From Bolinopsis microptera (lineage: Eukaryota; Ctenophora; Tentaculata; Lobata; Bolinopsidae), in the NCBI RefSeq assembly GCF_026151205.1, contig NC_087080.1, forward strand, positions 4,255,096-4,319,095: DNA of 64,000 bases. Reading direction: 5' to 3'. The notes beneath the pieces are model-generated. The model saw nothing but the letters and a program-made list of their open reading frames with translations, was not told the DNA's origin and searched no databases. The translations under genes and the position numbers were made by a program. Below, piece by piece: positions 1 to 64,000 of this stretch; position 1 is the first letter of the stretch; every line of letters begins with the position of its first letter.

Positions 1-2600
1 ACTATGTAAGGATTTATATTTAGGACACACAACACCAAATGAGATAGGTGATATAAGGCTGGCCCCAGCCCTGACCCAGTGTGAAATGTACTGATTAGTT
101 TTATAGCAGCACGCCCAGCTCTAATCTCTATGATCTACTAGATTGATTTACCATCAGACATCATACACAATATAATAAGTTATTCATTAAATTCACTGTG
201 TGTACGTCGTATGAAATAATTGGATCTCATTAGTACATGCTGTGAAAACACCAACTTACCAATTTATTCCATGCTTAACAATGGCCTAGGCCTCACCAAC
301 TTACAAGATGTGACTCAATCAAAAAACTCCCTCGTGTGTATGATCATATCGGAGAAACAACTGAGGATAGTAGTACTGAATACATTCTTTAGCTTTAAGA
401 CAAAAGCCTGATGTTTCTGTACCATGTCGTATCTAGATTGTAAAGACTGACGCTGAGCCGTAATGGCATGTCGACCATTGTGACTGATCGAGGTTATTGT
501 TACTTCACACTGTCACAGAGTAGCCACAGGACATACTGATAAATCATCACAACGTTAAGGAACACAGCTCAGAGATAACGTAACCATTCATTGCTGCATG
601 AATACTGCCTGTCATAGCTCTGTTATTCATCATATTGTGCTAAACATATCACCAGAAGAAATTAGCCCCTCACTCCAACGACCACGCCTTAAAACGCAAT
701 CCAACTAGCGCAACACTTGTAAAACATGTAATCCTGTCAGCTTCTCTACAACCTGGGCCTGCCCCAATCCAGGAAACAATTTAGAGCTCTTAAAACTGCC
801 AAACTTTTCTCTCCAATCTACCCTCCCGGCGCCCTTGGACCGTTTAATGTCAAGTTTATGAATGATGGCGGAGAAAGCAATTATATGAGTTTGCAATTTA
901 AAATTTTAGAGCACTTTGCAGATGGCCCAAAGTCAGTTGCTTACCAAAAGTTGCATTAAGTCATACGGTCGCAAACAAAGACTTTTCTTAACACAATATT
1001 CAAACTCCTCCACGTGATTCTGGACCTTTAAAACCTTGTACAGCTTCTCTTATCCACCATATGATTAAAATGATGCGACATAGCGGAGAGAAAATCAAGT
1101 ACACATCTCGGGGACACCTTAAAAGCTTCAAACTCCACGACAGTTATGTGTCTAAGCGATTATATTCCAATTTTCTCTCCCGATATATCATTTTATATGT
1201 TCCATACAAGATGAGAGATAGGGGGGATACTCAGATCAGTGGATCATCTTTCATTCTTCTCCAAGAAAATCGCATCACAGTTATTCAATAAACAGATGTC
1301 CAAAACATTCCCAGACGTAAAACAGATGTTCGTTAAATAAATTACCACGATCATACTCCCGAGTCCCGAGTATGTCTGTTCTAAAACTTTTGAACTCAAC
1401 TCATAGGTTGTTGCTTTTACTCTTTCTCTCGCTCTCACTATCTCTCCTTCCCCACCTCCTCTACTTAAGACACGATTTGGAGTTTCGACAAGATTCCCGT
1501 AAACGGAGATTGGTCGAGACGAGGTCACGAGACTGCTTCTCTGGTAGCGTGATGTTTTCAGTTGCGGGATTGGTCAGGTTCTGGACTTAAACTTTAGAGA
1601 GAGCTGTTAGCTTAAACTCGAGAGAGCCATTTTTCTGAAAGTGTTTCAAATTCTTGCAGCGTGTAGTAGGATTTAATCTACTTTCATATACTCGTCAATC
1701 TTCAAAGACTAAGCTAAGGTCAGTATATGCTACCAGTTTCGTGCGAGGGTAGTTATCAGGTATGTACGGGGGAGGTACCAGATTTGCTTTTAGTATAACA
1801 GATATTATTATTTTGTATCAGTCGGACTCCTTTATAAGTTTTACAAGGTGTTATCAGCAAGATAATCGCTAATTTGAGGCCCCAGATGTTGCTGTAACTC
1901 AAACGATTGATCGCGGCCCGGTATGTAGGTCGTGCAATTCCTAAACTGTAAGCAGTAAGCTTTGCTAGGATATTGGGGACATAATCGCTGATTTAGCATA
2001 TATATTATAGGGATATTATAGAGCTAGAGGGATAATTTCCATTAACCAGACATCTACCTTCGGGCATCTTAGCCAGGAAATTTCAGGGCCAATTCCAGGT
2101 AGAAATATCGTAGAGCTGTCAATAATTGGCCCCATTAATTTGGTCTAAAGAAGACCGGAACCTGTCAAGTGCAGGAACAGGTCTAGTGGTCTGGCCCCTT
2201 ACCAGGAAACCTTCTCACGACACATTCTTCCAATTCTTGTCACATGCCCACCTGAAGTTTACACCCTGTCAGTTATAGTGCAAGATATGTATCTCGTATC
2301 TCCGGATTGTCGGACGTGCCTACAGACACAAGACCTCCCACGAGTATTCGTCTCGTGTAACAACCAGCTTCCTATATCCTCCAGTTACACCCGGGTGTTA
2401 ATTCTCAGTTTTAACCAATGTAATCAATTTACGCGGTTTTTGGGGCCTATTAACCCTTTGGCCTTTGCAATGCAATTAGGAAACATCATATGGTTCAGAA
2501 AAACAACAGGGGCCTATTAGGCGATCTTCGTGCACTGATTGGGTAAATGTTTTCAGTGGCAAGCTGTATCGGGATTGGATTTCTCGCTCTATTATACTCT
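1..2600. other. Gene-free stretch with CT-rich microsatellite
   Basis: No open frame here resembles a known protein, and the frames present are short and lack splice-linked partners. A pyrimidine-rich simple repeat (CTCTTTCTCTCG-like) lies at about 1415-1462. I see no RNA gene or terminal-repeat element. Confidence 0.5.
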
Positions 2601-2853
2601 ACTATAGATTAAAGCGGCGTCACGTGATAATAAGACTAGTTGGCACCACGTGACCCCATCACATGACCACCCACTCACCCAATCAGCTTTCTCTCTCGCC
2701 TGCTCTCTCTCTCTCTCGCCTACAACTTATAAAGCACAGCTGACGCTACCACAAGCTCAGTTGTAGTCTTCAAACACTTGACCCAGTTGCTTCTCTTCCA
2801 TCTTTTCGTAGTTCTGTCACTGCTTCACCAGATCCTCAACCAGATCATATCAT
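2600..2853 (+). promoter_or_regulatory. Candidate RNA polymerase II promoter
   Basis: Two CACGTG E-boxes (2621-2626 and 2647-2652), a CACATG box nearby, a CCAAT box (2679-2683), a CT-rich tract (about 2690-2720) and a TATAAA (2728-2733) are stacked within 130 bp in the usual order. A transcription start near 2755-2765 would give a 5' UTR of about 90 nt before the ATG at 2854. The motifs are seen directly; promoter activity is inferred from order and spacing. Confidence 0.55.
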
Positions 2854-2888
2854 CATGTGTATCGAACTAAACCAACCCACCGTCGACA
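2854..2888 (+). CDS. Short first coding exon, probable alternative start of the MNK gene
   Basis: An ATG opens an 11-codon frame (MCIELNQPTVD) that ends on a good donor (CGACAG|GTTAGT) in phase 2. That phase equals the 3' end of the MNK exon at 8405-8712. Splicing to the second MNK exon at 9001 would therefore stay in frame (AG|C = Ser) and make an isoform lacking the 103-residue N-terminal extension. The link to MNK is inference from phase, strand and the adjacent promoter. A phase match has a one-in-three chance, and another unseen gene could own this exon. Confidence 0.4.
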
Positions 2889-5800
2889 GGTTAGTTACAT
2901 GTAATATATTCCCACCATGGCTTGTTCACCTACATAGCTGCTCGCAGATTATGCGACTCGCTGATTTGACTATATTCGGGGTAGGTGGAGAATGGAGATG
3001 GTTAATCTAGGGTGGTAGTGGGTGTTCAGGTTTAGAGGCTGTACAAGACACCACTGTAACGAGTAACAGAGATACCGGGAGAGTGGCCACTGTGAATCTA
3101 GACGTGTTATATTAACCTTGATAGAATAACTTATAACTAATAGTTATGTCATGCTATATCAAAGGCTCATATCGTGGGTCGAGTAGGCGCCCATTTTAAC
3201 TGACAGAAACTCAAATAATCAACTCGCTGGCGCCCATTTTAATTAACTGACAGAATCTCAAATAATGAACTGTTTTGATACTGCTCCACAATTTTGTTCT
3301 CCTATCCAATTTTCCCACCACCAAGATAATGAATTGTTCCTGTTGTTGTCAGTAGCCACGAGCTGAAGTTAACTAAAGTGGGCAAGCTGCCAATTCTTCC
3401 TGCCCGGTGGCCGGCACATCTCCCGAAGTGTAAAATTTGCATTGTCGGCCCAATTATAAAGCTCGTGATTTTGTCCTATCCAGCTGCACCTGCTCTCAGA
3501 ATTAAAAATTATTCCGATGCATTGTGTTGATTATTGATACCCTGGCCAACAACACAACACAATATATATTGTCTGATTTTATTATTTTGGGTGGTTTTGA
3601 ACTTGTCGGTATGAACTATACCCTAATTACACACTACTACTCCTACGTCCTGGTTCCGTACCCTGAGGTGGTACAGTTCAACTCTTCCTGGCACAAGTCC
3701 AACAACAATACCGTTATTGTGTTCGCAAATTTCCACCCCTCATCAAAGGGAGGGATCTGCCGTCCTCACGTCCGCGACACTAGATGTACGTATTGTCCCG
3801 ACTCCGTGTTACTCTCATATTTCTGTTTCCACGGTTTGGTTAACGAGCAACTCAGTCACGTCTATAAATACACTTTCCTGACCCTTATTTTGTTTAACCA
3901 CCCTTCTTTACCGCCGATTTGTTATCAAACTTGGTCCCTAAACAATACCACCCTATTCCCATTATAATGGTCCCTCTTCTCCTCGATCATTGCCATGTTT
4001 CTCACTTACTTACTCTTTCCTGCTCCTCCTACCTCTCATCAGTCTTGTATAGACTGCTGTGTACGGGACAGAACTCTTGAAATTACACCGCATGAAAAGT
4101 AAATATGCTCCTCAGTACGTGGTGATGTAACTCCCGCCAACATGAGCTACCCGATATAATATTCCATCAGAATATTCTCATATATATTCAGTGTATATAA
4201 GCATACCATGACGTTATTTTGTAAGTAGTCAGCGATTCACACCAAGCTTTAAAACTTGTGTTCTGTAATCTGTCACTAATCAGCTCACTTTGCCTTTGTT
4301 AATGTTGTCCGTGGTTGTGTCGAGGAGAAGTGACGAGTTGGCCAGGGTAGTGTTGTTGCACTCGAGAGCAGTACAGCAAGGCTTCCTCTCTTGAACTGCT
4401 GTAATTCTACTATTAGATCATCGATTGACTCACTCTAGCTCTCTAGCTGTTAAAACAAGTGCAATGTTGTGTTATGGTCTGCTAAAGTTAAGGGCGTGCT
4501 CGTTTATAAGTTAAACTGTTTCTGCCCTAATATTTTTATGTTTTTAATTTTATAGTTCAAAGTAACCATTTTGCCATTGGGGATTCGGGGAAATCGTTTC
4601 TGCTTCCGTCACAAGTTTCTACCTTCTCTAAGTTTTGCAATTTAATTTCGCATAAACCAGAAATTGAAGACCACTTAACAACCATGTCTTTAAGAGTTTA
4701 GGATGCCCTTTCAGAACATGATCATCAACCCATAACCACATTAGTATGACACGTGCTGCTAATATAGCTATTTATATTGAGCTATATCTGGTCTTCCCAG
4801 TAGAAAGTGGAACGATTATTCCCTGGCTGCATTGGCCGCACCACGTGCTCCAGCCGCTAGTTCTGCACCTTTCTTTGTTCCGACCTTAATGAATATTTTT
4901 ATTTTAATGTGTATACAGCTTCCATATGCCGTTGAATATAACATCTAATATCATGTAGAGTCAATTTTGCATAAAAAATAATAATTCGAGTATTGAGAAG
5001 CTGCAGTAACATGAATTGGGCGTCAACCATTAGCGGAATTGATTACATAATGACACCTAATTGCTCCTAGTTAGCCGCTGGGTATGTGGCTAATCCAACA
5101 GATTGGGCAAACTTAATTTCAAATGAGGAGATCCTATCCAATCTTTTATAGCAGGCAGATGAATCATGATGGTGTGTGCTCTGTCGATAACTCATGGCTT
5201 GATTACTGATATCTCATAGAAATATCACACTTGAATCACGTGATAATGTTCGTATGGAGCATGGCTAGAAATGATAAGACGTCGAGGAACGTGCATGTCA
5301 TCGGATAGATGGCTTAGTAATCCAGCAGGTTTTTTTTTTATTTTAGTCGGCTATTCTTTGCTCATCACACGTTATTGAGTTTTTTAGATGCTCAACACAC
5401 GTTGTTGAGTCTTGGGAATGGAAACGCTTCTGATAAATTAATTAATCATGTTTATGCCACTATAAATACACTATTTGTAAATTGACCCCATAAGAGGTCC
5501 AAAATTAGGCCAAATGTCACATTATAGTCCCATAAACTATCTGCAAATTGGTCCCATAAGTATTAAGTGCCCTGTGAACATCCTGATGTCCTACCTCCTT
5601 CCTCTCATCATAGTGGTTTCCAATTATCTACTGTATATTATTATTATCTGAAGTGCGTGACTATATATGTATATGCGGTTTTAGCAATTACAACATGTCA
5701 AATTTTTATGGCTTTGCCTTATCAACGAACCGATAATGATAACACTCATACTTATGATGACATTTTGGAACGGCTGTTTAAAATGTACAGTTTATTACCT

Positions 5801-8404
5801 GCCCATCTTGTCTTCTTCTCATATCCTGTCACATGTCAGGATGTAAACACCATTCCAGCTTCATAAATATGTCAGGATTTTCCGCTATTTTCAGTTCTCC
5901 CAAGTACCAACAGTCACTGCCGTTACTCAAAATCATGTCTTGTCAGGGAGACCTTAGCAAAATAGTCACATAGCTCGCATTGGCATTCCTCCAGCTATAC
6001 TGGGATGGAGTGCCAACTCCGTCTCTCGGACTATGACATAATTTAGCACGGGCACATAAGAGTAACGTTTTATCCTTTTGTAGGGGTTGATTTGGCTGTC
6101 AACACTTCTCACTGTTTCGTGTGACTGTTATAAGCTTTATCGTTGTTACTACAATTCAGTAGCAGGACTGTCCGGCTCAGTGTTGTGTCGTTTGTGACTA
6201 TTTCTACGATTTCGTTCTGGATGGAACATATAGAGCTCACTTCTCGACTTGAGCTGCTTTGTTTGGGATGGGTTGTGTCTATCTTCCTTGAGTATATTCC
6301 TGCATGACACTCGGTTACATGAAGCCCGACTATAGTTGGTGGCCCATCGAATTTCTTGGTCCATAAACAAGTGTCGCGTTACAAACACTGTATTGCCATT
6401 TTTAGAAACTAGACCTCTAGCGCGCCTCTTCCGCATTTTCCCCCTCTTCCTCCGGTGCCACTTAGTCTGACTTGGATATTAGCGGTGGACACATTTCGTG
6501 TAACTTTTTGTGTGCGATGTAATTTCCGATATCCATCCTGATCCTGGCCACCCTTTAGTAAACAAATGTACTAACTACTCGATGAAAGAACCGGTGCCTA
6601 CACACAGTTTGATGTTACCGTGTGTGTGTTTGTGTGTGTGTGTGAGTGACGAATGTGGCTAATGAATTTGTGCTACTCTACTTTTTTATTACCAATTTCT
6701 TTTGTTCATCATTAGTCATTATTTGACAATGCATGTTACAATGCCACAGCATGGTATTGGACATTACGGATAACTCCATTCTACGCTATCTTCATTAATT
6801 TGCCCACTTCCATCCCATCATTGTACGAGGTCGAGAATTTAAAAATTTAGGAATTTACGTCATTGTTATTTGAATGAGCTTGAAAATGTTTCATTTCTGC
6901 TCCAATAGTGTTACTGTACACTGAGAGAGACACCAGGCAACTTAGTAAATTGATCACGCTACGTTTTTATGCGTCTGGCTTCAAAACTAATATATTGCTC
7001 TAGAATCCCATTAGCAAGGGATTGTTGGACCGTGATAAATCCGAATGGCGACCACGCCTATCTAGCAGTAAATTGATTGATATCGTATGCTCATTGCATG
7101 AACCCGCTATTATCGACCGAGAAAAAATAATGTAATCAACCCTACCTGAGACTCGTGATAGATCTGCGACACTTAATACAATCAGTTGTGAGGCGAGCCC
7201 TTCCTTCTTCCCCTTCCAAAATACAGCCTAGCATCTTGGTCTTGTTTCTCCAGAAAGACAGTTAGTGCAAACTTGTACGTTCTTGCAGTACAGTTTATCT
7301 TACTTTCTTTATCGTATAGCAGCAGTACAGCTTATGTACATTACTCATTACTCATTACTCATTGCTCGTTTCTTTTTTATTTTCGCTATAACTCATTTAA
7401 CACGAGAGATAGCTGCTCCTTCAGCAATAATTGGGTGTGATTGACGCTTCAAGTTATTAGTGGCCGGTCAAATACTTCCTTAAGAGTAGATTACCATTTA
7501 CCAATGAAGATAATGCTTCCCACTTAATAGACCAGCTACGTATTTAACTCAATTAAAGGTCTCAAAGCCCTATAAATGCTCATTACGACCCGCTATCGAG
7601 AGAACCGAAGGTTTCTCTTTTCCGGTTTTGATATCGGATATGTCTTTACCCCGGTGACATGATTTCTTTCAGTAATTTTTCGATCGGATAAGAATTTGTG
7701 ATATGCGTAATATTATCCATATTTCATGTTTACATACTACAAATGTTTCCCTCATATATAACGGCAAACAGGATGTGTTCCCCAATTTAATGTTGTGTTA
7801 TATTTATATATATTAGTAAATAATGTTCCAATTTAAATAACGGCGAACTATTTAACCATTAAATAAAATAGTTGTTAGTCTAACTAAAACATTTACTTGT
7901 CTGGGCAACACTTCGTTCGCCGAAATTACTCAGCATTTTTGTTGTGCCTTGTCACGTGATCACATAACTAGCGGAGGTAGTATCCTAGACAGCTCACTCA
8001 CTGATCAGCTGATAACATACTAGATGAGCATTTAGCTGCTCTGTCAGATATCCGTCAACAATATAATTGTCTCGACTGCAAGAGATCGCCTTGTTTCTGC
8101 CTGACCGTAGCGCGAGTAACTGAGTAATTTACGCGTGTTCTTTATTGTCGCATATCGCCTTTTTGACAACTAACTTTGTGATTAAATATCAAATGCTTTA
8201 CCTTTAAATGTCTGTTTGCAAATGATGTTTTATCATAACATTGACCATGGGTAAGATTGTGTTGTCTTAAAATGATTTTTAGTTTGTCGGGGTTATCCCA
8301 TCGTTGCTACGGCCTAATCGAAACTGTCAAATGTTATTCCTTTTATAATCGATATGACACACTTTGTGAAATTTAACCCGCAACGCTCTATATAGATCCC
8401 CAAC
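2889..8404. other. Non-coding interval (probable long intron or intergenic)
   Basis: No recognisable coding exon. A 147-codon frame at 3524-3967 shows no family signature and no splice partner. Simple repeats occur at 6618-6647 (GT-rich) and 7340-7367 (three ATTACTC units). CACGTG boxes occur near 4840, 5237 and 7954. The last, 450 bp before the MNK ATG, could belong to a proximal promoter. Confidence 0.45.
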
Positions 8405-12025
<3,621 letters not shown>

Positions 12026-13124
12026 ATGTTTTTATAAAGTTTTGTACAAAATACATGCGGAATATAGCGCAACATATAAAGAACCTTGATATGGATTGTT
12101 ACCAAAAAGGTTCCCTTTTGGTCGGTAAACCCATATTTCTATTTATTACAAGATGAAGTGTGTGTTCATTTAAGATTTTTGTGGTTTAATCAATTTTGCT
12201 TCACTATTAATTATATGATATCAAGTTAACTTATTCAAAATATTACCCTATTTATAGCAAGAAAAAAAATTGATATAATAGTTTTAAAAGTCCATAAACA
12301 GTAAAAGTATGCTATTAATTTTCCCTAGTTAAAGTTTCTATAACTTTTATAATGATACTGTTAAAAATAGTTTGAGCTTTCCTTTAATTGATCGTTAGGT
12401 TCGATATTTTGTCCGTTCTGTAGACTTTTTTACTGCATACTACCGGCAGCTGTTCATGTTGAAGGTGCTCTCATGCTGGTCATCCACACGTGCAATACCT
12501 TTCCTCGCGCGTCACAAGAACGGGGCGTGCGTGAAGGATGGTGTTGCACGTGCAGATATAACCGCATGATCGTGACTTGCCGCGTTTATCGCTGGGTTTG
12601 ATTACCGTTGTCCAGGCCATTTGGTAGTGTGTTAGTTTTTAATAATGATAGATCCTAGATACCACCGTCGCTCAAGTTTGTGGCGACAGAATCTGGTGTA
12701 TTTTTAAGGCCAGTGTAAGAGTGGACTATCGACCCATTTTTAGTTGTAGCGTAAATAAGCGCAGGTTTCTTCTGCAACCCGACTAAAAGTATCAGTTTTA
12801 ATTTTACTGACTGTTCTTTTGTCATTTGCTGAAGAAACCCGTGATTAGAAATCAAATCAGACGCATTTTTGATCGATATTGAGCCTTTGAATTTCGCTTT
12901 ATAAGTAGAAAACTTTTGGAAGTATAGATAGTTTTGCTTGTGCACCACATGCGTTATTGGCATGGTCAAAAAGTGCAAGTTGGATATCAATATCCACAGT
13001 ATTTGCTAACTTTTTTAAGCAAACACTCATTGATAGAAACAAATGTTTTTGTTTCGAGTCGTATTTCAGAAAAAAAATTTTTAAAACATTTTGCTAATGT
13101 GTATGATGATGCAGAAAGGTAGGC

Positions 13125-13247
13125 TTCGTTTTATGTTGTCAAGAATTGTACCACGAACCGTTTCATTTAGTCGACAACATTGTTGTCGTCGTGACAATTT
13201 CTTGTCACCATCGCTGCCTAGCCGGAGTCAAGGCAGCATAAAACGAA
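13125..13247. repeat. Cloverleaf-like fold-back repeat, copy 1
   Basis: An 11-bp perfect outer stem (TTCGTTTTATG 13125-13135 with CATAAAACGAA 13237-13247) encloses three perfect hairpins: GACAACA/TGTTGTC (13173-13187), GTGACAA/TTGTCAC (13191-13208) and GCTGCC/GGCAGC (13213-13236). Short blocks TACCACG and GTTTCA are shared in order with the structure at 15089-15203, so both probably derive from one repeat. No transposase or target duplication is seen, and it is not a canonical tRNA. Confidence 0.55.
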
Positions 13248-14350
13248 CCTTGCCACTTCATGGAATTTTTAAAATGATATTTGTATGCAATGTGTTTGTA
13301 GGTCGAACTCCATGACAATAATTGGCCTAAATTTTATATGAAATTTCTCATACACAGACGTAGGTGGTAGCACTGCTGGCATGCTGCAACGTCATTGCTT
13401 ACCTTACCCCTCCAACTCAATTAACACATGATTAGTTGATTAGTAACCCAAGTTTGGGTTCGATCTCCTCTTTTTTTACTCTTATTACTTCAAAATAGTT
13501 TTGGATGGAGGGGTAATGTTTGCTATCTTGCCAAATGTTTTTGGTTGAATGTCAGACAAACATCTGAGAAATATCGTCAGATTTTTAACATCAAAACTGA
13601 AAATCGTCCCAATACTTGATATTTTAAATGAATTACTGTATTTGATTGTAGGAAGTATTGACTGAATGTACGATTGATCGGTTTTTGCTATTAATATGTG
13701 GGAATTTGAAGCACGTGCAGTATGGGACGTGATTTTCAGTTTTATTACGAACGAGTCTAGTGAGACTGAGGTATTTGATAAGCTCCAGAATTGAGCGATA
13801 GATTCGTCATGTGGTGATGTCCATGAGAATGCACGATTAAATTATGAAGTCCGTTGGATTGTTGAACGTGAGACAGTTTGGTTGTCTTTTTTATTAAATC
13901 CACGAGCAGCCAGGTTTTAGGAGCCTAACTAGATTATCCGCACTCTAAACTTTTTTGGCCATCAAACATGTGTGTTGAATATTTGCGTATCATATGTTAT
14001 TTTAACGCATATGATTTCGATTTTGAACTTCTTGTTTGGGTGAATGGGTGCTCTACAATAAGTCTGGTTGCTCCGATGTTATTAGGGCTAAGCTCGTGGT
14101 TATTTTAACGGTTGACTATAAAATCGGTCCGGGTTAAAATACTTTTCATGTTTTAGATAACAGTGTGTTTTCCTAACTTTAATATCTTGTTACTGGAAAC
14201 TTATTTGTGCGCGGCTCTTGTCACGTACATTTCACGAGATCGTCTTGACGACGAAAACGTCACCGTGACAACAGTCGTGCCACGTTCTTGCAGGACAGGA
14301 ACGGCCCCGTCGGGAATCCGATCGGAATGTTACCATCTTGATCACCGTTA

Positions 14351-14390
14351 GGAACTTGGCGTGAGTTGGTTCACTCCTCGCCCAAGTTCC
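14351..14390. repeat. Long hairpin
   Basis: GGAACTTGG and CCAAGTTCC form the base, and inner GAGT/ACTC extends the stem. About 90 bp upstream lies GTCAC-c-GTGAC (14259-14269) with more short palindromes. This may be a decayed relative of the fold-back repeats at 13.1 and 15.1 kb. Confidence 0.4.
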
Positions 14391-15088
14391 AGTGATCCAT
14401 TTCACATCGGACCCAATCTGTGCTTTGTTTCGAAATTGAACAAGCACTTTTACAATTTTTTTCTCTTTTTGCAACATGTTGAAACGTGAAATCCTCCTTA
14501 GAAATAGGTTGCAAGGTTTGAAGAATGAAGCAAATATTTAGGTTTTCCCGTCGACTCGTTCTCCAAGTTCTACTATCACCTGTGAATGAGTGGAGGCGTG
14601 ATCGACACTCTAGATAAATTTCTGTTTCATTATTTGAGCCTTGACAAACTCTGAGATCCTCGAATATTGTTCTTATGTTAATTTGTCTTGATTTGTTAAG
14701 AGTCCCCAGCTAATTGTTGTGCTCCATGTATTAAATCGCGGCAACAGGGAGAAAATATCTTGATATTTTAAATACAAGCTGGATGGTGCAATTGTTTGGA
14801 ATTTGTGACATCTTGGCGGACGTTTAATCAAGTGTCGCGCTGGGGGCGTCTTCACACAGTGTCAATAGTGTAATTATTTTAGTTGTAGAGCCCCATTGCC
14901 CCTGTCGAGTATTGCTAATAATCGAATAAACTTTCCTTAAATATGTTGTGTTTTATTTTGACTCTCCTGCGCTGTTCGAAATACATAACTTAATGATCTA
15001 TTTGAAGATTTAAAAGCAAATTAATATTATCCAAAAACAGCGAATTTTGGCCTTTGGGTCGAAGAAAGCTGATATTTGAAGATGGTCT

Positions 15089-15203
15089 ACCTTGTACCAC
15101 GTTGTGACACCCACGGTCGTTTCACTAGGTGAAACGACGTCCTGACGATACAGTGGGAGCCGCGCACTTCGTGCGCGGCGGGTCATACAACGTATGACAA
15201 GGT
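15089..15203. repeat. Cloverleaf-like fold-back repeat, copy 2
   Basis: The outer stem ACCTTGT (15089-15095)/ACAAGGT (15197-15203) encloses three perfect hairpins with three-base loops: GTCGTTTCAC-TAG-GTGAAACGAC (15116-15138), GCCGCGCAC-TTC-GTGCGCGGC (15159-15179) and GTCATAC-AAC-GTATGAC (15182-15198). Three perfect 7-10-bp stems in 83 bp is far from chance. The function is unknown; a non-autonomous fold-back element or a structured RNA are both possible. Confidence 0.6.
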
Positions 15204-15208
15204 CTACC

Positions 15209-15790
15209 GGTATTGGGTATAGTAGGACATTTTCATAATTTTCCTTTCATCAAAGTTTTCTCCGAATATTCAACTTCTATCACCTCGATGGTGACTTGTG
15301 TCAATCTCACTGATCGGATAAACAGGTTAAACATCCGATCAAAACTGTGAAACTTCAGCCAAGGAAACAGCACAAAAACTTCTATTTAAAAATATTCCAA
15401 AGTGTATCCTATGACCTATTCTGTTGATTTACCGTTTATCAAAGCTTTCTTAATGGGACTAGTACCTCAATCGTGTCTTGTGACACCCTCAGTGACTTAG
15501 CTAGATGGTCATTCAAGAAAAATTCAGCCAAAACTGAAATTTGGGTCGTGGAAAACAGAAATTCGAAAATGTCCTTCCGGTAGTATAGGACATTTTCAAA
15601 ATTTTCATTCCATCAAAGTTTTCTCCGGATACACTGCTTCAAGTACCTTGATGGCGACTTGTGTCACTCTCACCGACCTCACTGATTGGTCACTGGTCAA
15701 AATTTCAGTCAAAACCGCGAAATTTCGGTCAGGGAGACAGCAGAAAAGCTTCTCTTAAACATTAAAATCTTCCAAAATCTCTTTTTATAT
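15209..15790. repeat. Diverged tandem repeat, unit about 183 bp
   Basis: Three diverged units share ATCAAAG(T/C)TTTCT, a central ACTTGTGTCA-like block and a TTCAGCCAAAACTG-like tail. The first and third units (from about 15225 and 15588) are the most alike. A partial fourth unit begins near 15897. No coding potential. Confidence 0.5.
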
Positions 15791-18479
15791 TTTAACGGGT
15801 GATACTCGTAAAATACCTGTTCCATATATTGACCGTCGACGAGTCCAATTCGGCGCGCGTCCTGCATGGTAGGTTGTAAACCTACAATTTATATTCTGAT
15901 GATTTTCCGTTTATCAAAGCCAGTCCTCCCAGCCAACCTCGAAAACCTTGAAAACCTTGAATTCTGCTATTTTAAATCAAAAACCTTGAATTTTCACAAA
16001 AATGTTTGAAAACCTTGAATTTCAACTAAAAATTTACAAACATTTCGCCTCCGCGCTCCGGCAGTTTTCTAGCTTAAAATCACAGTATTGGCCCCCCCCC
16101 CAGTCCAGGAAAGCTGCGCGTCATTAAATTAAATATGGTACCTAAGCGAAACTTTCACATAGCCATGTGTACACGCGAACTGCGTGACGCAAGTATTGCG
16201 TTCTGATAAGAGCAAAGCGAAACTCACTGATCATCCTAAATTAACATAAAAAGGTATGAAAAATTTGATGATGTGAAAAAGTTCACACTCTTGACTTTGT
16301 AGAAAACAATTAACCACGTAACGGGTGATACTCTTAAAATATTTGTTCCAAATTGCAAATATTATACTGCCGACGAGTCTAACTAAAAGCATGAACAGCT
16401 CAAATATCGTTTTACAAGCGTTCTATAAGCCTGTCACGTGTGCTTGTCTGAAAAATATTTGACGGATGTTTTGATTAACGATGTCAATCCTTCGCATTTC
16501 GCCGATCTGCATACGGTTGCGAGAAGATGCGCGGCGCGGCCCAGTAGTGCATAGCGCTACAAACGGATGTTACTCGTCTAATTTTCTTCGAAGTAGCGCG
16601 CGCCGGGCCAGACCATTAACAATAGTCAAATAAATATGGTTATTTGCTCATAACTCGTCAAAAATAGCTTATGTGTAGTAGCTCTTATTTGAAATCAGTG
16701 TAAAATACATTGATATACTCACTTTCACAATTCTACGTAGCTTACTCATAAATCATGAAAAAAGTATAAGCATCTAAGAAATCTAATCACGCCCATTTTG
16801 GTAGGTTATAAACTTACAAAAACAACAAACAATGGCAAATGGTACACAAATTTTGTAAATTCGAGCAAGTCTATTTTTATCGTGCATTTCTTACTATGTA
16901 CTAATATTTTATGCCCACGGCCCTTTTGTAAAAATTAAAAATTAAAAAATTTTTGAGTACGCTTTAAACTGACAAATCCTTGCTCTAACCAGAGTCCTGA
17001 TTTCGCTTATAGTTGCACGCGACCGCCGATGAATTCTACTTGTGAAACAATTACTGGGCCCCGCTCAGCCTGTCATTCCGCCGAATTCTCTAATCCGCCG
17101 AATCTCTATTGCAATTTATGTTTATGAACATGGAACATAATAGCCTGGGGTCCCCAGGTAAGAAATATCAAATATAACATATAATTTTGAGCATTCAATC
17201 ATATCATATAGTCAATTGCTATATCCAGAGCCCTTTCGCTTGCAGTAGCACGCGACGCGTAGACTCATGGCTAGGTTGTAGGTAAAAATAATCAATATTG
17301 GGATTTTTATTAATCGTATCAGTCAACAGTCAATATAATAGAAGGATGCCGCGCAACGGATCAGGCATACAAAAATATTTACTAAATGTTTTTCTTAAAC
17401 CGGCATCTTGTATTGGTAGTTGGTCACCTTAAATCTGAGGAGTATACCATTCACGTAACGCACATCACTTTCAAATATTACTGAAAGTGTGATTCGCCAT
17501 GATCATGAAATGAATTTTAGTTATTTCAATTCATCATCTAATCTTAAGTTGGGTGTGAATATTCCCCCAAGACACACAGTGTTGGTGAACGTTTCTTCTT
17601 GAATAATTTCTAACAGCAATGAGAAACGTTGTCCTTCAATTGTTCCCTGCTGATGGACTTTCACTCAAGTTGAAGAGATATTTCAGCAACATAAGTTAGC
17701 TTGAACTGACTTCCGATGCCTTCGAAGCTAATATTTTGCTCTTAATGCATGATCGTATATCGCGATCGTTTTTCTGCTTGCAATAATTTCAGACCTTCTT
17801 ATTTATCACCTCATCCACATGAAGTCAATAACATTAGACTATCGTTCGACTTGGATATTGTTAACCAGAAATGTCAAATTTTATCAAACTCGAAAATCCT
17901 CGGACATAGGGTCGTGTTTTTTCTTGTTTAGCACCTCTGTAAGATTCAGATTCTGTTATTTTTTACGACCACTGCTTAATTGTATAAAAAAATGGTCTCA
18001 AATCCTCTAAGTCCTGGGCGTACTTTTTTCCGACATTGCCCGATGCCTTGGTGCTGCCATCGAAATCAAAGTCTTAATTAAGGATCGAAGCTTAACCAAT
18101 TTAAATTGTAAGTTTAATTCAAGAGTTGCGACACAACTATTACCACCTTATATGAATTCTTCCTAATTCCCTACGTTATCCCTACGTTCACATTCTTCGT
18201 CTCTAGCAAATAAATTTTGAGATCACATGTAGTTTTTATTCTCTTCATCCAGGGTAAGTTCATTCAGGGTTTTTGATTGAAATAAATTTTCGTGCACATA
18301 CAGAATGAATTGTTAATAATTTAATATATATGTAGACCAAGCTCTGTGCACGGGATGCTTCCTGGAAGAATCCAGTTCCTTTAGCGGGGCACCCTATCTA
18401 AAGCCAAATTGAGATATAATAATCATATTCCTAGGGAAATAATCAGAAATCGAATACCAATCAAATAATATGATATATA

Positions 18480-18675
18480 GGAGTAGTAACCGGGTAAGTT
18501 TATCCAGGGTAAGTACATACAGGATAAGTACACTCCTATAGTTATTCTACCGTTATGGATAAAGTGTTTGTTCTCAATCAAGGGTTCACTTACCCTTGTC
18601 TCAGCGTAGGGAGGTAGCCAAGGATTCGCTAGATGTATTTTAAGTTACACATCAGTGTAATGTCTCTTCGGTTAC
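18480..18675 (-). other. Probable 3' UTR/end of LINE A
   Basis: Sequence beyond the LINE A ORF2 stop on the minus strand. The exact 3' end is not clear. GGGTAAGT-containing direct repeats occur at about 18248 and 18490-18535. Confidence 0.3.
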
Positions 18676-20610
18676 TTACTTTGGATACTTTGGAGAGATT
18701 CGTAGATTCCTCAACTGGGTCATCGAAAAGTTCGACCGCCCTTGCAGCATCGCTGCTGCCTTATTCATACTCCAGTCCAGCAAAGAATTTCCATTAGGGC
18801 AGCTGAAATTGCTCACAGGTGGGTTATCTGGAAACGGTTTAAGAAATGCTGATAGTTTTGCTTTGAACAGCAGTGGGTCTTCAATGAGGTGAAGATCTGA
18901 TGGAATGGTGTTCCATAAACGTGGCCCCATTACTGCAAATGAACCATCATACAATGACTGTTGACGTTGAGTACTGCTCTTGCTGAGACTTGGAATGGTG
19001 GCCTTGATTCCGTGTCTTGATGGAGTAGAAAAAAGAATCCCAAGGTCATTTGGGCAGCGTTGATGTAAGATTTTCCACATGTGGATGATAATATAACGCT
19101 CTCTCCTCCTTTGCATCGACATTAGATTTAGTGCTTGGAGCCGCTGCCAATAGTCAAGATGTTGAACACCCCAAATCCTTGAGGTGAAAGTACGCTGTAC
19201 TCCTTCAATCTGTTGGATGTCTGAGATTTTACTGGTATTCCACAGAGGGCAGCAGTACTCTAAATGACTTCGGATAAGTGACTTGTAAAGTGTCAACATT
19301 GTTATTCTATTTCTGCACTTGAATGCACTGAGCACCCAGGCTGCCACTTTTCTAGCTCGAGATGCCATAGAACTGACATGATGTGACCACGACATATCAG
19401 AAGACACTATAACTCCCAAGATCCTTAACTTGGTCTGTAGGATAGAGCATATTACCGCCTGACACCTTGTATGTTTGTGTTTGACATACAAAAGGCAGCT
19501 CATACAGACTCTCATTAGGATTCCCCCGGTGAACTAGGAGCTCAAACTTATCCTCATGTAAAACCATGTTATTACGTTTGGCCCATGCAATGACATGGTC
19601 GAGATCTTGCTGAAGAACGATAACATCCTGTTCTGTATATATGTGCTTCAGTATACGGGTGTCATCAGCAAAGAATCTTATAATTGAACCAGTAACACAA
19701 AGCTTCATGTCATTTATGAAGAGTATAAAAAGGAGGGGTCCAAGAACGGTTCCTTGGGGGACTCCACTGATAACCAAGGCTGCGAAGGAAGACACCCCGT
19801 TCAGAACAACATGTTGATGACGGTCCGACAGAAACGACTCCAGCCACTTAAGAATCCTTCCGTTAAATCCATACTTTTGCAATTTATCAATGAGAAGACG
19901 ATGATCCACCTTGTCGAAGGCCTTCGCAAAGTCTAGATATATTGCATCAGTATCTGACCCACTCAAAAGGCCACTCATGATGTCGTCGAAGTGGCTAAGA
20001 AGCTGAGTCAAACAGCTCCTTCCCGAACGAAATCCATGTTGATTATCACACAAAATTTCATTTTCATCTAAGTACTTGACCATGGTGCTCCGTAGAATGC
20101 GCTCATAGATCTTGATGATGTGTGAGGTGAGGGCAACGGGACGGTAGTTCACTGCATGTGCCCGGTTTCCCTTTTTGTAGAGAGGAGAAATGTGTGTCTC
20201 CTTATAGAATTTGGGTACAAGACCCAGGGTGTATGATTCCGTCCAGATAATTATATATTATATATATATATTATAAATTATATTATAAATAATGCCTCTC
20301 TGGGCATCTCAAAAAGAAATTCATAGAAAATGAACACTTTACGTTTAATGGGTTGGCACAGTTCTTGAGCACATGTCTTGAGAAGACAAACTGGCACTCC
20401 ATCTGGTCCACAACCCGAATCGGGTGAGATTGCAGAAATAGCCGATATGATGTCTTCATCAGAAATAACAAAATCTTCGTCAGTTAGTGGTTGCGTTATA
20501 TCTGCTGCCATGAACTGGGGATCTTGAACATCGGGACAATCTGGATCACTGAAAACAGAGCTAAATTGCTCTTGTAGAAGATCTGCCATTGACTTAGGAT
20601 CAGTGATTAT
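18676..20610 (-). pseudogene. LINE A ORF2, reverse transcriptase and C-terminal part
   Basis: Two overlapping minus-strand frames cover the RT of a CR1/L2-like LINE. Residues seen: NYRPVALTSHI, QHGFRSGRS, YLDFAKAFDKVDH (first catalytic Asp), SGVPQGTVLGPLLF and FFADDTRI (catalytic Asp pair). Beyond it lie the thumb and a C-terminal LWNTIPSDLH motif. It is dead: a frameshift near 19420 separates core from C-terminus, and about 90 bp of AT-rich DNA interrupts the fingers region at 20253-20345. Upstream coding continues across the solo LTR at 20611-21444. Confidence 0.88.
20253..20345. other. Small AT-rich insertion inside LINE A RT
   Basis: The minus-strand RT frame runs up to about 20345 and resumes at 20253. 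The 90 bp between are TATA-type repeat plus a GATGCC/GGCAT imperfect hairpin. This could be a tiny MITE or a microsatellite expansion; no clear target duplication is visible. Confidence 0.45.
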
Positions 20611-21444
20611 TGTTGGAACCCTGTTCTTGGGTTAATTAAATAACAAATAATACTCAATTATTATAAATACAAATTAGATGAATAAAGAGGTTATACAAAT
20701 CTTGTGTCAAAAGTAACCTTGTTACTCTACAATGTACTCTCTTAAATAGTGAATGATTGATATGGTGTGACTCAGTAACTCACACTACTCTGCTCTGACT
20801 AATAGTTAAAACACATTTCAATACTAAACTAAACAATGTCTTTTTTACTATTAGATTAAACTATTATTAAATTAAAACTACTACTCCTGATGATGATGTT
20901 CTTCTTACTATATGAGGGACTTCTGAATGATGAGGACTTCAAGTAAAACTGGAACTGATAACTATAAAACAAAAACCCTGGGGGAAAACTACCGTGAGTA
21001 AAGTGAAAGGTAATCCACGTGAAACTATAAATGAAAGTGAAAGAGGAAGCGGGAACTCCTAGACTAAACTACTAAACTATAACTATAAACTACTTACCAC
21101 TCTTTCCACGTCACAGAACACAGTTAGTATCTGTCGACTGGAATCTGTGGGATCACTAAAACAACGTCACTCCTCTCCCTTCTGCTACGCTAGAGTCTGG
21201 AGTCGACAACGTCACTCCTCTCCCTTCTGCTTCGCTAGAGTCTGGAGTCAACTAAACACTGGACACTCCTCTCTCTTCTGTTACTTCAACTAGAGTCTGG
21301 AGTCGAGCCTTGTCTGCCTTCTGGAGTCCCTTTACCCCAACACTGTATATACAATCACTGGAACTAAACCTTTGCTAAAGTGAGATACAGGGTTAGTAAT
21401 ATGAAGTACAAAAACAAGCTACAAATAGAATTAAGATTCTAACA
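20611..21444. mobile_element. Solo LTR inserted in LINE A
   Basis: An 834-bp block begins TGTTGGAACC and ends GATTCTAACA (TG..CA ends), flanked on both sides by the 5-bp duplication ATTAT (20606-20610 and 21445-21449). Removing block plus one duplication restores the LINE A reading frame. No gag/pol lies inside, so this is a solo LTR left by recombination. Five-bp duplications fit Gypsy, BEL or Copia elements. Orientation is uncertain because both strands read TGTT..AACA. Confidence 0.85.
21161..21305. repeat. 45-51-bp tandem repeat within the solo LTR
   Basis: Three copies of a unit containing CACTCCTCTCCCTTCTG and TAGAGTCTGGAGTC start near 21161, 21206 and 21257. Tandem repeats within LTRs often sit in the U3 enhancer; that role is inferred. 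Confidence 0.7.
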
Positions 21445-22053
21445 ATTATTTCATCACGTTTGTTGAACAGCATGCTAATTGACAATTTGATTTTTGATAA
21501 GGACTTGGCATAACTATAAAAGTATTTAGGGTTGGTCTTGATTTTTTCCAACGCTTTATCTTCCTTTTTATCCATTTCGTTAAGGAATGCCTCTTTTATA
21601 TCATAGCATATGAGAGCAAGCTTATCTTTAACATTCCTAATGTGAACTGGGTTCCCGTTCATAGCTAAGAGTGCATCCAGACGTGTTTTAAGACGTGCTT
21701 TCTTCCGTCTTAATGCATTGACATGCTTTGGGCGACCTGACGGGACTCTCTTCTGGGGGACACATGACTGGCAAATCTGAAATAATGTATCCGTAAAGAG
21801 TGCGGGGAATTCTTCAAATGAACAAAGATTTCGCATCGTAGGCCACTCCACTTCATCCAGTTTCTGTTTCAGAACTTCACAGTCTGCTTTGCTGAAATCT
21901 AATGATCTGAAGGAGTTCTCATCAAACTTTGGAATAGCTGATTCTTCAGAACTAAGCGGGTTCCATGCAAACATGATATCGATCAGGTTGTGATCAGATA
22001 GTTCTGTCTTCTCAGAAACGACATTAGTGATAAGTCTATCGTTATTAGTCAAT
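21445..22053 (-). pseudogene. LINE A ORF2, endonuclease end and EN-RT linker
   Basis: The minus frame begins at the endonuclease C-terminus (LTNNDRLITNVV, SDHNLI with the catalytic His) and continues into a basic linker (FYSYAKSLSKIK) typical before LINE RTs. It picks up the LINE A endonuclease whose N-terminal part lies at 30354-30967, on the other side of LINE B, and runs on to the RT past the solo LTR. Confidence 0.85.
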
Positions 22054-22729
22054 GAAATGAAACTAATAAATCAATGAAACTAATAAATCAATGTTTTAGC
22101 TCATTTTACAAAGTCAAATATTTAAAACAATTAAAATTGTATAGTGCTCAATTTGTAAATGACTAGTTGATCTTTGCTATTGGAAGTTTGTCAAGGACTG
22201 GCAGCTAGCGGGGCAAGGAATGCACGGGCTTAGGGGCTTTTGTGCACACCAGAACACTAGCTCGGTAGATTTTTGGAAACTAGTATAGAAGGACTGAAAA
22301 CTAAAATTGTTTTTGATGGAGGCTGAGGCATGTTTTTGAGAGGGACGGTATAATAGCTTGTGGTAACAACTGGCCTTTACTTTAATAGGATGAAGTTTTA
22401 GTTTGAGGACAGGAAGAAGGCATTAAGAAGATTTGCTCTTTGTTTACAAGGCAGAATATAAGCAATGTTGGTTATAATATGTATCAATATCTAGATCTTC
22501 GTTTATCAATTTTCACTAAATGGGTTTAAAATTTTAATAGGGAGGGAAATTCATCAACTTTATTAAGTACCTATCAAAAATAAATCTTATATCAATGTAA
22601 TATATTAAAAATCATAATCCTAAGTCTAATAATAAATCTGTTAAAAACACTTTCTCACTACACTGCGCTCACACACGTTAGTAAGACAAAGGAAAATGCA
22701 CACCCAGCTAATTTTCAATTTCAAGATAA

Positions 22730-24530
22730 TCATTTTGGATGTGTGGACCCTAGGGTAGACTTAATGTCAAAATTTAGATTAGAGCATTCGAAATCTTTGT
22801 TTGTCCAATCAAGATCAGCATGGTTATGCTGGTTGACGAGCAGTGATTGCTTCATCCTAGACTTCAGGCAGGCCACACTTAGACAGTAGTCACGTATACC
22901 AAGCTTAGGCACAATTACGTTCCAAATACGAGTCGTTCTGCTATTGAAGTTGTCAGGGGGGTCTGCTTGGCTTAGTATAAGGGTGGGTTTCCTACTTGAG
23001 CAGGTGAAATTTTCATGGAGGGAAATCGGAGCACGGAATTTCATGATTTTATAGAGCTCAAGGAAACAATGGTAAGTGTACATGTTTTGGACGGCAAGTA
23101 TTCCGTGTTCCTTGAACAAAGGTTTCGTGTGCTCTTTCAAGAAAAATTTTTTGTTCAGATTTTGGTTGCCAAACGGTCGAGCACGAGCACAGGTCTTAAA
23201 TTTATCTAGGTATGCCTCCCTGTCGCCAAACAGTACCCTGAGACAATATTTTTGTGCTTTGAATACAGAACTTATACGAGTTTTGGCTGCCCCACCCCAA
23301 ACCGTGATACAATAGGAGAGGTGTGATTCAAATAGAGTGTAATACAACTGGCGGTGTAAGAAATCTGGGAGGGAGCAGCGTAGGCGGCAGAGAGTTGATG
23401 TTGCATGGCTGAGAGAACGCCTAAGTGATTTTATATGTTCTTCCCAGGTTAGCTTTTCATCGATGACGACTCCCAGAAACTTAGCAGATGTAACTTGTTT
23501 TATTGGAAAGTTATCAATGGTTAGAGTATATTCAGAATTATTGTCAGTCTGGGAGGACGATGCTGGTTTAAAGTGAATGAAACAGCATTTAGACAAGTTG
23601 ACATGGAGTTTGTTTGCTCGCATGTAGGAATATAAACTAGCTAAAAGAGAATTACCACGCATATATGCCTCCTTTTTAGATTTCCCAGTCACAAATATAT
23701 TGGTGTCATCAGCGAAGGTGACAAATGATCCCAAACTGGAGCTGTTGGCGATATCATTAATATATAGGAGAAATAAGAGAGGTCCAAGAATCGAACCCTG
23801 AGGGACTCCAAACTGTATTTTCAAGGCGTCAGATTTCTCACCAACAACTTCAGTATATTGTGATCTATTTGTTAAGTAACTTTTTATAAGATCATTTGCC
23901 ACCCCACGTATCCCATAGCCCTGTAATTTTACAAGTAATGTACCATGATCTATTGTATCAAAAGCTTTGCTAAGGTCTATGAATATGCCTAAGACATGAT
24001 GCTTAAGTTTTAGAGATTCAGTTATAAGGTTTACTGAGTGATTAACTGCATGTGAAGTAGAGTGTGACTGCCTGAAGCCAAATTGTGTTTTAGATATTAT
24101 ACCCTGTGAGCTAGCAAACGAATATATTCTTGAGTAAATGATCTTTTCAAAGATTTTACCAAATATAGAGAGAGTAGAGATTGGGCGGTAGTTTTCTATC
24201 TCTTCAGGGTTTCCCTTCTTAAATACAGGAGTTATTCTACCAGTCTTTAGAACGTCGGGGAACGTGCCATTAGACATTAAGATGTTGATGTATCGACTAA
24301 GGATCGGTGTAATTACGTGAGATGATCTTTTGATTACACTAACAGGAATATCACTTGCTTTTCCATTTTCAAATCCTTTTATTATTTCCGTTATCTCATA
24401 AGGTGTACAGTCTTCTAACATAATCGATTTTTCATTAGTCTTTCCAAGGAAATCATAGAATGTTTTTATAGGGAGAATTGGTAAACCAGAGGCCTCACTG
24501 CTACTAAGTGTTTCATTGAGCTTAGGGCAA
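22730..24530 (-). pseudogene. LINE B ORF2, reverse transcriptase
   Basis: 563 or more residues carry RT motifs: PVFKKGNPEEIENYRPIS, GFRQSHSTSHA, IDLSKAFDTIDH, FGVPQGSILGPLLFLLYIND and FADDTNIF (catalytic Asp pair as FADD), followed by LGVVIDEKLTW and a C-terminal domain. A one-base frameshift near 24530 separates it from the endonuclease part. The RT itself is uninterrupted. Confidence 0.93.
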
Positions 24531-25540
24531 TAGAAACAAAGTAAGAGTTGAATCCATTGGCTATGACTCTACGATTCATGATTCGTTCGTTGTTTATGAT
24601 AAAGGGAGGCTTAGTTTGCTTCTTTTTCTTGCCCCTGAGCTCATTGATTATCTGCCACGTTTTTTTGCTGTTTTCTATATTTTTATGGATTTCATTGCAG
24701 TAGTACGATCGTTTGGCGACCTTGATAATACTTTTAAGCATTCTTCGGTAGTCACTGAAGACTTTATAGAGCAGTACATTACCCTCAGGGTTTCTATTTG
24801 TTACAGTGCTTGACCAGTCTCTACAGAGTTCATGTTTTCTTTCAACTGAGACAATGATTCCATCGGTAATCCACGGGTTGAGTTTGGGAGTCCTTTTGGT
24901 AACTTTTGGTACATCAAGCTTACAGTGTTTATCAAGTGTTTCATTGAAGCAGTCCAAGAACTCATTGAAGTTTACCGAGGGAGTCAAGTCATTCACCTTC
25001 ACCTCGAGTTCATTAACAAAATTAGTGAGTTTGGAACTTGAATAATCATAGTAGCGAACATGTTTAAGTTTTTCAGTACTGTTTTCGGTAGGAATTGACG
25101 TGAAGGTGAATATAAAGGCATGGTCACCAATCCTATCATCCAATACACCGGAGAGAAGTACATGATCTATCTCTGATGTGAGGATATTGTCAATACATGA
25201 GTTTTTACAGTTAGGACGGAAGTGGGTAGCAAGTGATATAGTAGGATACATATTGTTACGAAGTAACGTGTCCTCAAATAGCTGGCTGGAGGTTTGTACA
25301 TTGAGGAGGTTAGAGTTAAAATCGCCAAGAATATGGAACTTTTTACCAGCCAACTGCTTAGATATATCCTCAAGAGTTTGACAAAAGGTCTCACTACAGC
25401 CATTTGGAGGACGATAAGCAACCCCATATGTCAGTTTATCACCCGAGCTAAGAGTAATTTCAACAAATAAGCACTCAATATCTTTTGTACAGTGAGATAG
25501 ATTTTCGATTACTACAGCATTCAGGCGATCAGAGACATAT
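24530..25540 (-). pseudogene. LINE B ORF2, C-terminal half of apurinic endonuclease
   Basis: Minus-frame residues include a YRPPNG motif, ILGDFNSNL (catalytic Asp/Asn), THFRPNCKNSCIDNIL and DRIGDHAFI (catalytic His), all hallmarks of the AP-endonuclease of CR1-type LINEs. The frame continues the N-terminal half on the other side of the TIR insertion at 25541-27073. Confidence 0.9.
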
Positions 25541-27073
25541 GGTCAAGTTCGGAGACAACCTGTACATAAAATCAGTCACTAATTACACTCATTTCACTGC
25601 CATAAACGGTAAAATTAATTATAATTCCTCTGACAGTCCAAGGGGTACAGGCTCTTCAGATATTATACTCCTAACCTTTCTATAATGATATCTGGGTTCA
25701 AAATTTAAATAACTCAACCTTGGTGGAGACAGTGGCCACCTGAAAATTACAAAAATAAAGGAGCTGTAAATCACCTATGAAAAAAATATTTACTCCAAAT
25801 TTCACAATTTAAAGTTACGTAAGACAGGTGGGTACTCAAAAAGTGCCGGTTGAGCAGGTTTGTCTGCTCAACACAGGTGGAGCAGCTCACTGACTACATG
25901 AGCTAATATAAGTGACTAGAACTAACCCTCTCATGCTTTTTAATTGCTCCAAAGTCCTAATATTTAATATTATGGGTTATACCAATCATATTTCATAGAA
26001 TAGGATCCTCAGAATCGGCTCAACCGAGGTGGAGACAGCATAACATGCAGTTCAAAATCTGTTATTCTGTAGTTTAGGAGCTGTAGAGTGACTGTGGCAG
26101 TCCATTTGCAATACCAATGATTCTAAATCATCTACCAACTCATATTACAAGGCATCCTTGCTGAAAAGTACACTCAACATAGGTGGAGACTCAAATTTGA
26201 CAAATTTGGGCGTAAATTTGACCTCAGAATTCAAGGTTCTCCACCGTGGTTGAGTGGTTGATGGCTAGTTTGATGAGTTGTATACATGCTAAAGGGTCAC
26301 CCAATGTTATTTCTTCCAGAAATCAACTACCAAAGCTTAACTCAACCCGGTGGGGCCAGTTTTAATGCATTTTGTAATGTTTTAATGTTTAATCAACAAT
26401 TTCTCCACCTTGTTGAGCACCTTTTCACAACTTTGATAGTTTTTTCATTTGCTAGAACACTTTGCTTTAAGACAGAAGGGGTAACAGTTTTATGATCCCC
26501 TACAGTAGCAGTTAACAGAGCAGATTAGAATTAGTGATAAAACCAATGAATTTAGGCATGTTTGACAGGCTTTTTACTGTTTCTTAATGAAAGATCTCCA
26601 CCCTGTTGAGCGTCAATGGAAAAAACAAAATTGAACGGGAAGTAGAAAAGGCCGAGACGCAACTTTCTAGCTAACCTAGAACTCTCTAAACCTTTCTCCA
26701 CCCCCGGTTGAGCAGCTTTGAAAAGTGCATTTAATTTCTCCACCTCGGTTGAGCACTTAAATAAAATATTGATAAAACCATCAGATTGCAAATTTGATGT
26801 AGTTTGTGTTACCAATAACCTTTTCGACCTTAATCAAAAGTTTCTTCAACCAGAGCCAGTCTCCACCTTAAATCTCCACCTTTTAAGGGTTTGTTTAATA
26901 CCACCTGTATCTGCTCAACCGTTCAACCTTTTAATTTTCTTTTTTTACTCAAAGAAAGTCCTGAAAAATGTCTTGTCAGCCATATAATCAGGGAGTTTCA
27001 TTCTGTGTTGAGCTGGCTTCACCACACACTTCTAAAAAAGTAAAAAATGTACAGGTTGTCTCCGAACTTGACC
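25541..27073. mobile_element. Non-autonomous TIR DNA transposon inside LINE B
   Basis: 1533 bp with 27-bp perfect terminal inverted repeats (GGTCAAGTTCGGAGACAACC plus TGTACAT; 25541-25567 and 27047-27073) and a 4-bp duplication ATAT (25537-25540, 27074-27077). Excision restores the endonuclease frame. No transposase is encoded. Internally, an 18-bp motif recurs as CTCAAC-n-GGTGGAG (25713, 25867, 26019, 26173, 26341) and as its reverse complement CTCCACC-n-GTTGAG (26239, 26403, 26596, 26696, 26738). The left copies lie 152-168 bp apart. Superfamily unassigned. Confidence 0.88.
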
Positions 27074-27661
27074 ATATAAGGATACTCCTGTTCCTTTTTT
27101 CTTATCAGGGAATGGTACTTGACAAAATGTTGTATAGGAGGGGATTTGGTATAAGCCTTGTTGGCTTGGATCGATGTTGGTCTCAGCCAATCCAATGACA
27201 TCAAAATTACACGGGAGGGTCTTATGTTCTATTAAAAAGCTGTCAAAATTACTAGCAAACCCATCTATATTGCAAAACAGAGCGGGCAGATAAGCAGAAT
27301 TTTTATTTTTCTCAGGAAAAAGTTTGCTGATTGAGTTTGCTAGTTCTTGTTTTGTGTAACGCTTACAGTCTTCAAGTATTGAAGAGAATTTAGCTATGGT
27401 GACATCTTCCTGGTTGTTTGTATCATAGAATTTATCTGAATCATCATATCTTTGGCTGCTTGGAAATGGGCAATACCTATCTTCTATTGTACTACAGCAA
27501 TCACTGCACATCCATAGACCGTTTTTGCTTGTAAATTTCGCGGATCTGAAGCACTTAGTATGAACAACTTTGCTGCAATTTTCACATTCTAAGAGTGGCT
27601 GGCCAATATTAATGTATTTACTACAGGGGTCGCACACATCTTTAATAAGTTTCATAATCAT
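27074..27661 (-). pseudogene. LINE B ORF2, N-terminal zinc finger and start of endonuclease
   Basis: The frame starts with an ATG at 27661, six bases after the ORF1 stop. A Cys-rich PHD-like finger (CDPCSKY, CENCSKVVHTKC, WMCSDCC; residues about 9-52) precedes endonuclease motifs FCNIDGFASNF and VIGLAETNI (catalytic Glu). The frame ends at the TIR insertion. A zinc finger at the N-terminus of ORF2, in addition to the one in ORF1, is uncommon. Confidence 0.88.
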
Positions 27662-27667
27662 GATAAA

Positions 27668-29749
27668 CTAAGTGGGATAAACTCCCACTGGTCGGGTGGC
27701 CTTCCTTTGTCTTACTCTCTCCTGTCTCTCCCTCACATACACCCACTGTTTCAGACATCTCACAAATTTAGCAATACCAAGCTCTCCGAGATGGATTTCA
27801 TCACCATTTCTCGTGAGTTTCATAGCAAGCAACCCTTTACCGTCTAAAAAGTGGCCAACACCAAGGTGCCATACAGTCTGGTTAAAGCTAGAGTACAACA
27901 TTTCATCAACCAAGCTGTTGAATGCCATAATGTTTTTATTCATCTTAGGGAGTCTAGACGGTAAAACTGCTGTGACAAACAACTTCGCCTTAGGGCACAG
28001 TTTCTGGATCTGCTGGATTTTCAGGTGGAGAATGTCTACCAGCTGGTGTATATCACCAGGTGACTGCACATTTTCAACTCGTAGATCGTTGGTCCCACAA
28101 ACTAAGATGACGTTGCTATAACCAATGCAGAGCTTAGGGTCTATTGCACTGACCTTGTTGGCTTTAACACGTTCACCTGGGAAGGACTGTCCAAGGGTTC
28201 CAGTACCGACACCGAACTTGATGGGCTTGGTGTTAGAGTCGCCCATGATGATGCAGCTCCGGCTAAACTGTTTGCTCACAGTTCTCAGTGTGATGGAGAA
28301 CCTTCCTGTCTGCACAGAAGACTGAGTTTCAGCAGGACCTGTTTCATCAATACCGTGACGATACCAGGCTTGTGACGATCGTGTCATCACATACACTGAG
28401 TTAGATTCTGGACTCACACTATGAACATACTCAGTTGAGGCTTCGTTTCCGGTCTCATAGATGCACTTAAAGCACACCTTCCTGACGTCGCCTATGCTGA
28501 TAGTAGCAATTTCTGAGTTAGCAATAATCTCAGACTCATCGTCAGAGTGAAAAGGGAGCTTGCTACTAGTGGTGGTATCAACTGAGGGAGGGTAGTAGTT
28601 TATTAGGATGGAGTTGGGCTTATGGGTCAGTCTGCACTTTGATGTAACTGCGTCTATGGCTGAGGCAAGGGGTGCTGGGATTGTGGGGGATAGGGGTGGG
28701 TCTGAATCACCAGTATAAGAGTAGTCTTCCCCAAACTTGAGGACCTGTCTTCCATTCTTCGGGATGAACTTATTACTAGCTTGGCTCTCCAGGAGAAACT
28801 CTGTAACTTCTTTGAGGATCTCAGCACTTAGCACATCGACCAGGTAATCACACACTGGAGGTTCTGTGCATTTAGGGAGGGGGATTTCTGTAGCAGGTGG
28901 TGCTTCAGATGGACTTCTGGACTGCTGAAATTCATGAATCTCTTGACTCAGCTTCTTCAGTCTTGTCTCCAGGGATACAATCTCCACAGTAGGCATACTG
29001 TTACCAACAGCATTAGAAATAGCATCTGATATAGCCTGTATGTTCTGGCTGTAGTCTACAGAGCTCTTTAGGTTGTTGTCCATCTTGGCTGACATGCTGG
29101 AGCCTGGTCTGGGGAATGATGTATCGAAACACCATGGACATAGCCATTCTGAGAGAATCATATTCAGAGAAGCTTCAAGAGGTGTATCGTGCTGAATGTT
29201 GTTAGCACCCTTGAGATTGCAACAGGAAGCATGCCAGTGCTGAAAACATCTGGTACACTTGAACTTCCATTCCTTACCATCTGATGTTGATCGGCAAGGA
29301 CAATCACTCTTTGAAGCCCGTTGTTTTACTGTAGGTTTATCCTGGATTTCAAGTTCTTCAGCAGACTCTTCAGCACGGGAGAATGGAGGAAAGGACTTGT
29401 ACAGAGGGCTCATTGGACTGCTGGGGCTCTCTCTGAGGTTCGATGATTCTAAAGCTGATATCAGGTTTGGGCTGATCTTTTCAATAACCAGATTACCTGG
29501 AGGTTTAAGAACAGATGTCTCTGGTTGTTCTTGGGGTGACTTTGATGGGCGTTTACCCAGCACAGCTTTCTGGGCCATTGCACTAGGGCTGTTCCTGCGC
29601 AGGGCTTTGTTGTCTGCTAGAGGTTTCTTCTTTTGGGAGGAAGCTCCTCTGCCGGATGGTGACATGCTAGCTCTGGATCCTGGGTTGGTAGGAGGAGGAG
29701 TGTGTCTAGGGGAACGCCTTTGGGTACTAGCACTTGAGGTAGTAGCCAT
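27668..29749 (-). CDS. LINE B ORF1 with PHD finger and SGNH esterase
   Basis: Intact 693-aa frame. A Ser/Pro-rich N-terminus is followed by a PHD-type finger (about 148-210: CPCRST, CTRCFQHWHASC, WLCPWC), a short linker, and an SGNH/GDSL hydrolase domain (about 500-665) with GDSNTK (catalytic Ser block), GTNDLR (block III) and GDEIHLGELG (catalytic Asp/His). ORF1 proteins with PHD and esterase domains are known from CR1-like retrotransposons. The intact frame suggests a recent insertion. The ORF2 start lies 6 nt downstream. Confidence 0.92.
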   Translation of the reverse strand: MATTSSASTQRRSPRHTPPPTNPGSRASMSPSGRGASSQKKKPLADNKALRRNSPSAMAQKAVLGKRPSKSPQEQPETSVLKPPGNLVIEKISPNLISALESSNLRESPSSPMSPLYKSFPPFSRAEESAEELEIQDKPTVKQRASKSDCPCRSTSDGKEWKFKCTRCFQHWHASCCNLKGANNIQHDTPLEASLNMILSEWLCPWCFDTSFPRPGSSMSAKMDNNLKSSVDYSQNIQAISDAISNAVGNSMPTVEIVSLETRLKKLSQEIHEFQQSRSPSEAPPATEIPLPKCTEPPVCDYLVDVLSAEILKEVTEFLLESQASNKFIPKNGRQVLKFGEDYSYTGDSDPPLSPTIPAPLASAIDAVTSKCRLTHKPNSILINYYPPSVDTTTSSKLPFHSDDESEIIANSEIATISIGDVRKVCFKCIYETGNEASTEYVHSVSPESNSVYVMTRSSQAWYRHGIDETGPAETQSSVQTGRFSITLRTVSKQFSRSCIIMGDSNTKPIKFGVGTGTLGQSFPGERVKANKVSAIDPKLCIGYSNVILVCGTNDLRVENVQSPGDIHQLVDILHLKIQQIQKLCPKAKLFVTAVLPSRLPKMNKNIMAFNSLVDEMLYSSFNQTVWHLGVGHFLDGKGLLAMKLTRNGDEIHLGELGIAKFVRCLKQWVYVRERQERVRQRKATRPVGVYPT

Positions 29750-30120
29750 GATGATATGATATCAGAGATATGTCCGGAGTCCAGGGGGCCAGCTTGGACA
29801 GACCCCTGCACCTGAAAGGAGAAGAGCATCAGCCGGTTCATTGTGAGTGATATGAGGTGGGTTAAGTGGGAATATGATTGAATAGAATTTTTTCAAGAAC
29901 TTTCAAAAGAGTGATTGAAGTATTCAAAAATATGTAAATCATTCAAAGGTCAGACACACTAACAACAACAGGACAAACTGGGTTTGGATGGGGTGATTTG
30001 GTTTGAAATTGTTAAGTGTGTAGGTAAAATTGTTTGAGCAGAATTTTCAGAGTAAAAATAAATAAATTCAGGGCAAAAAATTTGTTAAGACAGGTATTCA
30101 GAGAATGCCTATCTTGGAAT

Positions 30121-30348
30121 ACTTCAACACTACTATATAATTTTTTGGACTAGCAATGGTTTTTTATTAGGTGTAGCGACTAGTGGTATGTGAACACATG
30201 ACGAACCGAACTGACAACTCAACTCATTTTCTAGGAGCAGTGATCCATCCTCCTTGAGCCCCCCATCGTCCAAACAAGGTCTCTAGTTCATTGTTAACAT
30301 AACCATTGCTAGTCCTCAAATTATTTGTTATATAGTAGTGTTGAAAGT
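30121..30348. repeat. Inverted repeat in the 5' end of LINE B
   Basis: About 40-bp imperfect arms at 30121-30159 and 30303-30348 share ACTTCAACACTACTATATAA and GGACTAGCAATGG, separated by 143 bp. It abuts the LINE B 5' junction. It may be part of the LINE 5' UTR or a separate MITE. Confidence 0.6.
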
Positions 30349-30353
30349 ATTAG

Positions 30354-30967
30354 AATATGTCTAGAACATTATTACCTCTAGTTGGGCATGTGACGTATTG
30401 ACTTAAGAAATGTTCTGACATAAATGACAAAAGGGCACGGCATGATTTGTGCATCTCTGAAAATCCGTCTGATTTCAAAGTTGAAGTTTCCCAGTTAATT
30501 GCAGGTAAGTTACAGTCCCCCGTTATGTTATGATCAAAACTGTCGTCATTGACCTTTTGTATACAATTTGACACAAACTTCAGGAGTGCGGTAAAACTTT
30601 CCACTTGGGCATTTGGTGGTCTATAAACCACGACGTAGCACGTCTTGATGGTGTCAAAACGACAGAAAATTCCTTCGCAAATACCATCATCAAAGGTGTG
30701 GCATTCACTAACAGGAATGTTCATATGGGAGTAGAGGAGCACACCTCCACCCACTCTAGCATCTCGGTCCGAGCGGGAAACCACATATCCAGGCACGTGT
30801 AATTGTGCATCTGATATATAAGACTTAAGCCAAGTCTCGGTGAGTGCAATAAAAGGCAGAGAGTGGTTTTTTGACTTTTCTTCTTGAACGAAGGAAATGA
30901 TTTCAGGGACTTTCCACTTGCTTGTACTGTTTGCACTCGGGTTCATTGACTGCACATTTAGGAGCAT
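30354..30967 (-). pseudogene. LINE A ORF2 start, N-terminal endonuclease
   Basis: Minus frame from an ATG that overlaps the ORF1 stop by 10 nt. Endonuclease motifs: LLNVQSMNPS, IALTETWLK (catalytic Glu), RVGGGVLLY, VVYRPPNAQ and ITGDCNLPAINWE (catalytic Asp/Asn). Coding stops at NVLDI, exactly where LINE B was inserted. Confidence 0.92.
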
Positions 30968-32328
30968 GCAGGAGGAATGAAGGGCATGGTTGGAGGCATG
31001 TTGGGTGGTCTCTGCGACAGAAGGTACGCTTGTTGAAACTGCGGCTGGTGCATGTGATGATACTGGTTTAGTGCCGCTCCTGTTGGAGGTGGGAGAGCAT
31101 ACCTCGACATTTGTTGCATCTGCTGCTGTTGGTAAAGAGTATTGACCAGGCCGGATCGGATGTCTGCAATCTCCCGAAGGAAGTTTGACTGCATTGTCTC
31201 GACCAGCCCTCTCAACTCTAAAAAATGATCCTTAGAATCATTTGGGACTGAATCTGAACGCTCGGGGCTGGGACGCTTCTCATTCGCGTTTGTACTCCTA
31301 GCCTCTTTTCGTCTGGTTCCCTTCAGATGAATAAACGTGCATTCAAGGTTGGTGCAAAGTTTATTCTTGACTGAGTATTTGCACAATACTGGGTGGACGA
31401 GCTGGCACCTAGCTCCTTTCTTACAACCACCCTTGTTTTGGTTGCCAAAGCTGCAAAATCTAGGGCAATATCTGGGATGATTGAACTCACATGGACTGCC
31501 GTCTACAAGCTTGTTGCCTTTCAGGCCATGAGGACATTTTCCCTTCTTGTATTGCGGACAAACATTTTGATCCTTAGCCACTATTTCAAGTTTATCTTGA
31601 AGTTTGGATTGAAAGTCTTCGTCGAGAGAATTGTGCTGATCAATATGAGTTGTCTGACTATTCTCCTCAGACTCAGGTTCAACAACACTTTGATTGCAAG
31701 ACTGATGAGTAGGGGAGGAGGTCTGACTTTTAAGCTCACTCATAATCCTGGATAGTGTGGGATCAGGTTTGGTGACGCTGTTATGTCTTGATTTAGACTT
31801 TCTGGGTTTGAGGGGGTTATGTGTAGCTTTACAGTCCTTACACATCCACACGTGCCCAGATAGGAGACTGATTATAGATGCTTCCAACATACATTTGTGG
31901 AAAGTTTTGACATTCTCGCAGTTGTGAGAACCCCGGAAGCATGTGTAGCAAACAAATAAGGGTGGCTCTTCAGCATCCAATTCGACAACATATGATTCGT
32001 TGCAGTCACCGCAGGAAGTTGGAAGAAGTGAAGAGATACCAAATATGATGCGGTATACCAATGACTCCTTGGTGTACAGTTTATTGTCATCTTCGTCTGC
32101 AAGGTTAATACTGAGAAACTCTGCACATGGCTCCAGAATATCGAGATTGAACTGATTCAGTTGTTTGTAGTTGACGGTACGCTTAGCAAATGGATCAAAT
32201 GCAGTGAGGACACGTTTAACTAGTACATTAGACTCTGCCCGGAGAAGCAGGCCCCTAATCGCAGTTTTAATCTGATTCTCTGTTTCCATATTGACAAAAA
32301 TTGACAGTTCACACGTCTTATTCTTCAA
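30958..32328 (-). CDS. LINE A ORF1 with CCCH zinc fingers
   Basis: Intact 456-aa frame. A Cys-rich ribbon/PHD-like region (about 105-170: CGDCNESY, CYTCF, WMCKDC) is followed by three CCCH-type fingers (about 258-345: CPQYKKGKCPHGL, CPRFCSFGNQNKGGCKKGARC, CKYSVKNKLC...CTFIH), a likely RNA-binding module, and a Gln/Met/Pro-rich tail. It is unlike the LINE B ORF1 (esterase), so the two elements belong to different lineages. The frame is intact although ORF2 is broken. Confidence 0.85.
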   Translation of the reverse strand: MKNKTCELSIFVNMETENQIKTAIRGLLLRAESNVLVKRVLTAFDPFAKRTVNYKQLNQFNLDILEPCAEFLSINLADEDDNKLYTKESLVYRIIFGISSLLPTSCGDCNESYVVELDAEEPPLFVCYTCFRGSHNCENVKTFHKCMLEASIISLLSGHVWMCKDCKATHNPLKPRKSKSRHNSVTKPDPTLSRIMSELKSQTSSPTHQSCNQSVVEPESEENSQTTHIDQHNSLDEDFQSKLQDKLEIVAKDQNVCPQYKKGKCPHGLKGNKLVDGSPCEFNHPRYCPRFCSFGNQNKGGCKKGARCQLVHPVLCKYSVKNKLCTNLECTFIHLKGTRRKEARSTNANEKRPSPERSDSVPNDSKDHFLELRGLVETMQSNFLREIADIRSGLVNTLYQQQQMQQMSRYALPPPTGAALNQYHHMHQPQFQQAYLLSQRPPNMPPTMPFIPPACS

Positions 32329-32354
32329 ATGTACACGTCTTATTCTTCAAATGT
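32311..32354. repeat. 22-bp direct repeat at the LINE A 5' end
   Basis: ACACGTCTTATTCTTCAAAT plus GT occurs twice head-to-tail across the ORF1 start on the minus strand. It may belong to the LINE A 5' UTR/promoter. Confidence 0.6.
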
Positions 32355-32513
32355 ACTCGATAATATGTACTATTTCCAATATGTACACAAACCGCCACAG
32401 TATGCAGCAGTATCGGGCTGATAAGCTTTTAAAGATAAGGGAGACAAAAAATAGCAACGTATTAAACGAGTATACTAAAAAAAATAGTACTAGTCGAATT
32501 CCCTAGTTCTATG

Positions 32514-32802
32514 CAGTGGCGTAACGAAGGGCCCTGCTGACCCCGCTGTGCAGGGGGGCGCCGTCTTAGGGGGGCGCCAAATCGTCGTTTGAATGTGGGA
32601 CAATTTCGAAAACTTAACTAAAGTACTAGCAAAACTGCGCGTTTTGCTCTAGATACACACTTTTTTAGAGATTTTACCGGCGTATCCTCTAAAATCACCT
32701 AATTTGTTCAATTTTAGGGAGGGGCACCAAAAGGGGAGGGGGCGCCAACGGGGGAGGCGCCTTTTCGGCAGGGGGGCGCTAACAGGCAACGTTACGCCAC
32801 TG
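32514..32802. mobile_element. hAT-type MITE
   Basis: 289 bp. The ends are CAGTGGCGTAACG and CGTTACGCCACTG (13-bp perfect TIR), flanked by the 8-bp duplication GTTCTATG (32506-32513 and 32803-32810). TIR of CAG(T/G)GGCGTA type and 8-bp duplications are hallmarks of hAT elements. GC-rich interior, no ORF. Confidence 0.93.
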
Positions 32803-32879
32803 GTTCTATGACCTACCTATGTGGACCATGTTAAAGTTTCGTCAATGCTTGATGGGGCCATCACATCTTTTGACCACCC

Positions 32880-33310
32880 CACAACAAAGTAAAGTCTCAC
32901 TCGATGTGCCAGCACGGCAGAGAGTTCGTATTTAGAGGAGTGTATCCCCTTATCGGCAGCTTATCAGGGAGAAACAACATGAATTTTGCAAGCTTATATT
33001 TGAAGTGCTCTAGCTCTTGAATGACATTCAAATGGTAGGGAATTGTAGTCCACAATCCAGGTCCCTGAACTATAAATGGGTTTTCAAACAAGCTGTTGAA
33101 CTGGTTCTACGTTTTGATGGAATAACTGCTAGGTTTCTAAGCCTTGGGCGTGACACACATTGAAAGTTCAGATCATTGCTGGTCTTTCCGTGGAGGATTT
33201 TCCCCATGTGCAGAATGAAGAATCGCTCACGTCTTTGTTGTAGAGACATCAGAGATAGATAGACCAGGTGAACCTTAAAGAGTGGCCCTGTCAAAAGATC
33301 AATAATCTTT
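32880..33310 (-). pseudogene. 5'-truncated LINE fragment related to LINE A
   Basis: Two minus-strand frames resemble the LINE A ORF2 C-terminus: SLQQRRERFFILHMGKIL matches SMQRRRERYIIIHMWKIL, and GPGLWTTIPYHL matches GPRLWNTIPSDL. A frameshift near 33090 and divergence mark an old, dead copy of a sister element. Confidence 0.8.
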
Positions 33311-33589
33311 TAAGGTACCAATTCAGTACATCCACATAGACCAAACCACTATACAACTTAAAGAGTCTTTCTAATCGTGAAACTACCTATGTTACTATAG
33401 CAAATTGTACAGACTCTTTTCATAATCCAAAGTAAAATAAAATTTATGACATCACATTATCACACAAGTCTGAAAAAATATATATAATAAATATATCCCC
33501 ACCAACATTTAATTATTTATCAAATACAATATTTTATAAAAATGTATCAAAAACATAATAATCCTATTTTAAAAACTATTAATTAAGCT

Positions 33590-34465
33590 ATGAGAATCGA
33601 AAAGTGTTACTTCTGTTCTTCAAACGTCCACCCTGGACATGGAATCAACTTCGTCCGTAATGATTGTAAGGTATGTTGACTGATTTGGTGCTTTGTATTT
33701 TTTCTTAAATTTAACTGTAATCCCAGTTTGAACTGATGAAGTTGTGATAATGTCACTGTTACCTGTTCTGGTATTCATTATCGAAATTTTCTGTATTGAA
33801 ACTTTCTTTCTTCAGATGTTCAGATTTTGCCGGTCAAAGTGTCACAAGGCTTTCAAGATGAAACGTAACCCAAGGAAAGTCAAGTGGACCAAAGCATTTA
33901 GAAAATCACATGGAAAAGAATTGGCAATTGTAAGTTTAAAATATTGATACTAGTGCATTTGTGTAACATACCTATGTCATATGCCCCCATCTAAATTTTT
34001 CTAGCCCCCAAATTTGTGTCATGCCCTAAAATATGCTTTTTTTAAACTGAAATTTCACTGATTTGATTTAAACCAAGACCTGTGATCTGTATATTTCATG
34101 TTACATAGTTCTATTTTTCCTTATCATCACCTCTAATTACCTTTCAGGATTCCACATTTGATCTGGAGAAGAAACGGAGCGTTCCAGTTAAGTACAACAG
34201 AGAATTATGGAAAAACACAATCCACGCAATGAAAAGAATACAAGAAATTAGAGCAAAAAGACAAAACCAGTTTATTAAACAGAGACTGAAGGCTGGTAAG
34301 AAGCTCGAACTGAAGGACGATGAGAAGGAAGTAGAACATCACATTCATCTTATTGAACCCAAGGTTACTGAAGAGCAATTGTATAATGCAGCTCTCAACA
34401 AAACGAAACAGAAACTGCAAGAGAAAAAGAAATTGCTTGAGGTGGAATCTATGGATATGGACTAA
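33590..34465 (+). CDS. RSL24D1: Ribosome biogenesis protein RLP24/RSL24D1
   Basis: Exons 33590-33670, 33816-33929, 34148-34465 (170 aa). RLP24 is the eL24-like placeholder on pre-60S particles in nucleolus and cytoplasm. Visible: [18 protein letters not shown] with the first Cxx[28 protein letters not shown] (second Cys pair) and [13 protein letters not shown], closely matching animal RSL24D1 (human 163 aa), then a basic helical tail. No defects. It is the first of four close + strand genes, with 578 bp to UCHL5. Confidence 0.97.
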
Positions 34466-35043
34466 AAAATGGCGCATCAAATCTTGATAAATTATTCCAT
34501 TTATAAATTATTTTGACGTCTTGTGCATTGTCCCTGAAATGCTGTGATCAGAAAAGAAGAAAAGAAAGAATTATCTCATCCAGCAGCACATTTTGTTCGT
34601 TTAAATGTTCATTTTGCAAATGTGTATTTTCGAGATTCAACAATCCATGAAAAATCTGAGATGGACTTGAGAATTTACAGTTTGGCTGCAAGGGTATTTA
34701 TTTGTTGTATAATAGTGTAATTTCTGTCAGCATTTTACGATTGTTTTACCATTCATATGTTATTATTTTAAGACTTGCCATCCGACGGCCTCAGTACGAA
34801 GTTACTTCAACCCCTTAAAATAGAAGCTGATTTTTACGTTTTATTTTGCACTCACTTGTACTTTGTGAGCATGCGAAAAAGTGTAGGCAACTCTCTCCAC
34901 AAAAACATGCTAACATTGTGTTAAAGTATTGTAGATCAAATGTGTGTTATCTGTTAACAATTTTAGCAGATTAGTTTACTGGTACAAGATTTACTTAACG
35001 AAATGTCTATGCAGTTAGTATGTGATAAGGGTAAGAAGGAAAC

Positions 35044-37783
35044 ATGGCAGTGAACGGACAGTGGTGTCTGATTGAGTCTGACCCGGGAGTTTTCAGTGAG
35101 CTTATCAAGGATTTCGGTAAGCTTTTAATCCCATTTACGATTTAATTTAGCCCGAGGAGCCGTCTAATCATTCTTTTCCTGTCAAGTGCGAACTTTTCTG
35201 CTATTTTACACAAGTAATAACGACTATATTGTACAGGTTGCAATGGTCTGCAAGTTGAGGAGCTGTGGTCACTGGATGAGTGTGCTTTCACGGATCTCAA
35301 GTGAGTGTAAGTAGTTTTCTGTTTTCACGCTTATCCTGGAAATCCCTTTTTTTTGGCATGCCTATTTTTCTTCGCGAAGGTCCTTCTCTGGACTAGACTA
35401 TTTTTCTTAAAGGTCATTCTGCACCACCATGACTATTAATGCTGACTTCGTATGTATGTTTAGTAACCAAATTAACACTGAAACACTCAGGCCAATATAC
35501 GGATTGATATTCCTGTTCAAATGGAAAGGAGAAGCTGAGGAGCAAGGAAAAGTTTTGTTCGGAGACACTGAGGTGTTCTTCGCCAAACAGGTTGAAACTT
35601 AATAAAGTTTAATTAGTTAATAATATTTTAAATCAGTTCACTGCACTCTCATATTTGACTGCTCTACTCAATTTGTAATATTCTTGATAGTTCTCTCAAT
35701 ACTCAATAGTAAATATTCGCTTCTGCAATTAATCAGACTATTCACTATGATACTTCATATCTCTGGCGATAGAAGCGTAAATAAAGGATCTGCATATTGC
35801 CCTCGTGTTTCTTATGGCACTAGGTTTCATACCTTTTCTACAAATGTTTCTCTACAAATAGATATATAATTTCAGGATAGAAATTTGGTTGTTGACATAT
35901 ATATTACGTCATACATAATATTTCTTTACAGGTGATCAACAATGCGTGTGCTACCCAAGCAATTATCAGCGTCCTACTGAACATCCAGAACCCTGAAATT
36001 AATATAGGTCAGTCTTCATTTACATCAGCATCTAATAGTTTCTTGTGCTGTTCAAAACATACTTGCTTGACATAATCTTTATCACAAACACCTATGACCC
36101 GTTCGGTTTTCTGATGCACTCTTTGCCGCGTGGCGGATACTATGTTCGTCAAGCCTTTCAGAAGTGCTAGATTACTTAGAAGAATAATTACCCACAGTTT
36201 TAGATAATGAAACTTTGGTCAGTCCTCTTTTTACAGATAAATCATTCACTCTCGTCATCATACCGTATTGAAATTCAAGTTTTTGATCTTGAACCTCTTC
36301 CCAAACAGGTGATACGTTGACTCAGTTTAAAGATTTCACCTCTGCATTTGATCCTGCCCTGAAAGGAATGTCTCTAACTAACGCAGATAGGTTGAGAGAG
36401 GTTCACAACAGTTTCGCAAGACAGAACATGTTTGAGTTCGATAGCAAGATTCCTGAAAAGGACGACGATGTTTACCATTTTGTAGCCTTCGTACCATTTA
36501 AAGGTTAGTCTTTCGCTTATGAACCTGTTCCCAAATTTATAAATCTAGGTTAGACTTTCACGGTTGAGTTCAGAAGAGTCGTAATTTAGTGTCACCAACG
36601 AGTTGAACATTATTCCTCATTATTTTTTTCTATCGGTCATCGTGCAAATCTAAGGGTAAATATTTAATGTTACGCTTTTAATTTTTAATCCCCACAATAT
36701 AATAACGATCTTACCCCTTCAGGCCGAGTTTACGAGTTGGACGGTTTAAAACCTGGTCCAATAGACCACGGCTCCTACACCGACGACTGGATAACTGTAG
36801 TCAGACCAATCCTTCAGAACAGGATTGCGAAACACGCCGCCACTGAGATAACCTTTAACCTAATGGCCGTGGTGGGAGATAAGTTGTTGGACTTACAGAA
36901 ACAGTTGGAGAGCTTGTCTGGGAGCGAGGGAGCTGCTATGGATATTAAGGAGAGGATAAGAGCTGAAGAGGAGAAACGTGCTAATTATAAGGTTAGTTTT
37001 AGCCAAACAATTAATTACTTATTGGCTTCAGTAAGTACACTTACGTACAATTAAGTCTGCACTCTTTGCCGCGTGGCGGATACTATGTTCGTCAAGCCTT
37101 TCAGAAGTGCTAGATTACTTAGAAGAATAATTACCCACAGTTTTAGATAATAATACTTTGGTCAGTCCTCTTTTTACATTCACCCCCAATACATATTGGT
37201 GTTCCGCATGCACCCAGCTAATTCTTAATTTAAGTTTGTGTCGGTTTCAGATCGAGAACATTCGGCGGAAACACAACTATTTACCGCTGATAATGGAAAT
37301 GCTCAAGATTCTGTCAGAGAAAGGAATGCTACTACCCCTCACCCTGAAGGTTTGTCCAACTTATATCATTCTTTGCACTGGGTTATAATTTACAGGGAAA
37401 GTATACCGGCAAGTATTGTGACAATTTTGGTCGCAGTTTTTGGTTTAGTTTGCGTAAGGCGCGGCGATATTCAATCGTAAAGTCGCCCACACTGTCAGCC
37501 CAACTTTGGACAACTTTTTCACGCGCGCACACATTTTCATTTCTCCACGATAGCTTCCAGCTGTCGTTAACAGTTTTGCAAGATATCTTATGAATATTCC
37601 TTTCCTGTCCACATACTTTTCGTTTTCTCTAATCTAGAAACTGTTTCTTCGAAGTCAGCCAGAACCTTATCTTCTTTATTACAACTAAATCCAATAAAAA
37701 AGACTTGACGTACATTTTATTGTCAGGCTAAAGAGAAGATTGCCGCCAAAGAAACTCCCAAGAAAGAAAGTTCTATGTCATAA
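35044..37783 (+). CDS. UCHL5: Ubiquitin carboxyl-terminal hydrolase UCHL5/UCH37
   Basis: Eight exons: 35044-35116, 35237-35300, 35491-35590, 35932-36007, 36309-36503, 36723-36991, 37251-37349, 37727-37783. This cysteine deubiquitinase of the 26S proteasome (ADRM1-bound) and INO80 trims ubiquitin chains. Visible: WCLIESDPGVFSELIKDFG start, oxyanion/catalytic NNACATQAI (Cys), DVYHFVAFVPFKG (His), VYELDGLKPGPIDHG (Asp), then the coiled-coil and a ULD-like tail RRKHNYLPLIMEMLKILSEKG that binds ADRM1. Complete with no breaks. Introns 3, 4 and 6 carry H/ACA-like RNAs. Confidence 0.96.
35712..35845 (+). ncRNA. H/ACA-like snoRNA, family R2, UCHL5 intron 3
   Basis: 5' hairpin base CGCTTCT (35718-35724)/AGAAGCG (35771-35777), hinge AAATAA (ANANNA, 35779-35784), 3' hairpin base AAAGG/CCTTT (35832-35836) and ACA at 35840-35842 three bases from the end of similarity. 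About 85 nt are almost identical to 39995-40121, where the 5' stem is kept with different bases. Target unknown. Confidence 0.6.
36116..36238 (+). ncRNA. H/ACA-like snoRNA, family R1 copy a, UCHL5 intron 4
   Basis: 123-nt element: 5' stem GCACT/AGTGC with inner CCGC-GTG-GCGG hairpin, hinge AGATTA (36169-36174), 3' stem AGAAGA/TCTTTT, and ACA (36233-36235) with three trailing bases. Five sense-strand intronic copies in two genes keep the hinge and ACA. Confidence 0.65.
37059..37181 (+). ncRNA. H/ACA-like snoRNA, family R1 copy b, UCHL5 intron 6
   Basis: Same 123-nt element. Conservation ends right after ACA (37176-37178), beyond which the flank (TTCACC) differs from copy a, as expected for an RNA 3' end. 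Confidence 0.65.
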
Positions 37784-38085
37784 TTAAATGAACTTCTATT
37801 GACCGCAGACTGTTTAACATCGGACTTTGCATCTACTTTTTGTATTAGTTTTTGCTGTATAATTCGATATTTTGCCCTAATAGAGCTCCCATCTTTTTGG
37901 TTGTATCGCAGAATTTATTGTAAGTTTTTTTTGAGTTATATGTACTTGTATTGTCTTGTAATTTTATTTGAAATTGATATCAAACATGAACAAATTGTTG
38001 CTCCTTCTAACATAATGTCACTCAGCAATCCCTTAAATTTCCCTGGCCCTCAATATGAAGAGCTATTATTTAGAGATAGGTCACA

Positions 38086-38997
38086 ATGTCACCCGTCAGA
38101 TCGCCAAAGAAACTACGACTGGACATGCCCGCAGCTTGGCTTTCATCTCGAGGATACGTAAAACTGGCAGTGGAAGGTAACATCGCCGCTGGAAAATCCA
38201 CCTTTCTCAAGCTCATGTCCGAAGAGGGTGGCCTGAAGATGTGCCCTGAACCAGTCATAGACTGGACCAGCATTAAGTTAGACAAGGAGGTTGACCAGGG
38301 AGCAGAGAATAACTGCTAGCGAAGTTCTACGAGGATCCAAAACGTTGGGCTCTCACATTCCAGAACTACGCCCTGTTCAGCCGAGTAAAGAACCAGCCAA
38401 AGTTAGAGTTTGAGGACAAGGGAGTGTATTTGTGTGAGAGGAGTGTGTTTAGTGACAGGTTGGTGTTTGGGAGGAACGGACTGAAGACAAACATCATGAC
38501 ACCTCTGGAGTACAGTCTTTACTGCAAGTGGCACTCTTTCCTCACGGATGATAACTCTGAAACTGACGTGAGTTTCGAAGATTTATTTTGTCTCCTTTTT
38601 GTCTAAGTACTTTTTAAACCTCGATAATATCTTATTTTTCATAAAAGTTTCGTTATTCATACTCTTATCAGGTCCCAAACTAACCTATTATTATTTCGAC
38701 AGGTTGACGGTTTCATCTATCTACGTTGCAGTGCTGAAATCTGTATGAAGCGCCTTGAGACAAGAGCGCGGGCAGAGGAAGATTCCGTTCCCCAGGAATA
38801 TCTGGATCAGATCAACGACCGACACGAGGAGTGGTTTGTCAAGAAAGTGGACGTGCCAGAGAACATCAGCAGGAAACCTACTCTCATCGTCGACTGCTCA
38901 AAGATCTGATTAATGACACTGAGCGACGACAGAAAACGTTGAAAGATGTGCTGGACTTTGCTGCTTTGATCAGTAAACCTAACGTAAGTGGCGGTTA
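38086..38997 (+). pseudogene. Deoxynucleoside kinase paralogue 1, two frameshifts
   Basis: Exons 38086-38567 and 38703-38997. dCK/dNK-type kinases phosphorylate deoxynucleosides in salvage. Visible: P-loop VEGNIAAGKSTF, PEPVIDW, RWALTFQNYA, the YLCERSVFSDRLVF catalytic ERS block, and RCSAEICMKRLETRARAEED (LID arginines). Two single-base deletions break the frame, near 38315 (before LAKFYEDP) and near 38905 (in VDCSK..DLI). Otherwise the protein is well conserved, so either a recent pseudogene or assembly errors. Its single intron matches none of those in paralogue 2, suggesting retroposition followed by intron gain. It lies 302 bp after UCHL5. Confidence 0.8.
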
Positions 38998-39465
38998 GCA
39001 AATCAACTTTGAACTGCAATTTTGACAAACTTTCTACCAACGTGTATTTTCATCTCTTAAGATTTCTGCCAGTTTTTACATCAATCTGTTCCTGAGATTG
39101 AATTTTATTTCTACCAATTTATTCATGTTTATTGAAACCAAAGCTAAATTTATTGATGTTTATAATTTTTCTGCATGTTCTGTTTAATTTGACATCAACT
39201 GATATATAGTGTGACAACAATCTGAAAACCACTGACTGTTTATGTTTTTATTTTATCCTCTTCAAAATAACTGTGTTGTTTTACCATTACCTGTCTTCAT
39301 TTACTGCTTCCCTATTAATGCCCAGGAAATTTCCTTCTGCCGTTCTATGTGAAATACTAACCAATCCCCAATCATAGAATTAATTTCTTCGTTTTTCAGT
39401 ATGGTAGCCATTTGAATTTCAACCAAAAGATGTCCACAACCTAACCCATTTTCATTGTTAGGGTT

Positions 39466-41080
39466 ATGTATTCAGCTCGGAATGGTCCCCTAAAGATCTC
39501 AATAGAGGGTAACATAGCTGCTGGGAAAAGCACATTTCTTCAGTTGGTCAGCAAATATACGGACCTCAAAACCTTCCAGGTTTGTCCTTGATTGTTTTTT
39601 GGTAACATTTTAAAGTTTATCACGTAGAAAAAAAGCTGTATAAATGCATATCAATATCATGATGAACTGACTTGTATTGCCATCAAAACTTTTAACAAAA
39701 CATAACTTTGATCTTATTCTACTCCGGTATCGACTATCGCTGTCATATAGCAATGATTCCAATAATTCCAGTTTCTGCCTGGCAGGAGCCTGTCTGCGAT
39801 TGGACCCACGTCCCTCTCGAAGCAGAATGCGACCCCAAGGCTCACAGCAATCTCCTGGAAAACTTCTATTTGAATCCTTCTAGATGGGGCCTGACGTTTC
39901 AGCAGTTTGTTATTTTCAGCCGGGTAAAGGGTTTTTACGAGGACAAAGAGAATAACTGTCATGACGGGTAAGTGGGACCGTTTTAACTGTGACTTGTGGT
40001 CGCTTCAGTAAAACAGAATGTGATATTTCGTCATATCTCTGAACATAAGAGCGTAAATAAAGGATCTGCATATTGCCCTCGTGTTTCTTATGGCACTAGG
40101 TTTCATACCTTTTCAACATTTTATTCCCCTCACAAATCTAAAACCCCTGATTGTAATCACCACCCACTAAACCCAACTATTTCTCAGATCATTCCTGACA
40201 GAGAGGTCAGTTTGGGGTGACAGACTGGTATTCGCCCGGAATCTGTACAAGCAAGGAGTAATATCAGATTTAGAGTACTCGCTCTACTGTCACCAGCACT
40301 CCTTCTCCTTGGAACGGTGCCCCGATGCTTGTCCTGATGCTATTTTATACCTCAAAACATCTCCGGAGATTTGTTTGGAGAGGCTCCAGCTTAGAGGCAG
40401 AAGGTAAATATTTATATGATTGCCACGAGTTCATTTCTTTATTCGGATCTTATCTGAACATAATACAGGCCAGTCCCGTCGAACGGCAAAATAATCATAA
40501 AATGAACGAACCGGCCGACTTCATGTTGCACATGTCATATTTTTAATAATAACAACACTCCGCTGTCTGTGTTCTGACTGAACTCTGGGTGTGTTTCCTT
40601 GACAACTGACCAGTTACCATGACAACTCGTTTCAGTGAGGAGACAAGCGTTACTCTAGAGTACCTTCAACAGATTCATGATAGACACGAAGAGTGGCTCA
40701 TCCAGAAATCTGTCAACATCCCTCCTAGGTTAGCATTTTACTTCGCATTTCTTTATTGCTTTGACATGCTTTTGAAACAGCCTTGGTGCCAATTAGGCAC
40801 CAAGCTAAGAGACATCAGCTATACTAATAGACATGGCTCCATAACTTGAATATTCAGCATCGCTGTTTAACTTGGAGCCATGTAACACTAACATTTGTGT
40901 CTCAATTCAAATAGCCGTGGAGTGTATCAATAATAATCCAAGTTATGTTTCAGCCTGTCTAAAGTACCTGTGCTAGTGGTGGACTGTTCCAAAAACCTCA
41001 TCAAAGACGATCTGTACAGAGAAGAAGTGTTGGAGAAACTGAAGAGTTTCACCAAATCACTCCAGAATCATGAACAGTAG
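39466..41080 (+). CDS. Deoxynucleoside kinase (dCK/dNK family), intact
   Basis: Exons 39466-39579, 39786-39967, 40188-40402, 40636-40728, 40954-41080 (243 aa). Transfers phosphate to deoxynucleosides. Visible: P-loop IEGNIAAGKSTFLQLV, EPVCDW (substrate Glu), SRWGLTFQQFVIFSRVK, FLTERSVWGDRLVFA (ERS), LYLKTSPEICLERLQLRGR (LID Arg), and IHDRHEEWLIQ. Complete and in frame. Tandem to paralogue 1. An H/ACA-like RNA lies in intron 2 and another in intron 4. dCK, dGK and insect multisubstrate dNK cannot be told apart from these motifs. Confidence 0.92.
39995..40121 (+). ncRNA. H/ACA-like snoRNA, family R2, dNK intron 2
   Basis: Copy of the UCHL5 intron-3 element: 5' stem from CGCTTC (40001-40006) with AGAGCG, hinge AAATAA (40055-40060), ACA 40116-40118. 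The 3' two-thirds is nearly identical to 35752-35845. The 5' hairpin interior has diverged. Confidence 0.55.
40775..40890 (+). ncRNA. H/ACA-like snoRNA, dNK intron 4
   Basis: 5' hairpin CTTGGTGCC/GGCACCAAG (40782-40804), hinge ATACTA (40821-40826), 3' hairpin with perfect base ATGGCTCC/GGAGCCAT (40833-40882) and an inner CAGC/GCTG stem, then ACA at 40885-40887. Single copy in the window; target not determined. Confidence 0.6.
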
Positions 41081-41598
41081 TGTTTTAAGTAAGTGACGTC
41101 ACCGTAGCTATAGTGACAACCTGTTGACCCATGGACGTTTCTATGACGACATGACGTCATTTTATCAGTAATGTTTTATTTTAAATCTTCAAGTTGATTT
41201 TTAACGTATTTCATAACATTTTTACCTTTTTATGTCTTATCTAACTACTGATTAAATTAAGTTTTAATATCTATTCTGTATCTCCGAGTAAAAATAAAAA
41301 TATATCAATATTCCGTGTTTCTCACTCAGTCTCTTACAATCAATATTGGCCTTTTCGAAGCTGGGACAAGGCTACATTCTTGTTCCAGTCAAAAAAGAGC
41401 CTAGAAAAAGTTGTTCTCTACAAGGTCACGTATTGCTATTTTGGCATTACGTATCACCCAAGAGACGCACAGGTCTTACTGTCATGAGTTAATCTTGTTT
41501 TTAGATGGCATAATCTCCAAACCTTTTAAGGCTCGTAGACCTTCGCTCTGATGTTTCATGCGTTCATTTTAATGTAACTAACCATTTTAACCCCTTAG
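41081..41598. other. dNK 3' UTR and intergenic
   Basis: AATAAA at 41293-41298 is a likely poly(A) signal for dNK paralogue 2. A pyrimidine-rich stretch ending CCCCTTAG at about 41599 precedes the first recognised exon of snoRNA host gene 1. No ORF of note. Confidence 0.45.
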
Positions 41599-41869
41599 CA
41601 CAGCAATGGATAGCCTGGCTCGAGTGGACATGAACACAACGTATATGGAAAACATTCCCGCAGACACGGAAAACATTCCCGCAGACACAAATATCTCCCA
41701 CACAAAGAAGGTTAGTAGTTTTCTTTGTAAAGTTACTTCTCCCTTGTGCACACTCGCGACGAAAAGCTCTTATCTTTTGTTTAAGACTGCAATAAGAGGT
41801 TGTGCTACTTGACTATTAGTGGCTTGGAGGGGGGCGGGGTCGAGTTTTACCCTTGCACCAGTATAGCCA

Positions 41870-41940
41870 CCTCACATGATGACATGTTCTGGAAATTTCC
41901 ATGAAATGCTCCCAACTTATGTGCTGAATAACTGACGTTT
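41870..41940 (+). ncRNA. Box C/D snoRNA candidate, host 1 intron 1
   Basis: C box ATGATGA (41876-41882) and D box CTGA (41924-41927 or 41932-41935), C'-like CATGAAAT between. No strong terminal stem. Target unknown. Confidence 0.55.
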
Positions 41941-42033
41941 GAATTTTTCAGATTCGGTGAAAACTAAAGTCTCCGATATAATAGGTGAGTCTGGGTCTTA
42001 TCTTCTAGCTTGAATATTTAAGATTACGTCTTG

Positions 42034-42172
42034 TCGGCAAGAACGATTATTTGTTGGATTGTTTCAATGAATTTTGCACTCTTGTCAGAATACCTCACGA
42101 GGCTGTTCCCTGATGATGTTCTGAATTTTCTGTTTTTGCATCGTCTGCTTTATCATCTTTTGCCTCACAGCA
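42034..42172 (+). ncRNA. H/ACA snoRNA, host 1 intron 2
   Basis: 5' hairpin base GGCAAGA (42036-42042)/TCTTGTC (42080-42086), hinge AGAATA (42087-42092) directly after, 3' hairpin base GAGGC (42099-42103)/GCCTC (42162-42166), ACA at 42167-42169. The only H/ACA RNA I see in this otherwise C/D host. Confidence 0.65.
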
Positions 42173-42342
42173 TGATCTTGAAGTTGAAACGAGAATAATT
42201 TGATTTTTGTCTGGCTCTCCGCTAAAATACGTCTTCACGTTTCAGAAGCAGGCGATACAAGATTTGAAGTTTGAACAAGCGGACGAGATAAGGCAATTAT
42301 TGTGGTAGGTCATCCTTATCATAATAGATTTCGATACTATTT

Positions 42343-42417
42343 ATTACAATGATGACTAAAATAACTTTCGTTCTACTGTATGAACCCTGGAGAAAATCCA
42401 ATGTCGCTCTGATAAAC
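42343..42417 (+). ncRNA. U59/snR54-like box C/D snoRNA, host 1 intron 3
   Basis: C ATGATGA (42349-42355), D CTGA (42409-42412). Before the internal CTGT/GTATGAA (D'/C') lies ACTTTCGTTCT, an 11-nt perfect complement to conserved 18S AGAACGAAAGT, the site guided by human U59 and yeast snR54. The D guide AATGTCGCT also complements conserved large-subunit AGCGACATT. Related copies fill host gene 2. Confidence 0.85.
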
Positions 42418-42580
42418 TCTAGCATTATTGAAATCCGTCTCTAACTAAATTTCAACTAACCTACTTATTTTTACAGGTATCCTTGATCCGCACATTTCGC
42501 CGGAGTACATTTTTGTTGGATGTTGGAGATTTATGATTAGGTAAGAATAATTTGATTTGAATCGTTCCATTTTACTCTTA

Positions 42581-42646
42581 AGTACGTGATGTGCCCATTT
42601 AGTTTAAACTGAAAGACCGTGATTACTTGCATAAATCTGAATATGT
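42581..42646 (+). ncRNA. Box C/D snoRNA candidate, host 1 intron 4
   Basis: C-like GTGATGT (42586-42592), D' CTGA (42609-42612), C'-like CGTGATTA, D CTGA (42637-42640). Four boxes in order within 55 nt; target unknown. Confidence 0.6.
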
Positions 42647-42855
42647 GGCGAAATAGAGGGCTTTTCACTGTCAAAACGGATTTTAATGCAACCAATTTCA
42701 GGTTGAACCGAGTATTTTGAATCAGTAGAACGCTCGCTTAAGTTCGGAGGGATTTCTCTCTGAGTGATTCTAAGTTACCACTCGATCCTGACCCTGATGA
42801 CTGATGTTTTGCGAGGTTGGTAAAAACACTTAATTTATACAGCGTTGTTCCGATT

Positions 42856-42923
42856 CTAACTTGATGATAAGTCTTAACTTCTAGAAAGACCGTGAAGACT
42901 TCATCTTTACTCACCTGAATGAG
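42856..42923 (+). ncRNA. Box C/D snoRNA candidate, host 1 intron 5
   Basis: C TTGATGA (42861-42867), C'-like CGTGAAGA, D CTGA (42915-42918). The host exon just upstream (from 42702) has an unclear 3' end. Confidence 0.5.
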
Positions 42924-43453
42924 CAATATAATATGTTCTCCAGGAGTCTTGCTTGTTTTACGTCTTAAATTTCTGTTTTTCAGGCATCCCTGACTCTTCT
43001 CAAGACTATGGGGGACAAAACACCTTACATCCCTACTTACACGAGGTATATTTCTAAACTATGTAACAATAGCAATAAACTGGTTATTTAGCCGCTGCTA
43101 CTTCATTTCACTTAGTGATCACCCATTTGGTCACCGAGCTGTATAAGCTAGCCACACAGACTGAGCCAAGGATCCAGACTCTTCAAATACTGTGGACTGT
43201 TCTGTTCTATCTTGGCTTGACATTTATTCCTAGACTGGTATGTTCATTTACCAGGTATATTTACCGGGTCACCCACGACGATTTTGAGAATAACTTTGTC
43301 TGACGGGTATTACTCTCAGATTTCGAAAGCAAAGCCATTGGTTAGAATCGAGTGATATCATTGGCTAGCCACAAAGTACGGATACTGGCATGGTGGTTGT
43401 CGGGTAGGTGCTTAATTTTGTTATTTAATGCACCAAATGCAAATATCGCACAA

Positions 43454-43537
43454 CTAAAATGATGACAAATATAAATTCTGAGAACTGTACTCACACTACG
43501 GTTCGCCATGTGATTGTATTCTGCAATACTGACTGTC
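43454..43537 (+). ncRNA. Box C/D snoRNA, host 1
   Basis: C ATGATGA (43459-43465), D' CTGA after AAATATAAATT, C'-like TGTGATTG, D CTGA (43529-43532). Target not recognised. Confidence 0.65.
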
Positions 43538-43692
43538 AGTATCTCAGCTGATCGTTAATTGGTTCGCCTTACTTACCTCTAATCAAAATTACATTCCAGG
43601 TTTTCCTAAGATTTGCTGGGTACATGACTGAAGAAGGAAGCTCAAACGTGTAAGTTAATTTTATGACTAATTCGTAGCTCATTCGTATTCTA

Positions 43693-43810
43693 TTGAAATG
43701 ATGACTCTGAAGGCATTTGTTTGAGAGCTCTTTTTGACACTAAATTAACCGAGTTTTTCGGCCGGTTTTATGTCGCAGAGTTCGCAGGATATCAACCCAA
43801 TCTGATTATT
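43693..43810 (+). ncRNA. Long box C/D snoRNA candidate, host 1
   Basis: C ATGATGA (43698-43704) and D CTGA (43802-43805) with about 97 nt between, longer than most. The boundaries are the least certain of the set. Confidence 0.5.
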
Positions 43811-44002
43811 TACATTGTTAAGGTGAATAAATTGAGTGAAATCAAGTTAATAAAACGTAACCACTTTAGGTTACAAGGTTGTGAAGAATAAGATGAAGTC
43901 CTAGTTGAACAGAATCTCGAGAAGGCACAGGGCGAAATGTGATCGCTTTTATCTTAAGGTAAATTCAACGATCATTTTTATTGATTACTTCTAGCTGTTT
44001 AA

Positions 44003-44072
44003 TATATATGATGAAATTATGAGGCTGTTTTTGAGAATTTCGTGATGTCAAACCAACTCTTTTCTGACAAAA
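44003..44072 (+). ncRNA. Box C/D snoRNA family A, copy 1
   Basis: C ATGATGA (44008-44014), D' TTGA, C' GTGATGT, D CTGA (44064-44067). The guides GAGGCTGTTT and CAAACCAACTCTTTT are kept in three copies. Target not recognised. Confidence 0.75.
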
Positions 44073-44229
44073 GTTTGCGCCGATTTGGTAGAAAGATTAT
44101 TAATAAAATTGGTAATGAAAACGTGTCATATCTTTCAGAATTTAGACAATCAGATGCAGCGGGGAAGATATTCAACATCATATTTCGGTAAATACGACGA
44201 GTTTAATTGATTTAACTGTTTTTGCTTTG

Positions 44230-44298
44230 TATATATGATGAAATTATGAGGCTGTTTTTGAGAAATCGTGATGTCAAACCAACTCTATTCTGATAAAT
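44230..44298 (+). ncRNA. Box C/D snoRNA family A, copy 2
   Basis: C 44235-44241, D 44290-44293. Nearly identical to copy 1, in the next intron but one exon away, implying local duplication. Confidence 0.75.
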
Positions 44299-44532
44299 GT
44301 CACACTAATAATAAGATTATAGAATTTCCAAAATATTTATGAAACTAAATCATATCTTTCAGATGACCCAGATCAGACATTAATACATGTTGCAAATATG
44401 ACCGTTGATCAGAACTAACAACGTGAAAATGTCAACTGACCCAGTTAACTTTTATACCTACCTGGGGGAAAAAGATAAAGGTATGTTGATCTACATATTC
44501 GTTTGAAATGATCACGTCACTGCATTTTCTCT

Positions 44533-44630
44533 TCATGATTATGATGACGCAAAAGGCCGAAGATTAGCTGCCCAACGTTGTGCGCGATGATCTACTACAA
44601 CCCAAGCGAATTATTATTTCTGATATCATG
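44533..44630 (+). ncRNA. Box C/D snoRNA family B, copy 1 (intact)
   Basis: Perfect 6-bp terminal stem CATGAT/ATCATG brackets C ATGATGA (44541-44547) and D CTGA (44620-44623); C'-like GCGATGATC inside. A second copy at 46.05 kb is split by a transposable element. Confidence 0.8.
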
Positions 44631-44779
44631 ACTAGGAAATCAACTAACAACTTGAGAAAAATAGCACCATCCTTAATTTAGATTATTTTCAGTGTTCTTG
44701 GAAAAGGAAGCGACAGGCTGACTGTAACTTTCAGGTGAGAATTTCTTAATATTCCGGTTTACCTTTAAGTAACTGAATT

Positions 44780-44849
44780 TTAAAATGATGAATAAACTCT
44801 GCGTTATCGATGTGAAAACTCATGATCCCAACTAGCGTTACTGATCCTT
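44780..44849 (+). ncRNA. Box C/D snoRNA family C, copy 1
   Basis: C ATGATGA (44785-44791), C' CGATGTGA, D CTGA (44841-44844) preceded by guide CCAACTAGCGTTA. Three copies in this host; target not recognised. Confidence 0.75.
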
Positions 44850-45046
44850 TCATTGATAACTCCTCTCACTGAGAAATCGACCGAGAGATCCTTAAATCTA
44901 CGATTACTTCAGGTCAATCTACCAGCTGTAATCTACTAGCTGACAATAAAGTCCCTGGAATATTGGAATAACTTATGTGGTAAGTAAGAAGTGTAGACTC
45001 CGCATTTATTACATTTAATTAATTACAATTAATTGTAACTTTTCCT

Positions 45047-45112
45047 TTTGTATGATGATATTATGACGGGCGGACTGAAGATTCGTGTCGATTCGTCTCT
45101 TAACTGACTTAT
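45047..45112 (+). ncRNA. U43/snR70-like box C/D snoRNA, copy 1
   Basis: C ATGATGA (45052-45058), D' CTGA, D CTGA (45104-45107). The D' guide GACGGGCGGA pairs with the universally conserved 18S decoding-region CCGCCCGTC, the site methylated under U43 (yeast snR70). Human U43 carries the same guide core. Confidence 0.88.
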
Positions 45113-45345
45113 AAAACCCACTAAAGTATTAATTCAAGTTAATTCGAAAATGTTTTATATTATCATGAAGTGACTTTTCAGCTTGGAGTGACCAGTGGTA
45201 CTTATAGAAAACTACGTTTACTTAAGCCCAGAGGACGATTTCCAGATTGCACAATACTAGTCAATGTGATAACATTGCTGGTAGGTTAGTTTTAAAGTGT
45301 TCAGGATAATTAATTTAATATTTAACATTTCTCCCATCAGTTTTA

Positions 45346-45411
45346 TTTGTATGATGATATTCAGACGGGCGGACTGAAGATTCGTGTCGATTCGTCTCTT
45401 TACTGACTTAA
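45346..45411 (+). ncRNA. U43/snR70-like box C/D snoRNA, copy 2
   Basis: C 45351-45357, D 45403-45406, same GACGGGCGGA guide. Next intron after copy 1. Confidence 0.88.
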
Positions 45412-45582
45412 CAATTATAAACCTATTTATTCAAATCAATTCAAGATTTGATTTGATTTCTAATGACGTCACGCTTCAGCTCGCAGTGACCCTCTTACTT
45501 AGTGCCAGACAAGCAGGTCCATCACAAAGGAAATTATCTGATACTATCGGTAAATACTAGCTCGTTATAAATTACTCTAGTT

Positions 45583-45652
45583 CAGGGTGTCCAGGGACAT
45601 CAGATTTCATACATTTCATAGATTTCATTTTCAAAATCACCTGGACACCCTG
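45583..45652. mobile_element. Tiny TIR element in host 1 intron
   Basis: 70 bp with 13-bp terminal inverted repeats CAGGGTGTCCAGG/CCTGGACACCCTG, hAT-like. The flanks CTCTAGTT and TTCTTGTT match at 6 of 8 bases, perhaps a decayed 8-bp duplication. Confidence 0.7.
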
Positions 45653-45688
45653 TTCTTGTTACTTGTAACAAAAACACTTTTAGCTGTT

Positions 45689-45757
45689 TATATATGATGA
45701 AATTATGAGGCTGTTTTTGAAACTTCGTGATGTCAAACCAACTCTTTTCTGATAAAG
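45689..45757 (+). ncRNA. Box C/D snoRNA family A, copy 3
   Basis: C 45694-45700, D 45749-45752, TTTAT/ATAAA terminal pairing. Same intron as the 70-bp TIR element but not disrupted by it. Confidence 0.75.
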
Positions 45758-46049
45758 GTTTTTTAGATAATGGAATTATTGGCTCACGAAACCGTTTATA
45801 AAAACCTTTTTATCTTTTAGATTAAAACAGATTGGTCCAATCAGAGCTGAGGGTACACCCCTACAACACAGTTCGGCTTTCTTCCAGCTAAGTCGGAGAA
45901 TTGAAGAAAGCGAAAGGATTGTTACCATAGTCCTTAGCTATCAGGTTAGTTTTTTTTGTTTTTTTCAGGTTTCCCCACAAAGCTAAGGTATGTTGATCTA
46001 CAAATTCGTTCGAAATGATCATGTAGGTTATGTCACTGCATATTATTTT

Positions 46050-46609
46050 CATGATTATGATGACGCAAAAGGCCGAAGATTAGCTGCCCAACGTTGTGCG
46101 GGGGGGGGGGGGGGGGGGGGGGGGGGGTCCAAGGGGAACTTTGGGGAACTTTGGGAAAGTCCCCCAAGATTTCTGAAGTTCCCCAAAAAAAAGTTCCCCA
46201 AAACTCCCCAAAGTTCCCCAAAATTATTCAAAATTATTCAAAATTATTCAAAATTTCTCTAATATACATTAATACCCATTAATGTTAACATGTATGTTAT
46301 CATAAGGTATAATCTTAACTTACTTGTTGATACTTGCAGCATGATAATTTTTTTGGCATGATAATTTTTTTGGGGAACTTTGGGGAATTTTGGGGAACTT
46401 TCTGAAGTTCCCCAAAAAAAAGTTCCCCAAAATTCCCCAAAATTATTTGTTTCATTGATAATTTTTTGGGGAACTTTGGGAAAGTCCCCCAGGTTTCCTG
46501 AAGTTCCCCAAAAAAAAGTTCCCCAAAACTCCCCAAAGTTCCCCTTGGACCCCCCCCTGTGCGCGATGATCTACTACAACCCAAGCGAATTATTATTTCT
46601 GATATCATG
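46050..46609 (+). pseudogene. Box C/D snoRNA family B, copy 2, split by a fold-back insertion
   Basis: The 5' part (CATGAT stem, C ATGATGA 46057-46063) matches copy 1 up to the TGTGC at 46095-46099. The 3' part resumes at TGTGC 46558-46562 and runs to D CTGA (46599-46602) and ATCATG (46604-46609). A 458-bp element lies between. Both halves are otherwise almost identical to copy 1, so the break is recent and this copy is presumably dead. Confidence 0.88.
46100..46557. mobile_element. G/C-capped fold-back element
   Basis: 458 bp flanked by a 5-bp duplication TGTGC. It starts with about 28 G then TCCAAGGGGAACTTTGGGGA and ends with the inverse then seven C. The arms consist of iterated GGGGAACTTT/AAAGTTCCCC units in palindromic order around an AT-rich centre. 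No ORF of its own. Length of the G run may be an assembly estimate. Confidence 0.85.
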
Positions 46610-46758
46610 ACTAGGAAATCAACTAACAACTTGAGAAAAATAGCACCATCCTTAATTTAGATTATTTTCAGTGTTCTTGGAAAAGGAAGCGACAGGCTGA
46701 CTGTAACTTTCAGGTGAGAATTTCTTAATATTCCGGTTTACCTTTAAGTAACTGAATT

Positions 46759-46828
46759 TTAAAATGATGAATAAACTCTGCGTTATCGATGTGAAAACTC
46801 ATGATCCCAACTAGCGTTACTGATCCTT
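46759..46828 (+). ncRNA. Box C/D snoRNA family C, copy 2
   Basis: C 46764-46770, D 46820-46823. Part of a duplicated block (family B, exon, family C) that matches 44.5-44.9 kb almost base for base. Confidence 0.75.
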
Positions 46829-47038
46829 TCACTGATAACTCTTCTCACTGAGAAATCGACCGAGAGATCCTTAAATCTACGATCATTTCAGGCCATTGAA
46901 AGAGGAAAATATTGCACAAAATATACCACAGTCCAATGTCTATGCAACAACGCGAGTGGTAACTGGTAAGTCAGATTCGATTTCAGTATTGTATTCCGTA
47001 TAATGTACGACATTCTACATTATTCCAGATCAGTTTTA

Positions 47039-47104
47039 TTTGTATGATGATATTATGACGGGCGGACTGAAGATTCGTGTCGATTCGTCTCTTTACTGAC
47101 TTAT
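47039..47104 (+). ncRNA. U43/snR70-like box C/D snoRNA, copy 3
   Basis: C 47044-47050, D 47096-47099, guide GACGGGCGGA intact. Confidence 0.88.
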
Positions 47105-47277
47105 AAAACCCACTAAAGTATTAATTCAAGTATTGCCTTCGAATTATATTTACAATGACCTAATGTTTCAGTACGGAATGGCATGTGCTGCTCTGCACCA
47201 TGGACCTCAAAGACCCAAGTGTGACAGGAACAGGTAAGACAGATTATAATAAATTGAAGCCTCTTTCTAGGCAAGAC

Positions 47278-47347
47278 ATTGTATGATGAATAAACTCTGC
47301 GTTATCGATGTGAACACTCATGATCCCAACTAGCGTTACTGACTCAA
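47278..47347 (+). ncRNA. Box C/D snoRNA family C, copy 3
   Basis: C 47283-47289, D 47339-47342, same two guide regions as copies 1 and 2. Confidence 0.75.
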
Positions 47348-47624
47348 TTCTCTGGAATCATGTTTGACAAACCGTTTTCTTATTTGGGTGACTTATTTTG
47401 TATATTTCAGAACAACCCGTCCTAGTTGTTGGAACTACAATGCAATGTGGAAACGTGATGAAGATCGAGAATTGAATTAAAATCGGTAAGATCAATCATC
47501 TACACAATGAACGTTCAGAAATCAGACCAATAAATAATATCAAATAAATAGATACAGTTAAAAGTCATTGTCCAGGTCGACATTCACTGTCCTCTCCGCT
47601 CAATTTAAAATAGAGCTCAACATA

Positions 47625-48244
47625 TTAAGCCACTAGCACGAACGCGTAGCTGCAGGCAAGTTTGCTAGTTTGTGTGTTTATCGCACAGCCAACAAACTTC
47701 CTGTTTTCTCCCTCGAACTCCTTCTCAAAATCTGTGATATCGTCCTGGTACTTGAGCTTGTATTCGGAGCAAGCCGTCTCGGCGCTCGTTATCGTCATCA
47801 CGTATTGTTGCTCTAGGACACCTGGAGAAGGAGAGATTGGTTTATTCCAAAAAAGTGAGGTGGTTGGTTTCTGTTATGGTTTTAGTAGTTTGGAATTTGT
47901 GTCTAAAACTTTGAACAAATTGCTGGATGTAGCTTTACCTGATCGTTTTCTTCTGGAAGTAGCAACGAGGCTCCTTGCCTTCTTAATCAAAGTAGAGGAC
48001 ACTGTAAACTTATGGTCTTGATGGTACTTGAGGATACACCCCACTTCCGTCAGTTCGTCTTGTGTTGAAAGTCCCAGACACGTTATCAGCACTGGAATGT
48101 GTGTTACTGTAAGACTGAGGTGGGTCTTAAGTAAGATTATTTCGTAAAAATGACCTGACATGATCTGAGACTTTCATTATGGAAATGTCATACATTCATA
48201 CGATGTTATTATTGATTAATACCTGCTAGTACACGCCAGCTCAT
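47625..48244 (-). CDS. Small secreted protein with dibasic cleavage site, unknown family
   Basis: Three minus-strand exons joined in frame: 48244-48223, 48091-47939, 47821-47625 (123 aa). Exon 1 and the start of exon 2 make a clean signal peptide (MSWRVLAVLITCLGLSTQ, cleavage expected near DELTEV). The mature part has four Cys (VGC, TACSEY, VGCAIN, LACSYA) and a furin-like RRKRS where exons 2 and 3 meet, followed by a hydrophilic DDITDFEKEFEGENRKF segment. I do not recognise the family; a cleaved hormone-like or cytokine-like precursor is possible. It is the only host gene on this strand. Reading exon 2 without the exon-1 splice gives a longer N-terminus that looks less natural. Confidence 0.6.
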
Positions 48245-49874
48245 CTTAACCAACAGCTGTCCAAATCTACTCTGTAGGGTGGGGATTAGTAAAACTTAAA
48301 TAACGACGAAATTAATTTAGATATGAATTGAACGGAACATATTTGAAGCGAACTCAATAAATGATCGATTACTGAGGACGAAATGAGAGTTTTCACTCAC
48401 CGAAAGCGCTATCGTATCATATTAAATTACATAAATATTTCGCTTATGGTCTTCGAAATATCCGAAATACTGCGTTGAGCTACGGATTCATTTAGTGAGA
48501 TATCGCGTTATTACTGGTCAACCTCACGTATCAGACCGGAGAAATAGTTCTCCACTTCTGAAGAACTGAAAGGGTCTACATGATCATATAACGTTTAGCG
48601 TGCAATTACTATTAGCTGGTGCAGACGGTTCACAGGGTGTCGGGGTATGAATGCACGTGATTGCTCTTAAACCAGTAAAAACTGGGGTAACTTTTGTTAA
48701 TCATGGCCGGCAACATAAGGAACCGGGGATTAGTTTTTACATACACAATAGTAATACCCCACATTGTTCACCTCCGTCCTCCAAATGAGAAGGTTGTAAC
48801 CTTGTGAAAATCGTAAAACAGTGTTTTTGGCCATAGAGAAATGCAATTTTTCCAATGATCGGAGAAATCTCAAAAAGAGGATGGCAGTCCTTAAACGATA
48901 GAGATTTGGCACACTGCACTCGAATGGAAGTCAAATTGTGGGAATTGTCAGTAAAGAGTTGTTATATGTCAGAGAAAATTAAGTAAGAGATTTCTCATTT
49001 CCAGCGAAGCTCCAGCAACATTGGCCAGTAATATTGAAAGATAATTAATAAAATGTAAGTAGTTGCTTGACCTCACGCCTTAAGAATCCTGTCCCCGGTC
49101 ATATCACGCCTGATGCCTACTACCTATTACTACTGCTAGCAGAGCCAGGAGTAGTTAATATCAAATCAAAACGTGCATCGCAGCTCTCCGCAAATCATTA
49201 AAGCGTTAACTGAGGCGAGCTTAATATTAGAAATAGTCTTTCTGAATTTTAGGAGCAATGATAGTAAAGCAGCCTGGCGCGGCGTTGAATTTAATTATCC
49301 CTCCAGCACGCGACAGCTAGCTTAACATGTGGATAAACGTGTCTCACCATATCTACCAAATTTCCAGGCAGCTAGTCCTCTGCGATTTTATGAAATCGAA
49401 CATGCCACTTTTTAAATGTGATATATAATTGACGGCCCCTCTGGACATGCTCTACTATCGGCTTTCCAGGCCACGTGCCTAATCGAACTGCATAATTAGG
49501 GGAATTCTAATCTGTTCGGTTTGCCGGTGCAGTGGTTCGGAATTCATCTGGTTATGAGGACACAAAATGGCTAAAAATATACATAATTACTGCCGCTGGT
49601 AGAAAAACGTCCCGACGACACGCTTACTTCTAATTTAGTGTTGCAATACGATTAAATGAAACCAACGCGAACGGTTGAAAACGAAACGAGAAGATGGAGC
49701 GTGAAACGTAACAATTTCTACTGAAATATATTGAGAATAATGACTCTGGTCAGTGGTCAACTGTGCCTTAGCACTCCATGAGGGAGGAGTAAGTATAATA
49801 GTCCCGATTTAAACCCTTCGCCTTTATGCAGCTCAATTATAGAGCTCACCTCAACGTCTTCTCTCCTATTATCG

Positions 49875-50120
49875 AATACCTTACTCGGGAATATTATAGC
49901 GGGTTAATTTATGACTGGGAAAATTAATGACCGGGGAAAATATGGCGGAATTTTCCAAAAGCCACCAAGCATCAAAATGTATTACTATTAGTTTACCTTA
50001 CTCGGGAACACAATAGCGGGTTAATTTATGACTGGGAAAATTAATGACCGGGAAAAATGTGGCGGAATTTTCCTAAACCCACCACTTTATCCCAGTCATA
50101 ATATTCCCGAGTAAGGTATT
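49875..50120. mobile_element. 246-bp MITE with internal duplication
   Basis: 20-bp perfect terminal inverted repeats AATACCTTACTCGGGAATAT/ATATTCCCGAGTAAGGTATT. Inside, a block of about 95 bp (GCGGGTTAATTTATGACTGG ...) is repeated directly from about 49878 and 49995. No ORF. TA-type target duplication is possible but not provable here. Confidence 0.8.
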
Positions 50121-50419
50121 AGTATTCTTACACAGCGCCCATTTGCCTAATAAACGTAACTTAGCTGTGAGGGTTACGGAGTGTGGAGCTTCAGCTAGAA
50201 GGAACTAGTCATCATTTGCATCACAGCAATGCATATTATGCAGGCGGCCACTATTTAATTGAAAATTACGAATTTAAAAACATGTAAGTAGGTGAGTCAC
50301 ATTGGTAACAAACAGAGAAATGATTAGTAAGGTGTTGGAGAAATATTAAGACTATTTAATGCGTGCGGCCTTTTTGTTATGGATAAGTTACTAAATATAT
50401 ATAATGGAAAGCTGTGAAC

Positions 50420-50540
50420 CAGCTTTCATATTGATTACAATTTTCAAATTAATCACACCTTTTCATATTGGTTGCATTTTTTCAAATTAATCCCACTTTT
50501 TCGTTTTGATTGCACTTTTTCATATTAATCACACTTTTCA
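50420..50540. repeat. Minisatellite, unit about 37 bp
   Basis: Three to four imperfect copies of a unit made of CATATTGATTGCA-, TTTTTCAAATTAATC- and ACACTTTT-like blocks. Confidence 0.65.
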
Positions 50541-50669
50541 AGACATACGTATATTAGTGCTCGCTTAACAGTTACTTATCACTTCCATTGATGCACGCTT
50601 ACTTTACATGTACACACTAAAACAAACGAACTCTAAAACAAACGAACAGTTAGGAACGGACTATAACTG

Positions 50670-50696
50670 GGGGGGGGGGGGGGGGGGGGGGGGGGG
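50670..50696. repeat. Poly-G tract
   Basis: About 27 consecutive G followed by AGGG. No inverted partner or duplication nearby, unlike the G-capped element at 46100. Confidence 0.8.
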
Positions 50697-53326
50697 AGGG
50701 CAAAAAGATAATACCTAAATAGTAGTAATCGAGCGGTGTTAAATATTTGTAAACTAAATATTTTATGATTACCACCTTAAAATAGTACCAACAATTACCA
50801 TAAGGTCGCATCAGGGCACTTGAAACATATTCCTAGCGGGATTATAACGAAATGGCGCAAAACTATAATACTACAATACCTTGGCTGTTAATCTATTTAA
50901 CTACTCTTTCCTGAATAATGGAATAATTTTAATGGCCAGTAAAATTATTGCTATAATTGATTGAAAGTTCCCTGTAAGTTAAAACAGTGGAGGAGCCAGA
51001 AAAGCGACAGAAAATCAAGACTTATTTTACTTCGGTGTATTCCAACAGCCACATTGTTACACAAGTGCAGCCAATTACAGGAAGCCGAAGAATTTATTTG
51101 GCCAGTGACGGTTAAGGTAGTTGTAAAAAACGGCTTCTCGAAATCAGTCGAGTAATTTTTAGTTTATTGTGAATTCGATGAAAAATAATTATTTAGCGAA
51201 TTTTATTTGAATTTATAGTCTTCTTGTGCTGTGGGAGGCAAAACTTTTCATCAAAGGACAAATCATTTTGAGGGTGGTCAACCACAAAATTGAGAGTGCA
51301 CGTGAGAATCGATCTTCTACCTAGAAAATAATTTGACTTATTTGAACTAAAAATACTCGCGGATTTGTCCGAGAGTGCTCGACTGAAATATAGAGAGCAC
51401 AGATTAACTGACCATCAGCTTCATAGTCGTTTAGAAGATAAAATAGGGGCACGATCATGCGGTCGTAGAGTCGCTGGCTTCCCAATATCCTTGTGTACAC
51501 CTTGCAAATGGTAAATAAAATATATATGAAAATTTTAGGCCATCTTTCCTGTCAACAATTAGTTTACAGTTTAAGACATAGTTAAATTCCAATAAAGCCT
51601 CTCCATTCTCCAACAATCTGAACACTGCATATAATGTCACCCCACCAACGAGCTGATTAAAAACCAAAATAGTAGAAAGAGAAATTTGAATAAGGAAAAG
51701 TATCCATAAGTAATGGAATAATCAAACCAAATTAGGCTAATAAAAAAGAGGACATTAGTAACTCAACGTGTTATACCCTTGAATGCTGGTTAAGAGAGTA
51801 CAATGATAAAGATGTGAAGTCTGTTCAAAGAGTCAAATAACACTTGTTTATAATGACGACAGATCTAGATCTTAAGCATAAAATTTTGCTTCAGAATGTG
51901 TTAACGTTGCTTTTTCCGCTCTGATATAACTTTAAGGAACAACGTTGTACGACCAGTTTTAATTTGGATAAAGGAATATATGTTAGTTGTTTTTGAAGTT
52001 ATATCCATGTCAATTGACCAAGGCATCGTAAAAATTTTACGAGTTACGACCATCTGAAAAGAATGGATTTATTGAGAATTATTGGTCCTCGGTTCCAAAG
52101 GTGATCTTGTATCCTGGATGGAGATTCGGAACTCATACTGACTGAATTTTTGATGTTTACCAGTGCTTATATACCGCCCCGATTCACTGCATCACGGTAA
52201 AACGGCCGTTTACCGCAGTGGTCAGCCGTTTATTCTTGTGCTAAACGGGTTTTAAACCTTTCTCTCCGCACTGTGGATATTGCAGACGTTAAAAGGTACA
52301 ATGTAGGACGGTTTGACCCCTTTATTGGCTACGATCTACGTTATTTCAAAACAACGTCTTTTACTTACATGAATACATGGGAAAGTTTCAGATTTACGAT
52401 TATCTTAGAATTGGTTTTGACGTGCAGTTAATTCTACTAGCAGGAACCCGTCTAGCCCTAAAGTGGTCTCAAGAGACTAAAATGATTATTGCCTATTTAA
52501 TTCGCGTTTTTGACACCACTTGGGGGTCCAAATTTTGGGCTCTAAAATTCCTATTCCTTGGCCAATTTTTTATTTTTTCATGCTGATTTGGATGCCATAT
52601 AAAAGCATTCGACGCAGTCAAAAAAATTCTCAGTTGTATATCTTTTACGGTTTTTGCGGAAAGTCGCGTTAAAGTTGATGCCGTGGTACGGATAAATATA
52701 TATATAGTAAGATGTAGTTTTACGAAGATTTCAAGCTTTACGTTCGTGTCCAAAAGCATTATATTTTCAACGGATTTATATAGTAAGATTTAATAGAGAA
52801 CAAGTCTGAATACCGGGCCAGTACGTTTAAATCCTTACCAAGTGACCAACTCGTTTACGAGAATTTCTAGACTACTGTTTACCGATTAAAGCAACAACAA
52901 ATTTGAAATTTAAAGATCTTGTTTTAATGTATTTTGAGTTGAGCTCTCACATTGCAGTGGTGAAGTTTTCAACGGCCACCGCAAATGCTATTGCTCAACA
53001 AACACAACAATTATATATTATATATTATAAAACCGGCCTGATCGAGATCAGAATAATAGGATTTATTTTATATTGAAACGTAGTCAAAATATAATCTCAC
53101 AAAAATAGTTAAATCGCAAAGTTGTCGTTGTGTAATGGATAAGTTAAAGTTTGCTCCATTTGATGCAGATGATGGTTTTAATGTTGGAGGAGATTATAGA
53201 ATTTTAAAATAAAATTTGAATCTTTCAGAGAGAATTTGCAGCATGGACTTTGGTAACAAAAAGCGGGATATCAGAATTCGTAACCATGTAAGCAATTGAT
53301 ACTTTTTGTTTTGTTTTATTCACAAC

Positions 53327-53382
53327 ATTGAGTGATGACGCCTTTTCAAATTCATAAAAGGTCACACTTTTTGCTGACTACT
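53327..53382 (+). ncRNA. Box C/D snoRNA, host 2 intron 1
   Basis: C GTGATGA (53332-53338), D CTGA (53374-53377). Short (about 55 nt). Target unknown. Confidence 0.6.
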
Positions 53383-53915
53383 GAAAAAAGTTTCATTCTT
53401 GTCTGATTGCATCTCCCTGCTATATAAAGTCTAACCGAAAATAGGAAATCGCTAATAAACATACTTATTTTAGAGTAGAAACCACCGGAGGTAAAGTTCA
53501 TGATAACCAGATTGGAAGATCCTACATTCCGACATCATCACAGGTATGAACAATTCTCATAACCATCCACCTGACGAGTAGTTTAGTTTACCAAAAACTC
53601 AATTAATAACTGAGTAAAGTTTCTACCCTTAAAGAGGAATCTATAATTATTGGTATTCACGTTATTTCTTCTGGCACTTACGGAGATAACCTCACCAGTT
53701 GTGTAAGGAATTAAGGGAATGTTGCTCGATTTTCATGAAAAAAAAAGATATGCAGCGTTCTTAGTTAAATTACACTTAGATCTGTTATTCGGGAGTTCAG
53801 TTTAGAATTTGTTTTGACCCCTTGCCTTGTGTGGTACTCGTCTCACTAATCTTATTTGTGGCGTCTAATATTTACAATCCTCCACTTGGTAAACTAAACT
53901 ACAAGTAAAAAACAA

Positions 53916-53980
53916 TATGATCTGATGACGCAGTAAAAGATATGAAAGACCCTGATCGTAGAATTGATAGCTGATCATCC
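53916..53980 (+). ncRNA. Box C/D snoRNA, host 2 intron 2
   Basis: C CTGATGA (53922-53928), C'-like TGATCG, D CTGA (53971-53974), with ATGA/TCAT terminal pairing. Confidence 0.6.
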
Positions 53981-54239
53981 AATTAAAATTCATCTTGATT
54001 TTCCAGTTTTCACCCAATGTTATTTCAACACCTACCCTCAGGGTTAAACGGTGCAGTTTGTGGTATTTCAACGCTGCTCTCTCTATCGCTGAAATCTTTA
54101 AAAGGTAAGTTCTTGTTCTGCAGACTCTGACTACTTCTGATAGGAATGTAATTCATTTCTTGTTTAAGAGCAGTTGATGTTTTGGATTAGCTTACAATTT
54201 AGACTCGTTACTTTTTGTGTAACTTCTATTTACTCGAAC

Positions 54240-54340
54240 TCACGAATGATGAGTTCTATGTTACACACTCTGATTTTGAGAAAATGCATTAATTTGTGCT
54301 TCCCCAAACTTCATGATGACACATTTTCTCTGACTTTTCA
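54240..54340 (+). ncRNA. Box C/D snoRNA family E, copy 1
   Basis: About 100 nt with four good boxes: C ATGATGA (54246-54252), D' CTGA, C' ATGATGA, D CTGA (54330-54333). Four nearly identical copies in successive introns. Guides CTATGTTACACACT and CACATTTTCT; target unknown. Confidence 0.75.
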
Positions 54341-54761
54341 CTTCTTTTTTATTAATGAATAATAATGGTCGACATGGTTTGTAAGATCTTGTGCTTCAGG
54401 TGGTTCCAGAACGGCGTGGTGACTGTTTTATCTGGGCAGTTATAGATAATTACACCTGTCTAATCTCATTACAGTTATATGCTCTGCCAACAAATCTCCT
54501 CTTTCAAGGTACATGCACTGTAACTGTGCAGTAGTTTTGTATGATCATGTACTGTGCAATAATTTTAACCTTGTTACCAAGCTTTTTAAACCCTAGGCCG
54601 AATAAAATCAATCTTAGATAAATTATTACATGGCCAAATTATGATACGGCCAAGACAGCCACCATATTTGTCCACAAACAATGTCCCTAATTAATAAAGA
54701 ATAAGAAGTGAAGACCGGGGAGGTCTGTAAGAAGCAGTTAGGTAGACATCAACTTCGAACT

Positions 54762-54862
54762 CATTGAATGATGAGTTCTATGTTACACACTCTGATTTTG
54801 AGAAAATGCATTAATTTGTGCTTCCCCAAACTTCATGATGACACATTTTCTCTGACTTTTCA
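54762..54862 (+). ncRNA. Box C/D snoRNA family E, copy 2
   Basis: C 54768-54774, D 54852-54855. About 50 bp of upstream intron (AAGAAGCAGTTAGGTAGACA) is also shared with copies 3 and 4. Confidence 0.75.
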
Positions 54863-55263
54863 CTTCTTTTTTGTTTACGCACGATTATAGGTAATGAGAT
54901 TTATGATATATTAAAATTCAGGGGGTACAGACAAGAACGTTCCAGAATATTTGGTGACTTGATCTGGACAGTGGAGAATTTTACCTGTTCTATCTCTGGG
55001 AATATCGCAGCTACATAATCTGTCACCAAATCTCTACCCCCAAGGTTTGTGCACCTAAATAACCTTGTTATTTAGATTTTCAACTGCAAGTTTAAGTCTG
55101 AGAACACGTTTAATTTAACGTCGGTTGCACTATTATACCAAACCAGAGTTGGCGGACTAAGAAAAATTATTCACCACATTTTTCACGATTAATTTCACTT
55201 ATAAACATTAATATGGACCGGGAGGTCTGTAAGAAGCAGTTAGGTAGACATCAGGTTCGAACT

Positions 55264-55364
55264 CACTGAATGATGAGTTCTATGTTACACACTCTGATTT
55301 TGAGAAAATGCATTAATTTGTGCTTCCCCAAACTTCATGATGACACATTTTCTCTGACTTTTCA
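55264..55364 (+). ncRNA. Box C/D snoRNA family E, copy 3
   Basis: C 55270-55276, D 55354-55357; same four-box layout. Confidence 0.75.
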
Positions 55365-55782
55365 CTTCTTTTTTGCTTATGTACGGAAATGAAGATAGAG
55401 ATTTCTCAAAACTTGCTAATTCAGGGGGTGAAAGATTGAAAGTTCCAGAAAGATTTTGGGACTGTTAAATCCAGACTGTTGAGGATTCCACCGGAGTGAT
55501 CTCTGCAATCGATGAAGTTGTAAACCACTGAATGTCAAATTCAAGGTATGTGCATTGGTGGAGGCTTATTGTTGAGCTTGTAAACCCAAATATGATCACA
55601 TTCACCTTAGCTTTAGGTTACATAAATACATCACCATACCGGACCTAAGATGGTGGACTTTGAAAAATTCCGCTATCGCCTATCATACATTTCCACAAAT
55701 AATTTAACTTATAAATATTAATATTGACCGGGAAGGCCTGCAATAATATAAGAAGCAGTTAGGTAGACATCAGGTTCGAACT

Positions 55783-55883
55783 CACTGAATGATGAGTTCT
55801 ATGTTACACACTCTGATTTTGAGAAAATACATTAATTAGTACTTCCCCAAACTTCATGATGACACATTTTCTCTGATTTTTCA
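55783..55883 (+). ncRNA. Box C/D snoRNA family E, copy 4
   Basis: C 55789-55795, D 55873-55876. Slightly diverged from copies 1-3 but all boxes kept. Confidence 0.75.
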
Positions 55884-56127
55884 CTTTTGTCTACGTACGA
55901 TCATGATTAGTTTTAAGATTTCTAATATATTTAAATTCAGGGATTAAAGAACGGTCCGGTTCTTTACGGTGACTGTTGGATCTGGACAGTGGCTCTGCTT
56001 TAACATGACATATCTATATCAATGTGATCTGGTTTAATCATATAATAATAGTCTGGACAAACGGACCAGATACTAGGATTATCCTGGTAGGTCCACATCT
56101 CATGATCCTATAATATTCCGTTCCCTT

Positions 56128-56200
56128 ATTTTCATGATGACCCAAATAACTTTCGTTCTGTATGAACCCTGGAGAAAATCCAATGTCGCTCTGATTTACT
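56128..56200 (+). ncRNA. U59/snR54-like box C/D snoRNA, host 2 copy 1
   Basis: C ATGATGA (56134-56140), D CTGA (56191-56194). Closest to the host 1 copy (same CCCTGGAGAAAATCCAATG), but ACT of the D' region is missing (CGTTCTGTATGAAC). The 18S guide ACTTTCGTTCT is intact. Confidence 0.82.
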
Positions 56201-56361
56201 AAATTATTTTATCTTGTTTAGAGTTTTTGAAGTGTCTTATTTTATTCTGTTTCAGAAACAGAAAATTAACGATGGATCAATGTTGTCGAACAGAGAGCGC
56301 CTATTAGGTTAGTCTCAAATTAAATAAAGGACTCTGCTCCTAAACTTTTAAATAGATAATT

Positions 56362-56428
56362 AAAAAATGATGCTCTAAACTTTCGTTCTACTGTATGAAC
56401 CATGGAGAGATGTTACTATCTGATTTTA
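56362..56428 (+). ncRNA. U59/snR54-like box C/D snoRNA, host 2 copy 2
   Basis: C ATGATGC (56368-56374, last base changed), D CTGA (56420-56423), 18S guide intact, new D-side sequence GAGATGTTACTAT. Confidence 0.78.
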
Positions 56429-56625
56429 AATTATCTTTGACCTTGTTTGAGCGCTAGTTGCTTTTATGATTTCTAATTTACAACCATTTTCAGCTATCAA
56501 AACATCGCAGGACAGAAATATCGGTGTCGACCACTTGCAGAGTTTATTCTAGGTGAGCTTAAGTTTTATATTAAATATTGGACTTACCCCCAAACTTTAC
56601 TTTACGATAAATAATATAATAATGA

Positions 56626-56683
56626 TGTTCTAAACTTTCGTTCTACTGTATGAACCATGGAGAGATGTTACTATCTGAATTTA
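56626..56683 (+). ncRNA. U59/snR54-like box C/D snoRNA, host 2 copy 3
   Basis: C ATGATGT (56632-56638), D CTGA (56675-56678). Intron and downstream exon are near-identical to those of copy 4. Confidence 0.78.
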
Positions 56684-56868
56684 AATTATCTTTGACCTTG
56701 TTTGAGCGCTAGTTGCTTTTATGATTTCTAATTTACAACCATTTCAGCTATCAAAACATCGCGGGACAGAAATATCGGTGTCGACCACTTGCAGAGTTTA
56801 TTCTAGGTGAGCTTAAGTTTTATATTAAATATTGGACTTACCCCAAACTTTATTTTACGATAAATAAT

Positions 56869-56936
56869 ATAATAATGATGTTCTAAACTTTCGTTCTACT
56901 GTATGAACCATGGAGAGATGTTACTATCTGAATTTA
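56869..56936 (+). ncRNA. U59/snR54-like box C/D snoRNA, host 2 copy 4
   Basis: C ATGATGT (56875-56881), D CTGA (56928-56931), 18S guide intact. Confidence 0.78.
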
Positions 56937-57123
56937 AATTATCTTTGATCTTTGAGCATTGCTCGTTTGTAATGATGTGTAATTTGGAAAAATTTCAGCT
57001 TACGAAAAAGTCCCGGTACTCGAAAGAATGGAAAGTTTTTAAACAAGGTTTGTTTTTTCTTTTCTTTTTAACTTGAGCAACAGCCAACTAATGGTGATGT
57101 TGATTTATTTTGTGCTGACGAAA

Positions 57124-57193
57124 AACTTAATGATGTTTAATAAACTTTCGTTCTACTGTATGAACCATGGAGATTTAGTAATTTCTGAATAAT
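57124..57193 (+). ncRNA. U59/snR54-like box C/D snoRNA, host 2 copy 5
   Basis: C ATGATGT (57130-57136), D CTGA (57185-57188), 18S guide intact; D-side guide diverged again. Confidence 0.76.
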
Positions 57194-57393
57194 AAGTCAG
57201 CATTCTGTCTCCTATTTTGAAGTCAATCTTTTTTGTATCATGCTATTAAACATTACTTTGCAGGTTGCGGATTTAAATCGAACCAATGACGGTTAGTCGA
57301 AACACCAGTGCAGCACTGAGATTTTTAGATTCTAACAAAAGGTGTGTTGGATTTATCATTGCCTAAACCATCTCGTCTGAAATGCCTTTGCTT

Positions 57394-57442
57394 TTGAACT
57401 GATGAATTAATCACGACGGTCATCTGATACAGACTGAAATAG
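57394..57442 (+). ncRNA. Box C/D snoRNA candidate, host 2
   Basis: C-like CTGATGA (57399-57405), CTGA at 57424-57427 and 57434-57437. Weak and short, but it is the only candidate in an intron of a host where the others are filled. Confidence 0.4.
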
Positions 57443-57648
57443 ATATTTAGTGATACTGATCTTCATAATTTATTTATATCTCTTAACTAACTGAAGGTGA
57501 TTTTTAATAATAGTTCTCCTTCAGTTACCCAGCGAGATACAGAATTGAAGATCGGTTACTGGTTCCAAGTACGGAAACCAAGGTAAGCCCTAGTAGACTA
57601 TAATTATGATTCAACCATTTTTGTGTTGATTTAATTCTGCTGTCGAAA

Positions 57649-57718
57649 TACTTAATGATTTTCTAAACTTTCGTTCTACTGTATGAACCATGGAGACTTC
57701 AATACATTTCTGAATGTT
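57649..57718 (+). ncRNA. U59/snR54-like box C/D snoRNA, host 2 copy 6
   Basis: C box degenerate (ATGATTT, 57655-57661), D CTGA (57710-57713), 18S guide intact. May be decaying. Confidence 0.65.
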
Positions 57719-57973
57719 TTGGCAGCAGTTGAGAAGAAGTTTCTGAAATGAACTAAAATTGCATCATATTAATGTAAGTTATCTTTTTCAGTTTTAAAGG
57801 AAAACACCTAAGAGCACTCAGCGGATTATTTACATTTCAACTGAGACGAACAGATGGTCTTCTCTCATCCCCATTCCCCATATTCAATGTTTAATATTGG
57901 GATATTGTTAGTCATACTGTATAATAATAATAATGGTTAAGCAAACAAGTAACCATTACTATCTTGTAATAGA

Positions 57974-60900
57974 ATGTCGTACGACCGTGGTCACAACAAC
58001 TATGGCAACAGATTAGACGGAAGTCCTCGTGGCGGCGGAGGCGGACAACGTGGCGGTGGTCCCGACCGACGAGACAGACAATCCCACCACTACAACAAGC
58101 CCTACGACAACCGGCGTGGCGGCGGCGGGGGTGGTTACCGTGGGGATAGACGCGGAGGTTTCCAGGACAACCGGATCAGTGATGAGGTGAAGGTGGAGGT
58201 GGGAGTGTTGTTCAATAAGAGCTACGTGTTTACTGAGACTGAGGGCTTTACTCTTCCTGATCACACAACCTGGTTCACTCAACCTCCTTACCAGGTAAAT
58301 ACTTTACAGGATCTGGCTAATATCAAATAATTTTGTATTATTTGTGCACTCTTTGCCGCGTGGCGGATACTATGTTCGTCAAGCCTTTCAGAAGTGCTAG
58401 ATAACCTTGAAGAATAATTACCCACAGTTTTATATAATGATCCTTTGGGCAGTCCTCTATCTACAAAACTTATCTGTTAAAACCGATCAAAATGTTGAGA
58501 TTGACCATGTAATATAATAACTTATCCACATGATACCATTTTTTGCGAATTATTGCACGATAATTTGGACTCCTTCCATATTTATGTCCGAGTAACTTTT
58601 CTAGCAGCCGCGAACCTTCAGGCGTTAAATTTCTGTAGGTGTCGACACTGCAGTTCTACAAAGATGATCTGAACAAAACAAAGAATAAACTAAACGACAA
58701 AGACAAGGAGGTGTGGCACAGACACACACGGTTCACCAACCCGGCGGGGAATATCATGCGGACTGTGCGGAATGAGCTTCAGGCGGAGCTTCTGACGCAG
58801 GTTTGTACTTTACAATATCCTGTGCTTAAGCTGAACTTTTGTTTTATATACCGCTAATTGTAAATAGAAATTTCACTGATATAAGTGTCTCTACTGTCAC
58901 TAGAATGCCCGACTGTTGTTAGAAGTTTGTTCTGTCCCGAATTTTATGATATTTCTTCCTTCTAGGCGTGGGCAAAGTTTTATGAAATGGCGAGTAAAAT
59001 AGTATCCGACAAGCCAGAGTTCACCTCAGTCCACATTTGTGAAGCTCCGGGAGGCTTCATCTGTTCTCTGAACCACTACCTGAAAAGGAATCATCCAGAG
59101 TTTCAGTGGAACTGGTTCGGCATGACTCTCAACCCATATTTCGAAGGTGTGTGTCCTCTGTTATTATTATTTGTACTTTTCAACTGCGCTGAACTTTCTT
59201 ACATTTACTAGAATGACGCACAATTTTGCACTTTCTTACCTCTTGTCAGACGTATGTTATTGTGTCTGCCGAGTCATTAAAAAGTGCAACACCAAATTAG
59301 CGGCGTATTCCCCCGGGTGGCATGGGGCACTCGGATCAAAAGTCGTTAAACACTTCTTTGGTATCCCGTATCTTGCAGCTGACTGAAATCTCTCAATGTT
59401 TAATGTTATCTGCTGAATGATATTTGTTTTACTTTGCATGGCATTGGAACGAAGTTTTTCGTAATACGTATTGACTCAATTAAAATTTTATCAATTATTA
59501 AAACCTATTTGTCTTACTCGCAGGAAACACTTCCAAAGAGATGGTTGATGACGACCTGTTCATCTCCAAGACCTACAGTAACTGGTACTTTGGGGGCGAT
59601 AACTCAGGAAATGTCATGAACAGTGAGAATATCGCAGATCTTAAAAAGAAAGTTTCTGCCGAGGTTGGTGTACTTTAAAACAGGATGTTTAATGTTTATT
59701 TGATTCATTGATTAACCTGCCTATCAATCAATTAGTGATTAGAACGAGAAAATAAAACATAACAACTTGAAACGTTTTTAGCACTTGTTGGTCTTTTACT
59801 AAGGTTCCGCACTCTTTGCCGCGTGGCGGATACTATGTTCGTCAAGCCTTTCAGAAGTGCTAGATTACTTAGAAGAATAATTACCCACAGTTTTAGATAA
59901 TAAAACTTTGGTCAGTCCTCTTTTTACAGATTAAAATATCAAAGCTTAGTAAAAGGCCACCAAAATGTTCTGAGCTGTATTACAATATGTTATTTACTCG
60001 TTCACAACCATTTTGTCGTTGTTGTCCTGCTTCATTTTATCCACAAAACAAGCGTTGTCGACAGCCGTTATGATCCCTACAAAACTAACAATAATGAATA
60101 TTTAAATAATTCCCTCTAACTCCTCCTCCCACTCAGTCAACATCCCCGGTCCTACTGGTTACAGCTGACGGGAGTATAGACTGTCAGGACAACCCTAACG
60201 AACAGGAAGCGACAGTTGCTCACCTCCACTATTGTGAAACAGTCTCGGCTCTCAATCTTCTCGCTCCAGGCGGAAACTTCCTTCTCAAGGGATTCACTCT
60301 CTTCGAGCATTCTACACTCTGTCTAACTTATCTTCTTGTTTGTCTGTTTGAGAAGGTATGTGCGGTGAACACTGGGTTTCGTTTCAAATTTAAATGTAAT
60401 GTAACTTTTTGTGGAAATCCATCTCTAGTGCAGTTGAAATTTCCAGATCTGAAAGATAATCCTGGGCTAGAATTAGACATGATTTTCATCCTAGGTCGAG
60501 GTAGTAAAGCCGCTGACCAGCAAGTCAGGGAACTCAGAAACATACACTCTGTGCACTGGCTTCAGAGCTGATGTCCTCTCCAGCGACCAACTTGAAGCAT
60601 TGAAGCAGCATCATTCTTTGGAGGGAACAGACAACGCTTTCTTTGCCAGGTTACTACATTGCGAACTCAGCCTTTATTAATCGAATAGAGTCTTTCAAAA
60701 TGCGTTTAAATTTGTGCACTCTTTGCCGCGTGGCGGATACTCATGTTCGTCAAGCCTTTCAGAAGTGCTAGATTACTTAGAAGAATAATTACCCACAGTT
60801 TTAGATAATGATACTTTGGTCAGTCCTCTTTTTACAGATTACAATACGAAAGAGCTCTTATCCAAGCTCTGTACTTAAAATCAATGTTATAATTTTTGGT

Positions 60901-63047
60901 TTTAACCGTTCAATCCTATAGGTCAGACATCCCAGAAGAGTTCATCCTCAAGTTTAAAGATTGTTCCAAGAAGTTTAAAAACTACCAGCAACAGATGATC
61001 GAAAATAATATCAGAACCTTCGAACACTTTCCCCCTCCCGAAAAGAATAAACTGTTTCAGGTTCGATTTAAAAGGAATTTCATGTTATTGAATTTTATAC
61101 TGTATTCTTTTTGCCAAAATTCGTTAAAGGGTGCTGGTTTTTTAGACCAGCTTGCTGGTTGCCTGTCGTTTTGCCAGGTGATCTTCAAGTACCCACCGAT
61201 GCCGGGCTATAGAGATTTCTAGAACCATAGTACTGTCAATGATAGTCCATTGTCCTGACAGCCTCCGTTTTCTAGTACATTCCCGTTTTATAATTAATGT
61301 ATCAAAACAAAAAACTCTAGATCTAACGATTACCCTTGTCGTAAAATCTCAACTTCCCTTATAATACAATTTTTCACCAGTCGCAGTATTTAATTCCATG
61401 GTTTACAGATTAAGAAGTTCGCAGTGGAGCACTACATGAAGACTGTCTGTAAGGGCCTAGGCCCTATCCCAGATGATAAAAGACTAGTCAGGGACATCTA
61501 CCTGAATGGGACTAAGCTCAACACTACAGCCATGCTTAGTAGTGACGGAAAGAAAGGGTCCAATAGACGACAGGTATTTAAACGATTTTCTTGATCTCTT
61601 GATTTATTTTCTTCTTGCCCAAATTCGTTAAAGGGTGCTGGTTTTTTAGACCAGCTTGCTGGTTGCCTGGCGTTTTGCCAGGTGATCTTCAAGTACCCAC
61701 CGATGCGGGGCTATAGAGATTTCTAGAACCATAGTACTGTCAGTGATAGTCCATTGTCCTGACAGCCTCCGTTTTCTAGTACATTCCCGTTTTTAATATT
61801 GATTTCTCGAAACAATCACATATTTTTCAATAAAAACTGTGGATATAAAATAGCTCAATTCTGATCTTTTCTTCCTACAGCTAGCTCAAAGTCACAGCGA
61901 GAAGGTACAAGCGCTCTCTCTGACGTGGTTCCAGAGAACAGTACTCCCTCTCCTGGACCCCATCACAGACAATGCTCCTGATCAGAATATCGGGGACAAG
62001 CTCATGGCTAAGATGGGTTTCACCGCTGGGGAGGGTCTCGGTCGGGACGGATCAGGGATGAGAGAAGCAATCCAAGTAAAGCAGCTGGAGGAAGGCAGAG
62101 GTCTGGGCTACTCCGCTAATCCCATCAACTCTGCGATCGTCAGCAGTCGGGACGAGGTCCAGTGGTTCGAGTCGCCTGGTGGTAGAGAAATTGTGTTGTC
62201 ACCAGTGGAAGGGAGAAGATTATCACGTGTTACTAACTCCAGATTCCTCTCAGTTGATACTCTAGAGAAGCTGAACGAGGCTCAGGCTGAAAGCACGGTG
62301 ATCCATCGTAGTGATTTGTGTGATGTAGCTAAAAGTGTTCACGCTTTCTACGCACTCAGTGCTATCCCTGAGGCTTATTCTTTTTCGGACATTCAGCTGG
62401 GTTATCTTAACAATCTCACAAGTTTTGTTTCTAAAGATAATGTTGGTTCAGATTTCTCTTCGTCTATCGAATTCCACGAGTACCTTGAAAAACGTTGCAC
62501 AGTTAAGGACTCCTTCGAATGTGAAGAAAATTCACTGGATTTGATAACATTTGACACCAGCTCTAAGGAGAGCATGTTAGAAAACCTCAAAAATGTGTTG
62601 ACCCTTCTTAAATCAGGTGGCAACTGCATTCTACACTGTCAGAGAGTTCAGGACAGATTCACAGTTTCTGTCGTGTACATACTCACCAGACTGTTTAGAA
62701 GGTGCTCCTTCATCAAAACATCTGTCTGTTGTCCACATACACCAGATATGTTTTTCGTTGCCGAATCGTTCAAATCACCGGATAACGAAGAGCTACTCTC
62801 GTCAATACAACAGTGCATAGATAAACTCCACGAGGCCGCACAAAACGGTCGAGACATTGTCGAGATATTATCCGTATCATATCTCTTCCAGCCAGACTTC
62901 TATAAGTTTGTGTCATGTCCCAATGAAAAGGTGTCTTTAGATGCGTTTGATACGATCGTTGATCTTGAAAAGATGAACCACAGAAACTCTTTTCCATCCG
63001 GAAAAAGTAATGGTTTTATCACGAAATGTATCAGTGAGACACAGTAA
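57974..63047 (+). CDS. CMTR2: Cap-specific mRNA 2'-O-methyltransferase, CMTR2 type with G-patch
   Basis: Nine exons in frame: 57974-58294, 58639-58800, 58966-59146, 59524-59663, 60137-60355, 60495-60649, 60922-61060, 61409-61573, 61881-63047 (882 aa). CMTR2 methylates the second transcribed nucleotide of capped RNA. Order: RGG-rich N-terminus (1-80); FtsJ/RrmJ Rossmann domain with SAM loop [28 protein letters not shown], catalytic Asp in [10 protein letters not shown] and Lys in [24 protein letters not shown]; a G-patch ([15 protein letters not shown], about 538-575); and a second degenerate methyltransferase-like domain ([21 protein letters not shown]). CMTR2 signatures are clear, but the RGG tract and G-patch are not expected in CMTR2; G-patch is a CMTR1 feature. 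Introns carry five H/ACA-like RNAs. Confidence 0.92.
58346..58468 (+). ncRNA. H/ACA-like snoRNA, family R1 copy c, CMTR2 intron 1
   Basis: 123 nt. The hinge region reads AGATAA (still ANANNA) instead of AGATTA. The 3' end is CTACAAAA, so ACA (58463-58465) is kept although the bases around it changed. Confidence 0.65.
59819..59931 (+). ncRNA. H/ACA-like snoRNA, family R1 copy d, CMTR2 intron 4
   Basis: Similarity begins ten bases earlier, at 59809 (GCACTCTTTGCCGCG). Hinge AGATTA, 3' stem AGAAGA/TCTTTT, ACA 59926-59928. Confidence 0.65.
60716..60841 (+). ncRNA. H/ACA-like snoRNA, family R1 copy e, CMTR2 intron 6
   Basis: 126 nt with three inserted bases relative to the others (one in the 5' loop, two after the hinge). 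Hinge AGATTA and ACA (60836-60838) intact. Confidence 0.65.
61121..61282 (+). ncRNA. H/ACA snoRNA, family R3 copy 1, CMTR2 intron 7
   Basis: 3' hairpin: base CTAGAA (61219-61224)/TTCTAG (61270-61275), upper stem CTGTCA (61233-61238)/TGACAG (61256-61261), leaving a two-sided pocket. ACA at 61277-61279 is 15 nt after the upper stem, matching the 14-16 nt rule for pseudouridylation pockets. 5' hairpin GGGT/ACCC with inner CCAGC/GCTGG. The hinge (ATAGAG) is non-canonical. Confidence 0.72.
61625..61786 (+). ncRNA. H/ACA snoRNA, family R3 copy 2, CMTR2 intron 8
   Basis: Same length and about 97% identical to copy 1 in the next intron. Both stems and ACA (61781-61783) are preserved; the few changes fall in loops. 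Confidence 0.72.
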
Positions 63048-63427
63048 ATCAGACTATTTCAGATTTATGGGAGTTGTGCTTTTCCTTGTTTCACACTACT
63101 TGCATACTTGATAATTTTTTCAATTTAATATTAAATAAAAAGTTACGTATTTGCTGATATTTTATTTTAAAATTTTACATTAAATGTTCATGTTCTAAAA
63201 TCCTTTTGATTGTGTATTACATATTATAATGTTAAATTGTAAATTTTTATCTTTTGAAAATATGCGATGTCCCTACTTCTTATACCCACCTAAAAATATG
63301 AAACTATCATCCCTTAGACTGTTCCTAATTCAAATGACACAATATATTTGACCATCTCCTATTTAAAGTTATACTTTTTTTTCTATTAAAACACTCAATA
63401 TTTTAACCAGCACCTTCTCTCCCAGCC
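63048..63427. other. CMTR2 3' UTR and RPL24 5' region
   Basis: AATAAA at 63134-63139 is a likely CMTR2 poly(A) signal. Just before the RPL24 ATG, CTTCTCTCCC (63414-63423) resembles the 5' TOP tract of ribosomal protein mRNAs. TTTTAACCAG just upstream also looks like a 3' splice site. Confidence 0.5.
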
Positions 63428-64000
63428 ATGTCTCTCAAGTTAGACCTCTGCAATTTCTCCGGCTATAAAATCTACCCTTCCCGTGGTATCAGATTGGCAA
63501 GGACTGATGGTAAGATCTATAACTTCGTCAACAAGAAGTCAAGGAATGCCTACCTCATGAAGAAGAATCCCAGGAAAATCGCCTGGACCGTTCTCTACAG
63601 GTATTGTATGTTTTTTCTGTTTTCCTATTTATTTATTTAATGTGATATGAACATTCAGGTCTTTTACAATCGAGTTTCAGCAGCATATGTTTTGCTAATA
63701 TGTAATCGCTGCAATCTTCGCATAGCCAAATTCCAGAGCGGACGTAAGAATCGCTCTGGCCAGACACTGTGCAATATAAAAGTATTGAGTTCTTGTTCTT
63801 CGGACATGAATTCTTAGTGGTTTTATTGCGAATCTTTATCAAAGAATTCACCTCCAAATCTGCTCTACACTGATAACTGATAACTGAAATTCAGTTCCAG
63901 TCGCATATGAACATAATGTTTTGCTGATTTGCTAAGTTTTCTTACCTCAGGCGTAAGATGAAGAAAGGAACAGAGCAGGACGTTTCTAAGAAGAGGACCA
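63428..64000 (+). CDS. RPL24: 60S ribosomal protein L24 (eL24), partial
   Basis: Exon 1 63428-63600 and exon 2 from 63951, running off the window. Visible: [64 protein letters not shown], colinear with animal RPL24. eL24 bridges 60S and 40S subunits. It is a paralogue of RSL24D1 30 kb upstream; the mature protein replaces RLP24 on the 60S subunit. The intron contains a strong CCAGAGCG/CGCTCTGG hairpin (about 63733-63759) and a GCAGC..GCTGC hairpin before it, possibly another intronic RNA, but no clear hinge/ACA. Confidence 0.96.

Follow-up and report, generated by a model that had tools for sequence, protein, structure and literature searches.

A probable UHG-type non-coding host gene with single snoRNAs in its introns

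Non-coding genes that harbor small nucleolar RNAs (snoRNAs) in their introns, known as UHG, dUHG or SNHG genes, are already well described in flies and vertebrates; the vertebrate UHG/SNHG genes and GAS5 have a 5'TOP start and are subject to NMD turnover. Drosophila Uhg (dUHG) genes are described as lacking a recognizable ORF, carrying a single snoRNA in each of up to 16 introns and being dedicated to snoRNA making (PMC4430873), and the vertebrate UHG/SNHG genes and GAS5 as hosts that code for no protein and whose introns mostly hold one snoRNA each (PMC11028025). One review places most box C/D RNAs at a conserved site before the 3' splice site, with an optimum some 50 nt upstream of the branch point, and names AQR/IBP160 as an aid to this placement (PMC8162545). 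Introns of sponge ribosomal protein genes are likewise reported to carry snoRNAs (PMC3412847).

Within the 64,000-nt stretch of DNA analyzed here (the window), a region that is very probably a UHG-type gene, non-coding and dedicated to hosting snoRNAs (host gene 1), bears comparison with each of these systems. It is like Drosophila Uhg in its single-snoRNA introns and lack of a long ORF, but differs in having 19 introns and in mixing C/D with H/ACA-like RNAs, the likeness drawn here being one of anatomy. With the vertebrate genes it shares its non-coding character, roughly one snoRNA per intron and a set place for the C/D RNAs before the 3' splice site; here too the likeness drawn is one of anatomy. 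The sponge genes share with it the intronic placing of snoRNAs and provide a case of this in non-bilaterian animals, but those hosts are protein-coding.

The modelled part of host gene 1 lies on the forward strand at 41599..47545 and comprises 20 exons (1618 nt when spliced, non-coding) and 19 introns, the latter spanning 41711-47410. Splice sites were placed by eye, without a gene finder, so that all introns are GT-AG by construction; the first exon and the 3' end, which was set near letters resembling a polyadenylation signal, are tentative placements. The original prediction of about 17 introns here was right as to their presence and too low in number, 19 having been modelled and 15 of these holding an intact C/D RNA. 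A 24-nt "intron" at 45945-45968 was judged too short by eye and discarded, its 5' splice site at 45945 being joined to 46671 instead. A sigma-70 and terminator scan was set aside as inapplicable to an animal gene, the genome being called animal-like on the strength of SNORA16 and of its gene content as assessed by eye.

Besides the 15 introns with intact box C/D RNAs, one carries a split C/D copy, two carry H/ACA-like RNAs, and the content of intron 1 is unconvincing; all of the RNAs located below are on the forward strand. Among the C/D RNAs present once in the gene, that of intron 3 (42344..42417) bears a U59-like D' guide, those of introns 4 (42581..42645) and 5 (42859..42923) have D boxes 61 and 65 nt from the 3' splice site, that of intron 7 (43454..43537) has its D box at 67 nt and a second CTGA at 48 nt, and the long RNA of intron 8 (43693..43810) has 108 nt from C to D and its D box at 64 nt. 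The remainder fall into four families: A in introns 9 (44003..44072), 10 (44230..44298) and 15 (45689..45757); B, which is U43-like, in introns 13 (45047..45112), 14 (45346..45411) and 18 (47039..47104); C in introns 12 (44780..44849), 17 (46759..46828) and 19 (47278..47347); and D in intron 11 (44536..44628; 7-bp terminal stem) and, as the split copy, in intron 16 (46052..46607), where the two halves match the copy at 44541-44623. The insert that splits it measures 458 bp (46100-46557), has inverted-repeat ends and is bordered by TGTGC at each side; microRNA-like and sRNA-like matches within 46123-46541 lie on this insert and were rejected.

A single H/ACA RNA had been predicted, which understates the number: H/ACA-like RNAs occupy introns 2 and 6, and SNORA16 lies upstream. 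The intron 2 RNA (42031..42172) consists of a hairpin, an AGAATA hinge, a second hairpin closed by GAGGC/GCCTC and an ACA, with fold z-scores of -2.8 and -2.8 for the hairpins and -1.2 for the whole, and matched no snoRNA family in an Rfam search. In the intron 6 RNA (43089..43225), the hinge box is off consensus by eye and the z-scores are -1.5 and -1.9 for the hairpins and -0.4 for the whole. In intron 1 two candidates are doubtful, namely a C/D RNA (C box at 41876) whose D box lies close to the 3' splice site, at 16 or 24 nt, and an H/ACA RNA whose fold signal was absent (z -0.2 and -0.5; whole +0.5).

The strongest evidence for a host gene is the positional regularity of the D boxes. The end of the D box lies 61-74 nt from the 3' splice site (mean 68.1, sd 3.6) in the 15 introns with an intact C/D RNA, a set that leaves out introns with off-rule candidates (intron 1 at 16 and 24 nt, intron 6 at 90 nt, intron 16 at 266-495 nt) and in which the D box of intron 17 is the one at 68 nt, matching that of its paralogues, although the script ranked another, at 56 nt, first. 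Counted over nine families, the sd is 4.0, and none of 100,000 random placements was as tight. Such a near-fixed distance is the expectation for splicing-coupled C/D assembly. All 15 RNAs have a CUGA D box, and 13 match the C box RUGAUGA at 7/7 positions, those of introns 4 and 5 matching at 6/7 (a weaker C box in intron 4). The 4,329 bp of introns contain RTGATGA 15 times in the sense and never in the antisense orientation, the sense occurrences being 13 in intact C/D RNAs, one in intron 1 and one in the broken copy; window positions 1-41000 contain 11 on the forward and 13 on the reverse strand. A rule-based scan (C box, CTGA, a 3' splice site 55-79 nt on and a 5' splice site upstream), whose rules were fixed after the gene had been seen, gave 15 matches in host gene 1, nine at 53240-57880, and elsewhere two on the forward and three on the reverse strand; the same scan of one strand of each of 20 block-shuffled windows gave 0-4. 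In host gene 1 the matches recover 14 of the 15 intact RNAs, missing the copy at 45052, and include in addition the doubtful candidate of intron 1. A scan requiring a terminal stem of at least 4 bp found few units (four on the forward strand, none on the reverse; those at 44541 and 47283 belong to the set of 15) and was superseded by an intron-by-intron listing of boxes.

The same boxes bear on the idea that the region is a series of tandem snoRNA copies, decayed or retroposed, and no longer expressed. One family D copy is indeed split by an insert, Rfam scores are low, and terminal stems are short (1-4 bp by a crude rule, family D with 7 bp being the exception); nevertheless, 15 introns retain both an intact C box and an intact D box, and the distance from D box to 3' splice site stays within 13 nt over nine families, and we regard decay as highly improbable.

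Equally improbable, in our estimation, is a protein-coding gene (read, for example, in a frame of its final exons) in which the snoRNAs are simply guests, as they are in ribosomal protein genes. Animals have many snoRNA hosts that code for protein (PMC11028025), and one frame of the spliced model has a stop-free run of 124 codons, a length reached by 25 of 1000 mononucleotide shuffles. Against this, the three frames of the 1618 nt contain 19, 32 and 35 stops, in agreement with the prediction of stops in all frames, none of the three is open throughout, and the longest ATG-started ORF has 41 codons, a length that 799 of 1000 shuffles reach.

As a dedicated host, the gene would be transcribed by RNA polymerase II into one long RNA, from which the spliceosome would remove 19 or more introns. 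While each intron was still in the spliceosome, a C/D protein complex would assemble on the RNA it carries, some 68 nt ahead of the 3' splice site; debranching of the lariat and trimming of its ends would then release the snoRNA, and the joined exons would be left as a by-product. The mature C/D RNAs would presumably guide 2'-O-methylation of rRNA, and the H/ACA RNAs pseudouridylation, with family D perhaps guiding 2'-O-methylation of U2 snRNA.

The gene probably extends further upstream than was modelled. SNORA16, an H/ACA RNA, lies at 41344..41474 on the forward strand (43.4 bits, above the Rfam gathering cut-off of 35; fold z -4.4 for 41344-41477) and was the sole match found in a genome search; it presumably sits in a further intron before the first modelled exon, upstream of the start originally predicted. 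Between it and the stop codon of a deoxynucleoside-kinase-like gene are two TGACGTCA palindromes (41094-41101 and 41152-41159), a candidate promoter of the host gene; the window holds three such palindromes (shuffle mean 0.79), a number that 3 of 100 shuffles reach. Alternatively, the kinase-like transcript might read on, placing the snoRNAs in introns of its 3'-untranslated region. This arrangement, which we consider unlikely, draws on the letters at 41078-41094, where the stop TAG is followed by TGTTTTAA|GTAAGT, the GTAAGT lying 8 nt past the stop at 41089, and on the exon that must exist upstream of SNORA16; an AATAAA at 41293 and the two palindromes could, on the other hand, mark a separate 3' end and promoter.

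At its curated cut-offs, Rfam recognizes only SNORA16 in the window, and none of the C/D RNAs of host gene 1 reaches a cut-off. Family B scores 18.4-20.5 bits against SNORD43 (cut-off 45), the best model for its intron 14 copy being SNORD53/92 at 17.9 bits, and the intron 3 RNA scores 27.1 bits against snR61/Z1/Z11, slightly above SNORD59 at 25.4 (cut-offs 45); since the scores lie below the gathering cut-offs, these RNAs are termed SNORD43-like and SNORD59-like rather than members. What stands of the predicted U43 and U59 likeness is the guide letters, seen both in the Rfam consensus and against the genome's own 18S, with overall scores far below the cut-offs. Family B has the guide UGACGGGCGGAC in common with SNORD43, fitting CCGCCCGUC of the 18S, while the remainder of the RNA differs; the intron 3 RNA has ACUUUCGUUCU, one base and CUG in common with SNORD59, fitting AGAACGAAAGU. 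Assignment of family A to SNORD18 (U18) was rejected at 23.3-25.2 bits against 41 (snoU18, 26.2 against 47), the guide letters (UGGUCCGUGUUU in the model consensus) not being retained.

Both the U43-like and the U59-like guide pair with the genome's own 18S beside a D' box, the latter through 12 Watson-Crick pairs and one GU; equally strong 18S pairings (12 Watson-Crick and one GU) also occur away from boxes, in intron 1 and in family X of a second host gene. The target search that had been proposed, run on the own 18S and on stand-ins for the large-subunit (LSU) rRNA, gave two 18S fits. Among the box-adjacent guides of the two host genes, 25 in all, 2 exceeded the shuffle 95th percentile where about one is expected, a control that is lenient because it was run on 6 of 9 targets. 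The U59-like guide lies narrowly above that percentile (26.9 vs 26.3), the U43-like guide below it (23.3 vs 25.9), and one guide of host gene 2 clearly above shuffles (30.9 vs a highest shuffle of 29.3). The LSU stand-ins were eight eukaryote-like sequences taken from bacterial genome entries in public databases (seven bins and one isolate), of uncertain source organism, some covering part of the LSU. On these, family C TCTGCGTTATCG pairs with CGATAACGCAGG (four matches over 3/8 contigs; 26.1 vs a 95th percentile of 28.0) and family X TGTTACACACT with AGTGTGTAACA (24.4 in all three stand-ins listed out of the eight, vs a 95th percentile of 25.4); both are leads only, and matches are equally frequent off the guides, as with CTTTTCTGACA over the D box of family A (4/8 contigs) and GTAACTTTTC before a family B unit (5/8 contigs). 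Neither the own 18S nor the stand-ins yielded a convincing rRNA target for families A and D or for introns 4, 5, 7 and 8. Family D (intron 11) is complementary over 11 bp to U2 snRNA positions 9-19, which include the known Gm11, Gm12 and Gm19 sites; this match is suggestive of a U2 guide. A pairing of family B with U2 145-155 (10 Watson-Crick and one GU) was taken as chance, 6-11 of 300 shuffles being as good.

The predicted three unassigned families correspond to A, C and D; a further four RNAs, in introns 4, 5, 7 and 8, are likewise unassigned. Between copies, the units are 93-98% identical over 66-70 nt in families A and B, and 87-100% identical over 70 nt in family C, where the 60-nt stretch from C to D reaches 98-100%. 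Of 18 comparisons of flanks in the three-copy families, by contrast, 13 lie at or below the shuffle 95th percentile. Like cores with unlike flanks could also arise by copying of short units. Nevertheless, shared units with mostly unlike flanks, fixed spacing, intact C/D RNAs in 15 of 19 introns and exons with no open frame bear out the prediction of a host like UHG and GAS5 whose introns hold single snoRNAs. None of the three-copy families A, B and C was found outside host gene 1 in the 264.65 Mb assembly; the U59-like RNA recurs in the second host gene (53.2-57.9 kb). The region of intron 17 is an intron-exon-intron cassette duplicated from introns 11-12, with a 300-nt block 99% identical and exons 12 and 17 identical. 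On a speculative and rather unlikely reading, the two host genes, about 6 kb apart, may have expanded their families locally by cassette copying and passage between genes, and with family D possibly guiding U2, guides for rRNA and the spliceosome might share one transcript. If the animal is non-bilaterian, dedicated UHG-type genes would predate bilaterians.

In summary, host gene 1 is very probably a further dedicated host of snoRNAs, large at 19 introns, whose C/D RNAs are nearly equidistant from the 3' splice sites; should the species lie outside flies and vertebrates, this would suggest that the rule of splicing-coupled assembly is widely shared. With copies of differing age in one gene, the locus offers a good place to follow how families of snoRNAs are duplicated, disrupted and passed from one host to another.

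Host gene 1, the modelled non-coding snoRNA host at 41599-47545 (+), comprises 20 exons and 19 introns, the latter placed by eye within 40800-48400 and GT-AG by construction. The introns measure 161-271 nt, with the exception of intron 16, which has been enlarged to 727 nt by an insert, and the exons measure 33-149 nt, the first and last being incomplete or inferred. As originally predicted, the spliced exons contain stops in every frame (19, 32, and 35 over the 1618 nt of the spliced model). The longest ATG-started ORF spans 41 codons, which was matched by 799 of 1000 mononucleotide shuffles, and a stop-free run of 124 codons in one frame, attained in 25 of 1000 shuffles, is taken as a mild oddity rather than as coding evidence. 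A 37-codon ORF with an internal ENIPADT repeat occupies exons 1-2 (41606-41984), running from an ATGG start in the first modelled exon to a TGA in exon 2; if translated, it could serve as a trigger of nonsense-mediated decay.

The expectation that about 17 introns each carry a box C/D RNA held for 15 of the 19 modelled introns (3, 4, 5, 7-15, and 17-19), in which a box search yielded accepted C and D boxes. Nine families are represented: A (introns 9, 10, and 15), the U43-like B (introns 13, 14, and 18), C (introns 12, 17, and 19), D (intron 11, with a broken copy in intron 16), and five that occur once in this gene, in introns 3, 4, 5, 7, and 8. The predicted H/ACA-like shape (hairpin-hinge-hairpin-ACA) is likewise present, albeit in two introns, 2 and 6, rather than once, and a further H/ACA RNA, SNORA16, lies upstream at 41344-41474 (+). 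In intron 2 the hinge, AGAATA, fits ANANNA and both hairpins have a z-score of -2.8, with a weak whole-unit z of -1.2; the hairpins of intron 6 score less well (-1.5 and -1.9), and its whole-unit z of -0.4 is also weak. SNORA16 is the sole match reaching Rfam cut-offs anywhere in the window and the only SNORA16 match of a genome search that took 43 of 16066 first-look candidates on to scoring; its location needs another exon 5' of the modelled gene. Three TGACGTCA palindromes on the + strand (41094, 41152, and 45464), the first two 58 bp apart and 5' of SNORA16, are possible CREB/ATF-type promoter sites. Directly 5' of host gene 1, at 38000-41080, stands a tandem pair of genes that by eye resemble deoxynucleoside kinases.

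Strand bias and box spacing were compared with chance. The motif RTGATGA occurs 15 times in sense and never in antisense within the 4,329 bp of host gene 1 introns (13 in the 15 C/D RNAs, one in intron 1, and one in intron 16); across window positions 1-41000 the counts are 11 (+) and 13 (-). A rule-based scan that required a C box, a D box, and both splice sites, its rules set after the gene was seen, returned 15 sites in host gene 1 (14 of the 15 accepted RNAs plus a doubtful candidate in intron 1), nine in a second host gene, host gene 2 (53240-57880, +), and two (+) and three (-) elsewhere in the window; applied to one strand of each of 20 block-shuffled windows, the scan gave 0-4 sites. 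In the 15 introns, 61-74 nt separate the end of the D box from the 3' splice site (mean 68.1, sd 3.6), whereas the distance from the 5' splice site to the C box ranges from 44 to 144 nt. Counting one member per family (nine) gives an sd of 4.0, a tightness matched by 0 of 100,000 random placements. This statistic involves some choice: an alternative CTGA is present in introns 7, 12, and 17 (in intron 17, the script's top-ranked CTGA, 56 nt from the 3' splice site, is not the one used), and introns 1, 6, and 16, with listed candidates at 16-24, 90, and 266-495 nt, were omitted. The original experiment on C/D position relative to the 3' splice site is reportedly that of Hirose and Steitz in 2001. 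A review locates most C/D RNAs at a conserved position upstream of the 3' splice site, ~50 nt from the branch point on its 5' side, and reports that AQR/IBP160 aids C/D assembly (PMC8162545).

Units of a family are closely alike: pairwise identity is 93-94% over 69-70 nt in family A and 94-98% over 66 nt in family B, and in family C the units of introns 12 and 17 do not differ across 70 nt, while that of intron 19 matches both at 87% over 70 nt and at 98% within the 60-nt C-to-D stretch. Thirteen of 18 flank comparisons fall at or below the shuffle 95th percentile (two, 9/15 3' and 10/15 5', equal it after rounding); the five exceeding it are both flanks of introns 12/17 (100% and 96%), 13/18 3' (73%), 13/14 3' (63%), and 14/18 5' (61%). 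The block from the intron 11 5' splice site to the intron 12 3' splice site is repeated as introns 16-17 (99% over 300 nt), exons 12 and 17 being identical. Within intron 16, the family D RNA is interrupted by a 458-bp inverted-repeat element (46100-46557) flanked, as read in the sequence, by TGTGC on either side. The inverted-repeat ends of the element are G-rich/C-rich, the left one with a run of 28 G, and TTTGGGGAACTTTGGG repeats lie inside it; a second run of 28 G, at 50669-50696, resembles the end of this element. Intron 15 owes its longer 5' part to an inverted repeat, CAGGGTGTCCAGG...CCTGGACACCCTG (45581-45652), 5' of its family A copy. Broken non-LTR retrotransposon frames, reverse transcriptase- and endonuclease-like as named by eye, lie at 18676-32346 (-).

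Genome searches, which covered families A, B, and C and the intron 3 RNA, found three copies apiece of A, B, and C, all inside host gene 1. Searching with the U59-like intron 3 RNA gave just two further sites, 56126 and 57129, both in host gene 2, whose C/D units include four family X copies (54196-55923, +) and six U59-like copies (56126-57713, +). Comparison within the window adds four short matches there (56378, 56633, 56886, and 57666); the genome search thus overlooks short copies.

Guide pairing with the 18S of this genome, located by pattern and confirmed with Rfam, was tested for 25 stretches (17 from host gene 1 and eight from host gene 2). The intron 3 RNA pairs with AGAACGAAAGTTG through 12 WC and one GU, one nucleotide before a CTGT D' box, and family B, likewise one nucleotide before its D' box (CTGA), pairs with CCGCCCGTC through 9 WC, to which introns 13 and 18 add one GU. 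A pairing of 12 WC and one GU is also seen in intron 1, away from any box, and in family X, where it runs across the D' box, so length by itself is little proof; the guide letters of the two RNAs recur in Rfam's consensus sequences for SNORD59 and SNORD43, which is the stronger argument for U59-like and U43-like guides. In a control of 60 shuffles each on six of nine targets, two of 25 box-adjacent guides exceeded the shuffle 95th percentile, with about one expected. The U59-like guide did so narrowly (26.9 vs 26.3), whereas the U43-like guide fell below it (23.3 vs 25.9; 60 shuffles). The second guide to exceed the percentile, adjacent to the D box of the host gene 2 RNA at 53332, was clearly above (30.9; top shuffle 29.3), its duplex with 18S of 14 WC and one GU (15 bp) lying immediately before that box. 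Family D is a candidate U2 guide: its CAAAAGGCCGA (44550-44560) is the exact complement, over 11 bp, of positions 9-19 of this genome's U2 snRNA, and 1 of 300 shuffles was equally good (~0.05 after allowing for 15 RNAs tested). A canonical D' box is absent after this stretch, and the pairing is therefore a lead. According to a review, U2 Gm11, Gm12, and Gm19 fall in it, with scaRNA2, SNORD89, and scaRNA9 as vertebrate guides (PMC7960923).

The one-snoRNA-per-intron rule and non-coding hosts have been described in animals in a review (PMC11028025); among non-bilaterians, another source reports snoRNAs in sponge ribosomal protein gene introns and remarks that eight are annotated in Trichoplax (PMC3412847). 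The accessible portions of PMC12309372 and PMC6211395 hold nothing on dedicated non-coding hosts, and none is announced for sponges, ctenophores, placozoans, or cnidarians in titles or abstract openings among the matches listed, for most searches a small part of those found and drawn from a collection with few subscription journals. Judged by its anatomy as read from sequence, host gene 1 is a real non-coding snoRNA host gene, ordinary in kind and rich in content.
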